Positions 1-64,000 of a stretch of 64,000 nt of DNA are shown piece by piece (position 1 is the stretch's first letter; every line of letters begins with the position of its first letter). The DNA comes from Gluconobacter albidus. Lineage in GTDB: Bacteria > Pseudomonadota > Alphaproteobacteria > Acetobacterales > Acetobacteraceae. Made by a program: the position numbers and the translations under genes. Below the pieces are notes generated by a model. It searched no databases and was not told the DNA's origin. It saw only the letters and a program-made list of their open reading frames with translations. The stretch covers positions 1 to 64,000 of the forward strand of contig NZ_BEWL01000004.1 of NCBI RefSeq assembly GCF_002723915.1, written 5' to 3'.

Positions 1-1611
1 GGTGCCCTTCTGGTTGGACAGCCGGGCCAGACGCCGCGTGTGGTCATGACCACGCCGGGCGAGATCACCGCCCTGCACTGGTCTCCGGACAGCCGCCGTC
101 TCGCGCTCGAAATCGACCGTGGCTCCCACAGCCTGATCGCGCTCTGGGACGTCAGAAACAGCAGCGCCGCACCCATGTTCCTGCCCGCCGCACTGGGCCA
201 CGACCAGAACGCGACCTTCTCGCCAGACGGCCGTGCCATTGCCTTCGTCCGGGCCTATCACCCCCTGATGACGGCCGAACGCGGCAAGGGACATTTCTGG
301 TCCCTTCAGGTCTATGACACCGCCTCCGGCGCGGAGCACACGCTCTGGACCGTACCGGAAGGCACGGGAAACCGCTTCTGGGCGCCCGAAGGCATGGACC
401 TGACATGGACCCGCAGCGGGCAGCTCCTGTTCCCCTGGGAAGGCAGCGGCTGGCTGCGCCTCTGCGCCCTCAGCGTCACCGCCTCTGGCTCTGGCTCTGG
501 CTCTGGCTCTGGCGCAACACCACGCTGCCTGACGTCGGATCAGGCCGAAATCGCATCCTATCGTCTGTCAGCGGATGAAACACGCCTGCTCTACACCGCC
601 AATATCGGCGATCCGGATCACTGGCGCGCCTGGTCCCAGCCCCTTGATAACAGCCAGCCCGTAGCCCTCAGCGCACCCAACGAACAGGTTATGGACCTCA
701 CACTGGCGGGACCGGCCATCGCCATGATGGCCACAGGCACAGACCAGCCCGCCCACCCGGTCGTGCTCCAGAACACTGTCCGGCACCTCCCCGTAACCCC
801 CGCCGCCCCGAACGGCTTCACATTCACGCCCCCTCAGGTCGTCCATTTCCGCAGCGAGGACGGCCGCGACATTCACGGACAACTGTTCCTGCCGCCCGCC
901 GGAACACCCGGCCCGCATCCCGCGCTGGTCTTCGTGCATGGCGGCCCCCGCCGCCAGATGCTCCCGGCCTTCAATCCGATGGGCTATTATTCCAATGCCT
1001 ATGCCATGAACCAGTTTCTGGCATCGCGCGGATATGTCGTGCTGGCCGTCAATTACCGCAGCGGCACCGGCTACGGCGTAGACTTCCGGACCGCCCCCGG
1101 AATCGGCCGTGCAGGTGCGAGCGAATACAAAGACGTTCACGCAGCCGGACTGTTCCTGCGCAGCCGCTCCGATGTGGTCCCCGGCAAGATCGGCATCTGG
1201 GGCGGAAGCTGGGGCGGCTATCTGACCGCCCTCGCCCTGGCCCGCAACAGCGACCTGTTCGTAGCCGGTGCAGATTTCCACGGCGTCCATGACATGACGG
1301 AGCCAGATCATTCCGGCCTTTCCCCCGAAGAAAAACAACGGGAAAAGGACAGCGAGTGGCGCTCCTCCCCGATCGCCGACATCGCCCACTGGCGCTCACC
1401 CGTCCTGCTGATCCACGGCGATGACGACTTCAACGTCGAATTCGAACAGTCCGTCCTTCTGGTCCGCATGCTCGTGGAACGGAACATTCCGTTTGAAGAT
1501 CACGTCTTCCCCGGTGAACGCCACGCCTTCCTGCGAACACAGGACTGGTTGCAGGCCTATCTGTGGACGCTGCATTTCCTTGACGCAAAGCTGGACGTCC
1601 AGCCTCACTGA
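1..1611 (+). CDS. S9 family (prolyl oligopeptidase-type) peptidase, 5'-truncated by window edge
   Basis: The reading frame is open from base 1, so the true start lies outside the window; the GTG at 40 is internal. The N-terminal half reads as WD/PD40-like beta-propeller blades (SPDSRRLALEI, FSPDGRAIAFV), the C-terminal half as an alpha/beta hydrolase. The nucleophile is the Ser of GGSWGG (codon 1207-1209), the acid is probably the third Asp of HGDDDFNV (codon 1426-1428) and the base the His of GERHAF (codon 1522-1524). HGGP, the usual oxyanion-side motif, is also present. The family cleaves short peptides, often after Pro or Ala. A Ser-Gly repeat (484-513) interrupts the propeller. No signal peptide can be judged because the start is missing. 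It lies just before a TonB receptor and cell-wall hydrolases, so it could trim imported or wall-derived peptides; this role is inferred. Confidence 0.93.
   Translation, partial: GALLVGQPGQTPRVVMTTPGEITALHWSPDSRRLALEIDRGSHSLIALWDVRNSSAAPMFLPAALGHDQNATFSPDGRAIAFVRAYHPLMTAERGKGHFWSLQVYDTASGAEHTLWTVPEGTGNRFWAPEGMDLTWTRSGQLLFPWEGSGWLRLCALSVTASGSGSGSGSGATPRCLTSDQAEIASYRLSADETRLLYTANIGDPDHWRAWSQPLDNSQPVALSAPNEQVMDLTLAGPAIAMMATGTDQPAHPVVLQNTVRHLPVTPAAPNGFTFTPPQVVHFRSEDGRDIHGQLFLPPAGTPGPHPALVFVHGGPRRQMLPAFNPMGYYSNAYAMNQFLASRGYVVLAVNYRSGTGYGVDFRTAPGIGRAGASEYKDVHAAGLFLRSRSDVVPGKIGIWGGSWGGYLTALALARNSDLFVAGADFHGVHDMTEPDHSGLSPEEKQREKDSEWRSSPIADIAHWRSPVLLIHGDDDFNVEFEQSVLLVRMLVERNIPFEDHVFPGERHAFLRTQDWLQAYLWTLHFLDAKLDVQPH
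484..513 (+). repeat. In-frame hexanucleotide repeat encoding Ser-Gly repeats
   Basis: Four perfect GGCTCT units run from 487 to 510 with partial copies on both sides, giving about five Ser-Gly pairs inside the propeller domain of the S9 peptidase. Each unit is 6 bp, so slippage would change linker length without breaking the frame. Confidence 0.9.
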
Positions 1612-1690
1612 CCTTCCTGCCGGATGGGGCCTCGGAACCACCCCATGCCCCTCATCCGGGAAATGTTGCCCTCATGAAACGTTAGGGGAT

Positions 1691-1772
1691 GGCGCGCACA
1701 TAACTTCGGGTTATATGGCGCGCGCAGTTTCGAAATCGACGCATGCATGACAGACATGCATATTAATTCGAA
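1691..1772. promoter_or_regulatory. Nested inverted repeats upstream of the first TonB receptor
   Basis: The intergenic DNA between the peptidase and the receptor holds three symmetric elements. The first is an imperfect GC/AT hairpin (1691-1725) whose centre is ATAAC-TTCGG-GTTAT (1700-1714). The second is a TTTCGAAA palindrome at 1728-1735, with TTCGAA again at 1767-1772. The third is a perfect 7-bp inverted repeat, ATGCATG-ACAGA-CATGCAT (1743-1761). There is no T-run after the first hairpin, so it is a poor intrinsic terminator and more likely an operator region. The protein that binds is not known. Confidence 0.5.
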
Positions 1773-1817
1773 ACCGAAACATCACCGCCCACCGGCGCTT
1801 ATCGAGGGAACAAGGGT

Positions 1818-4706
1818 ATGACGGCCAGACTGCCCCTGAAGTCTTATTTCCTGTCCTTTGCGGCCCTGTCATCGGGCGCAGCATTCCTGATGCCGCAGCA
1901 GGCCTGCGCAGCCGCAACAGTGACAGATCCCGCCCATTCCAAGGCGGCATCTTCCCAGTCTTCGAAGCCTGCTGCAAGTCACAAAAAGACACAGAAGCAG
2001 ACCGACTCCAACCGGGAAGTCATTACTGTTACGGGCAGTCACATCGCGAACTCGCACATCAAGTCCCCGACCCCCATAAGCTCCCTCAACCAGCAGGAAA
2101 TCCTGAACCAGGCGCCGAGCAATAACCTCGCCGATCTGATCAACCAGATGCCGCAGTTCGCAGGCAGCCAGACGCCCCAGAACTCCGCCTACTCCCTCAG
2201 TGACGGCACAGCCGGCATCAACGCGCTCAACCTGCGCAATCTCGGCCCCGTCCGCTCCCTCGTGCTGATGGATGGCCGCCGGATCACGCCTTCCGCCATC
2301 ACCGGCATCGTCGACATCAACACAATCCCCCAGCAGCTCGTCAAACGCGTGGACGTCGTGACGGGCGGTGCGTCCGCGCAGTACGGCTCCGATGCCGTCG
2401 CAGGTGTCACGAACTTCGTGCTCGACAAAACCTATACGGGCCTGAAAGTCAGCGCGGATTCCGGCATTTCGGACTATGGCGACGGTGAGAACGAACACGC
2501 CGCCATCGCCGGTGGCTTCGGCTTCGCTCACGGAAAAGGCCATGTCCTGCTCAGCGGCGACATCGCCCATCAGGACGGCATTTTCCACGTCTCCCGCAGC
2601 TGGAACGTGAACGGCAGCCGCATCGTCGCCAATCCCGACTATGTCGCAGGAAACGGCCAGCCCTATTACCTCCGCGTCAGCAATGCAGGCACCAACAACG
2701 TCATGCCCGGCGGCATCATCAACGCCTCCACGGGCGGCGTGGCCAACTCCCTGCGCGGGATCTATTTCGGCCCCGGCGGCAGCGTCAATCATTACAACTA
2801 CGGCTCGTTCTCAACGTCCAGTGTCTCGGTCGGCGGCGACCAGAACCTCGCCAACAACAACAAGAACATCGGCCTGGAGCCCCAGAGCGACCGCAAAAAT
2901 CTCTTCGGACGCCTGAGCTATGACGTCGCGCCCTGGATGACCCTGTATGCGGAAGGCGCCTATAACGAGAGCGAATACGTCTACAATTCAGGCCCCCAGT
3001 ATATCAGCTCGGTGTCCCTGAAAGGGACCAACCCCTATCTTGTCGATGCGCTCGGCGCAGCAGCCCTTCAGAACGTCTCAAACGTCACCGTCGGCACGAC
3101 CGCCCTCGACATGCCCTATCGCCGGACCGACAACCTGCGCAACGTCCAGCGTTACACCTTCGGCGGCGAAGGCAATTTCGAGATGTTCGGCAAACGCGCC
3201 TCATGGAGCGCCTATGGCCAGTATGGCGTCACCCATACGCACGAGCAGATCTATAACGTCATGAACACGGCAAAAATCGCCAATGCGACCGACGCCGTGC
3301 GCAACTCCGCCGGACAGATCGTCTGCCGCTCGTCCCTGACCAATCCGGGCAATGGCTGCTCCCCGATCGACTGGCTGGGAACGGGCGTCATGTCTTCCTC
3401 ATCCATCGGATACGTCCTCGACGCCCCGTGGCGCGACCAGCGGTTCCAGGAAATCGTCTCGGGCGTGAACCTCTCAACAATCCCGTTCGCAACATGGGCA
3501 GGCGACGTGAACGTGGCCGTCGGCGGCGAATATCGTGACGAACGCTCTTCAGGATATGTCCCGACCGAATACCAGTCGGGCTGGTCCGTCGGCAATTACC
3601 GCCCGACATTCGGCCATTACAACGTCAAGGAAGCCTATTTCGAAACGGCGGTTCCGCTGGCGAAGGGCCTGTCCTTCAACGGCGCCGTCCGCGGCACGGA
3701 CTACTCGACCTCCGGCTATGTCACGACATGGAAAATCGGCGGCACCTGGCAGCCGGTCCGGGACGTGCTGTTCCGCGCCACGCAGTCGCATGACATCCGC
3801 GCGCCCAACATCAACGAACTCTACAACGCCGGAACGTCCCAGACGACAAGCGTGCTTAATCCGGCAACGGGCCTGACGAACACCGTTCTTGCCACCACAA
3901 CCGGCAACACCAGACTGCGCCCCGAGACGGCCAATACGACCGTCGTCGGCGCTGTCATCACGCCGCGATACGTGCCCGGTATGGCCATCTCGGTCGACTG
4001 GTTCCACACCAAGATCAAGAACGCGATCCAGCAGTTCTATCCGCAGTCCATCATCAATGAATGTTACTCGGGCTACACCACGTTCTGCTCGGCCATCCGC
4101 CCCGACCCGACGGGCACGCGCGATCTCCTGATCAACGCCTCACCCTTCAACTTCGCCAAGCTCGAAACCAGCGGCATCGACATCGACGCCTCCTACACCT
4201 TCCCGCTCCGCCGCCTGCTGCGCGACGCCGACGGCAAGATCACCATCCATGGTCAGGCCACGAACTACCTGAAATATGTCTCGGACTCCGGCGTGGGCTA
4301 TACGGTCGACACATCGGGCGACATCTCTTCCGGCCCGCCGCGCTGGATCTACCGTTTCTCTGCCACCTACAGCACGGCCCGCTACAGCCTCACGGCCATC
4401 GCCCATGGCATCAGCGCAGGCAACTATTCCAACAGCTACATCCAGTGCTCCGGAACATGCCCGGCGTATAACGCCAACTATCCCACGATCAACAACAACC
4501 GCGTCACGGGCATTTTCTACTTCGACATGAACGCGACCTACAATCTGCCGGTCGAGAAAATCGGCAAGATGCAGCTCTTCCTGACCGTCACCAACCTCGC
4601 AAATACATCCCCGATCCTGCTGCCGGAAGGCGGGCTCGAAGCCGACGAAACCTACAGCAACCTGCTGGGCCGGGCCTATCGCGGCGGTATCCGCATGGAG
4701 TTCTGA
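1818..4706 (+). CDS. TonB-dependent receptor
   Basis: A 962-residue outer-membrane receptor that would import a substrate using TonB energy. A signal peptide ends near the Ala-rich stretch QQACAAA, followed by a Lys/Gln/Ser-rich linker. A TonB-box-like EVITVTGSHI sits at about residue 68. The plug domain follows (NLADLINQMPQF, then VRSLVLMDGRRI and VTGGASAQYGSDAVAGVTNFV), then a long beta-barrel ending in an aromatic residue (MEF), as usual for barrel insertion. The start ATG is preceded by a GAGGGAACAAGGG purine-rich stretch. It stands in front of a PBP4-like and a NamZ-like gene but is separated from them by a strong hairpin. The substrate is unknown; muropeptides or amino sugars are a guess from context. 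Confidence 0.95.
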   Translation: MTARLPLKSYFLSFAALSSGAAFLMPQQACAAATVTDPAHSKAASSQSSKPAASHKKTQKQTDSNREVITVTGSHIANSHIKSPTPISSLNQQEILNQAPSNNLADLINQMPQFAGSQTPQNSAYSLSDGTAGINALNLRNLGPVRSLVLMDGRRITPSAITGIVDINTIPQQLVKRVDVVTGGASAQYGSDAVAGVTNFVLDKTYTGLKVSADSGISDYGDGENEHAAIAGGFGFAHGKGHVLLSGDIAHQDGIFHVSRSWNVNGSRIVANPDYVAGNGQPYYLRVSNAGTNNVMPGGIINASTGGVANSLRGIYFGPGGSVNHYNYGSFSTSSVSVGGDQNLANNNKNIGLEPQSDRKNLFGRLSYDVAPWMTLYAEGAYNESEYVYNSGPQYISSVSLKGTNPYLVDALGAAALQNVSNVTVGTTALDMPYRRTDNLRNVQRYTFGGEGNFEMFGKRASWSAYGQYGVTHTHEQIYNVMNTAKIANATDAVRNSAGQIVCRSSLTNPGNGCSPIDWLGTGVMSSSSIGYVLDAPWRDQRFQEIVSGVNLSTIPFATWAGDVNVAVGGEYRDERSSGYVPTEYQSGWSVGNYRPTFGHYNVKEAYFETAVPLAKGLSFNGAVRGTDYSTSGYVTTWKIGGTWQPVRDVLFRATQSHDIRAPNINELYNAGTSQTTSVLNPATGLTNTVLATTTGNTRLRPETANTTVVGAVITPRYVPGMAISVDWFHTKIKNAIQQFYPQSIINECYSGYTTFCSAIRPDPTGTRDLLINASPFNFAKLETSGIDIDASYTFPLRRLLRDADGKITIHGQATNYLKYVSDSGVGYTVDTSGDISSGPPRWIYRFSATYSTARYSLTAIAHGISAGNYSNSYIQCSGTCPAYNANYPTINNNRVTGIFYFDMNATYNLPVEKIGKMQLFLTVTNLANTSPILLPEGGLEADETYSNLLGRAYRGGIRMEF

Positions 4707-4735
4707 GCCAGCCTTTCCGCACCTGACCTGCCTAC

Positions 4736-4768
4736 GAGGCTGCCTGTCTCCCCGACACAGGCAGCCTC
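4736..4768 (+). terminator. Intrinsic terminator after the first TonB receptor
   Basis: A perfect 12-bp stem (GAGGCTGCCTGT at 4736-4747 and its complement at 4757-4768) with a 9-base loop is followed by ATGTCTTTTC. It lies 30 bp after the receptor stop and before the PBP4 gene, so it should separate the two transcripts. Confidence 0.8.
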
Positions 4769-4808
4769 ATGTCTTTTCAGCTTCCAATCCCACTCAGCCA
4801 GGGCCTTC

Positions 4809-6323
4809 ATGCATCAGATGTCCAGTTATCTTCCGCAGCGTTTGCCCCGGCTCTTCCACAAGCTGCTCTCCCGCACCGCCGCCGGACTGCCCGTCCTCCT
4901 GAGCGCCTGCGCCGTCCAGAGCACCCCGCCCCCGCTCGGCCAGCATGCCCTTGCGAAGCAACTCTCTCCCATCCTGCAACCCTCGCAGGATCAGGGCGTC
5001 CGATGGGGCATCGTCATTGCCACCCGGGACGGAAAAATCCTGTTCTCCCGCAACGCCAGCGGACGCTTCATCCCGGCCTCGAACACCAAACTGTTCACAA
5101 CAGCCGCCGCCATGGCCGAGCTTGCAGAACTGGACCACGCGGCAGCCGCACACCCCACAACGCTCCTGCTCGCCCGCCGCCAACACGGAGCACCGGACCT
5201 CATCCTGCGCGGCTCGGGCGATGCCGTCCTGTCCGATGACGCTGCCTGCAAAACCGACTGCCTGAAAACACTGGCAGATGCCGTCTCCGCGAAGGGCCTC
5301 AGACATATCCACGCCATCATCGCCGATGACCGGCTTTTCGCCGACGAACGCTGGGGCGACGGATGGAGCTGGAACAACCTCCCAACCCAGTGGGGCACCG
5401 CCGTCTCGGCCTTGACGCTGAACGACAACACCGCCGAACTGACCGTCCAGCCCGGAACCCATCCCGGCGACCACCCAACCGCCCACTGGTCAGCACCTGA
5501 AGAAGGACTGTCCCTGCTCAATCAGGCCCTGACGGTCCCGGACGGCAAACCCGGACTGAGCCTTGAAAAGAGGCCCGGCGACAACCGCGTCGTTCTGACA
5601 GGAACACTCCCGCTCACCGCCCCCGTCCAGACACTGAAAATCGGTCTGGACGACCCGGCCCTCTCAACCGCCCGTCACTTCAGATCCCTGCTGCGCGACG
5701 CAGGCATCCGGGTGCAGACGGTGCAGGTCCGACACCGTCTGACGAAAACCACCTCTGATACGCCCACACCAGACGCAAGCATCCTCGCCACCCTGCCCGC
5801 CCCGGATCTGAAAGACGACATCCGTCACCTGCTCAAAGTCAGCCAGAACCTCCATGCCGAACTCATTCTGCGCCGTCTGGCGCTCGTGCACGGAAACGGT
5901 TCAGTCGAGGACGGCCTCGCGGAACGCAGCACGGTTCTGACTGCTCTGGGCCTGTCTGCCGCAGGCATCGCGCTTTACGACGGCTCGGGAATGTCTCCCT
6001 ACAACCGCGTCACACCCCGGAGTGTCATCCAGCTTCTCCGTCTCGCGGACCAACAGCCCTGGGGCAAAGACTGGCGCGACGACCTTCCTCTCGCAGCACA
6101 GGATGGAACGCTGGCGCACCGCTTCATCGGCACCCCCGTCGCCGATCATCTGCACGCAAAAACCGGCACCCTCGCCGCCACGCATTCCCTGTCCGGCTAT
6201 CTTCGAACCACGCGCGGCCAGACGCTCCTGATCGCCATCTTCGCAAACGACATCCCGGACGACCTGCCGCATCCGACCAGAATCATGGATGATCTCGTCA
6301 CCGCCGTCGCCAAAGCCGAATAG
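4809..6323 (+). CDS. dacB: D-alanyl-D-alanine carboxypeptidase/endopeptidase, PBP4 type (peptidase S13), lipoprotein
   Basis: A 504-residue penicillin-binding protein of the low-molecular-weight class C. It should remove terminal D-Ala from, or cut D-Ala-meso-DAP cross-links in, peptidoglycan in the periplasm. The three active-site boxes are present: S91-N-T-K94, the SxN-type box in DGSGMSPYN, and K451-T-G. The N-terminus has a lipobox, LLSAC with Cys34, so it is probably a lipoprotein; many PBP4 proteins are not. An alternative ATG lies three codons in. It is 38 bp before the NamZ-like gene on the same strand and likely shares a transcript with it. Together they could turn cross-linked wall into monomers and then release MurNAc. 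Confidence 0.93.
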   Translation: MHQMSSYLPQRLPRLFHKLLSRTAAGLPVLLSACAVQSTPPPLGQHALAKQLSPILQPSQDQGVRWGIVIATRDGKILFSRNASGRFIPASNTKLFTTAAAMAELAELDHAAAAHPTTLLLARRQHGAPDLILRGSGDAVLSDDAACKTDCLKTLADAVSAKGLRHIHAIIADDRLFADERWGDGWSWNNLPTQWGTAVSALTLNDNTAELTVQPGTHPGDHPTAHWSAPEEGLSLLNQALTVPDGKPGLSLEKRPGDNRVVLTGTLPLTAPVQTLKIGLDDPALSTARHFRSLLRDAGIRVQTVQVRHRLTKTTSDTPTPDASILATLPAPDLKDDIRHLLKVSQNLHAELILRRLALVHGNGSVEDGLAERSTVLTALGLSAAGIALYDGSGMSPYNRVTPRSVIQLLRLADQQPWGKDWRDDLPLAAQDGTLAHRFIGTPVADHLHAKTGTLAATHSLSGYLRTTRGQTLLIAIFANDIPDDLPHPTRIMDDLVTAVAKAE

Positions 6324-6361
6324 TGCAAGTCGCGTAACAAATTCCCGGGATCCCGTCTCAC

Positions 6362-7660
6362 ATGCCCCACTCTCCTTCCGCGCCTCCTGCCCGGAAAACG
6401 TCCCTCGGCCGCCGCACCTTCATGGGCCTGTGCGCGGGAACTGCAGCCACATCATGGGCAACCGCTTCGGGACTGGGCACCGGATGTCTCTCTCCAGCCA
6501 AAGTCCGAACCGGCTACGACGTCCTCGAAGCCGATGGTTATCAGGCCCTTAAAGGCCGGAAACTGGGCCTGATCGCCAACCCCACAAGCGTGGACCCTCA
6601 TCTGCGCCACATCGCAGACCGTCTGCACGCCGCCCCGGGCGTCAACCTGAAAGCCATTTTCGGACCGGAACACGGATTTCGCGGATCGGCACAGGCGGGT
6701 CATGCCGAAACGAAAAGCATCGACCCCCGCACCGGCATCCCCGTCTATGACATGTACACGCTCTCCGGCCCGAAGCTGGATGCGCTTCTGAAATCTGCGG
6801 ATATCGACCTTCTCGTCTTCGACATTCAGGATATCGGCGCCCGGTTCTACACCTATATCTGGTCCATGTTCGACGCCCTCGCCGCCTGCGCCCGCTGCGG
6901 CATCGCGTTCATGGTGATGGACAGACCCAACCCCATCACGGGCCTGCATCCCAGCGGCCCCAGCCTCGACCCGGCCTTTTCTTCATTCGTGGGCAGGGTT
7001 CCGCTTCTTCTGCGACACGGCATGACCGTGGGCGAACTCGCACGCCTGTTCAACAGCCAGTTCGTGCCCCAACAGGCAGGACGTCCCGCCCAACTCAGCG
7101 TCATTCCCATGAGCGGCTGGCGGCGGGACCTGTATCTGGACGAAACCGATCTCGTCTGGGTGCCCCCAAGCCCCAACATGCCCGACATAACCACAGCCCT
7201 CGCCTATCCGGGGACCTGCCTGTTCGAAGGCACAACCCTCTCGGTCGGCCGCGGGACGGCATCGCCCTTCCTCACACTCGGCGCGCCCGATCTGGACGCG
7301 ACCCGCTGGGTAGACAGCCTCAACGACGCCGCCCTGCCGGGATGCATGTTTCGCGAAGACTGGTTCACACCTACAGCGGACGTCGCGAAAGGCCAGCTAT
7401 GCCACGGGCTTCAGCTCGCCATCACGGACCGAAAATCCTTCGATCCATTGCTGACAGGCATAACCCTGCTTCAAAGCGTCCTGAAAATATCGGACCGCCC
7501 GATCTGGAGAAAATCCGGCGCAACCTTCGACATCCTCGCCGGCAGCAACACCCTGCGCCAGCAGCTTTCCCGGAACGTGTCAGTCACCGAGATCATGGCA
7601 GGCTGGAAACCGGATGAAGCAGCCTTCACCCGGCAACGCCGCCCCTTCCTGCTCTACTGA
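6362..7660 (+). CDS. DUF1343 protein, NamZ-like exo-beta-N-acetylmuramidase candidate, Tat-exported
   Basis: A 432-residue protein of the YbbC/DUF1343 family; the Bacillus subtilis member NamZ is an exo-acting beta-N-acetylmuramidase that releases MurNAc from non-reducing ends. Conserved blocks are KLGLIANPTSVD, then FGPEHGFRG (Glu103, His104) and VFDIQDIGARFYTYIW (from about residue 152). The N-terminus has a twin-arginine signal (GRRTFMG followed by a short hydrophobic segment), so it should be exported folded to the periplasm. The small CLSP motif after the signal could even be a lipobox, but LGTGC is a weak match. It follows the PBP4 gene by 38 bp and is convergent with a permease-kinase pair that could take up and phosphorylate the released sugar. 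Activity is inferred from the family. Confidence 0.9.
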   Translation: MPHSPSAPPARKTSLGRRTFMGLCAGTAATSWATASGLGTGCLSPAKVRTGYDVLEADGYQALKGRKLGLIANPTSVDPHLRHIADRLHAAPGVNLKAIFGPEHGFRGSAQAGHAETKSIDPRTGIPVYDMYTLSGPKLDALLKSADIDLLVFDIQDIGARFYTYIWSMFDALAACARCGIAFMVMDRPNPITGLHPSGPSLDPAFSSFVGRVPLLLRHGMTVGELARLFNSQFVPQQAGRPAQLSVIPMSGWRRDLYLDETDLVWVPPSPNMPDITTALAYPGTCLFEGTTLSVGRGTASPFLTLGAPDLDATRWVDSLNDAALPGCMFREDWFTPTADVAKGQLCHGLQLAITDRKSFDPLLTGITLLQSVLKISDRPIWRKSGATFDILAGSNTLRQQLSRNVSVTEIMAGWKPDEAAFTRQRRPFLLY

Positions 7661-7693
7661 CGCCACGCCTCCCCCAACGGTCTTCACGACGCC

Positions 7694-8983
7694 TTATCGC
7701 CCCTGATCCAGTGGCAGAAGCCCGGTCCGCCCATACCGCCGGGCATATAGCAGCAGCGCCAGATAAGACGGCAGAACCAGCAGGGCGAACATGCCCTGAA
7801 AGCCGACGAACGGCTTGAGAAGGACATAAATCTGCGGAATGATCGCCCCGCCACTATACGCCATGACCAGCAGTGCGGATGCGAGCGGCGTCCACGCCCC
7901 CGCACCCCGGATGGCGATCGGGAAAATCGAGGGCATCAGCATGGCATTGGCCGCCCCCAGCAGCGCCACGCACAGAACCGAAACATATCCCTGCGTCAGA
8001 AACGCCGCGACCGTCAGCCCACCTCCCAGCAGACAGGCCAGTTCCATGAGCCGCTCCTGCGTCACGAGCCGCGGCACGACCAGAAACCCGAGAATATATC
8101 CCCCCAGCATTCCGGCCAGCGTCAGGGACGTGAAAAAGCGTGTCTGGCTCAGCGGCAGGCCAAAACCCTGCCCATAGGTCCCAATGGCGTCCCCGGCCAT
8201 GACCTCCACGCCGACATACAAAAACATCACGATAATCCCGAACACCAGATGCGGCCGGAAAATACGCCGGCTCCCCTCCAGAGGTCCCGGCAGGGCTGGC
8301 GCCTGCAAATCCGGAAGCGGGCAGAGCGCCACGCCGATGGCCGTCAGCAGCAGAACAACCGCCATCGTCATGTAAGGCGCGTAAATCGCATGCACGAATC
8401 CCGACAGAAGCGCGTTGCGCGCCACAGGGTCCGTCGTCTCCTGCGCCCGCTGGGACAGCGTCCCAATATCGCCCATCACCACGGTCGCCAGAACGATCGG
8501 GGCCAGAATTCCCGCGCATTTGTTGCACACCCCCATGATGGCGATGCGCTGCGACGCCCGCTCGGACGGCCCCAGCAGACTGACCAGCGGGTTGATGACC
8601 ACCTGCATCAGGGACAGCCCCGCCCCCATCACCAGCAACCCGGTCAGGGCCCCCCCATAAAGACGCATGGCAATGAACTGCCCGAACAGCGCCACGCCCG
8701 CCGCACACAACACGAGCGAAACAGCCAGCCCCCTGCGCAGACCCAGCTTCCGCGCCAGAAAAGACGCAGGCAGGGAAAACAGGAAATACGAAAAATAGAA
8801 CACCATCGGCACGAGAAAGGCGCTCGTATCGCTCAGATCGAACGCCACGCGCACGAACGAAATCAGCGGACCGTTCATCCAGGTTACAAAACCCATGATG
8901 AAGAAAATGGCCGCCGCCACACCCAGCGGCGCCAGTCCATAATCCCCGGTCAGCCCCCTGCCGGACTGGACAGGAGCCGTCAC
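7694..8983 (-). CDS. MFS sugar permease, FucP/GluP (FHS) family; possible amino sugar (MurNAc) importer
   Basis: A 429-residue polytopic inner-membrane protein with about 12 hydrophobic segments. The N-terminal GVAAAIFFIMGFVTWMNGPL and the later MQVVINPLVSLLGP match the fucose:H+ symporter/glucose-galactose permease group. The start is GTG at 8983, whose GTGA overlaps the stop of the upstream kinase gene, so translation is coupled. Permeases of this group paired with an amino sugar kinase are known for MurNAc use in Tannerella (MurT with MurK). Here the pair faces a NamZ-like gene, which supports a similar role. Fucose, GlcNAc or another hexose remains possible. Confidence 0.88.
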   Translation of the reverse strand: MTAPVQSGRGLTGDYGLAPLGVAAAIFFIMGFVTWMNGPLISFVRVAFDLSDTSAFLVPMVFYFSYFLFSLPASFLARKLGLRRGLAVSLVLCAAGVALFGQFIAMRLYGGALTGLLVMGAGLSLMQVVINPLVSLLGPSERASQRIAIMGVCNKCAGILAPIVLATVVMGDIGTLSQRAQETTDPVARNALLSGFVHAIYAPYMTMAVVLLLTAIGVALCPLPDLQAPALPGPLEGSRRIFRPHLVFGIIVMFLYVGVEVMAGDAIGTYGQGFGLPLSQTRFFTSLTLAGMLGGYILGFLVVPRLVTQERLMELACLLGGGLTVAAFLTQGYVSVLCVALLGAANAMLMPSIFPIAIRGAGAWTPLASALLVMAYSGGAIIPQIYVLLKPFVGFQGMFALLVLPSYLALLLYARRYGRTGLLPLDQGR

Positions 8984-9966
8984 GACGTCAGCCCCGCATC
9001 ACGCAGTGCAACGGACACGCGCTCAATCCACGCATCATCCACGTCCCACCCGGCCAGACGCGCGGCACTGAGCAGCCCACCTCCGACAGGCGGAAGACGC
9101 GGCGATACAGGCGCACCATGCCGAACGGCGACGCCTTCCCCCAGAAACCGGCTCTGGAACGTTCCTCCGGCATAACTCCAGGGCAGCGATGTTTCGGGAA
9201 AATGGCGCTGGGCCGCCTCGATATGAGCACAGAGGTGACCCGCTGCCTCACGCATCAGGCGTCGGGCCGGTTCCAGCCCGTCCTCGGCCAGATCCGAAAC
9301 AATCCGCGCCAGAGCCGCAACACTGGCCCTCGGATGACGCAGCGTCCCATACCATTCCAGAAGCGCTGTCCCACACGCCTCTTTTTCAGTCGGAAGCCCC
9401 ATTGCGGTTGCAAACGGCGCGAAAAACGCATGATCCGCCTGATTGCGTCCATCCAGAAGCGCCGTCAGCAGCGCCAGCGCCTGACGCCCGATCCAGAACC
9501 CACTGCCCTCGTCCCCGAACAGGCCACCCCATCCACCAATCTTGACCTGACCGCCCCGGCCATCCGTAGCCCAGGCCACCGACCCCGTACCCGACAGGAC
9601 CAGAACCCCGGCCGCGCCCGCGAAAGCCCCGGTACAGGCCATCTCCACATCGCTGCAGATGCTGAAGGGCCCTGCAAAGGCGCTCCCCACAACCTCCATC
9701 TGTTCACGCCCCAGAACCCGCGTCTCTTCATACCCCGCAAGCCCCAGAGACAGCGCCGCCGTAGTGGAGGGGAGCTGCCCCAGCAAAGACTGCAACACTT
9801 CCTGCCAGTCGGTCTGGTCAAACGGATTGGACCCTTTCCCCCGGAGCACAGGCCCCAGCGATCCGTCCCTGCCCAGAACCGCCAGAAGCGTCTTTGTTCC
9901 CCCCCCGTCTATGGCGGCGATGCAGGGCTGATGATGAGGCTGTAGGACCGGAGAAGAGACTGTCAT
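8980..9966 (-). CDS. BadF/BadG/BcrA/BcrD-type ATPase, N-acetylglucosamine/N-acetylmuramate kinase-like
   Basis: The ASKHA-fold ATPase opens with IAAIDGGGTKT, the phosphate-1 loop, and continues with VLVLSGTGSVAW (adenosine region) and GGWGGLFGDEGSGFWIGRQAL, typical of the GlcNAc kinase/MurK branch. That branch phosphorylates free GlcNAc or MurNAc in the cytoplasm. The ATG at 9966 (MTVSSPV) is preferred because it starts just before the conserved fold; an in-frame ATG at 10047 would add 27 residues with no family match. It overlaps the permease start by 4 bp. A MurQ-type etherase, needed after MurNAc phosphorylation, is not in this window but could lie left of base 1. Confidence 0.88.
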   Translation of the reverse strand: MTVSSPVLQPHHQPCIAAIDGGGTKTLLAVLGRDGSLGPVLRGKGSNPFDQTDWQEVLQSLLGQLPSTTAALSLGLAGYEETRVLGREQMEVVGSAFAGPFSICSDVEMACTGAFAGAAGVLVLSGTGSVAWATDGRGGQVKIGGWGGLFGDEGSGFWIGRQALALLTALLDGRNQADHAFFAPFATAMGLPTEKEACGTALLEWYGTLRHPRASVAALARIVSDLAEDGLEPARRLMREAAGHLCAHIEAAQRHFPETSLPWSYAGGTFQSRFLGEGVAVRHGAPVSPRLPPVGGGLLSAARLAGWDVDDAWIERVSVALRDAGLTS

Positions 9967-10164
9967 GTTTTGACGCTTCGCTTGAGACAACAGAGGCAGA
10001 AAGAAAGACAGGCGAGCATGGCGGACGAATGATCGCATATCCAGCATCGTAATGATTTTTACCGCTTTTCAGGCCGCCCTGACAGAGGCTTTTCAGTTCC
10101 AGCCTCTCCCGATCCTTCGATTAGTCCTCTGACAGACCCTATGCTGATTGATATAGTATATTGC

Positions 10165-10175
10165 ATATCATAACG
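10165..10175. promoter_or_regulatory. ATATCATAACG element in the kinase/TonB receptor divergent promoter region
   Basis: The AT-rich segment 10150-10175 between the divergent kinase and receptor genes contains ATATCATAACG. The same 11 bases occur at 49857-49867 next to a receptor that is a close paralogue of the one here. A shared operator or promoter part is possible; no regulator is identified. Confidence 0.4.
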
Positions 10176-10243
10176 CTGATGCTTTAAGTCTGACGCTGCC
10201 CCCTGATTCCGGGTGGCTGAACCCCACGCCGCAGGCCGCCCGC

Positions 10244-12478
10244 ATGCATTCCAGCAAATATAGCAAATACTATAACATGATCAGCTTACTATCGCACCGA
10301 AAATGCTTCCGGACCTGCGGATGGATGGCCCTCAGCCTGACCCTCATCGGAACAGGCTTCGCAAACGACACCCCATCCAGACATAAACCCCGGACTGTCA
10401 AAAAAGCCGATCCCGCGAAAAAAGCCGCCCCTTCCGAACACATCAGCGTCGTCGGGCATCTCAACAGCGAACGCGCCCGCATTTTCCCCGGTCTCGGCGC
10501 CGTGGACTACACCATCGACCAGCGCCAGATCACCACCACCCCTGGCGGCCAGAACGCGGCTTTCAGCCAGATCCTCCTCCGCGTCCCCGGCGTGGTTCTC
10601 GACAGCTATGGCGAGGTCCATGTCCGCGGCGAACATGGCGGCCTAACCTATCGCGTCAACGGCGTGCTGCTGCCGGAAGGGCTGAACGGTTTCGGACAGG
10701 AACTCGACACGCGCATCATCCAGTCCGTGGACCTGCTGACGGGCACACTCCCCGCCCAGTTCGGCTTCCGCACTGCCGGCGTGGTGGACGTCACGACCAA
10801 GACCGGAGACAGCCTCAAGCACAACCAGGTCTCGCTATATGGCGGCAGCTACAACACGTTCGTCCCGTCCGTGCAGTTTGGCGGCCAGCATGGAAAACTG
10901 GACTATTTCACCACCCTGTCCTTTACCCGCAACAATATCGGCATCGAAAACCCGAGCAACACGTTCCGCGCCATCCATGACGTGACCGAACAGGAGAAAG
11001 CCTTCGCGTATCTGTCCTACCATCTCGACGACGCAAGCCGGATCACGCTGCTGACGAGCGCCTCCTACGCGGATTTTGAAATTCCCAACTCGTTCAAGAC
11101 ATTCGATACGACCAGCCCGGACTACACGACCCTGTACAACGTCGCAGGCGTCAATCCGCATGACCCGTCCATGAACTGGGCCAATCTGAACGACAGCCAG
11201 ACCGAACAGAACTACTACGCCGTGCTGTCTTACCAGCGCACGACCGAAAAACTGAACCTTCAGGTCTCACCCTATTTCCGCTACGGCCGGATCGACTACA
11301 CCCCGGACCGTGACCGCGACCTGATCTATCAGGGCGTCTCCGAACATGAAGTCAACGACTTCACGACTGGCGGCATGCAGGCGGACCTGTCCTACGATAT
11401 CGCCCCCCATCACACCCTGCGGGCCGGTCTGCTGGGGCAGTACACGTCCGAACGTCTGGATACCGATACGCTGGCCTTCCCCGTGGACGAGGCCGGGAAC
11501 CAGACGTCCGACATCGCCAAACGCATGATCGACAATACCGGCAACTGGTCCGTCGAAGCGGGTGCCTATATTCAGGACGAGTACAAAATCACCCATAACC
11601 TGACCTTCAATTACGGCATCCGTTACGACCGCTTCGCCTCGTCCTTCGACAATGAAGGACAACTCAGCCCACGCGCGAACATGGTCTGGAAACCCAGCCG
11701 CACCACGACGCTGCATCTCGGCTATTCGCGCTATTTCGCCCCGCCTTCCCCGCAATATGTCTACCCGTCCACACTCGCGCGCTTTGCAGGCACCACCAAC
11801 GCGGCCGCGAACACGATCAACAGCGCCACAAAAGTCGAGAAATCGAATTACGTCGATGGCGGTATCCTCCAGCGCATCACACCCGAATTCCAGATCACGC
11901 TCGACGCCTACGCCAAATGGGCGCATGACCTCACCGATCTCGGACAGTTCGGCCGCGCGGTCATCCTCGCCCCCTTCAGCTACAAACGCGGCCGCGTCTA
12001 TGGCGCGGAATTCGGCAGCTCCTGGCGCCACGGCCCCTGGTCGCTGTTCGGCAATTTTTCTTACGTCAAAACCTCGGCCCGCGACATCAATTCGGCGCAG
12101 TACCAGTTCGATCTGGCGGAACTCGCCTATATCCGCAACCACGCAATCCAGCTCGACCATCAGGGCGAATTCACCGCCACCGCAGGCGCATCCTGGACCA
12201 CGAAACACGACATGGCCTATGTCGATTTCGTCTATGGCTACGGCCTGCGCAGCGGCTTCGCCAATCTGGAAAAAGAGCCGGAATACGACGTCTTCAACAT
12301 CGGCTACCAGCACACCTTCACGAAGGTCCCGGTCGGGCATGACATCAAAATCCGCGCGGACGTCATGAACCTGTTCGACAAACGCTACCAGCTCCGCAAC
12401 GGCAGCGGCGTCGGCATCTATCAGGCCCAGTACGGCCAGCGGCGCGGCACGTTTTTCTCAGTCGTCTCGGAGTTCTGA
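10244..12478 (+). CDS. TonB-dependent receptor, paralogue of the one at 47486-49792
   Basis: A 744-residue receptor. The N-terminus has a basic stretch and hydrophobic core (CGWMALSLTLIGTGFA), then a Lys/Ala-rich linker and a TonB-box-like EHISVVGHL. The plug holds ILLRVPGVVLDSYGEVHVRGEHGG and GTLPAQFGFRTAGVVDVTTK, and the barrel ends with VVSEF. An ATG 12 codons in (MISLLSHRK) is an alternative start giving a more compact signal peptide. The plug matches the receptor at 47486-49792 closely (PGV-DSYG-HVRG, ALP-E-GF-AGV-D-TTK), so the two arose by duplication. It is divergent from the sugar kinase gene, which suggests import of a related wall sugar or peptide; not proven. Confidence 0.94.
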   Translation: MHSSKYSKYYNMISLLSHRKCFRTCGWMALSLTLIGTGFANDTPSRHKPRTVKKADPAKKAAPSEHISVVGHLNSERARIFPGLGAVDYTIDQRQITTTPGGQNAAFSQILLRVPGVVLDSYGEVHVRGEHGGLTYRVNGVLLPEGLNGFGQELDTRIIQSVDLLTGTLPAQFGFRTAGVVDVTTKTGDSLKHNQVSLYGGSYNTFVPSVQFGGQHGKLDYFTTLSFTRNNIGIENPSNTFRAIHDVTEQEKAFAYLSYHLDDASRITLLTSASYADFEIPNSFKTFDTTSPDYTTLYNVAGVNPHDPSMNWANLNDSQTEQNYYAVLSYQRTTEKLNLQVSPYFRYGRIDYTPDRDRDLIYQGVSEHEVNDFTTGGMQADLSYDIAPHHTLRAGLLGQYTSERLDTDTLAFPVDEAGNQTSDIAKRMIDNTGNWSVEAGAYIQDEYKITHNLTFNYGIRYDRFASSFDNEGQLSPRANMVWKPSRTTTLHLGYSRYFAPPSPQYVYPSTLARFAGTTNAAANTINSATKVEKSNYVDGGILQRITPEFQITLDAYAKWAHDLTDLGQFGRAVILAPFSYKRGRVYGAEFGSSWRHGPWSLFGNFSYVKTSARDINSAQYQFDLAELAYIRNHAIQLDHQGEFTATAGASWTTKHDMAYVDFVYGYGLRSGFANLEKEPEYDVFNIGYQHTFTKVPVGHDIKIRADVMNLFDKRYQLRNGSGVGIYQAQYGQRRGTFFSVVSEF

Positions 12479-12498
12479 ACGGATGCAAGAACCCGGTC

Positions 12499-13722
12499 TC
12501 ACACCGGAACAACCAGCCCCCGCGCAGGCTCCACAGCCGTGCCCGGAAAGACTGTCCCAACCGCATGCTGCGGCAGATGCAGATGATCGCACAGCACCCC
12601 CGCCACGACCGACCGCAGATCGGTCGTCGGCGCAAGGTCGCGGTTCTCGAACAACTGCCCGGATCGCAGACCGGGCCAGGTTCCCCCGACCTTCCCGCCC
12701 GCAACCGCACCACCCGCCAGAAACGCGACCGTCCCCGTCCCGTGATCCGTCCCGCCCGTACCATTGATCCGCACGGTCCGCCCGAATTCCGTCAAAGCCA
12801 GAACCACGGTGCGGTTCCACCTCTCGCCCAGCCCCTGACGCAGCGCCCCGATCCCGCGGTCAAGCTGCGCCAGCGGTCCGCCCAGCCGCCCGAGCTGCCC
12901 GGCATGCGTGTCCCACCCCCCGATTTCCAGCGCCGCTACACGCGGACCATGCGCCGTCGCCAGCATCTCTCCCGCTGCCGTGGAAAGCTGCGTAAACGCG
13001 TCGATTTTTCGCGGCTTGCCCGCAGCATCCACGCCCGGCGCACCCGCCATGCCCCCTTCCGTCATGGCCGCATCCGAAAATCCCCGCGCTTTCAGAGCAT
13101 TCCGCAACGCCGGTCCCGTCACAGGGTCGGACGCATTCAGCGCCAGAATCTGGCCATACAGATCCGCATCCGGGTGCTGGCTCCCCGCAGGCGCATAGCT
13201 CCCAACGCGCGCCGAACCGCGCAGCAGAAGCGGAACCGTCAGCCCCATCGCCAGCCCATACCCATCTGGCCGGTTCGCCTTGCCCTGAAGTACGGAAACA
13301 GCCCGGTTCAGCCATCCGCTCCCCAGACGCTCATCCGCTCCGCTCTCCAGATAATCCTGCGCCTCGAAATGCGACCGGCTGCGATAATGCCCCGCAACGG
13401 CATGGATCGGCAGCATCTGCCCCTGACCATACAGCCCATGCAGCGTCACGAGAGACGGATGCAGCCCGTAAAACCCACCCAGATCGAGCAGTCCGCCCTC
13501 CTGCCCCGGCTCGGGCAGAACCAGCGCACGACGATACGACGCCAGATCCGGGTCTCCATATGGCGTCACAGCCGACAATCCGTCGAGCGCGCCCCGAAGC
13601 AGGATCACCACCAGACGCGGATCATCCGGCCCACCGGAAGAGCCCGCAAAAGCAAGGGAAGAACGCCCGAGCGTCCAGGCAGACGTCAGACCCAGCAGGG
13701 CGGTACGACGGGAAATCATCAT
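12499..13722 (-). CDS. DUF1501 domain protein, Tat signal
   Basis: A 407-residue protein of the DUF1501 family (sulfatase-like alkaline phosphatase fold). The N-terminus has a twin-arginine signal (SRRTALLG, then a hydrophobic run to AFAGSSG). Blocks VVILLRGALDGLSAV, SRSHFEAQDYLESG, LEIGGWDTHAGQLG and ALTEFGRTVRINGTGGTDHGTG are typical; the last, with its Glu, Arg and Asp-His, is the conserved C-terminal signature. Biochemical function is unknown; members are nearly always encoded beside a DUF1800 gene, as here, and some pairs are tied to extracellular polymers or oxidised substrates. It begins 3 bp after the DUF1800 gene ends and converges on the receptor gene 20 bp away. Confidence 0.92.
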   Translation of the reverse strand: MMISRRTALLGLTSAWTLGRSSLAFAGSSGGPDDPRLVVILLRGALDGLSAVTPYGDPDLASYRRALVLPEPGQEGGLLDLGGFYGLHPSLVTLHGLYGQGQMLPIHAVAGHYRSRSHFEAQDYLESGADERLGSGWLNRAVSVLQGKANRPDGYGLAMGLTVPLLLRGSARVGSYAPAGSQHPDADLYGQILALNASDPVTGPALRNALKARGFSDAAMTEGGMAGAPGVDAAGKPRKIDAFTQLSTAAGEMLATAHGPRVAALEIGGWDTHAGQLGRLGGPLAQLDRGIGALRQGLGERWNRTVVLALTEFGRTVRINGTGGTDHGTGTVAFLAGGAVAGGKVGGTWPGLRSGQLFENRDLAPTTDLRSVVAGVLCDHLHLPQHAVGTVFPGTAVEPARGLVVPV

Positions 13723-13725
13723 GGT

Positions 13726-15033
13726 TCAGCGCCTCTGGAATTCAGGGGAGGAAAACAGCAGGGCCAGCGCATCCTGACGCGACCCGGCATGATGCATGGC
13801 CGTGCGGGTCTGCGGCCGCAGGGCCGGACCAAGGGCAATATCGGCAACATCCATCGGATCGCCGGTTCGGACATGCGCCGCCACGCGCCAGGCCCAGTCC
13901 GTCCGCGCCAGCATGTCCGCAGGCGCGGACCAGTCCGCCGCATCGTCGCTCCAGCCATTGGGCAGCGGCGCGGTCCACAGCGGCTGCCCGAGCGATGCAA
14001 AACCCGAAACCAGCTGATGTGCCGGAGAATGCGGATCGCCCGGCTGGCTGGGCGCGCCCCCCACGGACAACGCCCTCAGAACCGCCGTGGCATAATCCAT
14101 GGGGGAGCGGAACTTGCCCCCGCCCAAAGCCGGTTCCGGCAATGCCCCCAGAGCCAGAGACGCCGCCCGCAGATCCCCGCCACTGGCCTGCAAAACACCC
14201 TCGACATGCCGCACGGAGGCTGGCGCTGGCGTATCCGAAACGAAATGCCGGACCATCTGTGTCGCGATATGACGGTAGGTCGCCGGATGCGTGCCCAGAA
14301 ACTGCAACGCCTGCACGCCGCCGTCCTCGCCTTCGGGGAAGGCCTGTCCCATAAGCGTTTTCACACCCGGCTCATGCGCCTTTTCGCGGAACACAAACCC
14401 CGGTTCGTCGGCTTTCAGATCCACGCCCCATCCCGTCAGGATCGCGGCAAAGGACGTCACATCCGCCTGACTGTAACCGGAAGCAGGCGAGACGGTATGC
14501 AACTCCAGACATTCGCGGGCCAGATTTTCGTTCAGTCCGCGATGGCTTTTGCGCCCCGCCGCGCTGTCCGGCCCGATGGAGGACGCGTTGTCCAGATACA
14601 TCAGCATCGCCGGATGCCGCATGACCGCCAGCAGCATGTCCGAAAACCGCCCCGTCACATGCGGCCGGATCGCCTCGCGCATATAGGCGCCCACAACGGC
14701 ACGTGTACTGCCCTGCCGCAGACTGACCGTGAAATGATTGAACCAGAACCAGACGAGTCGCTCCCGGAACGGCTGCTCCGTCAGCAACAGCGTGTCCATC
14801 TGCGTCGCGACTTCGGCCTGAAAGATCGGTTTGACCAGCGGATCGCCCTGCATCCTGGCCTTCCGCTGCTCCCGCAACGCAACCAGCCCGTCCGCACACG
14901 GCCCCACACCCGCAAACACGGCCCTGTCCGGCCCGGTCAACTGACCCGCCAGCCAGTCCTGAACGGACAGACCGGAACTGGAGCCATCCCGCTGGCCCCA
15001 CCCAAACCTGTTGATTGCGCTGACTGATCGCAT
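13726..15033 (-). CDS. DUF1800 domain protein
   Basis: The 435-residue product starts at the ATG at 15033 (MRSVSAINRFGWG), which has an AGGA about 6 bases upstream. A longer open frame continues upstream but its extra residues look non-coding. Conserved DUF1800 pieces are visible: FWFNHFTVS, HPAMLMYLDN, NENLARECLELHT, YSQADVTSFAAILTGW and FVSDTPAPASVRHV. No clear signal peptide is seen at the chosen start, whereas the partner DUF1501 protein carries a Tat signal; the pair could be co-exported, which is speculation. It is the first gene of a two-gene operon. Confidence 0.9.
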   Translation of the reverse strand: MRSVSAINRFGWGQRDGSSSGLSVQDWLAGQLTGPDRAVFAGVGPCADGLVALREQRKARMQGDPLVKPIFQAEVATQMDTLLLTEQPFRERLVWFWFNHFTVSLRQGSTRAVVGAYMREAIRPHVTGRFSDMLLAVMRHPAMLMYLDNASSIGPDSAAGRKSHRGLNENLARECLELHTVSPASGYSQADVTSFAAILTGWGVDLKADEPGFVFREKAHEPGVKTLMGQAFPEGEDGGVQALQFLGTHPATYRHIATQMVRHFVSDTPAPASVRHVEGVLQASGGDLRAASLALGALPEPALGGGKFRSPMDYATAVLRALSVGGAPSQPGDPHSPAHQLVSGFASLGQPLWTAPLPNGWSDDAADWSAPADMLARTDWAWRVAAHVRTGDPMDVADIALGPALRPQTRTAMHHAGSRQDALALLFSSPEFQRR

Positions 15034-15130
15034 GGCATCCTCGCGAAACGGGGCGATAACGGGAGTCGACACCCTACAGAACGCTGGGCCGTCCATGTGG
15101 CGAAAGATGGGCCGTAACATGTGAAGTTTT

Positions 15131-16345
15131 TTAGAAACGCTTCTCCAGCACCACGCGCCATCGCGCCAGCCTGCCCGGCGCGTCGCGCACCAGATGCGGC
15201 ACGATGGGCGATGTATGGCGCACGATCGGGTCCGCACTCTCCCGCATCGTCAGACCCGCAAACCGCTCCCCCACGATCCACGCCCCGACCGATGCCGTCA
15301 CCCCGTCGATCCGGTGATCCGCAAATTCCTGAAAAATTTTCGGATATGCCCCATATGTCCCGCCCTCGGCACAGACCGTCCGCCCCCCGGCAATAATGCG
15401 CACATTCTCCCCGCCGCGGGCATGGATCGGTTTTTCAACGTAAGGCGCCCCGGCCTTCCCCCCACGCCTGCGACGCAGGTCTTCGGGCGCATATCCCGCC
15501 GCCAGCAGGTTGGGATGCCCCGGATACCGCCGCCATAATGCGGGCAAAAGCGCCTTGTTCGACAAAAGCGCCGTCCAGGGCGGATTGAGAAACGTACAAC
15601 CACACTCCCGCAGATGCCGCGCTCCGGAATCGCGGAACATCAACTCCCACGGATACATGCGGATTATACTGCGAACGATCCGCCCCCGATGCAGAAGCTG
15701 ACCATCCGTCGTCACCTCCAGATCCCGCAATTCACAGTGAATCGCCTCCAAGCCCGCCTGCTCGGCCCACTCCCGGTAATAAACGGCATGCGTGGTGTCT
15801 TCGAGATTGTCGGGATAGGGCACGATATGCACCGTGTGCCCTATCCGCCCCGCACGCCTCAGTGCGGCCAGACGCTCCACCAGAGCGCGCACGTCCAGAG
15901 GCGCATGGTCATGAGAGCCGCCACACTGCTGGTGCCAGAGTTCCTGCATCCGCGTGCTTTCCGGCAGTGTCGCAGGCGTATCGGCATTATATTCAATCAG
16001 ACGAGGCTGCCCCCCACACCAGGCCAGATCAAACCGCCCGATCAGAAACGGGTCCCCGCGCCTCCAGGACTCCCGCACCACATCCTGCATGGCAGCCGGA
16101 ATATGAAACGCGTCCAGTCCCTCAGGCCGCCGGACGGCCTCGTCCACAACCTCCAGACAGAGCCGATGCAGCGTTTCGGCCACGTTCCGAACACGCGCCA
16201 CCGCCTGCGCATCGAACTCGTAACGCACGTCCTCACGCCATGCGAAACTTCCATCCGTATTGCGATAATAATGATAACCGAGCCGATCGGCCTGACGCTG
16301 CCAGTCCGGTCTCGCACAGGATGTCAGGCGGCGGATCTGCCCCAC
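15131..16345 (-). CDS. Glutathionylspermidine synthase-like ATP-grasp amide ligase (YgiC-like)
   Basis: A 404-residue protein matching the ATP-grasp C-terminal synthetase domain of glutathionylspermidine synthase. Visible features are YHYYRNTDGSFAWREDVRYEF at the N-terminus, GRFDLAWCGGQPRLIEYNADTPA (substrate and metal side) and, towards the C-terminus, LRRRRGGKAGAPYVEKPIHARGGENVRI and GAWIVGERFAGLTMRES. There is no amidase domain, so it resembles stand-alone homologues such as Escherichia coli YgiC, whose substrates are unsettled. It would join an amine or amino acid to a peptide carboxylate using ATP. It follows the small exported protein by 9 bp, and this pairing mirrors ygiB-ygiC. Confidence 0.88.
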   Translation of the reverse strand: MGQIRRLTSCARPDWQRQADRLGYHYYRNTDGSFAWREDVRYEFDAQAVARVRNVAETLHRLCLEVVDEAVRRPEGLDAFHIPAAMQDVVRESWRRGDPFLIGRFDLAWCGGQPRLIEYNADTPATLPESTRMQELWHQQCGGSHDHAPLDVRALVERLAALRRAGRIGHTVHIVPYPDNLEDTTHAVYYREWAEQAGLEAIHCELRDLEVTTDGQLLHRGRIVRSIIRMYPWELMFRDSGARHLRECGCTFLNPPWTALLSNKALLPALWRRYPGHPNLLAAGYAPEDLRRRRGGKAGAPYVEKPIHARGGENVRIIAGGRTVCAEGGTYGAYPKIFQEFADHRIDGVTASVGAWIVGERFAGLTMRESADPIVRHTSPIVPHLVRDAPGRLARWRVVLEKRF

Positions 16346-16354
16346 GGACCGACC

Positions 16355-16648
16355 CTATTCGCCCCCGCCCGCATGTCCGCCCGCACTTTCCCCAAACCCG
16401 GCATGCCCTGCCGATTCCGCCTCGCTGTCGCCATGCGAAGCACGACTGTCACGGGATCTGGACCGGGGTACATAAACGAAATGCCCCGAAGAACTGTCCT
16501 GTTCCGGGCAGTTCTGGGGCCGCTTGTCGGACGCTGCCGCACACGGGTCCTGTGCGGCCTGGGGATGTCGCATCGTCAGGCCAAGAACGCCCAGCCCGAC
16601 AACCAGAGCACTCGCCCCCACACCCCACGCAATACCGTTTTTCATCAT
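16355..16648 (-). CDS. Small exported or membrane-anchored Gly/Ser/His-rich protein, YgiB-like position
   Basis: A 97-residue product with one hydrophobic segment (WGVGASALVVGLGVLGLTM) near the N-terminus, then a Cys-containing stretch (DPCAAA, PQNCPEQ), the piece SSSGHFVYVPRSRS and a tail rich in Gly, Ser, Ala and His. GHFVYVPRS resembles the conserved part of DUF1190/YgiB proteins, which are encoded beside YgiC-type ligases. A start one codon later is equally possible. It could be the protein acted on by, or anchored with, the downstream ligase; this is inferred from context only. Confidence 0.7.
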   Translation of the reverse strand: MMKNGIAWGVGASALVVGLGVLGLTMRHPQAAQDPCAAASDKRPQNCPEQDSSSGHFVYVPRSRSRDSRASHGDSEAESAGHAGFGESAGGHAGGGE

Positions 16649-16711
16649 TCATCTGCAGATATGTTTGCCTGATACCGACCGTAACACATCCACAGACGAA
16701 GATAAGAGCCC

Positions 16712-19291
16712 TCAGAGCGTGAAGTTCACACGCCCGTAATAATATCCACCCGTCATCGGCACCTGAGACGAGAACGTATCGTAAGGATTGCCGCCAAGCT
16801 GGTTCAGCTCACCCGGCAGCTTGCGCGGACGGATATTGAAGATGTTGTTCGCCCCCACCGCCAGATGCCAACGCGAATTCACCCGATACCCGATCTCCAG
16901 ATCCGTCAGCCAGCGCGGAGAATTTTTAAACTGCGCAAAACAGCTGCTGGACTGCTGAAGCTGCTTGCCATCAATTGGACAGATCGCCGCCGTAGGCGTC
17001 CAGTCCTGATACGTCATCATACCTGTCGTTTCGCCATAACGGGTCTGGCGCAGGTTCACGTCCCATTTCCCGATTGTCCAGAACGCATTCAGAATGATCT
17101 TGCTGCGCGGATAGGCGGTCGTGAGGTAAGCAATATTCTGCGCGTTCAGCAGCGGCGACCCGGTGGAGGACATGCCGTTATGCGTCAGACGCGTCCTGTT
17201 CAGGTCCAGCGCCATCGACAGGTTCAGGTTGCCGAAGCGATGCATGCGGACCATGTAATCCGCCTTGATATCCAGACCCTGCGTGCGTGTGCTGGCGCCG
17301 TTCGTAAAATAATAGGTCTGCACCGCATTTTCCGAAAGCTGCGTCAGAGCCGGAAGCGAAACGCCCATGCCTTCAAGTGCTGCAATTGCAGCCGGTCCCG
17401 TTACGTTGCCACCCTGCACGACGCGATCGCGGATATTGATCTGATAGACATCGGCCTCAACATGGAAACCATCTACCGGCTCAAGAACGATGCCACCTGT
17501 TGCACTGGTCGAACGTTCGGGCTTGAGGGGAGACGCCCCTGTCGCACGCGCTTCGGAAGACGAAACCGGCAACAGCCCCAGCACCGATGTCGGCCCGACA
17601 TTGATGGCACTGTAATGCTGCTCGGCCATCGTCGGCGCGCGGAAGCCATTGCTGATCGTCGCCCGCAGGCCAATGCGCCTGGTGATGTCGTAACGCGTGG
17701 AGACCTTGCCGTTCTCGGTGTTGCCGACATCCGTGTAGTGTTCGAAACGGCCGGCGAAATCGAGGTTCCAGTTCTTCAGAAGGTGGAAGTCGCCATCCAG
17801 ATAGGCCGCCCAGACATCACGGTCCCACTTGCCGGCGTCCTGCGGTGTCAGACCCGCCAGGGCCGAGGTGCCACCATATTCGTAAGATGCGGGTTCGCCC
17901 GCCAGAATGGTGTACTGTTCCAGACGATGTTCGCCACCGAAGGCCACGGTGACGGGGACCACATTGGCAATCTTGAAGTTCCGGCGCAGATCAAGATTGT
18001 TCGTCCACTGTGCTAGCCGGAAATTGGACGTCCGCACGGTCGTCGGTGTGTAGCCCGTGGCAGCGTACATGTTCGGATTGGTGGTGTTCTGGTTGGAGAT
18101 CTTGTCCAGATCCTCACCCCAGGTGCTGCTCAGATCCCAATCAAAGCCCAGAAGATGGCCGCCTTTTAGACCCAGCGTTGCGGCATAATCATTCTCGTCG
18201 ATCGTCTCCAACGGCGAATAGCCATATGGAAACAGCTCCGGATTGCTGGCGCTGGCGCCCGACGGGACGCGGTAGTTCTCATACGCTTCCGCATGACGGT
18301 GTGCATATGTGATCTGACCGTAAAACTGGATGTTCTCGGTCAGGTTCTTGCCGAAATCAATCCCAAGATTCTCACGCGTTTCTTCGGGCGTGCTCATGAT
18401 CTTGTTGGAGTTCTTGGGTACTTTGACAGACCCGGTATATAGCTCGTTCGCAGCCCCTGCCGGAACATAACCCGCCAGACGGTTATCAACCGTGTTGGTT
18501 ACGAAATGGTCCGTATGGTAAACCTGTGCCGATATATGCGCATACCCGTCATTACCGAGCTTAAGACCGCCATCGGCGTTGAGCTGGTACTGCCAGCCAT
18601 CGCCGTTATAGGCGTTCGCCCCCGTCTGGGCGCTCATGTTCAGCCCGTGATCCTGCTTCTTGGTGATGATATTCACCACACCGGCAATCGCATCCGAGCC
18701 GTACATCGCAGCCGCGCCGTCTTCGAGCACCTCGATATGGTCGATCATGTTGGACGGGATCATGTTCAGATCCACGGGCGTCGCACCAAAATTCGGCCCC
18801 GCATCGGCATTGATGTTGGCTGTGGTGTGCCGACGCTTGCCATCCAGCAGAACCAGCACCTGGTTCGGATTGAGGCCGCGCATCCGGATGAAGGACGTGA
18901 GTGCACCGGCGTCATTGCCCATCGTGCTCATGTTGATGGAGGGATACGTCTTGGTCAGCGCATCGGCGAGATTCATCATGCCTGAGCGACGTAGCGTCGC
19001 ACCGGACAGAACCGTGATCGGGCTGGTGCTCTGACGGGCGTGACGGTTGGACGCATGCGTTCCGGTGACAATTACGCCTTCTTCGCTCCCGGCGATGACA
19101 TCCGCAGGCCGATGCTTCGCGGCAGACTGCGTGCGCGTCTTCGGAGGTACCGTTTTGGACGGCGTTTTGTGAACGGAAGCCTTCGTCGCCCCCGCCCCCG
19201 GTACGGCCTTCTCCGAGGCTGCAAAAACCGATCCACCACAGACGCTGACGGAGAGGAACGTAGAGTAAAGCGCAAGTTTCCTGATGTTCAT
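16712..19291 (-). CDS. TonB-dependent receptor
   Basis: The receptor starts at the ATG at 19291 (MNIRKLALY), which has TGGAG about 7 bases upstream; an ATG at 19303 would add four residues. Signal peptide to VFAASEK, linker rich in Lys/Thr/Pro, TonB-box-like EEGVIVTGTHA, plug with MNLADALTKTYPSINMSTMG, MRGLNPNQVLVLLDGKRR and EDGAAAMYGSDAIAGVVNIITKK, and a barrel ending RVNFTL. The QVLVLLDGKRR plug type is common in receptors for unknown large or polar substrates. It lies 97 bp after the M20 deacylase gene on the same strand and could supply the outer-membrane step for the catabolic island upstream. Length is usual for the family. Confidence 0.94.
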   Translation of the reverse strand: MNIRKLALYSTFLSVSVCGGSVFAASEKAVPGAGATKASVHKTPSKTVPPKTRTQSAAKHRPADVIAGSEEGVIVTGTHASNRHARQSTSPITVLSGATLRRSGMMNLADALTKTYPSINMSTMGNDAGALTSFIRMRGLNPNQVLVLLDGKRRHTTANINADAGPNFGATPVDLNMIPSNMIDHIEVLEDGAAAMYGSDAIAGVVNIITKKQDHGLNMSAQTGANAYNGDGWQYQLNADGGLKLGNDGYAHISAQVYHTDHFVTNTVDNRLAGYVPAGAANELYTGSVKVPKNSNKIMSTPEETRENLGIDFGKNLTENIQFYGQITYAHRHAEAYENYRVPSGASASNPELFPYGYSPLETIDENDYAATLGLKGGHLLGFDWDLSSTWGEDLDKISNQNTTNPNMYAATGYTPTTVRTSNFRLAQWTNNLDLRRNFKIANVVPVTVAFGGEHRLEQYTILAGEPASYEYGGTSALAGLTPQDAGKWDRDVWAAYLDGDFHLLKNWNLDFAGRFEHYTDVGNTENGKVSTRYDITRRIGLRATISNGFRAPTMAEQHYSAINVGPTSVLGLLPVSSSEARATGASPLKPERSTSATGGIVLEPVDGFHVEADVYQINIRDRVVQGGNVTGPAAIAALEGMGVSLPALTQLSENAVQTYYFTNGASTRTQGLDIKADYMVRMHRFGNLNLSMALDLNRTRLTHNGMSSTGSPLLNAQNIAYLTTAYPRSKIILNAFWTIGKWDVNLRQTRYGETTGMMTYQDWTPTAAICPIDGKQLQQSSSCFAQFKNSPRWLTDLEIGYRVNSRWHLAVGANNIFNIRPRKLPGELNQLGGNPYDTFSSQVPMTGGYYYGRVNFTL

Positions 19292-19346
19292 AATCGGCTC
19301 CATCGCCCTGGCGCAGCACAGGGATATCAGTCAGAAACAGTCGGAT

Positions 19347-19365
19347 CGCATAACGGAATTATGCG
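19347..19365. promoter_or_regulatory. Inverted repeat between the M20 gene and the TonB receptor
   Basis: A perfect 7-bp inverted repeat, CGCATAA-CGGAA-TTATGCG, lies 56 bp upstream of the receptor start. A T-rich run follows only on the plus strand, against the direction of both genes, so a terminator for the M20 gene is unlikely; an operator or mRNA leader hairpin is more plausible. Confidence 0.45.
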
Positions 19366-19388
19366 GGATTTTTATTCCTTGTTCGGAA

Positions 19389-20657
19389 CTACTCGAATTC
19401 GGAACGTAAGAGACGGGAGAGTGCCATTGCGACAACCTTCGTCGCACGACGCATATCTTCCAGAACCACATGCTCGTTCGCACGATGGCCATTGGCATCC
19501 TGAAGGCGACGCGGACCGGCCCCATACAGAACGGTCGGATAGCCCGCATTGCTGTAAATTCTGGCATCCGTGAACAACGGCATGCCCTTGACGGCAATCC
19601 GCTCCCCGAACACCGCTTCGGCAGCGTCCTGCAAGGCTCCGATCAAAGGGGCCTGCCCCTCATCCGGAACCAGTGGCAGCGCCAGAAGATGCTGCGTTAC
19701 GACGCAACTCACGCCCGGCACATCTACCGCATTCAGAATAAGCTGCCGCAGCTCCGCCTCGACTTCGGCCGCTTTTTCGTCCGGTAAAATCCGGCGCTCA
19801 AGCCGAAACGTCGCCTGTTCGGGCACGACGTTGGCCGCAACACCGCCGTTGATCGTTCCGATCACGAGCGTCGGCGATTCAATACCCGGGATGGAACAGA
19901 CCGTCTTCGCCAGCCTGTCCCGGTAAGCGTACAGAGCCGTCATCACACGGCACGCCGCCTCGATGGCGTCGGCGCCCGTTTCGGGCCATGCGGAATGCGC
20001 GGCCTTGCCCGTGAAAGCCACATCAAGCTGAAGACTGCCATTATGGGCAATCATCACATCATAGGTGAAACCGGCACTGATGACGTAATCGGGGGTGCTG
20101 AGCCCTTCCGAGAGCAGCCAGCCCGGCCCGACATGACCACCGATTTCCTCGTCATAGGTCAGATGAAGCTCGACCGTGCCGGACAGGTCAGAACCGGCTT
20201 CCTTCAGCGCGCGCAGGGCAAAGGCATAGGTTGCAAAGTCGGACTTCGAAACCGCGGCACCGCGTCCATAAAGTTTGCCATCTTCAATGACGCCGCCATA
20301 AGGATCATGCATCCAGCCCTCGCCAGGGGGCACGACGTCCCCATGCGCATTGAGCGCAATGACGGGGCCGCTACCATTTCCGAAACGCTCCCGGATGATC
20401 AGGTTCGTCGCACTCTGCATGCCGTGCCGTTGCACGAAGTCCTGCGGAACCGGATGGCATTCAACTTCAAAACCGAGCGCCCGCAGTCTGTCGGCGGAAA
20501 AACGGGCGTGAGGCGCGCAGTCACCGGGAGGATTGTCCGACGGGACGCCGACGAGTTCCTGAAGGAACGGCACCTGACACAGATCGAAGTCCCGGTCGAC
20601 GACATGACCCAAACATTCGCTCGCCGTTTTCTCGCAACAGGAAGTCTTTTCCAGCAC
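19389..20657 (-). CDS. M20 family metallopeptidase/deacylase (ArgE/DapE-like)
   Basis: A 422-residue cytoplasmic zinc hydrolase. Metal and catalytic motifs are NAHGDVVPPGEGW (His-x-Asp), then YDEEIGGHVG (catalytic Glu-Glu) and a late FTDARIYSNAGYPTVLYGAGP block. The family removes N-acyl groups from amino acids or cuts dipeptides. Its promoter region carries an inverted repeat containing TTGTATACGA, shared with the divergent dehydrogenase operon at 29.8 kb. It sits downstream of the ABC/dehydrogenase operon, with 111 bp between, and upstream of a TonB receptor. Freeing an N-acylated amino acid for the dehydrogenase is a reasonable but unproven role. Confidence 0.9.
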   Translation of the reverse strand: MLEKTSCCEKTASECLGHVVDRDFDLCQVPFLQELVGVPSDNPPGDCAPHARFSADRLRALGFEVECHPVPQDFVQRHGMQSATNLIIRERFGNGSGPVIALNAHGDVVPPGEGWMHDPYGGVIEDGKLYGRGAAVSKSDFATYAFALRALKEAGSDLSGTVELHLTYDEEIGGHVGPGWLLSEGLSTPDYVISAGFTYDVMIAHNGSLQLDVAFTGKAAHSAWPETGADAIEAACRVMTALYAYRDRLAKTVCSIPGIESPTLVIGTINGGVAANVVPEQATFRLERRILPDEKAAEVEAELRQLILNAVDVPGVSCVVTQHLLALPLVPDEGQAPLIGALQDAAEAVFGERIAVKGMPLFTDARIYSNAGYPTVLYGAGPRRLQDANGHRANEHVVLEDMRRATKVVAMALSRLLRSEFE

Positions 20658-20690
20658 AGCGCCTTCTCCTACCGGATCGTCTTACCGTCC

Positions 20691-20721
20691 TCAGTTCATA
20701 TTCTCTTTGTATACGAACTGA
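20691..20721. promoter_or_regulatory. Inverted repeat with TTGTATACGA, candidate GntR/FCD operator
   Basis: TCAGTTCATA and its near-complement (TATACGAACTGA) flank a short spacer, upstream of the M20 gene (start 20657). Inside it, TTGTATACGA (20707-20716) fits the TnGTnnnACnA pattern bound by FadR/GntR-type regulators. TGTATACGA recurs at 29822-29830 in front of the split dehydrogenase operon. The GntR gene at 33634 is the likely binder. Confidence 0.55.
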
Positions 20722-20768
20722 ATTCGATCCTGAAGCGGAATGTTGCCTATCGCGGAAAATATTTTCCC

Positions 20769-21503
20769 CTAACGGGAATGGGCAGCCTCAAACCGCAGAA
20801 AAGCCTGCGCTCTAGGCGAACAATGGCCTGCGAAGAAGTCCGGTACCGGGCAATCATCGACGATCTCGCCAGCATCAACGAACAGAATCCGCGTCGCGAC
20901 CTGACGCGCGAATCCCATCTCATGTGTGACGCACATCATGGTCATGCCCTCGCGCGCCAGCTCGGTCATGACCTGAAGGACTTCCTGCACCATTTCAGGA
21001 TCGAGCGCCGATGTCGGCTCGTCGAACAGCATCACATCCGGCTTCATCGCCAGAGCGCGTGCGATCGCCGCCCGCTGCTGCTGGCCGCCGGACAGGGCAA
21101 TGGGATATTTATCTGCATGCTGCTCCAGCCCGACCCGGCGCAGAAGCGTTTTCGCATGCTCGCGAAGTTCTTCCTTCCCCCGCTTCTGGACCAGACGCGG
21201 GGCCAGCATGATGTTGTCCAGAATGCTCAGATGGGAAAATAGCTCGAAGCTCTGAAAGACCATCCCCGCTTTCGCCCGCAGCGCTGAATGATCGGTTTTC
21301 GCGGAACGCACGGGCATGCCATCAACGTAGATCTGCCCGCTCTCGAACGTCTCCAGCGCATTGATACATTTGATGAGCGTGGACTTACCCGAACCCGAGG
21401 GGCCACAGACAACCACGACCTCCCCTCTGCCGATCTCCGCCGAACAGCCCTTGAGTACCTGAAAGGCGCCATATGATTTCGTCACGGTGTCCAGCGTGAT
21501 CAT
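20769..21503 (-). CDS. Polar amino acid ABC transporter ATP-binding protein (system A)
   Basis: A 244-residue ATPase of the GlnQ/HisP group: Walker A GPSGSGKSTL, Q-loop GMVFQSFELF, signature LSGGQQQRAAIARAL, Walker B VMLFDEPTSALDPEMV and the switch His in VTHEMGFARQ. It powers import through the permease at 24373-25104 with the binding protein at 25125-25973. Its ATG overlaps the stop of the fused dehydrogenase gene by 4 bp. It is the last gene of the long minus-strand operon. Confidence 0.95.
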   Translation of the reverse strand: MITLDTVTKSYGAFQVLKGCSAEIGRGEVVVVCGPSGSGKSTLIKCINALETFESGQIYVDGMPVRSAKTDHSALRAKAGMVFQSFELFSHLSILDNIMLAPRLVQKRGKEELREHAKTLLRRVGLEQHADKYPIALSGGQQQRAAIARALAMKPDVMLFDEPTSALDPEMVQEVLQVMTELAREGMTMMCVTHEMGFARQVATRILFVDAGEIVDDCPVPDFFAGHCSPRAQAFLRFEAAHSR

Positions 21504-24373
21504 GACTGATCTCCATAAAAGCGTGCGGGAGAAAAAATCTCCAGATCGGGACGTTCGGAGCGGCGCAGAACCATATCCGCGACATGCCGCCCCATGGCCG
21601 GAGCGAGCGTGACACCATTGGCCGTTACGGCCGTGAAAAAGCCCGGCACGTCCGGACTTTCTCCAAGGATCGGAGCCCCGTCGATATCAATGTTCATCGC
21701 AGCCCAGCTCCTGACGACATTCACGGCCCCCAGCGCCGGAACCAGTCTCTGCGCAACCCAGAGATTTCCTTCCAGATTTTCCCGCAGCGGTCGCGGATGC
21801 CCGTGCACCGGATCAAGCCCCGCACTCCATCCTCCGCCGATCAGCAGCGAGCCATTCGCGGCCTGTTTGAGCGTGAGATGCCGACTTGCATGGGCCAGAA
21901 GCGAAAAGACCACCGGAGCCACAGGCTCGGTCACGATCATCTGCAACGGGGCACCGAAAACCGGCAGGCGACGCCCGACCAGCCCAGCGACTTCTCCCGC
22001 ATAGGCACCGGCCGCATTCACCACCGCTCCGGCCGACCAGCGCCTTGACCCCGCACTGACATGAAACCGTGTGCCGTCGGGCTGGATTACGGACAAAGCT
22101 GTGAGTTCCTCAACCCGAACGCCCGCGTGTCGTGCCCGCGCCAGAACAGCCTGCGTTGCGGCCATGGGATTGATCTTGCCTTCCTCGGAGCAATACGCCC
22201 CGCCCAGAAAACCATCTCTCAGATTGGGCTCGATCCCGCGTAATTCGTCCGATGCCAGAATCCGCGCGTCAACGCCAAGAGCCTGTTCGACCGCGACCTT
22301 GCTGCGCAGACGGTCCATGTCGGCTTCGGTTTCCGCCACCACCAGCCCGCCGCTGACCTTGATCTCCAGATCGCGATCGAACGTTGTGCGCAGCGCCTCC
22401 CACATGCGGATGGATTCCCGCTGCAAGGCCAGCGTTCGCGCAGGCATGGACGGTCCGTCCCTATCCGCGCTGGCGTCGAACGCCATGAGCTGCGCGTGCA
22501 GACTGCCCGCATTACCGCCCGAGGCCAGCGCCCCGGCCCGACCACGTTCGAGCACCACGACACTTTTCCCGGCCTCGGCGAGAAACAGCGCCGTGAAAAG
22601 CCCAACGATCCCTCCACCTACGACCACGACATCCACGGTTTCGACAGCGCCGGAAGCCGATGGCCCCGTCGCTCCCAGCCCCGATGGAATGGGAACACGG
22701 ACATGCCCCCGCCATTCCGGCTTCTGCCGCGCGAGGGCCGCAACCGGAACCGGGCGCAGCGGGATCTGCGGGGCGGTAAAATCCTTTTCGTTTTTCGGGT
22801 CTGGAAGCATCTTCATCAGTGAAGCCTGGCAGAACCGCCCCTGACAGCGCCCCATGCCGGCGCGTGTCGTCCGTTTCAGCGTCGCCAGATCGGTGATCCC
22901 GTCTTCCGACACGCGTGCCAGGACAGTCCCTGCGGTCACGCATTCGCATCGGCACAGGATGGTCGTATCCTGAGGGGACGGCAGCGAGACAACCGGATCA
23001 TACAGCTTCCACAGAAGCTTCTGAAAACGGGCATTATCGCGATACATCCGCCGACTGCGTTCCAGACCGGACGGGACCGGTTTTCCTGCTCGGTCTAGAA
23101 GTCTGGCCGCGCACAGCATTCCCTGGGCCTGCGCCAGAAAAGCACCCCCAAAACGCCCGGCCTCACCAATAACGGACACATCCGCCTGATCGGTCTTTCC
23201 GTCGGGTTCTCGGCCCGTCTCGGGATGGGTCACGGGCCAGTTCCGGATCTCCTGTCGGCAGCCCAGAAGCCGTGGCAGTTCGCTGGCAGGAACGAACCCG
23301 TCTCCGAGGCAGACAGTCTCCGTCTCGATCCAGCGTTCTGCGCCTCCCTGCTGGTTCACCGCCACCCGCTCGACACGATCCTCGCCTTCGATGCAGGTTA
23401 CGACGCTTCCCCACAGCACTGGGACTCCGGCCCGGTGCAATGTCGTAAGATGCCGCATCCCGGCGAGCGCCAGATGAGGGGATGCCATTGAAAGCCGTCC
23501 TGCCAGAAGCGGCCGCTTTACAGGCGCGGGTGCTGAGTCCACGACGGCCGCCACATCGGCACCACGCCCGACCAGTTCCGCCGCAAGCTGAAGATTGAGC
23601 GGTCCATTCCCGGCAATGACGATCCGCCCAGGCGCCACCGCTTCATAGGCACGCAGCATTGTCTGCCCGGCCCCCGTCGTGATGACACCCGGCAGCGTCC
23701 AGCCCGGTCGGGCCGCAGGCGTTTCCTGTGCGCCAGTCGCCACGATGATGTGCTGGGTGCGGATATAGAACGCCTCACCATCCCGCAGCCCACCGATGAC
23801 GAGTGCGCCCTCTTCGCGATGGGCGCTCCATACGAGAGTGTCGTGCCACAGCCGCGCGCCACTGGCCCGCATGGCTTCAATGAGCTGTCGCCCCTTGCGA
23901 CCCTGATCATCCTGCCGCTCCGGATGCACCGCATTCTGCTTGAAATACTGGCCGCCCGGAATATGCCGTTCATCCACGACGAGAACATCCATCCCGCCAC
24001 GCGCCAGTTCGGTCGCCGCCACCAGGCCCGCCGGGCCCGCGCCCACCACCAGCACGTCGCAGGCATGTTCGGCCAGACGTTCCTCACCCTTCGCCAGACA
24101 GGCTGAAACAGCCGCATCCGGAAGACGGTCATTGCTGCGAACCCGCATCCCGTCCCGCACGGGCGTCATGCAGCCCCGGCGGGACATCTGCCCGTCCACC
24201 TCCAGCAGACACTCCTGACAGGCCCCGATCCCGCAGAACGGACCACGCTCCGATCCATCCGGCGCCGTCCGGTGCGGGATGCAGCCTGCGGCCATCAGCG
24301 CAGCCGTCAGGGTCTGTCCGGGTTTTGCGGAGACGGTGGTGTCATTGAACGTAAAGTTCAGCTGGTCCGACAT
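21500..24373 (-). CDS. Three-domain fusion: [2Fe-2S] ferredoxin-like + FAD/NAD(P) oxidoreductase with BFD + DAO-type FAD oxidase (HcnABC/opine dehydrogenase type)
   Basis: One 957-residue chain joins the parts usually made by three genes. Residues 1-95 form a Fer2_4 domain with Cys47, Cys52, Cys55 and Cys68. About 100-520 is a pyridine-nucleotide-disulfide-type oxidoreductase (VVGAGPAGLVAATELARGG) with a BFD-like [2Fe-2S] region (Cys474, Cys476 and a later GRCQGRFC). About 580-957 is a D-amino-acid-oxidase-type FAD domain (VVVVGGGIVGLF, and near the end INIDGAPILGESPDVPGFF). Relatives are HcnABC, octopine/nopaline oxidase and D-hydroxyproline/proline dehydrogenase, which oxidise a secondary amine at the membrane. 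It shares one base with the upstream permease gene and overlaps the ATPase gene. The substrate is unknown. Confidence 0.92.
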   Translation of the reverse strand: MSDQLNFTFNDTTVSAKPGQTLTAALMAAGCIPHRTAPDGSERGPFCGIGACQECLLEVDGQMSRRGCMTPVRDGMRVRSNDRLPDAAVSACLAKGEERLAEHACDVLVVGAGPAGLVAATELARGGMDVLVVDERHIPGGQYFKQNAVHPERQDDQGRKGRQLIEAMRASGARLWHDTLVWSAHREEGALVIGGLRDGEAFYIRTQHIIVATGAQETPAARPGWTLPGVITTGAGQTMLRAYEAVAPGRIVIAGNGPLNLQLAAELVGRGADVAAVVDSAPAPVKRPLLAGRLSMASPHLALAGMRHLTTLHRAGVPVLWGSVVTCIEGEDRVERVAVNQQGGAERWIETETVCLGDGFVPASELPRLLGCRQEIRNWPVTHPETGREPDGKTDQADVSVIGEAGRFGGAFLAQAQGMLCAARLLDRAGKPVPSGLERSRRMYRDNARFQKLLWKLYDPVVSLPSPQDTTILCRCECVTAGTVLARVSEDGITDLATLKRTTRAGMGRCQGRFCQASLMKMLPDPKNEKDFTAPQIPLRPVPVAALARQKPEWRGHVRVPIPSGLGATGPSASGAVETVDVVVVGGGIVGLFTALFLAEAGKSVVVLERGRAGALASGGNAGSLHAQLMAFDASADRDGPSMPARTLALQRESIRMWEALRTTFDRDLEIKVSGGLVVAETEADMDRLRSKVAVEQALGVDARILASDELRGIEPNLRDGFLGGAYCSEEGKINPMAATQAVLARARHAGVRVEELTALSVIQPDGTRFHVSAGSRRWSAGAVVNAAGAYAGEVAGLVGRRLPVFGAPLQMIVTEPVAPVVFSLLAHASRHLTLKQAANGSLLIGGGWSAGLDPVHGHPRPLRENLEGNLWVAQRLVPALGAVNVVRSWAAMNIDIDGAPILGESPDVPGFFTAVTANGVTLAPAMGRHVADMVLRRSERPDLEIFSPARFYGDQS

Positions 24374-25104
24374 CAGCGCGCATCCTGCGTCGTAGCGGGA
24401 AGTTCGATGGCCTCAACTGCTGCGGTTTTCTGCTGGCGACGATAGGGCCGTTCCGCATAATGCTCGATCCGCCGTTGCAGGAAGTCCCATGCCGTCGTCA
24501 TCAGCAGGTAATACAGGGCCGCCACGGAAAACAGTTCCAGCACCATGAACTGGTCCTGCACCAGGATCTGGCTGCGCTGCATCAGCTCCTCCATGGAGAT
24601 GACCGACGTTACGCTGGTCGTCTTGAGCAGACCGTTCACCGAATTACCCAGCGGGGGGATGATGAGCCGGAACGCCTGCGGAAAGGCGATCCGCCAGGCG
24701 ATCTGCCGCTCGCTCAGACCCAGCGCCCGCGCCGCTGCGATCTGGCCGGTTGGCACGGCATTCAGCCCCGCACGGATAATTTCCGCGAGATACGCTGCCT
24801 CGTTCAGTGTCAGCCCGATGATCGAACACGCCAGAACACTCAGCCGGATATCCAGCTTCGGCAGACCGGTATAGATCACGACCAGCTGGACCAGCAGAGG
24901 CGTACCCCGGAAAAACCAGACATAGAATCGCGCCGGCCAGGACAGCACACGGTGCTGCGAGCGTTTCATGACCGCAGTCAGCAGCCCCAGAAGGAACCCC
25001 ATCATCATTGAGACGACCGTCATGATGACCGTGATGAGCGCCCCGCGGAAAATATAGGGGCTGCCGAGATAGGTGAAGAAGCCGTGCCAGCTCCAGATCT
25101 GCAT
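24373..25104 (-). CDS. Polar amino acid ABC transporter permease (system A)
   Basis: A 243-residue HisM/GlnP-type inner-membrane protein with about five hydrophobic segments and the EAA loop LNEAAYLAEIIRAGLNAVPTGQIAAARALGLS that docks on the ATPase. Only one permease is encoded for this system, so it probably acts as a homodimer. It starts 20 bp after the binding protein gene and shares a base with the fused dehydrogenase gene, so the transporter and the enzyme are made together. Confidence 0.95.
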   Translation of the reverse strand: MQIWSWHGFFTYLGSPYIFRGALITVIMTVVSMMMGFLLGLLTAVMKRSQHRVLSWPARFYVWFFRGTPLLVQLVVIYTGLPKLDIRLSVLACSIIGLTLNEAAYLAEIIRAGLNAVPTGQIAAARALGLSERQIAWRIAFPQAFRLIIPPLGNSVNGLLKTTSVTSVISMEELMQRSQILVQDQFMVLELFSVAALYYLLMTTAWDFLQRRIEHYAERPYRRQQKTAAVEAIELPATTQDAR

Positions 25105-25124
25105 GTCGATGCCCCGTGTTCGTA

Positions 25125-25973
25125 TCAGTGCATGTCGGATGGATGGGACGGCCCCGAGACCGTGATCCGTCCGGGAAAGGGGGAAACGCCATAGGGCGCC
25201 ATGAGGCGTTCCAGCGTTCCGTCCTCACGCATGTTTTCCAGAACATCCGCCAGACGCTGTGCGAGTGCCGGGTCCCGCAGCGCCAGTGCGACGGGCGTGG
25301 GATACAACCCCTTCAGAATGGGCTTTACGCCACCCTGAAGTGCGTTGCGCCGTGCAACCGCATCAATGGAAAACACCGCCGTTACCTGTCGCGCACGCAG
25401 GGCGGCGAACGCTATGCCCACGTTCTGGAACGTCTTGATATCAAAGCCCGGCCGTCCGGCGTCCCGCAAGGCCTGATCGGCCTCTCGGGCGTGGTGTTCT
25501 TCAATTCCACCCATTTCGACCCCGATCGAAGACCCGGACAAATCCTCAAGCCCGGCGGGGTGCAGAACGGACTCATCGTTGAGAGACACGCTGATCGCCT
25601 GAATCTCGTAGGGGATCATTTCCATCAGCCGGGCGCGCTGGGCGGTATAGAACATGCCCGTATTGATGACGTCCCACCGTTTTTCAAGCAGCCCGAGCGT
25701 GAGCTGCGCGAAGGACGTCGAGAGCGTGACCGGCTTCAGACAGAGCCTGCGGGCGATCTCGTTTCCAAGCTCTATCCGCATCCCTGCAATCTGCCCATCC
25801 ACCGTCACATATTGCAGGGGCGGCAGCGTCGGATTGGTCGCCATGACCAGATGCTGCGGGGAAATCAGTCCCTCAACAGCCTCCGGACACGGCGCGGCCT
25901 GCGCTCCGAAAGCGAGCACCGCACAGAGCAGCCCCGCCGCCCGGCTCAGACCTGACACAGGGCCGCCCGCCAT
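25125..25973 (-). CDS. ABC transporter amino acid-binding protein (system A), SBP_bac_3
   Basis: A 282-residue periplasmic binding protein. The start at 25973 (MAGGPVSGLSRAAGLL) gives a clean signal peptide ending FGAQAAP and begins 1 bp after the stop of the DHDPS-like gene; the open frame extends 36 codons further but would run through that gene. SBP_bac_3 features include LVMATNPTLPPLQYV, GQIAGMRIELGNEIARRL and RWDVINTGMFYTAQRA. It should capture a polar or cationic amino acid or an opine-like compound for the permease downstream. Confidence 0.92.
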   Translation of the reverse strand: MAGGPVSGLSRAAGLLCAVLAFGAQAAPCPEAVEGLISPQHLVMATNPTLPPLQYVTVDGQIAGMRIELGNEIARRLCLKPVTLSTSFAQLTLGLLEKRWDVINTGMFYTAQRARLMEMIPYEIQAISVSLNDESVLHPAGLEDLSGSSIGVEMGGIEEHHAREADQALRDAGRPGFDIKTFQNVGIAFAALRARQVTAVFSIDAVARRNALQGGVKPILKGLYPTPVALALRDPALAQRLADVLENMREDGTLERLMAPYGVSPFPGRITVSGPSHPSDMH

Positions 25974-25974
25974 A

Positions 25975-26865
25975 TCAGGCGCTTTCTTCGAACCGCAGCT
26001 CCAGATCGCGGACGATCTGAAGGGCGCGGGCATCATCCGCTTCCGGCAGCGGCAGACGCGGCGCGCGCGGACCACCGACATCGAAGCCCATATGCTTCAG
26101 CAGGGCTTTCGTTCCCGAGACATAACCCTGCCCACCCACGAACTGGATCAGCGGCACATTGCGGAAATACATCTCGCGTGCCTTGCCGATGTCCTTGTAA
26201 CCGTCACAGAGATTGAAAATCTCGCTCATGACATGCGGCGCTACGTTGGATGCCACTGCGACCCAGCCGATTGCGCCTTCGAGGAAGCTCTCGAAGCCCA
26301 TGATGCCGCCAAAGACCGAAAGCCGGTCACCACACAGCCGGATGATGTCCCGCACGCGGGTTACATCCATCGTGGATTCCTTGATGAGGCAGCAGTTGTC
26401 GATACAGGACAGACGCGCCACGAGTTCAGGCTTCAGATCCACATTCGCCGTGGCCGGGTTGTTGTAGAGCATGATCGGCAGGCCGATCGCATCCGACACC
26501 CGACGGTAATGGACGAACAGCTCGTCATCCGTCGGCGTGGAATAGAACGGGGGGATGATCATCACGCCATCAGCCCCGAGCTTCTCGGCTTCCTGACTGT
26601 AGCGGATCACGTCATAGGTGTTTTCCGCACCTGTACCGATGAAGACCGGAACGCGGCCTGCGGCCTGCTCGATGACGGTCTGCGCAACCAGCGTGCGTTC
26701 GTCATCCGTCAGCGACAGGAATTCGCCGGTCGAGCCCAGCGGGATCAGACCTGCGATGCCCTGCGCGATCTGCCAGTCGGTAAAGCGCCGCAGTCCGGGG
26801 ACGTCAATGCGCCCTTCGCTGTCATAAGGCGTGATCATGACGGTATATGTGCCACGAAACTTCAT
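25975..26865 (-). CDS. DHDPS/NAL family lyase or deaminase (first copy)
   Basis: A 296-residue TIM-barrel class I aldolase-family enzyme. The ATG at 26865 is chosen because it has GAGGAAAG upstream and starts at MKFRGTYTVMITP; the only start further out is a TTG at 26883. The GTTGE-type motif is GSTGEF, the Schiff-base lysine is Lys162 (CLIKEST) and the active-site tyrosine is Tyr134 (MLYNNP). Beside HcnABC-type dehydrogenases, members act as pyrroline-4-hydroxy-2-carboxylate deaminases in hydroxyproline breakdown; lysine biosynthesis DapA is less likely here. It lies between the two ABC systems in the same operon. Confidence 0.92.
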   Translation of the reverse strand: MKFRGTYTVMITPYDSEGRIDVPGLRRFTDWQIAQGIAGLIPLGSTGEFLSLTDDERTLVAQTVIEQAAGRVPVFIGTGAENTYDVIRYSQEAEKLGADGVMIIPPFYSTPTDDELFVHYRRVSDAIGLPIMLYNNPATANVDLKPELVARLSCIDNCCLIKESTMDVTRVRDIIRLCGDRLSVFGGIMGFESFLEGAIGWVAVASNVAPHVMSEIFNLCDGYKDIGKAREMYFRNVPLIQFVGGQGYVSGTKALLKHMGFDVGGPRAPRLPLPEADDARALQIVRDLELRFEESA

Positions 26866-26879
26866 GGGTCTTTCTTTCC

Positions 26880-27653
26880 TCAATGGTCCGGGTCCGACCG
26901 CGATCCGGCCGGGTCCGTGGCGGCATCACCGCCATGGGTATTCATGAACGCGGCAATATCGGGCTGTTGCGCCGCATATCCGCGCCCCGTTCCGACGGCC
27001 CTGACCTGACCGTCTTCCAGAAGAACAATCCTGTCCGACAGCGATGAGACGACACCCATCGCGTGGGAAACCTGAATGATCGTCATGCCGTCCTGCGCCA
27101 GATCCCGCAGCAGCACGCCGACATCACGTACCTTGTGCGGATCGAGCGCCGATGTCGGCTCATCCAGCAAAAGCAGCGCCGGGCGGAGCATGAGCGCGCG
27201 TGCAATCGCCACACGCTGTTTCTGGCCGCCCGACAGATCGGCTGGCAGCACGTCCGCCTTGTCCGCCAGCCCCAGACGCTCCAATAGCGCGCGCGCTTCG
27301 TGCTCGGCCTCCCGACGCGAACGCTTCGCCACGACCGTTGGTGCCAGCGTCAGGTTCCGCAGAACCGACATATGACCGAACAGTCCGTATTGCTGGAACA
27401 CGATCGCAGCCTGCTCCCGCAGGATGCGGGCAGAGGCCGGGGCGGCCATGTCCACGTTCCGCCCGTGAACGTCCATCTGGCCCTGCCAGACCGGCTGAAG
27501 CCCGATCAGCGTCCGCAAAAACGTGGTTTTCCCGGAACCGGACGGCCCGATGAAACTCACGATGTCCCCGCGTTCGGCCTCAAATCCAGCGTGACGCAGG
27601 GTTTCGTTTTTCCCGTGGCGGACGCAGACGTCCCGGACATCAATGTACGGCAA
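26880..27653 (-). CDS. Polar amino acid ABC transporter ATP-binding protein (system B)
   Basis: A 257-residue ATPase with Walker A GPSGSGKTTF, Q-loop IVFQQYGLFGH, signature LSGGQKQRVAIARAL, Walker B LLLLDEPTSALDP and the switch His in VSHAMGVV. It has a Gly/Asp-rich C-terminal tail not usual in the family. It overlaps the upstream permease gene by 14 bp and is followed within 14 bp by the DHDPS-like gene. Confidence 0.94.
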   Translation of the reverse strand: MPYIDVRDVCVRHGKNETLRHAGFEAERGDIVSFIGPSGSGKTTFLRTLIGLQPVWQGQMDVHGRNVDMAAPASARILREQAAIVFQQYGLFGHMSVLRNLTLAPTVVAKRSRREAEHEARALLERLGLADKADVLPADLSGGQKQRVAIARALMLRPALLLLDEPTSALDPHKVRDVGVLLRDLAQDGMTIIQVSHAMGVVSSLSDRIVLLEDGQVRAVGTGRGYAAQQPDIAAFMNTHGGDAATDPAGSRSDPDH

Positions 27654-28293
27654 TGCGTTTCTCCAGCAGGCGGCTCAGACAGGTCAGGGGATAGGAAATC
27701 GCGAAATAGAGCAGGAGGACCACACAGAAGACCTGCGCCGAGGGCAGCCCGCGATTGGTCAGGATCACCCCGGCCTGGCTCAGCTCCACAACCCCGATCT
27801 GGGAGGCCAGTGCCGTATCCTTGATGAACAGCACCAGATAGCCCACCGCGGGCGGCACAACGGCGGACATCGCCTGCGGCCCGATCACATACCGCCATCG
27901 CGCCCAGAGTGGCAGGTTCAGGACCAGCGCGGCCTCGGCCTGCTCCACCGGAACCGTTTTGACCCCGCCATGCAGGATTTCGCAGAGATAGGCCGCCGCA
28001 ATCAGCCCGATGGAGCCGATCGCAACAGCAGTCGCCGACACATCCACGCCCATCATACCCGTGCAGAAAAAGACGATGTACAGCGTCACGATGAACGGAA
28101 TGCGTCGGATGGTCTGAACATACATCACCGCCAGAACCCGCAGCGGCATCATGCCCCGCATCTCGGACAGGCGAAGCGCCGTGAGGATGACCGCCCCCAC
28201 AATCCCGAGAACGCCACCACCCAGCGACAGCACGATCGTCCGAGCCATCGCCTGAAGCAGAAGGGTGATGTCATAATGCGAAAATGCGATCAT
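27640..28293 (-). CDS. Polar amino acid ABC transporter permease 2 (system B)
   Basis: A 217-residue membrane protein with an EAA-like loop AAYLCEILHGGVKTVPVEQAEAALVLNLP. It pairs with the permease encoded immediately upstream (4-bp overlap) to form a heterodimeric channel, unlike system A. The EAA glutamate position is Cys-Glu shifted compared with its partner but the Gly is kept. Confidence 0.94.
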   Translation of the reverse strand: MIAFSHYDITLLLQAMARTIVLSLGGGVLGIVGAVILTALRLSEMRGMMPLRVLAVMYVQTIRRIPFIVTLYIVFFCTGMMGVDVSATAVAIGSIGLIAAAYLCEILHGGVKTVPVEQAEAALVLNLPLWARWRYVIGPQAMSAVVPPAVGYLVLFIKDTALASQIGVVELSQAGVILTNRGLPSAQVFCVVLLLYFAISYPLTCLSRLLEKRIAVH

Positions 28294-28949
28294 ACCATCC
28301 GCTCCATCGTGCGGCGGAACAGTGCAAAGACGCCCGTCAGCGCGAAAGAGAGCAGGGCATACAATCCGCCCGTCACGAGCATGACTTCAAGGATGCGGAA
28401 CGTTGTCGATCCGATATCATAAGCGCGGCCCGTCAGGTCCTCGACGCCGAAAATGGACGCCATGGCGCTACCCAGGATCATGATCTGAAAATGGTTAGCC
28501 AACGCCGGGAACATCGCACGCCCTGCATAGGGCAGGATGACCCGCAGATAGGTCTGACGCCGGTTCAGCCCCAGCGTCAGCGCAACTTCATGATAGACAG
28601 GCGGCACCCGCGCCATGCCCGCCCCGAGAATATCCGCCAGATAGGCCGCCGCATTGAGCGTCATGCCGATCACGACTGACAAAAACGGCGAGACCATCAG
28701 CCCAATCAGCGGCAGACAGTAGAACACAGCGAAAATCTGGGACAGTTGAGGCGTATTCGTCAGGGCCGTGCTGTAACTGCGGCTGAGCCTGCGCCACGCC
28801 CCCTGATTTTCAAATCGCAGAATGGCCAGTGCGACTGCCAGCGACAGCCCGAACGCAAAGGCCAGCGTCGCAATCAGAATAGTTACGCCTACACCGCCCA
28901 GCAGAAACGGGAGATGCGCGAAAACAGGATTGAAATCCAACCCCGTCAT
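28290..28949 (-). CDS. Polar amino acid ABC transporter permease 1 (system B)
   Basis: A 219-residue inner-membrane permease. Hydrophobic segments are spread over the whole length and the EAA-type loop is LNAAAYLADILGAGMARVPPVYHEVALTLGLNRRQ. It overlaps by 4 bp both the binding-protein gene upstream and the second permease gene downstream. Confidence 0.94.
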   Translation of the reverse strand: MTGLDFNPVFAHLPFLLGGVGVTILIATLAFAFGLSLAVALAILRFENQGAWRRLSRSYSTALTNTPQLSQIFAVFYCLPLIGLMVSPFLSVVIGMTLNAAAYLADILGAGMARVPPVYHEVALTLGLNRRQTYLRVILPYAGRAMFPALANHFQIMILGSAMASIFGVEDLTGRAYDIGSTTFRILEVMLVTGGLYALLSFALTGVFALFRRTMERMV

Positions 28950-29746
28950 GGCGCGTGCCCGGCACCGGCGGGATCGAACCAGCGGCGATGGATCTGCTCC
29001 AGACGTCCGTCGTGCTCCATCCCGTCAAGGATACCGTTTACATCCGCGCGCAGGGCCACGTCCTGCTGCGACATCCCGATGCAGTCATCCCCCACAGGCG
29101 CTGCAAATCCCCGGATGATCCGCCAGTGTACCTGAGGCTGCGACGGCAGGTAATGGCCGACATATTCGATGACATCTACCATCGCATCACCACGCCCCTG
29201 CGCCAGCGCTCGAATGGCATCGGCATAGCTCTCAAGCAGCAGCATCGACGCCTTGGGAGCATGCTGTTGCAGATACGCAACCGCCGTCGAGCCGCGCACC
29301 TCGATCAGGCGGTGCGCGCCGGATTCGAGATCTGCAAAGGACGCGATGCCCCGGTCCGCAGGTGCAATAACCGCAAACTGTTCGGAATAAAGCGGCCGTG
29401 AAAACGCAATAACATCCGCACGTGCAGGCGTCCGTGTCAGACCGCCCAGAACGACGTCGACCTTCCCGGCCATCAGATAGGGAATGCGACCGCTGGAAGC
29501 GAGCGTCACAAAACGCGGCTCAACACCCAGACCCTGCGCAATCGCCCGGCCGATATCGACATCATATCCGACGAGTACGTTGTGATCGTCATATTTCCCA
29601 AGTGGGGGCAGTCCGGGTTCCACACCAATATTGATGTGCCCGCTGGCCCGGATGGCGGCACTGTCTCTCGCCTGCACGCCCCCGCCCCACAGGACGACGG
29701 ATGCAGCCCAGACCCCCAGCAGCAGACTGTTCCGGATCGCTCTCAA
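28946..29746 (-). CDS. ABC transporter amino acid-binding protein (system B), SBP_bac_3
   Basis: A 266-residue periplasmic binding protein and first gene of the long minus-strand operon. Signal peptide MRAIRNSLLLGVWAASVVLW, cleaved near VQARDS. Family blocks: GHINIGVEPGLPPLGKYDD, VGYDVDIGRAIAQGLGV and AGKVDVVLGGLTRTPARADVIAFSRPLY. It is divergent from the split dehydrogenase operon; the 127-bp gap between them carries the TGTATACGA box. Confidence 0.94.
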   Translation of the reverse strand: MRAIRNSLLLGVWAASVVLWGGGVQARDSAAIRASGHINIGVEPGLPPLGKYDDHNVLVGYDVDIGRAIAQGLGVEPRFVTLASSGRIPYLMAGKVDVVLGGLTRTPARADVIAFSRPLYSEQFAVIAPADRGIASFADLESGAHRLIEVRGSTAVAYLQQHAPKASMLLLESYADAIRALAQGRGDAMVDVIEYVGHYLPSQPQVHWRIIRGFAAPVGDDCIGMSQQDVALRADVNGILDGMEHDGRLEQIHRRWFDPAGAGHAP

Positions 29747-29810
29747 GAAAGGTTTCCCTGCATGTTGTGCGACTTTGGGGTTGCGGTTACCCGATCACTG
29801 ATCTAATTCA

Positions 29811-29830
29811 GATATACGTTCTGTATACGA
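29811..29830. promoter_or_regulatory. Candidate GntR operator in the divergent promoter region
   Basis: ATATACG (29812-29818) and CTGTATACGA (29821-29830) lie side by side between the divergent binding-protein and [2Fe-2S] protein genes. TGTATACGA is identical to nine bases upstream of the M20 gene (20708-20716). A regulator bound here could control both directions of the island. Confidence 0.55.
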
Positions 29831-29873
29831 TAGAAAACCCTTTAAAAGAAATTTCTTCTCCGGACCGATCCTG

Positions 29874-30137
29874 ATGGGAAACAAGATGCCTCCTGTAACC
29901 TTCACCTTCCTGAACAGCACCATCGAAGGGGTCGAGGGAGAACCGGTTGCAGCAGCCCTCAGACGCGCCGGAATTACGGAACTCGGCCGGTCCGGCGTCG
30001 ACGGAACACCCCGTAGCGCCTTCTGTTTCATGGGAAGCTGTCAGGAATGCCGGGTCCGCATCGACGGCACCGTCGCCTATGCCTGCAAGGCTCCCGTCCT
30101 CCCGAACATGACCGTCACGCCCTATGTCCAGTCCTGA
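29874..30137 (+). CDS. [2Fe-2S] ferredoxin-like subunit (HcnA/opine oxidase gamma type)
   Basis: An 87-residue Fer2_4 protein with all four cluster cysteines (Cys51, Cys56, Cys59, Cys71 in FCFMGSCQEC and AYACKAP). It is equivalent to residues 1-95 of the 957-residue fusion. It overlaps the next gene by 14 bp. An ATG four codons in (MPPVTF) is an alternative start. It would relay electrons between the two flavin subunits of a membrane-associated dehydrogenase. Confidence 0.93.
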   Translation: MGNKMPPVTFTFLNSTIEGVEGEPVAAALRRAGITELGRSGVDGTPRSAFCFMGSCQECRVRIDGTVAYACKAPVLPNMTVTPYVQS

Positions 30138-31545
30138 TTTCTCTCCCGTTACCGTCATCGGTGGCGGCATTGCCGGTGCGACGTCTGCCATCGCCCTGTC
30201 CCGGCATGGATTCCCGGTCACCCTGATCGACGAACAGCCTGTCGCAGGCGGCCAGATCTTCCGCGCCCCCTCACCCTATGCGCGCAAAATCGTTCCGCCC
30301 AATCACGAATTTTCCGGCGGCGACACCCTGCGGCAGAAACTGGCCGCATCAAACGTGGATGTCCGGTTTTCCACCCGCGTCTGGGGCCTATCGCCCACAC
30401 TAATGCTCGATCTGCTCGGACCGGACGGCATCAACCAACTGCCCGCCGCAACTCTCGTCGTCGCCAATGGCGCCACTGAGCGTTTCCTGCCTTTCCAAGG
30501 CTGGACGACGCCGCGCATCATCGGTCTTGCGGGCGCCAGCATCCTGATGCGCAACGGCGGCACCCTGCCCGGCCAGAGCGTCGTGGTCGCGGGCTCGGGG
30601 CCGCTCCTGTTTTCCGTCGCCCATCAGGTTCTTGAACTGGGCGGCAGGGTCGTTGCGATCGTGGATGCCGGTCATCGTTCGGACTGGCTGCGTCTTGGCG
30701 CCATGCTGTCGCTCGACCCGGCACGCCTGACACAGGCCACAAGCTGGATGCTGCGTCTCAAAAAAGCTGGCATCCCGATCCATCATCGCGCCCACATTTC
30801 GGAAGCGCAGGAAACAGGAACCGGCCTGCGCCTGACCGTTACAGAAATGGATCATCCCGAACGACGCCACGTTTATGCGACTGAGGCCGCAGCCTGTGGA
30901 TATGGCCTCAAGCCTTCCACTCTCATCACCCGCACGGCGGGCGTTCAACACCGTCACGATCCGGTTGGCGGTTATCTTGAGCCCGTAACGGACACCGCAG
31001 GCCGTACCAGCCGTCCCGATCTTTATGTCACGGGGGACGCGGCCGGAATCCGTGGCATGGCCGTGGCCCGTCTGCGGGGCCTGATCACGGCCCATGCCAT
31101 TGCCCATGACCGGGGCGTGATTTCCAGAGACACTTACGAGGCGCTGACGCGCGTGCCCCTGCGTCAGCGCCGTCGTCTTGAAGCCGTTTCGCGCCAGATG
31201 CTGCCTCTGATGAACGCCGGCAGCGCCATTCCCGCCCATCTTCAGGACGAAACCATCGTCTGCCGCTGCGAACGCGTAAAGGCCGCGACCCTGCGTTCCG
31301 CCATTCAGGCCGGAGCCGAAGACCTGAATCAACTCAAGGCCTGGACACGCTGTGGCATGGGCCCGTGTCAGGGCCGCATGTGTGAGGACAGCGCACGCGG
31401 CCTGCTCGCGGCGGCCTGCGGCAAAACTCCCGAAGAGGCAGGCAGCTTCACAGCGCGAATGCCTTTCTTTCCACTCCCGCTCACAGCCGTGACCGGAGAT
31501 TTCACCTATTCCGATATTCCTCTTCCGAAGGCAGCTCCCCTATGA
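30124..31545 (+). CDS. FAD/NAD(P)-dependent oxidoreductase subunit with BFD domain (HcnB/OoxA type)
   Basis: A 473-residue flavoprotein: FAD-binding GGGIAGATSAIALSRHG at the N-terminus, a second dinucleotide site (VVVAGSGPLLFSVAHQVLELGG), YVTGDAAGIRGM near the end of the fold and a C-terminal BFD-like [2Fe-2S] region (VCRCERV and CGMGPCQGRMC). Corresponds to about residues 100-520 of the fused protein. It overlaps the ferredoxin-like gene by 14 bp and the DAO gene by 4 bp, which fits a heterotrimer made in equal amounts. Confidence 0.94.
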   Translation: MSSPDFSPVTVIGGGIAGATSAIALSRHGFPVTLIDEQPVAGGQIFRAPSPYARKIVPPNHEFSGGDTLRQKLAASNVDVRFSTRVWGLSPTLMLDLLGPDGINQLPAATLVVANGATERFLPFQGWTTPRIIGLAGASILMRNGGTLPGQSVVVAGSGPLLFSVAHQVLELGGRVVAIVDAGHRSDWLRLGAMLSLDPARLTQATSWMLRLKKAGIPIHHRAHISEAQETGTGLRLTVTEMDHPERRHVYATEAAACGYGLKPSTLITRTAGVQHRHDPVGGYLEPVTDTAGRTSRPDLYVTGDAAGIRGMAVARLRGLITAHAIAHDRGVISRDTYEALTRVPLRQRRRLEAVSRQMLPLMNAGSAIPAHLQDETIVCRCERVKAATLRSAIQAGAEDLNQLKAWTRCGMGPCQGRMCEDSARGLLAAACGKTPEEAGSFTARMPFFPLPLTAVTGDFTYSDIPLPKAAPL

Positions 31546-32696
31546 CCCAGGCGCTGCACACCAGACCGGATGTCTTTGATACGGTCGTCGTGGGGGCGGG
31601 CGTTATGGGCGCTACAACTGCGCTTTTCCTTGCCCGCGCTGGCCAGAAGGTCGCCCTGATCGACCGGGAGGACATGTTCCGGGCGGCATCCGGCGTCAAT
31701 GCTGGCACCCTGACCCTGCACATGACCCGTGCTCAGCTCATTCCGCATGCCATCCGCGGCCGCGAGATGTGGCTCGACAGTGCCAACTGGCTCGGGGAAG
31801 ACGTCGGTGCCCTCGCCACACCCGGCCTGTCCATGGCGTTTACCGAAGCCGAAGAAGAGCTGCTGCGTCAGCGCGCGCGCGTCCGACAGGAAATGGGTGC
31901 GCCGATTGAAGTCCTGTCAGCCAAAGAGACCATCAGGATCGAACCCGGCATAAACCCGACCCTCCGGGCCGCCGCCTACTGCGCGCTGGACGGCCATATC
32001 CCGACCTATCGCGTCGGTGGGGCCTATGCCCGCGCCCTCAGGCAGGCCGGGGTCACGATCATCGAGAACAGTCCGGTCGAGGGCATCAGCCCCGCTACTG
32101 GCGGAGGCTATGAGGTCCGGATTACTGGCCGCGCGCACCCCGTACGGGGCCACAGGATCGTGCTCAGCACCGGGGCCTGGCTCGAAAAAATGCTGGGCTG
32201 GCTCGGATATGACATTCCGATCCGCTGCCTCATCAACCAGCTTGTCGTCACGGAAACGCTGCCGCCCGTCATGAGGAGCGTGCTGAGCATTGCCAACGGC
32301 CTGCTGTCCCTCAAGCAGTTTGCCAATGGCAGCGTGCTGATCGGTGGCGGCTGGCAGGGCGAGGGCAACATCCATCAGGGCGGTACCCGCGTCATTCCTG
32401 AAAACCTGCGCGGCAATGTCCGTCTGGCTCAGCACGTCGTCCCGCGCCTCAACGAAGCGCAGATCCTGCGTGTCTGGCTCGGTCTCGAATCCGAAACGCC
32501 GGACGCCATGCCCCTGATCGGCGCCCTGACGCCGGATGAAGATGCCTTTGTCGTCGGATGCATCCATTCCGGATTTACGAGCGGGCCATATATGGGGCGC
32601 CTGCTTGCCGAGCGCATTCTGGGGAGCGACCCGGATCTGGGCGCGTTCGACCCCACCCGCTTTTCCTCCCTTCCCGCCACTGGAACACGCCCATGA
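31542..32696 (+). CDS. DAO-type FAD oxidoreductase subunit (HcnC/OoxB, D-hydroxyproline dehydrogenase-like)
   Basis: A 384-residue FAD enzyme: TVVVGAGVMGATTALFLARAG at the N-terminus, middle block GGAYARALRQAGVTI, and a C-terminal LESETPDAMPLIGALTP that is the usual FAD-proximal site of glycine oxidase/HcnC relatives. It should be the substrate-oxidising subunit, acting on a secondary amine such as an imino acid or opine. ATGA overlaps join it to both neighbours, so the three dehydrogenase genes and the DHDPS-like gene are coupled. Confidence 0.94.
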   Translation: MTQALHTRPDVFDTVVVGAGVMGATTALFLARAGQKVALIDREDMFRAASGVNAGTLTLHMTRAQLIPHAIRGREMWLDSANWLGEDVGALATPGLSMAFTEAEEELLRQRARVRQEMGAPIEVLSAKETIRIEPGINPTLRAAAYCALDGHIPTYRVGGAYARALRQAGVTIIENSPVEGISPATGGGYEVRITGRAHPVRGHRIVLSTGAWLEKMLGWLGYDIPIRCLINQLVVTETLPPVMRSVLSIANGLLSLKQFANGSVLIGGGWQGEGNIHQGGTRVIPENLRGNVRLAQHVVPRLNEAQILRVWLGLESETPDAMPLIGALTPDEDAFVVGCIHSGFTSGPYMGRLLAERILGSDPDLGAFDPTRFSSLPATGTRP

Positions 32697-33634
32697 TCCC
32701 CGCTTCCCCCACGCCATTCCGGGGCGTATATGCCGCAACGCTGGTGCCCTTTCTGGAAGACGGGACGCTGGACGAGGCGCGCTTTACACAGCACCTGTGG
32801 GACTGCACCCGTGCCGAAGGCATCGTGGGCATCCTGTGCAACGGTCATGCGGGCGAGAACCATCTCCTGACCCGCGAAGAAAAGCGCCGAGTCGTGGAAC
32901 TGGCCGCCGACACCATCGGCAAGGACCGCATCATCGTCTCGGGCATCCTGTCCGAAGACCTCGATGAAGCTTGTCTTCATGCCTGTGATGCCATCGCGGC
33001 CGGAGCGGACGCACTGCTCGTTTTCCCGCCGTTTTCATGGGCGGTGTCGCAGGATCATGACGCCATCATCGCTCATCATACCGCGATCTGCGAGGCCGTC
33101 GATGCCCCGATCATGCTGTATCAATCCTCCGTCGGTAGCGGCGGCATGGCCTATTCTCTCCCCATTCTTGAAAGCCTGCTCAGGCTCCCCGGCATCGTCG
33201 CCATCAAGGAAGGAAGCTGGGAAACCAACGCCTATGACAAACACCGCAGGCTGGCCGCGCGCGTAGCCCCGCATGTGGACGTCATGGCATCGGGAGACGA
33301 ACATCTCCTGCCTTGCTTCGCCATTGGAACGACCGGCAGCCTCGTCAGCCTAGCGGCCATCCTGCCCGTTTCGCTCGCCAAACTGTGGCGCGCGATGGAG
33401 AACGATGACCTGCCCGCCGCGCGCAGTATCCATGATGCCATCCAACCGCTGGCGAACCTGATTTACGGTCGTGCGCCCTCGGGTCGGGCCACGCTGCGTC
33501 TGAAGGCCTGTCTGGTCATGCAGGGCAAATGGCCCTCCTGCCGCACCCGCAAGGCTTCTGATATCATCGCCCCCGAAGAATGGCAGGAGCTGTCAGCAGC
33601 CTTGCACGATGCAATGGCACTGGAAGGACCGTAA
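32693..33634 (+). CDS. DHDPS/NAL family lyase or deaminase (second copy)
   Basis: A 313-residue TIM-barrel enzyme starting at the ATG that overlaps the DAO gene stop; a longer frame from 32558 runs inside that gene and is rejected. Schiff-base Lys172 (VAIKEGS) and Tyr143 (IMLYQSS) are present. The substrate-carboxylate motif is NGHAGEN rather than GTTGE, and the sequence is far from the copy at 25975, so the two are not recent duplicates and probably act on different products. It likely processes the imine or keto acid formed by the dehydrogenase. Confidence 0.92.
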   Translation: MIPASPTPFRGVYAATLVPFLEDGTLDEARFTQHLWDCTRAEGIVGILCNGHAGENHLLTREEKRRVVELAADTIGKDRIIVSGILSEDLDEACLHACDAIAAGADALLVFPPFSWAVSQDHDAIIAHHTAICEAVDAPIMLYQSSVGSGGMAYSLPILESLLRLPGIVAIKEGSWETNAYDKHRRLAARVAPHVDVMASGDEHLLPCFAIGTTGSLVSLAAILPVSLAKLWRAMENDDLPAARSIHDAIQPLANLIYGRAPSGRATLRLKACLVMQGKWPSCRTRKASDIIAPEEWQELSAALHDAMALEGP

Positions 33635-34287
33635 TGGGCGATTATATGGTGGCCGAACGCGAGCTGAATCTCGCGGAACTGGCCTATACACAGATCCGGC
33701 GCATGATCCTTGAAAAAGAACTTCCCGGCGGAATGTCCGTCGTGGAGGGGCGCCTGGCGGATCATCTCGAGATCTCGCGCACTCCCGTTCGCGAGGCCCT
33801 GATGCGACTCGCCGCCGAGGATCTTCTGGTCAAGCAGGGCTCGCGCTCGTTTGCGGTGCGGAACGTCTCGGCTACCGAATTCTTTCAGGGCATCCATATC
33901 CGCGAGATCCTTGAAAGCGAAGCCATCAACCTGTCATTCGACAGGCTTGATCGCAAAGTTCTGGAAAACCTCCGCCGTGAAGTCATCGAACTTGGCGAGA
34001 CGCCCGAGCAGACGGCTGCACAATGGCAGCTTGATGACCGGATCCATCTGATGTTTCCCAAAGTCTCGGGCAACACGGTCCTGCTCCGTTCCATCAACGA
34101 ACTGCGGACCCTGACCCGCCTGTGCGAAGTCAGCTACCCGCTCGGGCGCGTTCCCGCATCCACGCGCGAACATCTGGCCATTCTGGAGGCGCTGCTCGAC
34201 GGCGACAGCACCGGCGCGCGCGAAGCCATGGTCATGCATCTGCGCAATGTCGCGACAGACTGCATGGACATTCTCAGGGGCGGCTGA
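33634..34287 (+). CDS. GntR family regulator, FCD (FadR) subfamily
   Basis: A 217-residue regulator. Winged helix at residues 10-75 (YTQIRRMILEKELPGG, then ISRTPVREALMRLAAEDLLV), followed by an all-helical FCD effector domain with RLDRKVLENLRRE and a late REHLAILEALLDGDSTGAREAMVMHL. FCD proteins bind small carboxylates, often with a metal. Its ATG overlaps the DHDPS stop (TAATG). It is the obvious regulator of the island; the TGTATACGA boxes at 20.7 and 29.8 kb fit the operator style of this family. Confidence 0.94.
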   Translation: MGDYMVAERELNLAELAYTQIRRMILEKELPGGMSVVEGRLADHLEISRTPVREALMRLAAEDLLVKQGSRSFAVRNVSATEFFQGIHIREILESEAINLSFDRLDRKVLENLRREVIELGETPEQTAAQWQLDDRIHLMFPKVSGNTVLLRSINELRTLTRLCEVSYPLGRVPASTREHLAILEALLDGDSTGAREAMVMHLRNVATDCMDILRGG

Positions 34288-34317
34288 CCACCCCTGCCCA
34301 TTTCAGGAGAAACCGTC

Positions 34318-35706
34318 ATGACGACTTTTGACATCGTTATCCGCAACGGCATAATCGTGACCGCCACGGATAAATATACTGCCGATATCGGAATAAACGG
34401 CTCAAAGATCGTCGATATCGGTTTCGACCTGAAAGGCCATGAAACGATTGATGCCACCGGCCTGCTCGTATTGCCGGGCGGAATTGACGGTCATTGTCAT
34501 ATCGAACAGGAAGAAGCCGACGGCACGATCCACGAAGACGATTTCGTCTCCGCCACCGGATCGGCACTGCTGGGCGGAACCACAACGGTCGTCTGCTTCG
34601 CGTCCCACGTCCCCGGCCGGGGCCTTGTGGAGCAGTTCGACGCCTATCGCGAAAAAGGCGGCAATTCCCGCATTGATTTCGCCATCCACCAGATCATCAC
34701 CCGCACTGACGAACAAACCATCCGCGACGAAATTCCCGTCGTGGCCGAGCGTGGCGCTGCAGGGTTGAAGGTCTTCATGACCTATGACGATTTCCATCTG
34801 ACGGACGGCCAGTTTCTTCAGGTTCTGGAAGCCGCCCGCAAAAGCGACATCATCGTATCCGTCCACTGCGAGAACTATGACGCCATCCGTCACCTGATCC
34901 TGCAGCATCTTGCGGAGGGCCGCACCGAGCCGCACGGGCACGCAACCTCGCGCCCGCCCGCCGTAGAGCGTGAAGCCACATATCGCGCCATGACGATGAG
35001 CGAACTGGTTGACCAGAAGATCCAGATCTTTCACGTCTCCTGCCCCGAAGTCGCCGAAGAGATCGCCCGCGCACAGTCCCGGGATGTGAAGGTCGTAGCG
35101 GAAACCTGTCCGCATTACCTGACCCTGACGGAAGACGACCTCAAGAGGGACGGTTTCGAGGGGACGAAATATATCTGTAGCCCTCCTCTACGCACGAAAG
35201 CCGCTCAGGACGGCATGTGGCAGTATCTCCGCAGCGGCGTCATCAGCATCATTTCTTCGGATCACTGCGGCTATACGTTCGACGGCGCTGTCGGTAAGGG
35301 ACGCCACGGCCGGGATGCGGATTTCTCGCTGATTCCCAACGGTATGCCGGGCCTCGGAACGCGCCTTCCGGTCTTCTACGATGCCGCCATCAACGGCAGA
35401 AAAATCGACCTGACGGACTTCGTACGCCTGACCGCCACCACCCCGGCCCAGCGCTATGGGCTCTATCCCGAAAAGGGCACGATTGCTCCGGGTTCGGACG
35501 CCGATCTCGTCCTGTGGGACCCGAAGAAATCCGTCACGATCACCAACGCACTGTTCCAGAGCAATATCGACTACACGCCTTATGAAGGGCGGCAGGTTCA
35601 GGGGTGGCCGGTCAAGGTGTTCCAGAGAGGCGTGCTGGCCATGGAGAACGGCACCGTCATCGCCCAGCCCGGCACGGGACGCTTCCTCAGGTCACGCCGG
35701 GGCTGA
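34318..35706 (+). CDS. hydA: Dihydropyrimidinase/D-hydantoinase
   Basis: A 462-residue cyclic amidohydrolase with all six metal-site residues: His59 and His61 (DGHCHIE), carboxylated Lys151 (GLKVFMTY), His183 (SVHCENYD), His239 (FHVSC) and Asp315 (SSDHCG). The family opens dihydropyrimidine or 5-substituted hydantoin rings to N-carbamoyl amino acids in the cytoplasm. An AGGAG lies upstream of the ATG, 30 bp after the GntR gene. Linked to an amino acid dehydrogenase operon it may feed in N-carbamoyl amino acids. No obvious carbamoylase or racemase is seen apart from the convergent amidase. Confidence 0.93.
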   Translation: MTTFDIVIRNGIIVTATDKYTADIGINGSKIVDIGFDLKGHETIDATGLLVLPGGIDGHCHIEQEEADGTIHEDDFVSATGSALLGGTTTVVCFASHVPGRGLVEQFDAYREKGGNSRIDFAIHQIITRTDEQTIRDEIPVVAERGAAGLKVFMTYDDFHLTDGQFLQVLEAARKSDIIVSVHCENYDAIRHLILQHLAEGRTEPHGHATSRPPAVEREATYRAMTMSELVDQKIQIFHVSCPEVAEEIARAQSRDVKVVAETCPHYLTLTEDDLKRDGFEGTKYICSPPLRTKAAQDGMWQYLRSGVISIISSDHCGYTFDGAVGKGRHGRDADFSLIPNGMPGLGTRLPVFYDAAINGRKIDLTDFVRLTATTPAQRYGLYPEKGTIAPGSDADLVLWDPKKSVTITNALFQSNIDYTPYEGRQVQGWPVKVFQRGVLAMENGTVIAQPGTGRFLRSRRG

Positions 35707-35753
35707 GGCTTTCGCCCCAGCCTCATGAGTGAAGGCCGACTTACCGGTCGGCC
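35704..35753. terminator. Paired hairpins between hydantoinase and amidase genes (convergent terminator)
   Basis: TGAGGCT (35704-35710) pairs with AGCCTCA (35719-35725), and GGCCGAC (35734-35740) with GTCGGCC (35747-35753). They cover the ends of both convergent genes. T-runs are weak, so termination efficiency is uncertain. Confidence 0.6.
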
Positions 35754-36532
35754 AGAGCCGGGTCAGCGAAGCGGCGGTTTTGCAGAACCGGAAGCACGCG
35801 CCGCGCATGGGCAATCCGCTCGCGATCCAGTGTGGCAAAACCCAGGGCGGGCGCTTCACCCAGCGCGAGCGCAATCACGCCCAGCGGATCGACCACCATA
35901 CTGGCACCGCAGTTGCGCGCGCCACATTCACCGACCGCCACGACATAACAGGTGTTCTCCAGAGCCCGCGCCACGGCCATGATTTCCCAGTGCCGTTCCT
36001 TCATAGGGCCTCTGACCCAGGCTGCGGGCAACAGTATGGCCTCGGCTCCCGCCAGAGCGAGATGGCGCGCCAGTTCCGGGAAGCGCACGTCATAGCAGGT
36101 CATCAGACCGACCTTCATGTCACCGATCTGCACGACGGGCGGCAGTTCCAGCCCCGGTGATGTCCGCTGGGATTCCTTCATGCTGAACGCATCATAGAGA
36201 TGCAGCTTGCGGTACTGTGCGATGAATGCCCCGTCGCGCAGGACGAACTGCGTATTGTAGAACCGTCCATGCCCATCCGGCACATTCACACATCCCGCCA
36301 CGGCAATGCCCTGACTGGCGGCGCGCAGTCCTTCCATGAACGGGCCGTCCAGCGGCTGTGCCGTCTGGGGCAGAAGCTCCGGATTGTTGATGTCCTGCGC
36401 CAGAATGCCTTCGGGCAGAAGCAGCAGTTCAGCGCCGCCCGCCTTTGCCTGCGCGATCAGATCCAGACATTGCCGCTGGTTGGTTTCCCAGTCCGGCGCA
36501 ACAGCAAACTGTCCCAGAGCAACTTTCATCAT
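35741..36532 (-). CDS. Carbon-nitrogen hydrolase (nitrilase superfamily), YbeM-like deaminated-glutathione amidase
   Basis: A 263-residue amidase beginning at MMKVALGQFAV; an outer in-frame start adds 18 unmatched residues. The triad is Glu41, Lys109 and Cys146 (LLPEGI, YRKLHLYD, LMTCYDVRFPEL). The motifs KLHLYDAF, LPAAWVRGP and VAVGECG are close to E. coli YbeM, which hydrolyses deaminated glutathione. The convergent hydantoinase makes an N-carbamoylase role worth considering, but the motif set favours YbeM. Confidence 0.9.
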   Translation of the reverse strand: MMKVALGQFAVAPDWETNQRQCLDLIAQAKAGGAELLLLPEGILAQDINNPELLPQTAQPLDGPFMEGLRAASQGIAVAGCVNVPDGHGRFYNTQFVLRDGAFIAQYRKLHLYDAFSMKESQRTSPGLELPPVVQIGDMKVGLMTCYDVRFPELARHLALAGAEAILLPAAWVRGPMKERHWEIMAVARALENTCYVVAVGECGARNCGASMVVDPLGVIALALGEAPALGFATLDRERIAHARRVLPVLQNRRFADPALADR

Positions 36533-37027
36533 CGCATTCCATTTTCCAAAAGAGTGGACACACGCCCAAATCCGTTCTCCCAGCATGCCCGACCCGTACG
36601 TTACGGTGAAGATGCAGGAGGTTGATACTTTTTATTACAGGAACAGATTCCTCAAACAGGAATCAGGAAAAAATAAATTCTAAAACAAATTGAGATAAAT
36701 GAAACATAAATTCCAAATAATATAATGTATTAATAATATTAATCAGCTTATTTTGCTAAATTTTTAGACAAATTTTATCGAAATTCATCCTGATTTTTTC
36801 TTCCTTCAGCTCGGATCAACATTCTCATCTTTAAAAAAGACTTCACGATTCCGTTATATTGGTCAGGCCCCCTCCGAAAATATTGTCATTTTTCCGCGCA
36901 TCCCTGCGGTTTCCGCGCTTCTGCCATTCCTCTGAAAATATTTTTAAGAGCTATCAGGCCCGGCTTCATGCACATGCTCGTGACATCTTTTGACACGGGG
37001 GATTACTTGATTCTGTTCACCTTTCAC
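36533..37027. other. AT-rich intergenic region upstream of the porin gene
   Basis: About 495 bp without a convincing gene. From roughly 36615 to 36900 it is strikingly AT-rich against GC-rich surroundings, with runs of A and T and repeated AATATTAAT-like words. A perfect 7-bp hairpin, GATTCCT-CAAAC-AGGAATC, lies at 36646-36664. It presumably contains the porin promoter and perhaps binding sites for nucleoid proteins; no open frame on either strand looks coding. Confidence 0.7.
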
Positions 37028-38959
37028 ATGCTGCGATCCCTGCGCTATTCGGGACGCGGCTCCCTGTTTCTTGGAACGGCTCTGGGTGCACTCGCACTGA
37101 GCGCACCAGCGCGGGCAGACGACGATATTGTTTCGAAAATGGAACAGGAAATGAGCCGCCTTCAGGCCGCTCAGGCTCATGTCCAGGAAGAACAGCGCGC
37201 CATCAATCACGATATGGCCATCCTGAAAGAAGAAATCGCCCGGCATCATGCTTCCGGCGCATCTACGGCGCGTGCGAGTTCCCCCCATGCCGAACAGACC
37301 GCCTCCCAGGAAAATCGCTCAGGCCGCCTCACGACGGCCTCGCTGCACCGTCCGGGAATTAAGGCGAACGCCCCCCTCAATCCTCCCGCCTCCGAACGTG
37401 AGATGACGGCCGCCTCTGGCTATGAGCCAATGCGTGGCGCCCATGCGCGGCGCGACAGGGTCTCTCTCTCCCCGACCGGACGTGCCCTGGTCGACACCGA
37501 CAGGGGATCGGAACTTGCCGTCGTGGGACATCGCGCCGAAGACGTGCTTGTTCATTTCGCGGAAAACGGCGTCGGCCCCCATCCGCGTGAAACGCTCGGC
37601 GCGCAGGCTGCGGGCGCTGTTGGCGATCATGGGGTTTTCCATCTCGGTCCCGTCACGCTCATGCTGGGTGGGTTCGTCGATACTGCCGCCGTGCTCGAAA
37701 ACCGTCATATCGCTTCGGACACGTTCAATTACTGGCAGGACATGCCGTATCCGAACGAGCCGCGCTATCACACCAACAATTTCGACGGGGGTGCACGTTA
37801 CAGCCGCCTGTCCCTGCTGGCGCGCGGCAATATTGATTCGGAAGCGACGATTTCCGGCTTCTTCGAGTCTGATTTCGGCGCGGGTGCGGTCACGACCGAC
37901 CCTTACGAGAGCAACAGCTATTCCTTTCGTATGCGTCAGGCCTATCTCGCCTATGACGACAACAAGGAAGGGTGGCATTTCCTGGGCGGTCAGGCCTGGA
38001 GCCTCCTGACGCCGGGTCGTGCAGGTATCGTCGCACGTCAGGAAAGCCTTCCGGAAACGATCGAGGCGTCCATGCTCGCAGGCCAGACATGGTCCCGGCA
38101 ATGGCAGGTCCGCATCGTGAAGGATTTCTTCCATCACCGCCTGTGGACCGGCCTTTCCATCGAAAACCCTGCCACGCTGTATGATACGACCGGCTTTTCA
38201 AACACGAACGGCGCTGTTGCGATGCCCAATGGCTCGACCGTCACGATCGGGGAAAACGGCGTCGGTCTGACCAATGATACGACCAATTTTTCCAATGAAA
38301 TCGCTCCTGATGTCATTGGAAAGGTCGCTTACGATCCGGTCTGGGGTCACTACGAAATGGAAGGCATCCTGCACTTCCCCCATGACCACGTAACCATGGG
38401 CCATACCGGCCATAACAACACCGCTGTCGGAGGAGGAGCGGGTGGTTCCATGATCCTGCCTCTCATCCCCGGCAAACTGGAACTGCGTATGGCTGGCCTC
38501 GCGGGCTGGGGCATCAACCGCTACGGTTCCGTCCTGCTCCCCGACGCCACGCTCAAGGCCAATGGCAGCCCCGATCCGCTTTTCGGCATCCAGGCGCAGG
38601 CAGGCATCATCGCGCATCCCAATCCGCGGATTGATGTGTACGGCTATTTCGGCACTCAACGCGTCGGCCATTCCTATTTTAACGAAAACGGCGGGTCTTA
38701 TGGCTACGGTAACCCTGCCTATTCCAATGCTGGCTGCCTTCAGGAACTCTCCGCCCTGTCCTGCACGGCCAACACGCGCGGTGTGTCCGAAGTCACGATC
38801 GGCGGCTGGTGGCGTTTCTTCAAGGGCAAATTCGGAACTGTCGAGGCGGGCACACAGCTTGCCTATGCCCGGCGTCAGATCTGGTCCGGCATTGGCGGCG
38901 ATCCGCATACCAGCATGAGCCAGATCTTCTTCGACTTCCGCTACCTGCCCTTCCAGTAA
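37028..38959 (+). CDS. DcaP-like outer-membrane porin with N-terminal coiled coil
   Basis: The start at 37028 (MLRSLRYSGRGS) gives a normal signal peptide ending PARADDD; the outer start at 36968 adds 20 residues without a better ribosome site. The mature N-terminus is a coiled coil (VSKMEQEMSRLQAAQAHVQEEQRAINHDMAILKEEIA), then a low-complexity linker, then a beta-barrel from about residue 200 (GPVTLMLGGFVDTAAVLENR) ending in RYLPFQ. Coiled-coil-plus-barrel layout is that of DcaP family trimeric channels, which favour organic acids. It faces a wide AT-rich region and is followed by a shared terminator with the RND pump. Confidence 0.88.
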   Translation: MLRSLRYSGRGSLFLGTALGALALSAPARADDDIVSKMEQEMSRLQAAQAHVQEEQRAINHDMAILKEEIARHHASGASTARASSPHAEQTASQENRSGRLTTASLHRPGIKANAPLNPPASEREMTAASGYEPMRGAHARRDRVSLSPTGRALVDTDRGSELAVVGHRAEDVLVHFAENGVGPHPRETLGAQAAGAVGDHGVFHLGPVTLMLGGFVDTAAVLENRHIASDTFNYWQDMPYPNEPRYHTNNFDGGARYSRLSLLARGNIDSEATISGFFESDFGAGAVTTDPYESNSYSFRMRQAYLAYDDNKEGWHFLGGQAWSLLTPGRAGIVARQESLPETIEASMLAGQTWSRQWQVRIVKDFFHHRLWTGLSIENPATLYDTTGFSNTNGAVAMPNGSTVTIGENGVGLTNDTTNFSNEIAPDVIGKVAYDPVWGHYEMEGILHFPHDHVTMGHTGHNNTAVGGGAGGSMILPLIPGKLELRMAGLAGWGINRYGSVLLPDATLKANGSPDPLFGIQAQAGIIAHPNPRIDVYGYFGTQRVGHSYFNENGGSYGYGNPAYSNAGCLQELSALSCTANTRGVSEVTIGGWWRFFKGKFGTVEAGTQLAYARRQIWSGIGGDPHTSMSQIFFDFRYLPFQ

Positions 38960-38968
38960 GAGCCCTCC

Positions 38969-38999
38969 GCACCGGACAGACCTACTTCTGCTCCGGTGC
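38969..38999. terminator. Bidirectional terminator between porin and RND pump genes
   Basis: An 8-bp perfect stem, GCACCGGA/TCCGGTGC, with a 15-base loop overlaps the 3' end of the pump gene and follows the porin stop by 9 bp. No strong T-tract follows on either strand. Confidence 0.55.
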
Positions 39000-41900
39000 T
39001 TCCTGATCGTCGCGGCCAAAGAAACGCGCATAAAGCGTCGGCAATACGAACAGCGTCAGGAGCGTGGAAGAAATCAGCCCTCCGATCACGACAGACGCCA
39101 GAGGCCGCTCGACTTCCGCGCCCGATCCGCCTGAAAACGCCATCGGGAAAAAGCCCAGACTGGCTACGGATGCTGTCGCCAGAACGGGCCGCAACCGGCT
39201 CCGCGCGGCCTGAAATGCCGCATCCGCCGCTGCCAGTCTCTGTTCCCGGAACACACGGATCTGGCTAACCAGCACAACACCGTTCAGGATCGCTACGCCA
39301 AACAGCGCGATGAACCCGATCCCCGCCGCAATGCTGAAAGGCAGCCCACGCAGCGCCAGCATGAAAATGCCGCCCGTCGCCGCCATCGGCAGGTTGGCAA
39401 ACACGAGCGACGCCGCGCCGAACGACCCCAAGGCCGCCACGAGCAGCAGGAAAATCAGCGCCAGCGCGATCGGCACGACGATAAACAGACGGTGCAGCGC
39501 CGATTGCAGATTGCGGAACTGCCCGGCCCAGACCATCCGGTAGCCCTGTGGCAGTTTCACATTCTGCACCACCGCTTTTTGCGCGGCCGCCACGAACGAA
39601 CTGACATCCCGCCCGCGGATATTGGCCTGAACGATCACCCGGCGGTGGATGTTGTCCCGGTCGATGCGCGGCACGCCATCCGACAGCACGATATCCGCGA
39701 CCTGTGACAGCAGAACCCAGCCCTTCCCATCCGCCCGGCGCACCTGCAGATGGCCGATCCTGTCCGGCGAACTGACCGCATCCGCCCGCAGACGCACCTG
39801 CGTGGGAATGATGGCCCCCTGCACCGTCACGGGCTTGCCGACATGACCGCCGACGGCCTCCACCACCGCCAGAATATCCGGCACCGCGACCCCGAGGCGG
39901 GCAGCCGCATCGCGGTTGACGTCGATATGCAGGAAAGGCACGGTCCCGCTTCCCTGCAACGCGACATCCGCCGCGCCCCGCACGGTTTGCAGCGTCGTGA
40001 CGACCTGTCCTGCAATCCGGTTCAGCTCCGACAGGTCATCGCCATAGATCGAGATCGCAAGCTGTGTCCTGACCCCGGCGAGCAGATCATCCATCCGCAT
40101 CTGGATCGGCTGCGACCACGAATACGCCGCATCCGGCAGGGTTTTCTGCAGCGCATCATTGATTTTCGTGACCAGTTCCGTCTGGGTGGACGCCGTTTTC
40201 CACTCGTCGTGGGGACGCAGGAAAACGAACGTATCGGTCTCGTTCGTCCCCATCGGGTCGGTCGGGATCGCCGCCGTTCCCGTGCTGCTCACAACCGTCC
40301 GGACTTCGGGGAAAGAACGCAGGATCTTTTCCTCCGCCGTCACGCTAGCCAGCACCGTCTCCAGCGAGGCTCCGGGCAGGCGCGTCGAGGTCACGACCAG
40401 CGAGCCTTCCTCAAGCTGCGGCACGAACTCGCCACCCAGCCGCCCACCGATCAGCACCGCCGTGATAAATGCGACACCCGTGACGATCAGCAGTCGCCCG
40501 CTATGGTGCTCGGTCCAGCGCAAAGCGGGCTCGTAATACCGGCGCACGGTCCGTACGAAAGCGGTCTCCCGGTCCGCCTGGACATTGCGCATCAGCATTG
40601 CTGCAAGAACCGGCACGCAGACGAAGCAGTAAACCAGTGAGGCCAGCAGGGCCATAATGACTGTCTGCGCCATCGGCCGGAACATCTTGCCCTCGATGCC
40701 CTGAAGCGTGAGCACCGGCAGATAGACCATGATGATGACGAAAATCGCAAAACTCACCGGCCGCACCACGGCGCGCGCAGCCTCCGCCGTCAACGCGGCA
40801 AAGGGCTTTCTTTCCCGGTTCTCGCCGCGCTCGACCATGATGTGTTCCACCACGACGAGCGAGCTGTCCACGATCATCCCGAAATCAATCGCGCCCAGAC
40901 TCAGCAGATTGGCCGATACGCCAAACAGCCGCATCCCCGCCATCGCCGCGACCAGGGACGCCGGAATGACGGACACGATCACCAGTGCCGCCCGCCAGTC
41001 TCCCAGAACAACCACCAGCACGACCAGCACCAGAGCCGCACCGATCAACAGGTTTTCCTTAACCGTATGGATGGTCTGGCCCGTCAGATCCGCCCGGCTG
41101 TAAAACGGCTCCAGCGTGACACCCGGCGGCAGGGACTGGCGGATCGTCGGCAGAACATGCCGGATCGCATCCAGCGTCGCATTCGAACTTGCGCCGGTCT
41201 GCATCATCACGACGCCAATGACCGCCTCGCCCTGCCCGTCGCGCGTCACGGCTCCAAGCCGCGTGCGGGGCCCTGCGGACACAATGCCCATGTCGCGCAG
41301 CCGGATCACATGACCATTCGTGCCAAATTTTACGGGTATGGCGCCAAAATCCGCCAGACTGCCCACGAGCGCACGCCCGACCACGACATTCTGCTCGGCA
41401 TGATGCGCAATCCAGCCCCCACCCGACGAGGCATTATTCGTGTCCACGGCCTGAACGATATCGCCGATCGACACACCGAACGCCCGCATCCGCGCCGGAT
41501 CAACCGCCACCTGATACGTCTCGACCGACCCGCCATTGACGTTGACATCCACCACGCCCGGCACCAGCCGGAGCTGCGGTACGACCGTCCAGGTCATGAG
41601 ACGGTTCAGTTCCATCAGCGACAGACCGCCGCCCCGGATCTGAAGCTGCATGATCTCGCCCATGCCCGTTGCGAGCGGCCCCATCGACACACTTACGCCC
41701 GGAAGCGTGATGCTGTCCCGCGCCGCCTGCAGCCGTTCCGACACCCGGGCCCGGTCCAGATCAATATCCGTCGCATCATCGAACTGGAGATAGACCGCCG
41801 ACACGCCCGTCCGGGACACAGACCGCAGATCCGTAACGCCCGGAATTCCGGTCAGGCTGGCCTCGACAGGGAAGGTGATGAGCTTCTCGACCTCTTCCGT

Positions 41901-42059
41901 CGCCAGTCCGGGTGCGGTGACCGAAACCATGACCTGTTTGGGTGAAATATCCGGTACCGGCTCGACCGGCAGTCCCGGCACGGTCATAATCCCGCCGATC
42001 ATCAGCGCGACAAGCAGGCCCAGCAGGACAAAACGGTTGGACTGGAAAAAATGCAGCAT
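38982..42059 (-). CDS. Heavy-metal RND efflux pump, CzcA/CusA type
   Basis: A 1025-residue inner-membrane proton antiporter with the two-fold RND repeat: TM1 near residues 10-27, a periplasmic loop, the TM2-6 block with LGAIDFGMIVDSSLVVVEHI (the TM4 acidic pair of heavy-metal RND pumps), a second loop with WSQPIQMRMDDLLAGVRTQLAI, and TM8-12 ending VLPTLYARFFG. Both expected Asp residues of the TM4 motif are present. Together with the upstream adaptor and TolC-type gene it forms a tripartite exporter, most likely for Zn/Co/Cd/Ni or Cu/Ag; the metal cannot be read from sequence. It begins 9 bp after the adaptor gene. Confidence 0.95.
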   Translation of the reverse strand: MLHFFQSNRFVLLGLLVALMIGGIMTVPGLPVEPVPDISPKQVMVSVTAPGLATEEVEKLITFPVEASLTGIPGVTDLRSVSRTGVSAVYLQFDDATDIDLDRARVSERLQAARDSITLPGVSVSMGPLATGMGEIMQLQIRGGGLSLMELNRLMTWTVVPQLRLVPGVVDVNVNGGSVETYQVAVDPARMRAFGVSIGDIVQAVDTNNASSGGGWIAHHAEQNVVVGRALVGSLADFGAIPVKFGTNGHVIRLRDMGIVSAGPRTRLGAVTRDGQGEAVIGVVMMQTGASSNATLDAIRHVLPTIRQSLPPGVTLEPFYSRADLTGQTIHTVKENLLIGAALVLVVLVVVLGDWRAALVIVSVIPASLVAAMAGMRLFGVSANLLSLGAIDFGMIVDSSLVVVEHIMVERGENRERKPFAALTAEAARAVVRPVSFAIFVIIMVYLPVLTLQGIEGKMFRPMAQTVIMALLASLVYCFVCVPVLAAMLMRNVQADRETAFVRTVRRYYEPALRWTEHHSGRLLIVTGVAFITAVLIGGRLGGEFVPQLEEGSLVVTSTRLPGASLETVLASVTAEEKILRSFPEVRTVVSSTGTAAIPTDPMGTNETDTFVFLRPHDEWKTASTQTELVTKINDALQKTLPDAAYSWSQPIQMRMDDLLAGVRTQLAISIYGDDLSELNRIAGQVVTTLQTVRGAADVALQGSGTVPFLHIDVNRDAAARLGVAVPDILAVVEAVGGHVGKPVTVQGAIIPTQVRLRADAVSSPDRIGHLQVRRADGKGWVLLSQVADIVLSDGVPRIDRDNIHRRVIVQANIRGRDVSSFVAAAQKAVVQNVKLPQGYRMVWAGQFRNLQSALHRLFIVVPIALALIFLLLVAALGSFGAASLVFANLPMAATGGIFMLALRGLPFSIAAGIGFIALFGVAILNGVVLVSQIRVFREQRLAAADAAFQAARSRLRPVLATASVASLGFFPMAFSGGSGAEVERPLASVVIGGLISSTLLTLFVLPTLYARFFGRDDQEAPEQK

Positions 42060-42068
42060 GAAACCCGG

Positions 42069-43232
42069 TCAGTCCGTATCCAGCCCGCTGACGAGCGACA
42101 TGGATTTCAGGACGAAACTGCCCTCCGTCACCACGATGTCTCCCACCTTCAGAGGGCCCTGCACGACGGCGCTCTCATCCGTGGCCAGCCTGACCCGGAC
42201 CTCGCGCGGGGCGTAATGGCCCTCCAACGTCTGGACATAGACAAGATCGTGCCCTTCGATCGTCTGCACCGCACTGGCCGGGACGATCATGCCCTCGACG
42301 GCCTCGCTGGTTTCCAAGGTCGCGTCCAGCATGACGCCCGGTCGCAGGAAGGCAACAGGCCGGTCCACAACACAGACGACCTTGACCAGTCCCGTCACCG
42401 GATCCGCCACACCATCAATCGTCGTAATTTTCGCATGGAACGGCTCGGCCCGCGTGTTTCCTGAAGGCCGAACCGTCACGACACTTCCCACGCCCAGCCG
42501 GGACACTTCATCGGGCCGCAGATCCGCGACGATCCACACGCCCGACAGATCCACGACCGTCGCCACGGCCTGCCCCGGCGTCACGTCAGAGGCCACGGAG
42601 GTCTGGATGGACTGTACGACACCCCGCACCGGCGAAATGAGCGTGGAGGCCTCATCCTGCACGATCTTTTCCGTCACGGAGGTGAACTCTTCCGTCAGGC
42701 GATGCTCGATCAGCCCGATATCCGCTTCCCGCGCCACAACCATGCTGCGGGCCTGCTGCACCGCCGCCTGACGCCGCCGCACTTCCCCGACCGACACCGT
42801 ACTGCCGACAAGCGACTGCCCGCGACGATAAGCCAGTTCGGCTTCCCCCAGCGTCGCTTTCGCCGAGGCCAGCGCGGCCTGATCCTGCTCCATCTGAAGA
42901 TGCAGCACATGCAGCGAATGATCGGTGTAATCAATGAGCGCCTGTCCCGGCTCCACGGTCTGCCCTGGTGTCACCCGGACCGCCGTGACTTTGCCGTCCC
43001 CGCTTGTACGGATCACGACTGTCCGGGAGAGATCGGCGCTCACCTGAGCCAGCGCCGACACCGTGTCATGCAGTGTTCCCTGACGGACGGTCGCGGTCCG
43101 CAGATGCTCCGCGTCCCGCGCCTGCACCCCCAGTGTCAGGGACTGCATCCAGCCCGGCGATTCAGCCGCATGCGCACAATTCAGAGCACATGCAGCCACC
43201 CCGACGATCAGAAAACGTGAAAAGCGGCTCAT
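42069..43232 (-). CDS. RND efflux periplasmic adaptor (membrane fusion protein)
   Basis: A 387-residue adaptor with signal peptide (FLIVGVAACALNCAHAAE), a barrel-sandwich half motif (VTAVRVTPGQTVEPGQALIDY), a helical hairpin (MEQDQAALASAKATLGEAELAYRRGQ), the second lipoyl half (ISPVRGVVQSIQTSVASDVTPGQAVATVVDL) and a beta-barrel. There is no N-terminal metal-binding extension of the CusB kind. Its GTG/ATG region overlaps the stop of the outer-membrane factor gene by 4 bp. Confidence 0.94.
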   Translation of the reverse strand: MSRFSRFLIVGVAACALNCAHAAESPGWMQSLTLGVQARDAEHLRTATVRQGTLHDTVSALAQVSADLSRTVVIRTSGDGKVTAVRVTPGQTVEPGQALIDYTDHSLHVLHLQMEQDQAALASAKATLGEAELAYRRGQSLVGSTVSVGEVRRRQAAVQQARSMVVAREADIGLIEHRLTEEFTSVTEKIVQDEASTLISPVRGVVQSIQTSVASDVTPGQAVATVVDLSGVWIVADLRPDEVSRLGVGSVVTVRPSGNTRAEPFHAKITTIDGVADPVTGLVKVVCVVDRPVAFLRPGVMLDATLETSEAVEGMIVPASAVQTIEGHDLVYVQTLEGHYAPREVRVRLATDESAVVQGPLKVGDIVVTEGSFVLKSMSLVSGLDTD

Positions 43233-44524
43233 GGAATGGTCCCCGTCGCAATGCCCATCCGGATAACGGCCGCATGCCAGGCAATCTCCGCACGGTTCAG
43301 ATCCAGCAGCGCGCGATACGCATCCGTCCGGGCCCGCAGCGCCTCGATCAGCGGCGTCTCGCCCACCCGCCAGGAACGCTCCATCCCGTCCGCCCGGTAC
43401 AGCATGGAACTGGCTTCAACGCGGGCGTTGGAGCGCGCGCCGGTCGCCGCTACCAGCCGTGCCCGGACCTGTGCCATCTCGTTCCGCACGGCCCGGCGCG
43501 CCTCGACTTCCTGTCGTGTTGCAGCAGCCATGCGGTCCCGGGCGGCGGATTCCTGCGGAGTATTCGTCACTGCACTCGGCAGCGGCACCCGCAGATTGAC
43601 GCCCACCTGCGTATCCCACGGACTGCCATACTGCCCCTGATCAATCGCATCGACGCCCACTTCGGGGTTGGGCATGAAGCTCCTGCGGACCAGCTTCATC
43701 TGGTTCTGCGCCGCAATCACGGCCTGATGCGTTGCCCGCACACGCGGATCAATGTCCTCGACCCAGCGTCCGTCATTGGCACGCGTCAGCTCCAGCCAGT
43801 GGTCATCCGCCTGCGTGATATCCGGCACCCCCGGCAGGCCGGTCAGGGTCCGCAACTGGCTCGCAGTGGTTTCGATTTCCTCGGCGGCCATGTCCGCTTC
43901 GGTCCGGGCCTGGGCGAGCTGTGCTTCCACGGCCTGCTGGTCGGACATCGCAGTCTCGCCCGCATGTCCGGCCCGCTGCACATCGGCCTCGATTCTGCGC
44001 AATGCGGACACCGTCGCCAGTGCCGCAGTCTGCCGGCGCATCGCCATGATCGCGGCCCCGGTTGCATCCACGACCCGCACCGCAACGGACATGCGCTCCA
44101 CATCCAGGCGAACGGTCGCGGTTTTCGCTTCGGCCTTCGCAACGTTCTCAGTGGCCGTGCCTTGTCCGGGCAGCCAGAGCGGCACCGAAACACCCCCCTG
44201 CCAGGTGATGTACCCATGATTGTCCCCGCTGATACGGTCATCATAGTATTCACCGCTCAGTGTCGGGCCACCCGCGAACCAGGACTGCGCTGCCTTCGCC
44301 CGCGCATCCGCAGACTCCTGATTGGTCTCGAGTTCGATCCGGACGGGATCATTTTTCCACGCCGCGGCAATCGCATCATGCATTGAAAGCGGTGCTGTCA
44401 TACTCCCTTCGGCACGGCCATTTTCTGCGCCTGCGACACAGATGACAGCCAGAAGCCCCACGTTGGCCCACAGCCTGCACGCGCCCCCTGCAGACCGCGC
44501 AACACAAAGGAAATGAAATGCCAT
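43229..44524 (-). CDS. TolC family outer-membrane efflux protein
   Basis: The start at 44524 (MAFHFLCVARS) has a purine-rich site upstream and a signal peptide ending GRAEGS; the frame reaches 26 codons further without a match. The rest has two long helical repeats typical of TolC/CzcC: AWKNDPVRIELETNQESADARAKAA and AIDQGQYGSPWDTQVGVNLRVPLPSA, followed by RDRMAAATRQEVEARRAVRNEMAQVRARLVAA. First gene of the efflux operon (outer-membrane factor, adaptor, pump). Confidence 0.92.
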   Translation of the reverse strand: MAFHFLCVARSAGGACRLWANVGLLAVICVAGAENGRAEGSMTAPLSMHDAIAAAWKNDPVRIELETNQESADARAKAAQSWFAGGPTLSGEYYDDRISGDNHGYITWQGGVSVPLWLPGQGTATENVAKAEAKTATVRLDVERMSVAVRVVDATGAAIMAMRRQTAALATVSALRRIEADVQRAGHAGETAMSDQQAVEAQLAQARTEADMAAEEIETTASQLRTLTGLPGVPDITQADDHWLELTRANDGRWVEDIDPRVRATHQAVIAAQNQMKLVRRSFMPNPEVGVDAIDQGQYGSPWDTQVGVNLRVPLPSAVTNTPQESAARDRMAAATRQEVEARRAVRNEMAQVRARLVAATGARSNARVEASSMLYRADGMERSWRVGETPLIEALRARTDAYRALLDLNRAEIAWHAAVIRMGIATGTIP

Positions 44525-44643
44525 TCCCGTCTCATCCCCCGACCGGCGAGACGTGTCAACGGACAGAAATGCGACTGTCTCTCCGCATTCCGGGTGCGTC
44601 ACGCAGCTGCTGCGTCAATTGCTCCTCTTCCCAAACAGCCTTA

Positions 44644-44663
44644 TGACTCAAAGCTAAGAGTCA
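44644..44663. promoter_or_regulatory. Inverted repeat between the divergent efflux operon and PKHD hydroxylase
   Basis: TGACTC-AAAGCTAA-GAGTCA is a perfect 6-bp inverted repeat 45 bp upstream of the hydroxylase start and 120 bp upstream of the efflux operon start. It may be an operator for either direction. It does not match a Fur box well. Confidence 0.4.
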
Positions 44664-44707
44664 CTCTCATTTAATGTCCGTCCTTACTCCCCCAGGGCCC
44701 AACATCC

Positions 44708-45391
44708 ATGCTGATCCATATCCCGAACGTCCTTTCTCCCGAAGAAGTCTGCCATTTCCGCAACAGGCTGGAAGCGGCCGAGTGGACGGATGGCCGTGTC
44801 ACGGCCGGAGAACAGTCCGCACGGGCCAAGCTGAATCTCCAGATCCCGCAGGACTCTCCGGAATGCCGCGAACTCGGGGAAACCATCCTGCGCGCCCTGG
44901 GCCGCAATCCGACGTTCAACAGCGCGGCCCTGCCGCTGCGCGTCTACCCGCCGCTTTTCAACCGCTACGATACGGGCATGCATTTCGACGCCCATGTGGA
45001 CAACGCCATCCGCCCCGTCCCCGGCACGGGCATGCGCATCCGCACTGATGTTTCCTCAACGCTGTTCCTCACCGGCCCGGACGAATATGAAGGCGGCGAA
45101 CTCGTCATTCAGGATACCTACGGCACCCAGAGCGTGAAACTTCCCGCGGGCGACATGGTGCTCTATCCCTCGACCAGCCTGCACAGCGTCAACCGTATCA
45201 CCAGCGGCAGCCGCTGGGCTTCATTCTTCTGGTCGCAGTCCATGGTGCGTGACGATACGAAGCGCAGACTGCTCTACGACTTCGACTGCTCCATCATCGA
45301 GACCCGCAAGTCCTTGCCCGACAGCCACCCCGCCGTCCTTGGCCTGACCTCGACCTATCACAATCTTCTGCGACAGTGGGCGGAACTCTGA
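44708..45391 (+). CDS. Fe(II)/2-oxoglutarate-dependent PKHD-type hydroxylase (PiuC/YbiX family)
   Basis: A 227-residue double-stranded beta-helix dioxygenase. The Fe ligands are His and Asp of HFDAHVDNA and the His of [10 protein letters not shown]; Arg in [14 protein letters not shown] would hold 2-oxoglutarate. The N-terminus, [21 protein letters not shown], is the usual opening. PiuC relatives are often iron-regulated and beside TonB siderophore receptors; here the nearest neighbour is the divergent metal efflux operon. Length is typical (about 225). Confidence 0.94.
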
Positions 45392-45452
45392 CCCCCATAT
45401 CCGTCCCTGCCGACACACATAAAAACAGAAAGGCGGGTTCTCAACCGCATCA

Positions 45453-45484
45453 CCGAGGCGTTATGAAAGATCAGATCGCCTCGG
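45453..45484. terminator. Possible terminator hairpin after the PKHD hydroxylase
   Basis: CCGAGGCG (45453-45460) pairs with CGCCTCGG (45477-45484) across a 16-base loop, 62 bp after the stop. The loop is long and no T-tract follows. A smaller perfect repeat, GCTGA-CATAA-TCAGC, lies at 45528-45542. The rest of the 280-bp gap is AT-rich and likely holds the promoter of the next gene. Confidence 0.35.
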
Positions 45485-45672
45485 CAATCCGCTGAAAGCC
45501 GTCTCTACTGAAAGAAATTAAATAAAAGCTGACATAATCAGCGCAGAAAAGAAAAAACTCTGCAACAGAGCCGGCGAAGATTCACCCGAACACACCCGGA
45601 CAGCCTTTTAACGAACGTTTAATTATTGTAGGATAATAGTCAATTCTCCTATCGAGAGAGTCAATTCGGGTG

Positions 45673-47430
45673 ATGGAAAAGCAAAAGGATGACTTCAGGC
45701 AAAGCCTGAATTCTGTCCAGAACTGGCCACAGGGAGCCCGTGATGACTTTGTCCTTCACGCTCTGGACTGCTCCGCTATTGTCGCCATCACCGATACCCG
45801 GGGCCGTATTCTTTCCGTCAACAACCGGTTTGAGGAAATCAGCGGCTACACCCGTGAGCAGCTCATCGGAAACGATCACCGCATGCTGCGCTCAAAGCAG
45901 CATGACAAAAAATTTTTCCGCCAGATGTACCGCACGATCGCCTCAGGCAATGTCTGGCATGGCGAGATCTGCAACCGGCGCCAGGACGGCAGTCTGTACT
46001 GGGTCGACACCACGATCGTCCCTCATATCTCGGAAAGCGGAAAAGTCACGAGCTATGTGGCCATCCGCTTTGATATCACCGACCGCAAACAGGCTGAAAA
46101 CCATCTCAAATCAAGTCGGCAGAAACTGCAGAAAGTCGTCAATACAGACTTCCTGACCAAGATTTCGAACCGGCTTCATTTTTCACATACCCTGCGCAGA
46201 ACACTCCGTACGAGCACCGCAAGCCATATCTGCCTGGCCCTGCTCGACATAGATACCTTCAAAACGATCAACGATACGTCCGGCCATGATTCCGGCGACC
46301 GCCTTCTGCGCAAGGTTGCCGAGAAGCTTCAGGAATTCGAAAGCGACAGCTGTTTCATCGCCCGCATTGGCGGCGATGAGTTTGCCGTCCTCATGACGGG
46401 CGACACCCTGGTCCTGTTCGAGACAATCCTTCAGGACATCCTGGAGCAGATGCGCTTCAGCATCCGCAACCGGACCATGACCCATGCCTGCACCGTGAGT
46501 ATCGGGTATGTGTCTGTACCCCTGTCCGATGCACGGGAAAAAACCCTTCTGAAATGCGCCGATCTGGCCCTCTATGCTGCCAAAACAGAAGGCCGGAACC
46601 GCATGCGGGAATACCATCCTGTCATGGAAGAGAAGCTGGACCTTGCTGCCCGTCTCCGCCGACGCGTCCAGAGTGGCCTGCGCGACCAGAGCATCAAGGT
46701 TTTCTACCAGCCCATTTTTTCTCTGAGCGTTCCAGGACGCATTTCGTTCGAAGCCCTTCTGCACTGGGACCATCCGCAGCATAAAGTGCTCTCTCCGCAA
46801 TATTTCCCCGAGGTTTTCGAAGATCACAGCCTGACCATGACCCTGAATACTTTCGTGACGCACAGGGTCATGGAAGATATGAGCAGGCTCCGTGAAAAGA
46901 ACGTCCGTTTTGAGCGGATCGCCATTAACATCACGTCCTGTGATTTCGAGAATACCGATTTTTTTCGAAAGCTCGACAGCCTCGCGGATGGTATGAACGT
47001 TCCACTCAATTCCCTGGCGCTCGAAATTACCGAGAACATCTTCTCGCGGCCACACCATCAACAGGTTGAGCGAGAACTTGATACGCTGCATCGCAAGGGA
47101 GTCCAGATTTCTCTGGACGATTTTGGCACGGGATTTGCGTCCCTGACCCACCTCAAGACCATCACGTTCGACTACGTCAAGATCAACCGCGCATTTGTAG
47201 CCGGGCTGGAGCGTCACGGGACCGATGCGGCAATCATCAGGGGCGTGATTGACATCGTGCACAGCCTCGGACGCAAGGTGGTCGCCGAAGGAATCAGGAG
47301 CGCCTCGCAGGTTCGCGCGCTTCTGGAAATGGAATGCGATTTCGTGCAGGGGGATTTTCTGTGCGAAGCGGTGCCTGTGATGGACATCCCGGCCGCGCTG
47401 GAAAAAATCCGGTACAAAGCGCTTCTGTAA
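45673..47430 (+). CDS. PAS-GGDEF-EAL cyclic di-GMP signalling protein
   Basis: A 585-residue cytoplasmic protein (ATG at 45673; a GTG one codon earlier is possible). A PAS domain (about residues 25-150, ITDTRGRILSVNNRFEEISGYTREQLIG and NRRQDGSLYWVDTTI) is followed by an intact diguanylate cyclase site, G233-G-D-E-F237, with no RxxD inhibition site at the expected upstream position. The EAL domain has Glu360 in FEALLHW and DDFGTGFASL, but the later AEGVE-type motif reads AEGIRS and the QGY-type end reads QGDFLCEAVP. Cyclase activity is likely; phosphodiesterase activity is doubtful. There is no transmembrane segment, so it would sense an internal signal through PAS. Confidence 0.93.
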   Translation: MEKQKDDFRQSLNSVQNWPQGARDDFVLHALDCSAIVAITDTRGRILSVNNRFEEISGYTREQLIGNDHRMLRSKQHDKKFFRQMYRTIASGNVWHGEICNRRQDGSLYWVDTTIVPHISESGKVTSYVAIRFDITDRKQAENHLKSSRQKLQKVVNTDFLTKISNRLHFSHTLRRTLRTSTASHICLALLDIDTFKTINDTSGHDSGDRLLRKVAEKLQEFESDSCFIARIGGDEFAVLMTGDTLVLFETILQDILEQMRFSIRNRTMTHACTVSIGYVSVPLSDAREKTLLKCADLALYAAKTEGRNRMREYHPVMEEKLDLAARLRRRVQSGLRDQSIKVFYQPIFSLSVPGRISFEALLHWDHPQHKVLSPQYFPEVFEDHSLTMTLNTFVTHRVMEDMSRLREKNVRFERIAINITSCDFENTDFFRKLDSLADGMNVPLNSLALEITENIFSRPHHQQVERELDTLHRKGVQISLDDFGTGFASLTHLKTITFDYVKINRAFVAGLERHGTDAAIIRGVIDIVHSLGRKVVAEGIRSASQVRALLEMECDFVQGDFLCEAVPVMDIPAALEKIRYKALL

Positions 47431-47448
47431 AAGTCCTTGTACCGGGAT

Positions 47449-47478
47449 GACCTGACGAGCGCTTCAGCCCGTCAGGTC
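47449..47478. terminator. Bidirectional terminator between GGDEF-EAL gene and TonB receptor
   Basis: A perfect 9-bp stem, GACCTGACG/CGTCAGGTC, with a 12-base loop sits in the 55-bp gap between the two convergent genes. Downstream bases are only modestly T-rich. Confidence 0.65.
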
Positions 47479-47485
47479 GTGTTAC

Positions 47486-49792
47486 TCAGAAACGCTGATC
47501 AATACCGGTGAGGATCGTACGACGCAGACCATATTGCGGTGCCCCGACGCCAATGCCACTGCCATCACGCAGCAGATAGGTCCGGTCAAACAGGTTGGTC
47601 ACATCCAGACGAAGCTGGGTCCGTTTGAGGAAAGGAACGTGGAACAGATCCTTGAAGGACTGGACCAGCGACAGGTTGAACGTTGCGTACTGCGGAACCG
47701 AAGCCCCGTTGGGCGTTGCACCGTCAGCCCGCAGGCCGCTGCCGTAAACCATCGTTGCAGACAGGCGCAGCGGATGGCCGGTTCTGTGGAAGAAGGAATA
47801 GCTGCCGCCTGCCGAAGCGGTCCAGCGCTGATCGTGGTCCAGATGGATCCAGCGCTTGCTGGTATAGGCCAGATCGTCCGGATCGAAGTTCCACTGGGCG
47901 GTCGTGATGTCCTTGCCGATCGCGCGGGACCAGGAGAAATTGCCGTAAACACTGAAGGCACCACGGGTATAGTCAGTGGCGAATTCATAGCCATGAACCT
48001 GACCGCGACGGTAATTGAACGCCGACAGGATGACGGGAGAGCCAAACTGGCCTTCGTCGATCATGTTTTTAGCGAGCTTCACATAGGCATCAAAAGAGGC
48101 ATGCCAGCCCGGCAGAATAGTCTGAGAGAAGCCCGCATCGAAATAATGGTCACGCTCGGCCTTGACGTTGCTGTTCAGGAACGTTCCTGGGGCGGCAGAC
48201 GTATTGGCGAACTTGTTAAGCGAAGTGCCTCCCACCAGCTCGAACGGCGGCGGCGTGAAGTAACGGGAATATCCCGCATGGAACGTCCCGCCATGCCAAG
48301 GCTTGTAGACAATATTCAAGCGCGGGCTGACCTGCTTGGCGTGCGTGTATTCATCCACGCCATCGAAACGCAGGCCATAATTGACTGTCAGGTTCTTGAG
48401 CGGACGCCACTCGTCCTGGGCATAGAGCCCGTACATCCAGCCCGTACGGCCCGTTCCATCATGAATGGTAAGCGGATTGTCGGAATAAACCGCACCCCCG
48501 TCGGCATCTTCACCCGTCTGGGGATAAACGGTTGAATCCGATTTGGAAACATTTCGTTCGACATAGATCTGATAACCGAAGCGGACAGTGTGATCCTTCG
48601 CGGCCTGCCATGTCGCGTCGGACTGTGTTCCCGTCGAGAAGACCGAACGGGCCGCACGCTGTGCAATGCCGTTATAGACCAGGTCGCCCAGCGGATCGGG
48701 CGAATACCGCAGGGAACTGTAGCGCATCACGGCGGAGGTCTGGAAGCTCAGCTTGCCCATGTCCTTCTGCAGGGACAGGATGCCGAAATCCGTAATTTCC
48801 TTCTGATGTTCGTTCAGGCTTGAGCTGTCGCCATTGCCGTAAAGCTGCTGTGACAGGTCGCTGCCAGCAAAGGACGGATTGGCAAACTGGCGCTGCTGCC
48901 CCGGATTGTTGGGGAGCTGGTATTCCGCATTGGACACACCAGCCGTAAAGCTGATGCGGGTATTTTCATCAACCGTGTAACGGCCATGCCCGAGAAAATG
49001 ATACTGGTTCGTCAGATCGTGCAGGGCATTGAAGCTCGGTGTCGTGTTTTCGATACCGACACGGTTATGCACGAAATCACCCGTCGCAAACCAGTCCCAC
49101 TTGCCGTGATGACCGCCGAACTGCACGGACGGAAAGAAGTAATCGCGCGCGCCACCGTAAATCGAAACGTCTCCGCCCGCATCCGAATATCCGTTCTTCG
49201 TGGTGATATCGATCACGCCAGCCTGAAGGAAACCGTATTCACTGGGGAGCGCGCCGGTCGTCAGCGACATGGAATGGGCAAAGCGCGTCATGAGCGTCTG
49301 TCCAAAAACGCTCATACCTTCCGGAAGGGCCACGCCATCCAGACGGAACTGCACTTCATTATGATCGCCACGAACATGGATCTGGCCGTAACTGTCCTGC
49401 GCCACGCCCGGAGCCTGAAGCAGCAGGGCGTTCAGCGGAGCATTGTCGCCGCCCGGATTGGTCTCGATCGCCTGACGCGAAAAATTGTAGACCGTGGCCC
49501 CTGTTGAAGGCTGAAGCGCGGCCCGGGCGCGCTCGAGATGGGCGTTGACAGTAACGGCATCTTCGCCCGTGCGGCTTGTTTCCGTCGTTGTCGTCCCATG
49601 CTGGTCATCGGTGTGGCCGAAGCTGGAACGGGCAGCGGAAGCCTCATCATCCGTCTGGGCGTCAGCGGAAGCCGCAGCCGTCTGGGAAGAGGTTGCAGAC
49701 GGCGTTACCGACTGCGCAAACGCGGAATCGGCAAGGGCGGTGGTGCAGCCCAGCAGCAGCAGAAAAGAACGGGCAGACACAATAGACGGCAT
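47486..49792 (-). CDS. TonB-dependent receptor, paralogue of the one at 10244-12478
   Basis: A 768-residue receptor with signal peptide (SFLLLLGCTTALADSAFAQS), a Ser/Thr/Ala-rich linker, TonB-box-like DAVTVNAHLE, a plug with LLLQAPGVAQDSYGQIHVRGDHNE and GALPSEYGFLQAGVIDITTKNG, and a barrel ending GIDQRF. Plug and barrel motifs (YTPDRD versus YSPDP, FDRTYLLRDGSGIGVGAPQYG versus FDKRYQLRNGSGVGIYQAQYG) show it is the same subfamily as the receptor at 10244. It is divergent from another receptor, so two outer-membrane importers share one control region. Confidence 0.94.
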   Translation of the reverse strand: MPSIVSARSFLLLLGCTTALADSAFAQSVTPSATSSQTAAASADAQTDDEASAARSSFGHTDDQHGTTTTETSRTGEDAVTVNAHLERARAALQPSTGATVYNFSRQAIETNPGGDNAPLNALLLQAPGVAQDSYGQIHVRGDHNEVQFRLDGVALPEGMSVFGQTLMTRFAHSMSLTTGALPSEYGFLQAGVIDITTKNGYSDAGGDVSIYGGARDYFFPSVQFGGHHGKWDWFATGDFVHNRVGIENTTPSFNALHDLTNQYHFLGHGRYTVDENTRISFTAGVSNAEYQLPNNPGQQRQFANPSFAGSDLSQQLYGNGDSSSLNEHQKEITDFGILSLQKDMGKLSFQTSAVMRYSSLRYSPDPLGDLVYNGIAQRAARSVFSTGTQSDATWQAAKDHTVRFGYQIYVERNVSKSDSTVYPQTGEDADGGAVYSDNPLTIHDGTGRTGWMYGLYAQDEWRPLKNLTVNYGLRFDGVDEYTHAKQVSPRLNIVYKPWHGGTFHAGYSRYFTPPPFELVGGTSLNKFANTSAAPGTFLNSNVKAERDHYFDAGFSQTILPGWHASFDAYVKLAKNMIDEGQFGSPVILSAFNYRRGQVHGYEFATDYTRGAFSVYGNFSWSRAIGKDITTAQWNFDPDDLAYTSKRWIHLDHDQRWTASAGGSYSFFHRTGHPLRLSATMVYGSGLRADGATPNGASVPQYATFNLSLVQSFKDLFHVPFLKRTQLRLDVTNLFDRTYLLRDGSGIGVGAPQYGLRRTILTGIDQRF

Positions 49793-49853
49793 GAAACCTC
49801 CGGACGGGGATGCAGGCAGAGACGAAGGATTGTCAGAGCGGCTCTCTTATTAT

Positions 49854-49867
49854 GTTATATCATAACG
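49854..49867. promoter_or_regulatory. Palindrome GTTAT-ATC-ATAAC in the divergent TonB receptor control region
   Basis: A perfect inverted repeat of 5-bp arms around ATC lies in the 234-bp gap between the divergent receptors, 62 bp from the minus-strand start and 161 bp from the plus-strand start. ATATCATAACG in it is identical to 10165-10175 in front of the paralogous receptor. The rest of the gap shows nothing clear. Confidence 0.5.
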
Positions 49868-50026
49868 ATTCAAGTGAAATCTGCCGCCTCACCCGCCATG
49901 ATGCGTTGCGCGTTGGCGCTGTTGCACAAGTACAATATAAGCACCGTGAATTGCCGGGTTTGTCCGCCTTTCCGGACAGACTGCCCACGACTGACGCTGC
50001 CCTTCCCAGGAGCTCCGATTTTTCCC

Positions 50027-52351
50027 ATGACGCTTCGCAAGGCTCTTCTCCTGAGCGCCAGCCTTCTCGGCCCATCCCTCGCCCTCGCGGCCCCGACGGA
50101 GAAACCAAAGACACTGCCCGGAAAAGCTATCGCGCCTCATCGGACGAAAGCCCTTCCGTCAATCGCGAAGTCAGTCCCGCGCAAAGCCGCGCCCCCGTCC
50201 GTTCAGGCCCGTGATACCGAAACAATCGCCGTCACCGCACGCCGCACGGATTTCGCCTTCGCCGCAGCACAGCATCTTCCCGACGCTGATACCCGCCTCA
50301 GTGCAGAGCGCCTGATCCAGCGCGGCGTTGTAACCCTGCGCGATCTGGAGCGCGTCGCGCCCAATCTGACGATCCAGTCGATCAACGGGACGGCCTCGAC
50401 CAATTTCTATCTGCGTGGCGTCGGCTTCAACGACTTCACCATGAACAACATCCCCACCGTCATGACCTATTTCGATGACGTGCCCTTCGCGTTATCGACC
50501 ATGTCGAGCGGCCTGATGTTCGATCTGGCGGACGCCACAGTTGCACCCGGTCCCGTCGGGACCACGCACGGGCAGTCCGATACCGGCGGCGAAATCCGCT
50601 TCCGCACTGCCGACCCGACCAGCACCTGGCATTATGGGGCCAGTCAGGACATTGCGTCTTATGCCCGAAGCCGCAGCGAGGCCTATGTTTCAGGCCCGAT
50701 CGCCAAGGGGCTCGATTTCCGTCTGGCCGGACAGATCCGGCAGGGTGGCGGCTGGCAGACCGACCCGCAGAACGGTGCCCATCTGGGCGATGCAGACTCC
50801 TATGCCCTGCGCGGCAAGCTGCGCTGGCATTCGGACGACAACCGCACCACGATCCTGCTGTCCGGACATTTCGTGCAGGACAACAGTCAGGTCGTGACCA
50901 GTCAGGCCGTCCATCGCCTGATCGGCACAGCCGCTCTCCCGCATCTGGGTCAGCAGCAGGCCGAATGGTCCATGCGGCCAGAGTTCGCAAACCTGATCGG
51001 ACGTCCGGAAGGGCTCAAACCCAGTGAACACAACCAGTTCTGGGGCTGGGACCTGCATATGGACCATGATTTCGGGTTTGCAAAACTCACCTCCGTCACG
51101 GCATTTGAGACCGAGCGGCAGGGCGAATACACCGATCAGGACGGCACGTCGCGCGCCGAAGCAGACACCTACCGCACCATCAGTGCCAACGCTTTCACGC
51201 AAGAGCTGCGTCTGGGCTCCAGCGATCCCGACAGCCGCCTGCAATGGGTCGTCGGCGCGTTCTACCAGCGCAGCCGGATGAAACAGCGCTTCTTCTTCGA
51301 CTACACCGACTATGCGGCCCGCGGTTACATGATGGCGACGTCTTTTTCCATGAATCAGGAAAGCACGTCCGAATTTGGCCATGTCAGCTACCGGCTGCCC
51401 CATAACGTCACGCTGTTTGCGGGCCTGCTGCACGAAATTGACGACCGCAGCCTGCCGGGCCTGACGTCTGAAATCTTCGGCGGCAAGACCACGGCCTTCC
51501 ACGGTGAGAGCACGGCCTCAGCCCAGTTTGCCGGACAGGTCGGCGTCTCATGGCAGGCGACAAAAACCACGCTCGTCTATTACAAGATGAGCAAGGGCTT
51601 CAAACCTGGCGGTTTCAGCGCCAACAACACCCAGATCCAGGCCCAGCTTGATCCGTTCGGACCGGAGACGGTGCTGACCTACGAACTCGGCTTCAAGAGC
51701 GATCCCATCCCCAATGTCCTGCGCCTGAACGGTGCGGCCTTCTATAACGACTTCCACGGCCAGCAGGTCGTTGGAACAGTGATGATCCCGAATTACGGCC
51801 CGCTCAGCGAAATCACGAACGTCCCGAAATCCGAAAGCTGGGGCTTTGAAGGGACGATCGAACTCCACCCCGTGCGCCATGTTTTCGTGACGCAGAACAT
51901 CGGCTGGCAGCGCGGAAATTATCAGGACTTCCTGAACGTCAACCGCGCCGCCACGAACGCGGCCTATGCCAAGACAGGCGTCTGGCGGGCCATCAACAGC
52001 AATTTCGCTGGCGTGGACAACGGACAGCCCAAACTCACCCTGAACGGTCAGGCAGAATGGCGGCAGCCTCTGACCTCAGCTCTGGGGCTCGATGTGGGGC
52101 CGGACTGGTCATATCGTGGCAGCCAGGCCATCGCGGTTGGCGGTACCGGATTCTATCGCCTGCCGCCTTATTTCCTGCTCGGCGCCCATGCGACCCTTCG
52201 CCCCTCATCGGGAAAATGGGAAGCCACGATCTACGCTTCCAACCTGCTCAACCGCAGCTTTTTCGAAAGTGGCGGGATGGCGACGACAACCTATTTCTAC
52301 ATCCCCGGGCCGCCGCGCTTCATCGGCGGCCGAGTTTCCTGCGGCTTCTGA
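50027..52351 (+). CDS. TonB-dependent receptor
   Basis: A 774-residue receptor starting at MTLRKALLLSASLLGPSLALAAPTEK, a good signal peptide; AGGAG lies at 50008-50012. A longer frame from 49538 overlaps the divergent receptor and is rejected. TonB-box-like TETIAVTARRTD is followed by a plug with LIQRGVVTLRDLERVAPNLTIQSINGTASTNFYLRGVGFNDFTMN and a barrel with VYYKMSKGFKPGGFSANNTQ, ending VSCGF. This FYLRGVG/FKPGGF type is found in receptors of proteobacteria that take up plant or siderophore-like compounds; the substrate here is unknown. Convergent with the TetR gene 15 bp away. Confidence 0.93.
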   Translation: MTLRKALLLSASLLGPSLALAAPTEKPKTLPGKAIAPHRTKALPSIAKSVPRKAAPPSVQARDTETIAVTARRTDFAFAAAQHLPDADTRLSAERLIQRGVVTLRDLERVAPNLTIQSINGTASTNFYLRGVGFNDFTMNNIPTVMTYFDDVPFALSTMSSGLMFDLADATVAPGPVGTTHGQSDTGGEIRFRTADPTSTWHYGASQDIASYARSRSEAYVSGPIAKGLDFRLAGQIRQGGGWQTDPQNGAHLGDADSYALRGKLRWHSDDNRTTILLSGHFVQDNSQVVTSQAVHRLIGTAALPHLGQQQAEWSMRPEFANLIGRPEGLKPSEHNQFWGWDLHMDHDFGFAKLTSVTAFETERQGEYTDQDGTSRAEADTYRTISANAFTQELRLGSSDPDSRLQWVVGAFYQRSRMKQRFFFDYTDYAARGYMMATSFSMNQESTSEFGHVSYRLPHNVTLFAGLLHEIDDRSLPGLTSEIFGGKTTAFHGESTASAQFAGQVGVSWQATKTTLVYYKMSKGFKPGGFSANNTQIQAQLDPFGPETVLTYELGFKSDPIPNVLRLNGAAFYNDFHGQQVVGTVMIPNYGPLSEITNVPKSESWGFEGTIELHPVRHVFVTQNIGWQRGNYQDFLNVNRAATNAAYAKTGVWRAINSNFAGVDNGQPKLTLNGQAEWRQPLTSALGLDVGPDWSYRGSQAIAVGGTGFYRLPPYFLLGAHATLRPSSGKWEATIYASNLLNRSFFESGGMATTTYFYIPGPPRFIGGRVSCGF

Positions 52352-52366
52352 AAACCTCGGGGCGGA

Positions 52367-53020
52367 TCAGCAGGAAATCAGGCAGTGCGCGAGCGACTGG
52401 ATTTCCTGAAGATTCTTCTCGGCATTCATGGGCTCGCGTCCCAGCATGTTCATTGCCCGGAAGTGGATTGTGCTGAGCAGCATGTCCAGAATCGTATCCG
52501 GATTCTGGCAGAAAACTTTCTCGCCACGCCGACTTGCACGCTCAAGGAAAAGGGCCATCTGCGCACGGGCAGGTGCCACGCTCGTTTCCCACAGAACCTG
52601 ACCGAACTGTGGATCATGCACGGCCTCACCCAGCAGGGTCCCATAAGTACGGCCCAGCGGTGTAGCGAGGAACCGGACGCGCGCCGCGATCAGTTCGTCC
52701 ACGTCCCCGGCAAAGCTTCCGGTGTCAATCTGCGGCGTCAGATCGTCGCGCCACAGACGGATGGCATCGAAGAACATCGCCTGTTTGGTTGGCCAGCGCC
52801 GATAGACCGTAGCGGTCGAAACGCCAGCGGCTTTTGCCACGCGACTGATCGTCAGGCCCTGATAGCCTTCTTCCGCCAGAACCTGCGCGATCGCCGCGAG
52901 GATATTGTCTTTCAGGCTGAGATTGATGGGCCGTCCCGGCGCACGGATCAGTGCGCGGTCCCGAACGGGAACATGCACTGACTTTAGCGGTAAAGTGTGT
53001 GTCACTGCGGTCTGCGACAT
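52367..53020 (-). CDS. TetR/AcrR family regulator
   Basis: A 217-residue repressor-type protein. The N-terminal HTH reads LTISRVAKAAGVSTATVYRRWPTKQAMFFD (about residues 55-85), preceded by a 35-residue extension and followed by a helical ligand-binding domain with FRAMNMLGREPM near the C-terminus. Its target is not obvious: neighbours are the convergent TonB receptor and the c-type cytochrome gene on the same strand upstream. Confidence 0.93.
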   Translation of the reverse strand: MSQTAVTHTLPLKSVHVPVRDRALIRAPGRPINLSLKDNILAAIAQVLAEEGYQGLTISRVAKAAGVSTATVYRRWPTKQAMFFDAIRLWRDDLTPQIDTGSFAGDVDELIAARVRFLATPLGRTYGTLLGEAVHDPQFGQVLWETSVAPARAQMALFLERASRRGEKVFCQNPDTILDMLLSTIHFRAMNMLGREPMNAEKNLQEIQSLAHCLISC

Positions 53021-53106
53021 GAGTGTTCCCCTTCCTGACCATTTTATCGGTCGACGTGATCTCTTGAGTTAACGCAGCTAGTCAGAGATGGACGCTTCGT
53101 TACAAC

Positions 53107-53118
53107 ACGCAATTGCGT
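53107..53118. promoter_or_regulatory. Perfect palindrome ACGCAATTGCGT upstream of the TetR gene
   Basis: A 12-bp palindrome without spacer, 87 bp before the TetR start and 32 bp after the cytochrome c stop. It could be the TetR auto-operator. There is no loop, so it is not a terminator. Confidence 0.45.
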
Positions 53119-53149
53119 TTATTTGATATCAAAAGATGTCCATTTTCCA

Positions 53150-53623
53150 TCAGGGAATCACATGGCTCGCCTGAAGCGCTGTTCTCTTGGCCTGAACTGC
53201 TGCTGCATCCATCGGAACAGACCGGACCGAGGCGATCTCCTGAGCAGAAATCCCTGACGACGATCCGCTGCCCAGAGTCGCGGCATAATTCAGCACAGCG
53301 GCAATATCGTCATCGGACAGCGCCTTGAACGACGGCATGAAGCCCTTATAGGACTGCCCTTCCACCAGGATCGGACCATGCAGCCCGTTCACCAGAACCG
53401 CAGCAAGATACGCCTTCCCTTCGGATGAGGCCGCAATTGCACCAACCCGTCCCGCCAATGCCGGGAAAGCACCCGGTCGGCCTGCGCCCGCAGGACCGTG
53501 ACACATCGCGCATTTCCCCGCGTACAGGGCTGCACCATCCGCCGCCATCGCCGCCGAGGTCACGAACGGCCCCACGCCGAGAAGGCCCGCCAGCATGATC
53601 CTGAACCCATGTCTCTTCGTCAT
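53150..53623 (-). CDS. Exported c-type cytochrome (monoheme)
   Basis: A 157-residue periplasmic cytochrome: signal peptide ending SAAMAAD, heme motif Cys38-Ala-Met-Cys41-His42, and a probable axial Met in GFMPSFKALSDDDIAAVLNY. A C-terminal extension of about 45 residues after the usual cytochrome fold (ISAQEIASVRSVPMDAAAVQAKR) has no recognised function. It is divergent from petABC across 176 bp, so it may be the electron acceptor or donor of the bc1 complex, or belong to a dehydrogenase elsewhere. Confidence 0.92.
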   Translation of the reverse strand: MTKRHGFRIMLAGLLGVGPFVTSAAMAADGAALYAGKCAMCHGPAGAGRPGAFPALAGRVGAIAASSEGKAYLAAVLVNGLHGPILVEGQSYKGFMPSFKALSDDDIAAVLNYAATLGSGSSSGISAQEIASVRSVPMDAAAVQAKRTALQASHVIP

Positions 53624-53799
53624 GGCCCGAAGCCCTCCGGAATATGCGTTGCCGTAGCAGTTTGAAACACATTACCTCCCGGTTCGTCTGAAAGCTACCG
53701 CCTCCAGACGGCGGCCCGCGTCTTTCTCGAAACCGCAAATCCGCCTATCCTGCGCGCATCTTTCCTGCCGGGGTCCGGCACAGTTGGCAGAGGTTCCGC

Positions 53800-54432
53800 A
53801 TGACCCAGAGCGAGACACCCCCTCCCCCGGGCGGCACGAAACGACGCGACCTGCTGACAACCGCAACCGTAACACTGGGCTGCGCGGGTGCCTGCGCCCT
53901 TGCCGTCCCTTTCCTCAACAGCCTGAAAAATTCGGCCGCCACGACCCTTTCCGACAGGACGCTGGAGGTCGATCTGTCCTCTCTTGCTCCCGGACAGGAC
54001 ATGACCGTGCAGTGGCAGGACTGGCCCATTTTCATCCAGCGTCGCACACCACAGATGCTGGCCGCCCTACAGACGCCCGGCCACATCGCCACCCTGCGAG
54101 ACGCGGACTCGAAAATGCTCCAGCAGCCGAAGGACGCCACGAACTGGCACCGTTCGGTCCGCGCCGATTATGGCGTTCTGGTGGGGATCTGCACCCATCT
54201 GGGCTGTGTTCCGTCTTTCGAGAAACCCGGCTCGGCGCCCGAGGCTGAGGGGGGATATTTCTGCCCCTGTCACGGCTCACATTTCGACGCCGCAGGCCGC
54301 GTCGCACAACGCGCGCCCGCGCCTTATAATCTGCCGGTCCCGCCCGTGACGTTCCTCTCCGACACGAAAATCCGCATTGGCCACAGCGCGGGCGATCCGG
54401 GGTTCAGCATGTCCGACATCCAGCAGATCTGA
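53800..54432 (+). CDS. petA: Ubiquinol-cytochrome c reductase Rieske iron-sulfur subunit
   Basis: A 210-residue Rieske protein. A Tat-type N-terminus (RRDLLTTATVTLGCAGACALAVPFL) also serves as the membrane anchor. Cluster ligands are Cys131 and His133 (CTHLGC) and Cys155 and His158 (CPCHGSH), with Cys136 and Cys157 placed for the stabilising disulfide. First gene of petABC; 12 bp before petB. Confidence 0.96.
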   Translation: MTQSETPPPPGGTKRRDLLTTATVTLGCAGACALAVPFLNSLKNSAATTLSDRTLEVDLSSLAPGQDMTVQWQDWPIFIQRRTPQMLAALQTPGHIATLRDADSKMLQQPKDATNWHRSVRADYGVLVGICTHLGCVPSFEKPGSAPEAEGGYFCPCHGSHFDAAGRVAQRAPAPYNLPVPPVTFLSDTKIRIGHSAGDPGFSMSDIQQI

Positions 54433-54444
54433 GGACCGGCCCCC

Positions 54445-55608
54445 ATGCCCATACCCGAGAAAACTCCCGGCTGGCTTGAACGGCGCCTGCCCGTCATGAG
54501 CGTTTTACGCCGAGAATACATCGCCTTTCCGATGCCCCGGAACCTCAATGCCCTGTGGAGCTTCGGCGCGTTCCTGATCGTGACAATGGCCGCCATGATC
54601 GCCAGCGGCCTGTTCCTCGCCATCAACTATACCCCCGACATTACGCAGGCCTTCGCCAGCGTCGAAGCCATAGACCGGCAGATCCCCTCAGGCTGGTTTC
54701 TGCGCAGCCTGCATATGGGCGGCGTGACCATGCTGTTCGCCTGCCTCTACATCCATATCGCGCGCAGCCTCTGGTACGGCTCCTACAAAGCCCCGCGCGA
54801 ACTGCTCTGGCTGACGGGGCTGGGCCTGATGCTGATGGTGATGGTCACGGCGTTCGCCGGTTACGTCCTGCCCTGGGGACAAATGTCCTACTGGGGCGCC
54901 ACGGTGGTCCTGAACGCGGTCCATACCATTCCCCTGATCGGCAAGCCGGTTTCCGAACTGCTTCTGGGCGGCGAAACGCTGGGAAATACGGCCCTGCACC
55001 GCCTGTTCGTGCTGCATTTCACGATGGCCTTCGCGATCCTCGCCGTCATCGCCCTGCATGTTGCGGCCCTGCATGTGGTCAAGCCGAACAACCCTTCCGG
55101 CATTGACCCTGTCAGCCCGAAACAGACCCTGCCGTTCCATCCGTATTACACCAGCCGAGACGGCTTCGCGCTCTGTCTGTTTTTGATGGTCTATGCCGGG
55201 CTGGTCTTTTTCCTGCCCGACCTGCTGACGCTCGCGGACAATTATGTTCAGGCCAATCCGCTCGTCACACCGCGTGACATCCGGCCGGAATGGTATTTTG
55301 CACCATTTTACGCAATTCTCCGCGCGGTGCCGTCCCGCCTCGGAGGGCTGCTCCTCGCTGTGGGCAGTCTGGCCGTTCTGTTCGCCCTGCCCTCGCTGGA
55401 CCGTTCACCCACCCGTCCGGCCACACGGCGCCCACTGGTGCGGCTGTCCCTGCCGCTGGCTTTTGTGTCGTTTATTCTGCTGGGCATCGCGGGAATGCAT
55501 CCGCCGACCGAAACATGGCTGATCGTCAGCCGGGTGGCGATGGCCTGGTGGTTCATTCATTTTCTGGTGGTCATGCCGCTCGTCTCGGAACGGGAGATCA
55601 CATCATGA
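54445..55608 (+). CDS. petB: Cytochrome b subunit of the bc1 complex
   Basis: A 387-residue eight-helix protein. Heme b histidines are in LHMGGVTMLFACLYIHIARS and RLFVLHFTMAFAILAVIALHVAALH, and the Qo-site PEWY motif is intact (RPEWYFAPFYAILRA). It oxidises ubiquinol and returns electrons through the Q cycle. Its TGA overlaps the petC start by 3 bp. Confidence 0.96.
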   Translation: MPIPEKTPGWLERRLPVMSVLRREYIAFPMPRNLNALWSFGAFLIVTMAAMIASGLFLAINYTPDITQAFASVEAIDRQIPSGWFLRSLHMGGVTMLFACLYIHIARSLWYGSYKAPRELLWLTGLGLMLMVMVTAFAGYVLPWGQMSYWGATVVLNAVHTIPLIGKPVSELLLGGETLGNTALHRLFVLHFTMAFAILAVIALHVAALHVVKPNNPSGIDPVSPKQTLPFHPYYTSRDGFALCLFLMVYAGLVFFLPDLLTLADNYVQANPLVTPRDIRPEWYFAPFYAILRAVPSRLGGLLLAVGSLAVLFALPSLDRSPTRPATRRPLVRLSLPLAFVSFILLGIAGMHPPTETWLIVSRVAMAWWFIHFLVVMPLVSEREITS

Positions 55609-56306
55609 GCCGCCTGCTCCGGGATCTCGTGCTTACCAGCCTCGCCTCCCTTCTCACCGCGCTCCCTGCCTGCGCCAGCACCCCGGCCCAGCGCGGCCTG
55701 ATCGTCTTTCAGCAGGTCTGTGCCGCCTGCCACGGCATGGACCATGTCGATTACGGCGATATGGCCGCCTTCGGACTGTCACCGGACGCCATCCGCACCT
55801 GGGCTGCCGATCAGCAAATCCCGAACGGAACGGACGACAATGGCGCCCCGAAAACCCGTGCCGCCACACCCGCCGATCCCATCCTTTCGCCCTATCCCAA
55901 CGATGCCGTAGGGCGCCTTGCCAATCACGGCCTGCTCCCGCCCGACCTGTCCCGACTGGCCATGACCCTGCATGGCGGCCCGGCACAGATCCAGCGCATT
56001 CTCCTGTCCTATGCCCCCACACCTGCGGGCGTAAAACTTGATGACGGCCGTTATTACAATACCGCCCTGAAATGGAAGCATATCGGTATGCCTCCACCCC
56101 TTCAGGATGGCATGCTGACCTATCCGGACGGCACAAAAGCCACCACCACACAGATGGCAACCGACGTTTCGGCCTTCCTCAACGACGTCGCCCACCCGCA
56201 CGCAGCAGAACGCAGACGGATCGGCGTCTACGTCCTCACCTATCTCGCCTTGATGGCGATCCTGACCTTCCTGCTGCAACGCCGGATCTGGAAATCACGC
56301 CCCTGA
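55605..56306 (+). CDS. petC: Cytochrome c1 subunit of the bc1 complex
   Basis: The start is the ATG at 55605 inside the petB stop; a longer frame from 55290 lies within petB. The 233-residue product has a signal peptide (DLVLTSLASLLTALPACAS), heme site Cys39-Ala-Ala-Cys42-His43, a probable axial Met near HIGMPPPLQDGMLTYPDG, and a C-terminal anchor (IGVYVLTYLALMAILTFLLQRRIW). It passes electrons from the Rieske protein to a soluble cytochrome. It is somewhat shorter than mitochondrial-type c1. Confidence 0.95.
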   Translation: MSRLLRDLVLTSLASLLTALPACASTPAQRGLIVFQQVCAACHGMDHVDYGDMAAFGLSPDAIRTWAADQQIPNGTDDNGAPKTRAATPADPILSPYPNDAVGRLANHGLLPPDLSRLAMTLHGGPAQIQRILLSYAPTPAGVKLDDGRYYNTALKWKHIGMPPPLQDGMLTYPDGTKATTTQMATDVSAFLNDVAHPHAAERRRIGVYVLTYLALMAILTFLLQRRIWKSRP

Positions 56307-56318
56307 TGACTGTCGTGC

Positions 56319-56741
56319 TTACAGATGCGAGGCACGATCCATACGATGCGCCTCGCGATAGGTCAGGGGCATGACCGCCAGCCCCTGAACCGTCTCGATC
56401 ACGTCCAGCTCCGCATTTCCAAGCAGCCGCACCAGCGCATCCCGCGGCGTATATTGCCCCCTGACGGCCACGCTGCTCCCGTCCTGCAAAAGCGCGTCGT
56501 CCATCAGAACCGGGCATCGCGTCTTGCGCTCCAGCTCTGCGACAGCCGCTGCAAGGGTTTTTGTGTCGATCTGCAAGTTGGCTTTGCGAACCGGACAGAT
56601 ATCAGGCGTCCGCGTCACGGCTTCTCCCCATCCAGGCACGCTGAGAACGCACACACAGACCATCACCCGCAACCCCATCCGCACAGATCCGGATGCGAGA
56701 CGACACCATGTCAAATACTCAGGATACGGACGGTCTCGCAT
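56319..56741 (-). CDS. Stand-alone STN (secretin/TonB short N-terminal) domain protein
   Basis: The ATG at 56741 is chosen because AAGGAG lies 8 bases upstream; the frame continues further without support. The 140-residue product has an N-terminal export signal (MGLRVMVCVCVLSVPGWGEA) and a single STN domain: ANLQIDTKTLAAAVAELERKTRCPVLMDDALLQ, GQYTPRDALVRLLGNAELDVIETVQGLAVMPL. STN domains normally start TonB-linked signal-transducing receptors; here no receptor, sigma factor or FecR is attached. It converges on petC with 12 bp between. Function is unknown. Confidence 0.82.
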   Translation of the reverse strand: MRDRPYPEYLTWCRLASGSVRMGLRVMVCVCVLSVPGWGEAVTRTPDICPVRKANLQIDTKTLAAAVAELERKTRCPVLMDDALLQDGSSVAVRGQYTPRDALVRLLGNAELDVIETVQGLAVMPLTYREAHRMDRASHL

Positions 56742-56862
56742 GCCCGTGACTCCTTCTGGGCGCACCTGCCTCATTTTGCTGGCAGGCCCGCCAGAGGACG
56801 GAACGCAACAGCAGGAAGGACGCCTTACCCCTCCCGTTCTTTTGAAGAGCAGACCGAAACGC

Positions 56863-57405
56863 TTAAAACGTCGGCGGCGTGCAGGCGCTGATGATTTCGC
56901 ATCCTTCGGAACTCAGACATCGGAACCGGTGGGGCTGGCGACTGTCGAAATGATACGCATCCCCCGGCCCAAGGATCTCCTGCCGGTCTCCGACCGTGAT
57001 TTCCACGCGCCCGTGAAGGATGAAACCACCTTCCTCGCCCTCATGGGCATAAACCGCAGCCCCCGTATCGGCACCGGAAACATAGTTTTCCCGCAGGATC
57101 TGCAGCGTCCTGCCGAATGATGGCGCGCCCACCTGACGGAACACCACGCCTCCCTGCTCGAATGTCAGCAGTTCGTCCGCGCGGTAAAAGATCTTGTCAC
57201 CGCCTTCCGGGGCGATACTGAAAAATTCGCCCAGCGTGACGGGAATCCCGTCCAGAACACGCTTAAGCGTCCCGACGGAGGGGTTCATATCTCCGGATTC
57301 GATCAAGGAAATCGTGGAGTTGGTGACGCCGGTCCGCTTGGCCAGCTCACGCTGGGACAGGTTCCTGTCCGTTCGGACAAACCGCAGGCGTGCTCCCAGA
57401 TCCAT
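56863..57405 (-). CDS. XRE family regulator with cupin domain (PuuR-like)
   Basis: A 180-residue regulator: HTH at residues 5-62 (LRFVRTDRNLSQRELAKRTGVTNSTISLIESGDMNPSVGTLKRVLDG) and a C-terminal cupin (GEEGGFILHGRVEITVGDRQEIL, YHFDSRQPHRFRC) that would bind a small ligand. Members control polyamine, amino acid or sulfur genes. It is divergent from a small membrane protein gene, and lies 0.6 kb from the sulfide module. Confidence 0.93.
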   Translation of the reverse strand: MDLGARLRFVRTDRNLSQRELAKRTGVTNSTISLIESGDMNPSVGTLKRVLDGIPVTLGEFFSIAPEGGDKIFYRADELLTFEQGGVVFRQVGAPSFGRTLQILRENYVSGADTGAAVYAHEGEEGGFILHGRVEITVGDRQEILGPGDAYHFDSRQPHRFRCLSSEGCEIISACTPPTF

Positions 57406-57670
57406 CCTGTCCCATGCCCCTTATCCTGTTCCGTGTCATGAGTATGTCATATCGAAACAGAAAGGAAACCATGAAAATCGTTATACCGGGGGGTAGTATT
57501 ATTTTTTCGTATTCCTGTCCGGACCGTTCTTCGGACAAAGGCATGTGAGCCCGGAACATATGGCCCGCAAAGCCGTTCTGGAGTAGACAAACTCCCAGAA
57601 CGGCGTGTGCGGACTTCCGGCTGTTCCAGTCAAGGCTCCGCGATTTTAGCAGAGACAGGATGGACGACTG

Positions 57671-58021
57671 ATGCTGTATGTTTCGACGGGGTGTTTCACC
57701 CTCACGGTCATCATGGGCGTGTGGCTCGCCATTTTCGCGGCCCGCTACAAACGCCCTTTCCGCTTCCTCACGCCCGTTCACGTCGGATCGGCCATCGTGG
57801 GAGCGGTCTTCCTCATCATTGCCATCAGCAATGGTGACAACCGTCTCATGCTGAACGTGGCGCTCGCTGTCGCCATCGCAGCCTTCGGTGTTTTGATGGC
57901 GTTTTTCCGCAGGCGCGGCGCCATGATCGCACCGCTCTATATGTGTCACATCCTGCTGGCGGTCATGTTCTATTTCTCGATGGTCTGCTTCACGATTTTT
58001 CCGAATTTCGGCCTCGACTGA
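57671..58021 (+). CDS. Small membrane protein, four predicted helices
   Basis: A 116-residue hydrophobic protein not recognised. Four hydrophobic segments are visible (about residues 5-25, 35-53, 60-80, 90-110). It contains short polar turns such as RYKRPFRF and FRRRGAM, positive on what would be the cytoplasmic side. It converges on the TauE/SafE gene with 6 bp between. The 265-bp gap before it holds no other convincing gene. Confidence 0.7.
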   Translation: MLYVSTGCFTLTVIMGVWLAIFAARYKRPFRFLTPVHVGSAIVGAVFLIIAISNGDNRLMLNVALAVAIAAFGVLMAFFRRRGAMIAPLYMCHILLAVMFYFSMVCFTIFPNFGLD

Positions 58022-58027
58022 TGCCTT

Positions 58028-58795
58028 TTACAGCGCGGCAAGACTCTTCCAGATCATGTAAGCCGCAACCGTGAAAATGACGCAGGCAAAGAACGTGGTC
58101 AGCGCAGGGCCGGAGCCTGAAAGACGCTTCGCCGCACGGGTTCCCAGCAAACTGCCGACCACACCGCCCGCCACGAACAGCAAACCCATCGTCCAGTCCA
58201 CATAGCCCGAGAGCATGTAACTCAACGCCGTACTCGACCCCAACGCCGCCACCGCGACCAGGGACGTGCCAACCGCATTGAGAATGGGCATCCGCGTGCA
58301 GGCGATCAGCGCCGGCACGATCAGGAACCCGCCCCCAATTCCAAAAAACCCGGACAGCAGTCCTGTCCCGCCCCCGGCCAGCATGACGCGCGGCATGTTC
58401 TGGCGGTTGCACGCAGCCCCCGCCTCGCCATTGTTGCGGCGCCCCCGCAGCATGAGGACGCCCACGACGATCATGAGCAGCGCAAAACACAGCAACAGCT
58501 TCTCGCCATTGACCGCCTTGCCTGCTGCCGCTCCGATCAACGCGCCTGCCACGCCGCAGGGCGCGAAAATGCCCGCGCATTTCCATTTGACGGTCCCCGC
58601 GCGGGCATGGCTGACGAGCCCGGCCAGAGCATTGACCGCCACGGCCATAGCGCTCGTTCCGATGGCGACATGGGCGTTTTTCACACCCACGACATAGACC
58701 ATCAGAGGAACGGCCAGAATGGACCCGCCTCCCCCGATCAGTCCCAGCGTAAACCCGATCAGAACACCGCAGGCCAGCTCAAGGGCAATATGCAC
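58028..58795 (-). CDS. TauE/SafE family sulfite/sulfonate exporter
   Basis: A 255-residue transporter with eight hydrophobic segments. The glycine-rich repeats GFTLGLIGGGGSILAVPLMVYVVG and GGGTGLLSGFFGIGGGFLIVPALIA are the family signature. It should export sulfite, thiosulfate or another sulfur oxyanion across the inner membrane. Last gene of the sulfide operon, 7 bp after the SQR fusion; its place fits removal of sulfite made by the persulfide dioxygenase. Confidence 0.93.
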   Translation of the reverse strand: MHIALELACGVLIGFTLGLIGGGGSILAVPLMVYVVGVKNAHVAIGTSAMAVAVNALAGLVSHARAGTVKWKCAGIFAPCGVAGALIGAAAGKAVNGEKLLLCFALLMIVVGVLMLRGRRNNGEAGAACNRQNMPRVMLAGGGTGLLSGFFGIGGGFLIVPALIACTRMPILNAVGTSLVAVAALGSSTALSYMLSGYVDWTMGLLFVAGGVVGSLLGTRAAKRLSGSGPALTTFFACVIFTVAAYMIWKSLAAL

Positions 58796-58802
58796 GATCC
58801 GC

Positions 58803-60491
58803 TCAGCCGCCTTTTTTCGCAGTCAGGGGCTTGGGCGCGACCATCAGTTCACGCCCCTTGAGCATCCCGTCCCAGTACATCAGCGGCATGACGTATTTCT
58901 TGAGCCACCAGGCCAGACGCGTCGGCTTTTGGCCATTGAGCAGCCATTTCGGCATCGTGGGTGCAAGTTTGCCCCCATAGCTGAACTCCGCCAGCACGAT
59001 CCGTCCGTTTTCCACTGTCAGCGGGCAGGCACCATAGCCCTCATATTCCGAAACCGGCCCCTGATGCTTCAGAAATGCCATCACATTGGTCGCCACCACG
59101 GGCGCCTGTACGCGGACGGCCGCCGCCGTCTTGGCGCAGGACGTGCCGATCACGTCTCCGATGGCGAACACGTCCGCGAAACGCACATGCTGCAACGTCG
59201 CCGGATTGACCTCAACAAACCCGTCCGATCCCGCCAGGGCGCTCTCGCGGATCACCTGCGGCGCGCTCTGCGGTGGCACGACATGCAGCATGTCGAACGT
59301 CCGTTCAACCCGCTCCACACCATCCCCGACCTTGCGCTCGAAAACGGCCTTGCGGTTCGGTCCGTCCACTTCCACCAGCTTCGATCCGGTCTGCAGACCG
59401 ACGTGATAGCGCCTGATGTACTCCATCAGCGGCGGGACGAATTCCTTGACGCCAAACAGCCCCGGCGTTGCGGTGTCGAACTCGACCGAAATGCTATCCA
59501 GCACGCCCCGGCGCTTCCAGGCATCGCAGGACAGATACACAGCTTTCTGCGGCGCACCGGCGCATTTGATCGGCATCGGCGGCTGCGTGAAAATCGCAGT
59601 GCCCCCCTTGAGCTGCTGCACAAGCTGCCAGGTGTAGGGCGCCAGATCGAAACGGTAATTCGATGTCACACCATTCCTGCCCAGCGTCTCTACCAGACCC
59701 GGAATGGCGTCCCAGTTCAGCGTAATCCCCGTCGCCACGACCAGCGCGTCATAGGACACGACCGTGCCATCCGTCAGCACCACCTCGCGCACATCCGGCC
59801 GGAACAGCTTTGCCGCCTGCTTCACCCAGACAACGTCCTTGGGCATGACGTCTGCTTCCTTGCGGCGCGTCTGGGCGGCCTGAAACACGCCGCCGCCCAC
59901 AAGCGTCCAGCCCGGCTGGTAGAAATGCTCATTGGACGGCTCCACCACACCGATGGACAGGTTCCGGTTCCGCTTGAGCAGGCTTCCCGCAGTGGACAGT
60001 CCACCCGCACCACCGCCGATGATCAGCACCTGAAAATGGGCTGCATCCCTGCGCGGGGCGGCTGCGGGAGCGGCAACCTTCTCGATCCGCGTCCGCAGAC
60101 GGCTGATATCCACCCCGGCCCGCTCCGTTGCCGCGAAAATTTCAGCGGCAGGGCGCTTGCCAGCCTCGGCCAGAGCCCAGATCTGCCCCGCCCGCGTGCC
60201 GGAGCGACAATAGCCTACGACCGGCGCAGGCAGCGTGGCCAGAATCTGGCGCGTTTCGGCAATCTGGGCATCGCTCGGCACCGTACCGGATTTTACGGGA
60301 ATTGCTGCGAACGCCAGCCCCGCTTCCTTTGCAGCGGCTTCGATCGCGGCCATATCCGGCTGATCCGGGGCCTCTCCATCGGGACGGAAACACAGGATCG
60401 TATGAAACCCCTCAGCCTTCAGATCGGCAATATCCTGCACGGCAATCTGGGGGGAAATGGCATAGCTGTCGGTCAGATGACGGGTTGGCAT
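58803..60491 (-). CDS. Fusion of DUF442/rhodanese-like sulfurtransferase and SQR-type FAD oxidoreductase
   Basis: A 562-residue protein. Residues 1-115 form a phosphatase-like DUF442 domain with loop Cys95-Arg-Ser-Gly-Thr-Arg100, as in TIGR01244 sulfur transferases. From about 150 to the end it is a sulfide:quinone oxidoreductase-like flavoprotein (FQVLIIGGGAGGLSTAGSLLKRN, PIKCAGAPQKAVYLSCD, FAIGDVIGTSCAKTAAAV); candidate redox cysteines lie in the last two blocks. It would oxidise sulfide and hand sulfane sulfur to a thiol or to the fused domain, feeding the quinone pool and possibly the bc1 complex. Confidence 0.92.
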   Translation of the reverse strand: MPTRHLTDSYAISPQIAVQDIADLKAEGFHTILCFRPDGEAPDQPDMAAIEAAAKEAGLAFAAIPVKSGTVPSDAQIAETRQILATLPAPVVGYCRSGTRAGQIWALAEAGKRPAAEIFAATERAGVDISRLRTRIEKVAAPAAAPRRDAAHFQVLIIGGGAGGLSTAGSLLKRNRNLSIGVVEPSNEHFYQPGWTLVGGGVFQAAQTRRKEADVMPKDVVWVKQAAKLFRPDVREVVLTDGTVVSYDALVVATGITLNWDAIPGLVETLGRNGVTSNYRFDLAPYTWQLVQQLKGGTAIFTQPPMPIKCAGAPQKAVYLSCDAWKRRGVLDSISVEFDTATPGLFGVKEFVPPLMEYIRRYHVGLQTGSKLVEVDGPNRKAVFERKVGDGVERVERTFDMLHVVPPQSAPQVIRESALAGSDGFVEVNPATLQHVRFADVFAIGDVIGTSCAKTAAAVRVQAPVVATNVMAFLKHQGPVSEYEGYGACPLTVENGRIVLAEFSYGGKLAPTMPKWLLNGQKPTRLAWWLKKYVMPLMYWDGMLKGRELMVAPKPLTAKKGG

Positions 60492-60542
60492 GGGAACTCC
60501 AGAAACGAAAAACAGGGCACGGCCGTGCCGGACAGACGGATT

Positions 60543-61469
60543 TCAGACGCGATTGACGGGGATCTTGATGTAGCTCACGCCGTCGGCTTCAGGTTCGGGA
60601 AGGTGTCCGCCACGCATGTTGACCTGCACGGACGGCATCAGGAGGCGCGGCATCGCAAGCGTCGCGTCGCGCGCCGTGCGCATCTGCACGAACTCTTCTT
60701 CGCTCACCCCGTCATGAACATGAATGTTGTAACCGCGCTCGTGCCCGACCGTCGTCAGCCAGACATAGTCGTCCCGTCCCGGCGCCTTGTAGTCATGGCA
60801 CAGGAACAGCCGCGTCTCGACCGGAAGTGACAGCAGACGCCGGATGGAGCGGAACAGCTGGCGCGGATCACCGCCCGGGAAATCCGCCCGCGCCGTACCG
60901 AAATCCGGCATGAAGATCGTATCACCCACAAAGGCCGCATCACCGATCACGAACGCCATATCCGCCGGCGTGTGACCCGGAACATGCAGCACCGTTACGG
61001 GAAGCTCCCCGATCCGGAAAGTCTCGCCATCGCGGAACAGACGGTCAAACTGCGACCCATCCCGCGCAAACCGCGTTCCCGCATTGAAGATCTTGCCAAA
61101 CACAGCCTGGACCAGCGTGATATCCGCCCCTATCCCCAGCTTTCCGCCGATTTTTTCCTGCAGCCACGGAGCGGCAGAGAGATGGTCAGCATGAGCGTGC
61201 GTCTCAAGCTGCCAGTCCACAGTCAGGCCTTCGCGCCCGACATAATCGACGATTGCCTGAGCCGAGCCATGCGACGTGCGTCCTGCCGCGGCGTCATAAT
61301 CAAGTACGCTGTCAATGACAGCGGCGTGCTTCGTGACGGGGCAATGGACCACATGCGTCGCGGTGTTCGTGGCTTCATCGAAAAACGTACAGACGACGGG
61401 AACGGGCGTCGCGCCTTGCTCGGTCCGCCGGATCTGGTCGGTCGCGGCCTGAATTGCTGCATCGTGCAT
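60543..61469 (-). CDS. MBL-fold persulfide dioxygenase (ETHE1/BLH-like)
   Basis: The ATG at 61469 has AAGGTGGA upstream and starts MHDAAIQAATDQI; an open frame reaching 61880 is antisense to the peroxiredoxin gene and is rejected. The 308-residue product has the metal motif ETHAHADHLSAAPWL, GHTPADMAFVIGDAAFVGDT and FLCHDYKAPGRDD, typical of ETHE1/BLH. It should oxidise glutathione persulfide to sulfite. First gene of the minus-strand sulfide operon. Confidence 0.93.
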   Translation of the reverse strand: MHDAAIQAATDQIRRTEQGATPVPVVCTFFDEATNTATHVVHCPVTKHAAVIDSVLDYDAAAGRTSHGSAQAIVDYVGREGLTVDWQLETHAHADHLSAAPWLQEKIGGKLGIGADITLVQAVFGKIFNAGTRFARDGSQFDRLFRDGETFRIGELPVTVLHVPGHTPADMAFVIGDAAFVGDTIFMPDFGTARADFPGGDPRQLFRSIRRLLSLPVETRLFLCHDYKAPGRDDYVWLTTVGHERGYNIHVHDGVSEEEFVQMRTARDATLAMPRLLMPSVQVNMRGGHLPEPEADGVSYIKIPVNRV

Positions 61470-61503
61470 GGCGTCCACCTTCTGGCTGCGGAATGTCTTT
61501 ACG

Positions 61504-61540
61504 ACACTTTCATTAACTGTTAAGTTAATATTGTAAGTGT
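61504..61540. promoter_or_regulatory. Candidate ArsR operator in the divergent sulfide/peroxiredoxin promoter region
   Basis: TTAACTGTTAAGTTAA (61513-61528) is an inverted repeat, TTAAC and GTTAA, inside flanking arms ACACTT (61504-61509) and AAGTGT (61535-61540). It lies between the divergent persulfide dioxygenase and peroxiredoxin genes, as expected for the ArsR regulator encoded in the plus-strand operon. Confidence 0.6.
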
Positions 61541-61577
61541 TGCATGTCAAGCGCCCCGATGCTTTTGGAACCGGACC

Positions 61578-62225
61578 ATGATCGTATCCCCTCCCGCTGA
61601 ATCGTCTTTTCCGTCCCTTCGCATCGGCGACCGCGCTCCGGATTTCAGCGCCCGGACCACGCATGGCGAGTTCATCATGAGCGCTTTGCGCGGGCACTGG
61701 GTTCTGCTCTTTGCCCATCCGGCCGATTTCACACCTGTCTGCACCAGCGAATTCATCGCACTGGCCCGCAGTGCGGAAGAGTTCCAGCAGCGGGACTGCG
61801 CGCTCCTCGGCATCTCGGCGGACAGTCTTCCGGCCCATCTGGCCTGGGTGAACGCGATCCGGACCCAGTTCGACGTCCATGTCCCTTTCCCCATCATCGA
61901 AGACCCGTCCCTTGCCGTCGCCAAGGCCTACGGCATGCTCGACAGCACGGCTCAGGACAGCGCAACGGTCCGCTCCGTCTTCATGATTGATCCCGCGGGC
62001 ATCGTCCGGGCGATCCTCAACTACCCTGCCACGGTCGGACGCTCCGTTCCCGAACTCCTGCGTTTGCTCTGCGCACTACAAGAAGTCGACCGCGCGGGCG
62101 CTCTCACACCCGAAAGCTGGCAGCCCGGACAGCGTACCATCGCGCCCCCGCTCCAGACGCAGGCCGCCGTGGAAAAAGCCGGGGCCAAATGGTTCTTCCA
62201 ACCCATGGCACGGGAACGCTCATGA
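61578..62225 (+). CDS. Peroxiredoxin (Prx6/1-Cys AhpC-TSA family)
   Basis: A 215-residue thiol peroxidase. The peroxidatic site is PVC55TSEF with the preceding HPADFTP. Two other cysteines (QQRDCALL and LRLLCALQE) are not in a standard resolving place. The C-terminal Prx6-type extension (QTQAAVEKAGAKWFFQPMARERS) is present. It reduces peroxides in the cytoplasm and may guard the sulfide module, with which it is divergent. Overlaps the regulator gene by 4 bp. Confidence 0.92.
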   Translation: MIVSPPAESSFPSLRIGDRAPDFSARTTHGEFIMSALRGHWVLLFAHPADFTPVCTSEFIALARSAEEFQQRDCALLGISADSLPAHLAWVNAIRTQFDVHVPFPIIEDPSLAVAKAYGMLDSTAQDSATVRSVFMIDPAGIVRAILNYPATVGRSVPELLRLLCALQEVDRAGALTPESWQPGQRTIAPPLQTQAAVEKAGAKWFFQPMARERS

Positions 62226-62605
62226 CCGTTCTGCTTCCCCTTGAGAAAAGCCGGGAACTGGCGGAATGGCTGCGCATCCTTGCCCAGCCCCAACGCCTCA
62301 TGATCCTCTCGGCCCTGCTCGACAGCACCCATGCCGTCAGCGAAATCGAGACCATGACCGGCATCGGACAGCCGACGCTGAGCCAGCATCTGGGCGCACT
62401 CAGACGCGCAGGCCTGATCGAATCCCAGCGCGAATCCCGCGCCATCCATTACTGCTGGGCCGACACCCCGGACGCCCGACGCGCACGGGCGCTTCTGATG
62501 AGCCTGCAACCCGGAGCCCTCCCGCCCGAACTCCCCGTCCCGGCCCCCGAAACCGCACCCGGCCCGGCTGCATCAGCGCGGTTTGCCCGTATTCTTCACT
62601 CCTGA
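62222..62605 (+). CDS. ArsR family regulator (BigR/SqrR-like, without the usual Cys pair)
   Basis: The start at 62222 overlaps the peroxiredoxin stop; an outer frame from 62189 is not needed. The 127-residue winged helix reads ILAQPQRLMILSALLDSTHAVSEIETMTGIGQPTLSQHLGALRRAGLI. BigR/SqrR sulfide sensors use a cysteine before this HTH and one in the C-terminal helix. Here the first site reads LLDSTH and the C-terminus has none; the only cysteine is Cys78 (HYCWAD). So it may sense another signal or use another mechanism. Confidence 0.9.
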   Translation: MTVLLPLEKSRELAEWLRILAQPQRLMILSALLDSTHAVSEIETMTGIGQPTLSQHLGALRRAGLIESQRESRAIHYCWADTPDARRARALLMSLQPGALPPELPVPAPETAPGPAASARFARILHS

Positions 62606-62707
62606 CAGTCTGAAATCAGGATCTGGAAAGTCTTTATTGAAGAATATTGCACCATGCGGAGTTGCGATAAAGTTTCTTCAGGCTGAAACTGTAAAAAGCC
62701 CCATACG

Positions 62708-62726
62708 CTTACCTGAAGGTAAGGAG
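62708..62726 (+). promoter_or_regulatory. Inverted repeat overlapping the ribosome binding site of the Cys-rich protein
   Basis: CTTACCT-GA-AGGTAAG (62708-62723) is a perfect 7-bp inverted repeat whose right arm leads into AAGGAG (62721-62726), 7 bases before the ATG at 62734. In mRNA this could hide the ribosome site, or in DNA it could bind a regulator. Confidence 0.5.
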
Positions 62727-62733
62727 AAAACAC

Positions 62734-62991
62734 ATGATTCGTTATTGTATAGCTCTGGTCGGACTGGCATTTGCACTGACACAGGGTGCCTCCGCAGCCA
62801 CCCGCGAAGAACAGACGAAGGCCTGCAAGGGCGATGCGCTGCGCCTGTGCGCGCTTGCCATTCCCAACGAAGCCAAGATCACCGCCTGCATGCAGAAGAA
62901 GATCGACAAACTGTCCCCGAAATGCCGCGCAATGTTCGCACCTCTCCCTCAGACCAAAAAAGCGTCCGCACCCAAGCCGAAACAGGGGTGA
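62734..62991 (+). CDS. Small exported cysteine-rich repeat protein
   Basis: An 85-residue product: signal peptide ending GASAATR, then ACKGDALRLCALAIPNEAKITACMQKKIDKLSPKCRAMF with four cysteines spaced as in the cysteine-rich repeat found in Golgi apparatus protein 1 and in many alphaproteobacterial periplasmic proteins (C-x-D-x-x-x-x-C, then I-x-x-C, L-S-x-x-C). Two disulfides are likely. The C-terminus is Lys/Pro-rich. It has a strong AAGGAG site. Function is unknown; it follows the sulfide/peroxiredoxin operon but has its own leader. Confidence 0.85.
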   Translation: MIRYCIALVGLAFALTQGASAATREEQTKACKGDALRLCALAIPNEAKITACMQKKIDKLSPKCRAMFAPLPQTKKASAPKPKQG

Positions 62992-63021
62992 AGCAGCCCT
63001 GAAAAACAGTTTAACGGATCC

Positions 63022-63053
63022 GTGATTGCGAAATCGGTCATTTTCGCAATCAC
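63022..63053 (+). terminator. Hairpin after the Cys-rich protein gene
   Basis: GTGATTGCGAAA (63022-63033) pairs perfectly with TTTCGCAATCAC (63042-63053) over an 8-base loop. It ends the transcript by position, although no T-run follows. The remaining gap to 63193 has no convincing gene. Confidence 0.6.
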
Positions 63054-63193
63054 TCCCGCGTCCGTGACTGGTTTCTGCCCGACAGACTGGATATGGTACC
63101 TCCAGTGATTTTCAACAGAATACTGACATCACACCGCAACCGTCAGGATCGGCCCCGACAGGTCTGGTGTGTTTTGCTGGACAGACCGGAACA

Positions 63194-64000
63194 ATGACCC
63201 GACAGTACGACCGCCGCAAAGTAACCCTCAAGGACGTGGCAGCACAGGTCGGGGTCTCCCACACAACGGTTTCCAATGCCTATATCCGCCCTGGCCAGCT
63301 CTCGGCCGCCCTGCGCGAGAAGATCCTCGCCGCCGCGCAGGAGCTCGGATATACCGGCCCCGATCCGGCGGCCAAACAGCTTGCAACCGGTCGCGCCGGG
63401 GCTCTGGGGTTCCTGTTCAGCGAAGACCTGCCCTACGCCTTCACCGACCCCGCGATCCTGAGCGTCCTCAACGGCGTCGCCCGTTCCTGCGACGATCTGG
63501 AAACCGATCTGGCCCTGATTTCCGCGGGCAGCAATCTGCGCAACCGCGCCGCGCCCGTGTCGCTCGGCAACGCGGCCGTGGACGGCTACATCCTCTATTC
63601 CGTTGCTCCCGACAGCCGCTGCGTCCTCATGGCCCAGCAGCGCAATGTCCCGCTCGTCGTGGTGGACCAGCCCCGCCTCGATGGCGTGCCGTATGTCGGG
63701 ATCGACGATCGTGGCTCAGCCTATCGCGCAGCCAAAACCCTTCTTGATCTCGGGCACCGGCATTTCGGCATCCTGTCGCTCAAGACGGCCCATGACGGCT
63801 ATTTCGGCCCCCTGACCGCCAAACGGCGTGCCAATATTGCCCACAGCACCATCGCCATGCGCCTCGAAGGCTATCTTCTGGCCCTGCGGGAAGCCAAAAT
63901 CGCCCCCGAAGACGTCCCCGCCTGGGAAATCCCGATTAATTCCGAAGACATGGGAGCGGAAGGCGTTCGCCACCTGCTGAACCGCGCCCAGCGCCCGACC
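63194..64000 (+). CDS. LacI family transcriptional regulator, truncated by window edge
   Basis: The first 269 codons are present; the frame is open to the last base, so the end lies outside. HTH and hinge are MTRQYDRRKVTLKDVAAQVGVSHTTVSNAY and LSAALREKILAAAQELGYTGPDPAAKQLATGR, followed by a periplasmic-binding-protein-like effector domain (GALGFLFSEDL, VDGYILYSVAPDS, VGIDDRGSAYRAAKTLLDLGHRHFGILS). It should respond to a sugar. The ATG has CGGA upstream. The target genes are probably beyond the right edge. Confidence 0.93.
   Translation, partial: MTRQYDRRKVTLKDVAAQVGVSHTTVSNAYIRPGQLSAALREKILAAAQELGYTGPDPAAKQLATGRAGALGFLFSEDLPYAFTDPAILSVLNGVARSCDDLETDLALISAGSNLRNRAAPVSLGNAAVDGYILYSVAPDSRCVLMAQQRNVPLVVVDQPRLDGVPYVGIDDRGSAYRAAKTLLDLGHRHFGILSLKTAHDGYFGPLTAKRRANIAHSTIAMRLEGYLLALREAKIAPEDVPAWEIPINSEDMGAEGVRHLLNRAQRPT

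Follow-up and report, generated by a model that had tools for sequence, protein, structure and literature searches.

A fused and a split three-component flavin dehydrogenase within one gene island of Gluconobacter albidus

Why would a single bacterial locus encode a three-component flavin dehydrogenase twice, once as one chain and once as three subunits, and what might the two enzymes act upon? We considered these questions for a stretch of 64,000 nucleotides from Gluconobacter albidus (hereafter, the window), combining domain, motif and tree analyses with a comparison of related loci in other genomes.

The two dehydrogenases and their island

The single-chain enzyme, FUS, is a gamma-alpha-beta flavin/iron-sulphur amine dehydrogenase of 957 amino acids, encoded on the minus strand (21500..24373) in a frame that has no internal stops. 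Its gamma part (residues about 1-100; 24074..24373), alpha part (101-560; 22694..24073) and beta part (571-957; 21503..22663), all minus strand, yield the domain matches Fer2_4 (3-82), Pyr_redox_2 (106-404), Fer2_BFD (472-523) and DAO (581-934), which agree with the coordinates and the order of [2Fe-2S], FAD/BFD oxidoreductase and DAO domains given in an initial annotation of this DNA. The gamma part carries the [2Fe-2S] motif C47-x4-C-x2-C-x12-C68, the alpha part has GxGxxG at residue 111 and CxC-x32-C-x4-C from residue 474, and the beta part, of DAO fold, has GxGxxG at 586 and a putative FMN motif, RSW, at 888. All 38 rows of an alignment (A1) of FUS from the window and 37 of the 47 related loci have the gamma motif C-x4-C-x2-C-x11~12-C, the alpha motifs GxGxxG and C-x-C...C-x4-C (with a spacing of 32 or 33), and R-x-W in the final 120 residues. 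AlphaFold2 produced a confident predicted model of the single chain (pLDDT 89.1, pTM 0.90), for which the top fold matches are sarcosine oxidase alpha (1vrq_A), L-proline dehydrogenase alpha and beta (1y56_A, 1y56_B) and glycine oxidase.

The split set lies on the plus strand and consists of the gamma subunit FerS (29874..30137; 87 aa, Fer2_4, [2Fe-2S] motif from C51), the alpha subunit OxS (30124..31545; 473 aa, Pyr_redox_2 and Fer2_BFD, motifs at 13 and 380) and the beta subunit DaoS (31542..32696; 384 aa, DAO, RVW at 310). Domain matches thus bear out the earlier observation that the three genes at 29874-32696 mirror the domain order of FUS.

Both enzymes belong to a 19-kb block (16692..35739) that is missing in the island-free Gluconobacter genomes G003 and G018; its right edge is also visible in G017 and G020, whose gaps extend further left. 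The stretch initially delimited (21500-33634) was therefore too short on both sides. In addition to the dehydrogenases, the island contains a TonB-dependent receptor (16712..19303, minus strand), an M20 ArgE/DapE-type deacylase (19389..20657, minus strand; TIGR01910 236.2, cut-off 217.6), two ABC importers, two DHDPS-family lyases, a GntR/FCD regulator (33646..34287, plus strand, its start a probable one within a listed frame that opens at 33580) and a hydantoinase, HydA (34318..35706, plus strand). HydA belongs to the dihydropyrimidinase/D-hydantoinase family (TIGR02033 496.8 bits, cut-off 393.25), which is broad; it scores 578.2 against the subfamily NF009941, below the cut-off of 647, and sits on a long branch (1.09). 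The receptor, the deacylase and the hydantoinase all fall outside the stretch first annotated. A riboswitch could have given a clue to the ligand, and no Rfam match reached the gathering threshold within the window. An ARAGORN tRNA-Ser call at 28959-29036 lies inside the gene SBP1 and lacks Rfam support, so we took it as false.

Lyases, importers and conserved partners

The two lyases are DHF (25975..26883, minus strand), which belongs to the fused set, and DHS (32693..33634, plus strand; the listed frame starts at 32558, and the end of DaoS points to a start near 32693), which belongs to the split set. The initial annotation placed each dehydrogenase beside its own DHDPS gene. This is true of the split set, but FUS and DHF are separated by permease and solute-binding protein genes, in the same minus-strand run. 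The motif difference reported earlier, GSTGEF in DHF versus GHAGEN in DHS, is found again at 25975-26883 and in the frame 32558-33634, and it extends to relatives, with GHAGE present in 20/20 DHS-type proteins and GSTGEF in 46/56 DHF-type proteins. We take the signature of DapA to be the Schiff-base lysine, Tyr133, Thr-Thr and Arg138 (E. coli numbering). Both window lyases depart from it, keeping the lysine and Tyr133 but having Arg138 replaced, and DHS additionally has H-A in place of T-T and W in place of Y107.

An ABC importer does lie beside FUS, as had been noted, but there are two importers, and relatives assign one to each set. The ATPase ATP2 (20769..21503), the permease Perm2 (24373..25104) and the solute-binding protein SBP2 (25125..26081, with its true start probably at about 25973) travel with FUS. 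The ATPase ATP1 (26880..27653), the permeases Perm1b (27640..28293) and Perm1a (28290..28949) and the solute-binding protein SBP1 (28946..29746) go with the split set, the two permeases being placed there on the strength of similarity between loci and of the importers with two permeases at loci L095 and L096. All seven genes are on the minus strand. The arginine that contacts a carboxylate is kept in both binding proteins (SBP1 23/23, SBP2 42/42, aligned). The aligned aspartate for an alpha-amino group is absent in 22/23 SBP1 and 42/42 SBP2 sequences, losses that may be alignment shifts, with an aspartate one column off in 19/23 and 41/42, respectively. The nopaline-binding protein NocT, one of the SBP1 set of 23, also lacks this aspartate, so its loss leaves room for an opine ligand. 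Taken together, the distinct lyases and distinct importers fit the earlier suggestion, drawn from the lyase motifs, that the two sets serve different substrates, or different isomers.

For the partner genes we drew on the 36 fusion loci flanked by 5 kb or more on both sides, one locus per species apart from Gluconobacter, for which two were kept. DHF is present in all 36, GntR in 31, the permease in 31, the ATPase in 30, SBP2 in 29 and DUF3830 in 22. A hydrolase of the HydA, PTE or M20 type is near FUS in 33/36 loci: a second M20 type in 19, PTE in 17, the window-type M20 in 9 and HydA in 8, a count to be read with the fact that in Acetobacteraceae loci the place of HydA is mostly beyond the retrieved stretch. 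Seven split sets have no fusion in the retrieved stretch; among these, a DHS-type lyase occurs in 5, an SBP1-like gene in 5 and HydA in 3. Since HydA is found in only 8/36 fusion and 3/7 split loci, ring opening may not be shared by every locus. HydA and PTE never occur together in the 36 loci. Locus L055, outside the 36 because of its short right flank, has both, and the PTE loci come mostly from one taxonomic group, so we do not claim strict exclusion. This hydantoinase, M20 and PTE context, missed in the initial annotation, is the best clue to function.

Proposed route and alternative substrates

We regard it as an even bet that the 19-kb island is catabolic and deals, along two parallel tracks, with amino-acid-like compounds that bear a carboxylate and are N-capped or cyclic; these would be uncapped, oxidised in a quinone-linked step and cleaved by a lyase. 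The TonB receptor and the two polar-amino-acid-type ABC importers would take the compounds up, and the dihydropyrimidinase-type hydantoinase and the M20 deacylase would then strip the ring or an acyl or carbamoyl cap. Oxidation of the amino (or imino) acid so released would take place at the FAD of the beta (DAO) part, the FMN and [2Fe-2S] centres would relay the electrons to a presumed acceptor, the quinone pool, and a DHDPS-family lyase of class I would cleave or deaminate the product. Track 1 would use single-chain FUS and the GSTGE lyase, and track 2 the three-subunit dehydrogenase and the GHAGE lyase; the two would presumably handle different isomers or homologues within a single class of substrate. 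The order of these steps, the acceptor, the substrate class and the division of isomers are inferred, whereas the genes, domains and motifs, the conserved partners, the presence or absence of the block, the separate descent of the two sets and the confident model of the single chain are direct results.

A wider reading, which we hold more tentatively and as somewhat short of even, is that this pathway has not been described before and is scattered through Proteobacteria. In it, a hydantoinase or, in its place, a PTE-family hydrolase would uncap a cyclic or N-capped amino-acid-like nutrient, a quinone-linked dehydrogenase with three domains on a single chain would oxidise it, and a DHDPS-family lyase would then cleave it; acetic acid bacteria would carry two independently evolved back halves, fused and split, interleaved in one block that comes and goes, making both isomers usable. 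The literature searched, outside which most subscription journals lie, yielded no description of the single-chain form or of this gene set; this is weak evidence of absence. In the available portions of the literature on cyanide-using Pseudomonas, hydantoinase and DHDPS appear only in unrelated passages.

The island could instead serve opine catabolism, both enzymes being flavin opine dehydrogenases of the OdhABC or NoxBCA type that split octopine-like N-carboxyalkyl amino acids. These enzymes are of the same superfamily, the solute-binding proteins resemble NocT in lacking the alpha-amino aspartate, and relatives lie on rhizobial and Agrobacterium plasmids. However, we consider this unlikely. 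In neither tree does FUS or the split set share a clade with the nopaline oxidase subunits of pTiC58, the island genes include no arginase, ornithine cyclodeaminase or NAD opine dehydrogenase, and it is hard to see what a hydantoinase would do in the cleavage of opines. Identity with nopaline oxidase NoxABC itself was rejected, as neither set groups with NoxA or NoxB of pTiC58.

Hydroxyproline or D-proline catabolism, the lead offered by the initial annotation, is more doubtful still. Both enzymes would be D-hydroxyproline dehydrogenases and both DHDPS genes pyrroline-4-hydroxy-2-carboxylate deaminases. DAO, Fer2_4, BFD, DHDPS and GntR do together make up the gene set of the Streptomyces coelicolor pathway, as given in the accessible text of PMC6608401, and the DAO and DHDPS superfamilies belong to the pathway in general, in what is available of PMC4113996. 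Nevertheless, the host genome (99.9% complete) has no match to PF05544, the proline racemase family, which is represented above the cut-off in 22/96 genomes of the class sample, and BLAST with five PF05544 references gave no match in the 36 fusion loci. Because this epimerase was not found, we set the pathway aside, although either enzyme might conceivably act on cis-4-hydroxy-D-proline directly. It would also leave the hydantoinase, M20 and PTE partners unexplained, and an aldehyde dehydrogenase is absent among the island genes. We retain the two-track uncapping route as our working proposal.

Ancestry of the fused chain and comparison with known systems

The fusion is genuine and old. The initial annotation had suggested a natural gene fusion and a search for others like it. 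Such chains are widespread: among 47 FUS relatives in named genomes (found by exact peptide patterns, with Rhodobacterales over-represented), 44 are full-length single chains and the other three are cut by contig ends, with 37-95% identity to FUS over the aligned part. The same frame is present in 8/26 Gluconobacter genomes, that of the window included.

FUS and the split set have separate ancestries. For the trees we kept 30 fusions, leaving out near-identical Gluconobacter fusions (L038-L041, L043, L009), L016 (the same gene as L100), further FUS rows, the partial L071 and L110, and the near-copies L046, L051 and L104, with minimum domain lengths of 380 (alpha) and 340 (beta) residues. The beta tree gathers the 30 sampled fusions in one clade (97/99) and the 15 rows of the split set in another (100/100). 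The best alpha tree does not unite the fusions, and an AU test does not reject their being one clade (p-AU 0.183, with L054 of Xanthobacteraceae counted as fused). In four loci (L098, L114, L116, L117) gamma and alpha are fused while the DAO gene stands apart, an architecture intermediate with respect to FUS in that their beta is a separate protein. In L098, L114 and L116 the alpha part groups with that of FUS (100/98), whereas in L117 it does not; L098 and L114 also differ from FUS loci in their partners, GcvPA/B and a sugar-type ABC importer adjoining.

The initial annotation had also raised the possibility that FUS is the adjacent complex fused. Such a joining of the three neighbouring genes after duplication, with the substrate kept, would account for the similar domain order and partner types within one island. 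We find it very improbable, since FUS and the split set are only 37%, 27-28% and 33% identical in their gamma, alpha and beta parts, which marks them as old relatives, they lie in separate clades, and each set is found elsewhere without the other; recent duplication is ruled out on the same identities and trees. We give next to no credence to an assembly or frameshift artefact, or to processing into subunits such as those of the characterised three-subunit relatives (PMC4575208, available text), given a frame that recurs in those 8 Gluconobacter genomes and 44 named loci and an alpha-beta joint in which E553 and W554 are invariant across the 38 aligned rows, the joint being sequence-level evidence that is blind to post-translational processing.

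A one-chain form of a twelve-chain complex would ease structural and electron-transfer work and dye- or electrode-linked sensing. As such complexes have been shown to exchange subunits (PMC4575208, in the part available), a cell that carries a fused set beside a split one offers a natural test of why subunits fuse. The shared hydrolase, dehydrogenase and lyase set further points to a nutrient class that bacteria of soil, plant-associated and marine settings use by a route of which the literature searched gave no description.

As far as the accessible text of PMC4575208 describes them, OdhABC, D-hydroxyproline dehydrogenase and HCN synthase form an alpha4beta4gamma4 family, and the window sets resemble this published description in the [2Fe-2S] gamma, the alpha with GxGxxG and four cysteines, and the DAO beta with R-x-W. 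The cofactor motifs printed for the family are kept in both FUS and the split set, but the printed alpha four-cysteine spacing is x15~20, whereas FUS rows have 32 or 33. From the family, both sets are putative dye-linked dehydrogenases with 2 FAD, FMN and [2Fe-2S]. A further close comparison is the archaeal L-proline dehydrogenase PH1363/PH1364 (1y56), whose folds rank with the nearest solved ones to FUS alpha and beta and whose alpha also has a gamma-like N-terminus (PMC4575208, same text); it is a two-chain enzyme, whereas FUS fuses beta too. The alpha and beta folds of heterotetrameric sarcosine oxidase likewise resemble FUS, with scores far below the NCBIfam cut-offs (soxA 95.5 against 1164, soxB 98.5 against 529.45). 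Members of the OdhABC family also have a polar amino acid ABC importer near by, but they consist of three separate subunits, as the split set has three genes, while FUS is one chain, and both window sets differ from that family in their hydantoinase, M20 and DHDPS partners.

The fused enzyme and its distribution

The fused gene (21500-24373, minus strand) is one open frame of 957 aa with no stop codon inside it; the genome comprises 3.29 Mb in 49 contigs and is 99.9% complete. Its Pfam domains, Fer2_4 (residues 3-82), Pyr_redox_2 (106-404), Fer2_BFD (472-523) and DAO (581-934), make up the gamma, alpha and beta parts of a flavin/iron-sulphur amine dehydrogenase. The same order recurs in the three genes of the split set on the plus strand (Fer2_4, 29874-30137; Pyr_redox_2 with Fer2_BFD, 30124-31545; DAO, 31542-32696), as the initial annotation had stated. 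Part by part, the two versions are 37% (gamma), 27-28% (alpha) and 33% (beta) identical. Both carry the motifs given for the opine dehydrogenase family in PMC4575208, namely gamma C-x4-C-x2-C-x11~12-C, GxGxxG in alpha and beta, alpha C-x-C...C-x4-C and beta R-x-W, and these are kept in 38 of 38 aligned fusions, although the alpha spacing is 32 or 33 in fusions as against the 15~20 printed there.

The search for other single-chain fusions that had been proposed yielded 47 loci in named genomes, 44 of them full-length single chains like the window's, which bears out the reading of the 957-residue frame as one protein; three loci (L071, L077 and L083) end at contig ends. The gamma part of L054 fell below the BLAST cut in the architecture count, and its motif was found in the motif check. 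The nearest named relative found is Gluconobacter cadivus (fused gene 95% identical), and the host of the window is accordingly taken as a Gluconobacter. Hosts of the fusion include Acetobacteraceae, Rhodobacterales, Rhizobiales, Thalassospira, Granulosicoccus and Vibrio, with further fusions on plasmid records of Aureimonas, Agrobacterium vitis, Azospirillum and Variovorax. Of 26 Gluconobacter genomes (the window's counted), 8 carry the fusion with at least 78% identity, and in each of these eight, split-set-like alpha and beta parts lie no farther than about 10 kb away on that contig. In a sample spread evenly over the class and searched for one-stretch matches of more than 930 residues at E 1e-60 or better, 3 of 386 other genomes gave a fusion-type match, one with an internal TGA; by this sample the fusion is rare across the class. 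Gamma and alpha are joined in one frame without a stop in G104 and on contig 11 of G380. The fusion is real and old.

Descent of the fused and split sets

In trees built from 59 alpha domains and 68 beta domains, the window's split set falls in a clade of 15 apart from the fusions (100/100 in both). The initial annotation had suggested a natural gene fusion of the complex; a natural fusion it is, but the separate clades rule out its origin from the adjacent split set, under either stepwise fusion or fission. The beta domains of 30 fusions form one clade (97/99). In the alpha tree, the fusions lie on one side of a branch (100/98) together with L098, L114 and L116, in which gamma and alpha are fused and the beta gene is separate; the fusions alone are not a single clade in the best alpha tree, though a single clade is not rejected (p-AU 0.183). 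These trees fit an order in which gamma and alpha were joined first and beta was added later; fission within the fusion-containing group is a possible alternative to such stepwise fusion. Subunit exchange is described for Bradyrhizobium complexes in PMC4575208, and a covalent chain would prevent it, but such a barrier is unlikely to have caused the fusion originally, because most fusion loci lack a nearby split set (28/36 have none within the stretch fetched).

L098 (7968-10776) and L114 (6001-8779), close alpha relatives of the fused gene, differ in setting, their gamma-alpha fusion and separate DAO gene adjoining GcvPA/GcvPB and a sugar-type ABC importer. In L099 (1847-4327, minus strand), alpha and beta are fused in a distinct protein of 826 aa, within an opine-dehydrogenase-like B-C-A-B2 arrangement; its beta part clusters with other second beta genes, and alpha was apparently joined there to the second beta gene independently.

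Two tracks in one block

We compared the flanks with six Gluconobacter genomes that lack the fused gene. Matches to the window run to 16691 in G003 and 16686 in G018 and restart at 35740, with 40 and 45 bp between, and therefore 16692-35739 has been gained or lost as a single block. The left match stops at 15135 in G017 (restart 35740) and at 12479 in G020 (restart 35737), and the left side is not contiguous in G007 and G014. A TonB receptor (16712-19303) and a hydantoinase (34318-35706) stand at the block's ends; a glutathionylspermidine-synthase-like gene (15131-16345) and a CN hydrolase (35741-36586) lie outside. No direct repeat pairing the ends was present among the 20 repeat families listed of 30. 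A DUF1501 and DUF1800 gene pair (12499-15237) adjoining the synthase-like gene is also missing in G020. Farther left, a PBP4-type D-Ala-D-Ala carboxypeptidase, a NamZ exo-beta-N-acetylmuramidase, an MFS transporter and a BadF-type kinase (4809-10047; the last two resembling NagP and NagK below cut-off), near a TonB receptor (10244-12478), look like genes for MurNAc or muropeptide salvage. A tRNA-Ser called by ARAGORN within the gene for the split-track solute-binding protein SBP1 (28959-29036, minus strand) lacks Rfam support and is probably false.

Elsewhere the fused gene is accompanied by its own solute-binding protein (SBP2), permease, ABC ATPase and DHDPS-family lyase (DHF). Among 36 fusion loci with at least 5 kb on each side, DHF occurs in all, GntR and permease genes in 31 each, the ATPase in 30, SBP2 in 29, DUF3830 in 22, a PRK06837-type M20 deacylase in 19, a PTE-family hydrolase in 17, a window-type M20 in nine, a hydantoinase (HydA) in eight, a TonB receptor resembling the window's in five and a class-V aminotransferase in three. 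At least one HydA, PTE or M20 hydrolase is present in 33. Plasmids in Paraburkholderia, Acidisoma and Pantoea carry the split set but no fusion; in every case a two-permease importer and a hydantoinase accompany it, together with DHDPS-family and GntR genes. In the seven split loci whose fetched stretch contains no fusion, the split-track lyase type (DHS) occurs in five, an SBP1-like gene in five and HydA in three, with none of them in the Sulfitobacter locus (L097). Each track thus has its own partners, and the DHDPS-family gene beside each enzyme and the importer beside the fused one, noted initially, recur. Marinibacterium L070 holds both tracks within 5589-22038, arranged otherwise than in the window, and this co-occurrence supports a functional tie between them. 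Although it closes the run of split-set genes, the window's one hydantoinase (by BLAST) groups on a long branch with two same-family loci that carry a fusion but lack a split set (100/99; 16 sequences).

In L061 (8080-9102) and another 20 loci of cluster 11, a PTE-family (PF02126) gene adjoins the fused gene, for the most part in the absence of a visible hydantoinase; loci of both kinds often have DUF3830, and one amidohydrolase has possibly substituted for another. Class-V aminotransferases adjoining fused or split sets (L045, 17668-18903; L048, 13678-14916; L076, 5064-6299; L115, 3308-4489, annotated as alanine-glyoxylate type) resemble BhcA and pyridoxamine-pyruvate transaminase below cut-offs, a possible sign that glyoxylate is a product.

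Proposed pathway and known systems

Beside the observed genes, motifs and linkage, we infer a step order, an electron acceptor and a kind of substrate. Most likely, a compound would be taken up, uncapped or ring-opened by HydA and M20, oxidized by the dehydrogenase (electrons passing from FAD in beta through FMN and [2Fe-2S] to quinone) and then cleaved by the lyase. Ureide-type genes, scored in part of the loci, fit a ring-amide or ureide setting in three loci only: Vibrio L078 has a PuuE-type allantoinase (454.9 against a cut-off of 424.6) and an NCS1-family permease scoring below the allantoin-permease cut-offs, the Rhodospirillales MAG L076 a ureidoglycolate lyase that passes one subfamily cut-off (162.5 against 160), and L056 a carbamate kinase adjoining the fusion (338.5 against 266). 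Hydroxyproline is an unlikely substrate; BLAST with five proline racemase family references gave no match in the 36 fusion loci.

In solute-binding proteins of this kind, one Arg holds the ligand carboxylate and one Asp the free alpha-amino group. The Arg is kept in 23/23 SBP1-type and 42/42 SBP2-type proteins, and the Asp is absent at the aligned column in 22/23 and 42/42. A ligand with a carboxylate but no free alpha-amino group is only suggested by this pattern, since most have an Asp in the neighbouring column and the SBP1-type set includes NocT, which binds nopaline.

Lyase residues were read by alignment to the genome's own DapA, in E. coli numbering. The Schiff-base Lys is kept in 56/56 DHF-type (a BLAST-assigned set including a few distant members) and 20/20 DHS-type proteins, and Tyr133 in 56/56 and 19/20. 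Arg138 is replaced in both window lyases and present in 3/56 and 1/20. In all 20 DHS-type proteins Thr-Thr is His-Ala and Tyr107 is Trp or Phe. By these residues both look like class-I aldolase-fold lyases, appear not to be DapA, and they differ from each other at the proton-relay positions.

The literature searched held no description of the gene set of this two-track island. In the trees, neither the fusions nor the split set group with the nopaline oxidase parts of pTiC58, which lie in other clades. The single-chain model of the fused protein is confident (pLDDT 89.1, pTM 0.90), and its best Foldseek matches are sarcosine oxidase alpha, L-proline dehydrogenase 1y56 (both chains) and glycine oxidase. 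The fused gene encodes a genuine single-chain form of a known kind of enzyme, and this form is widespread.
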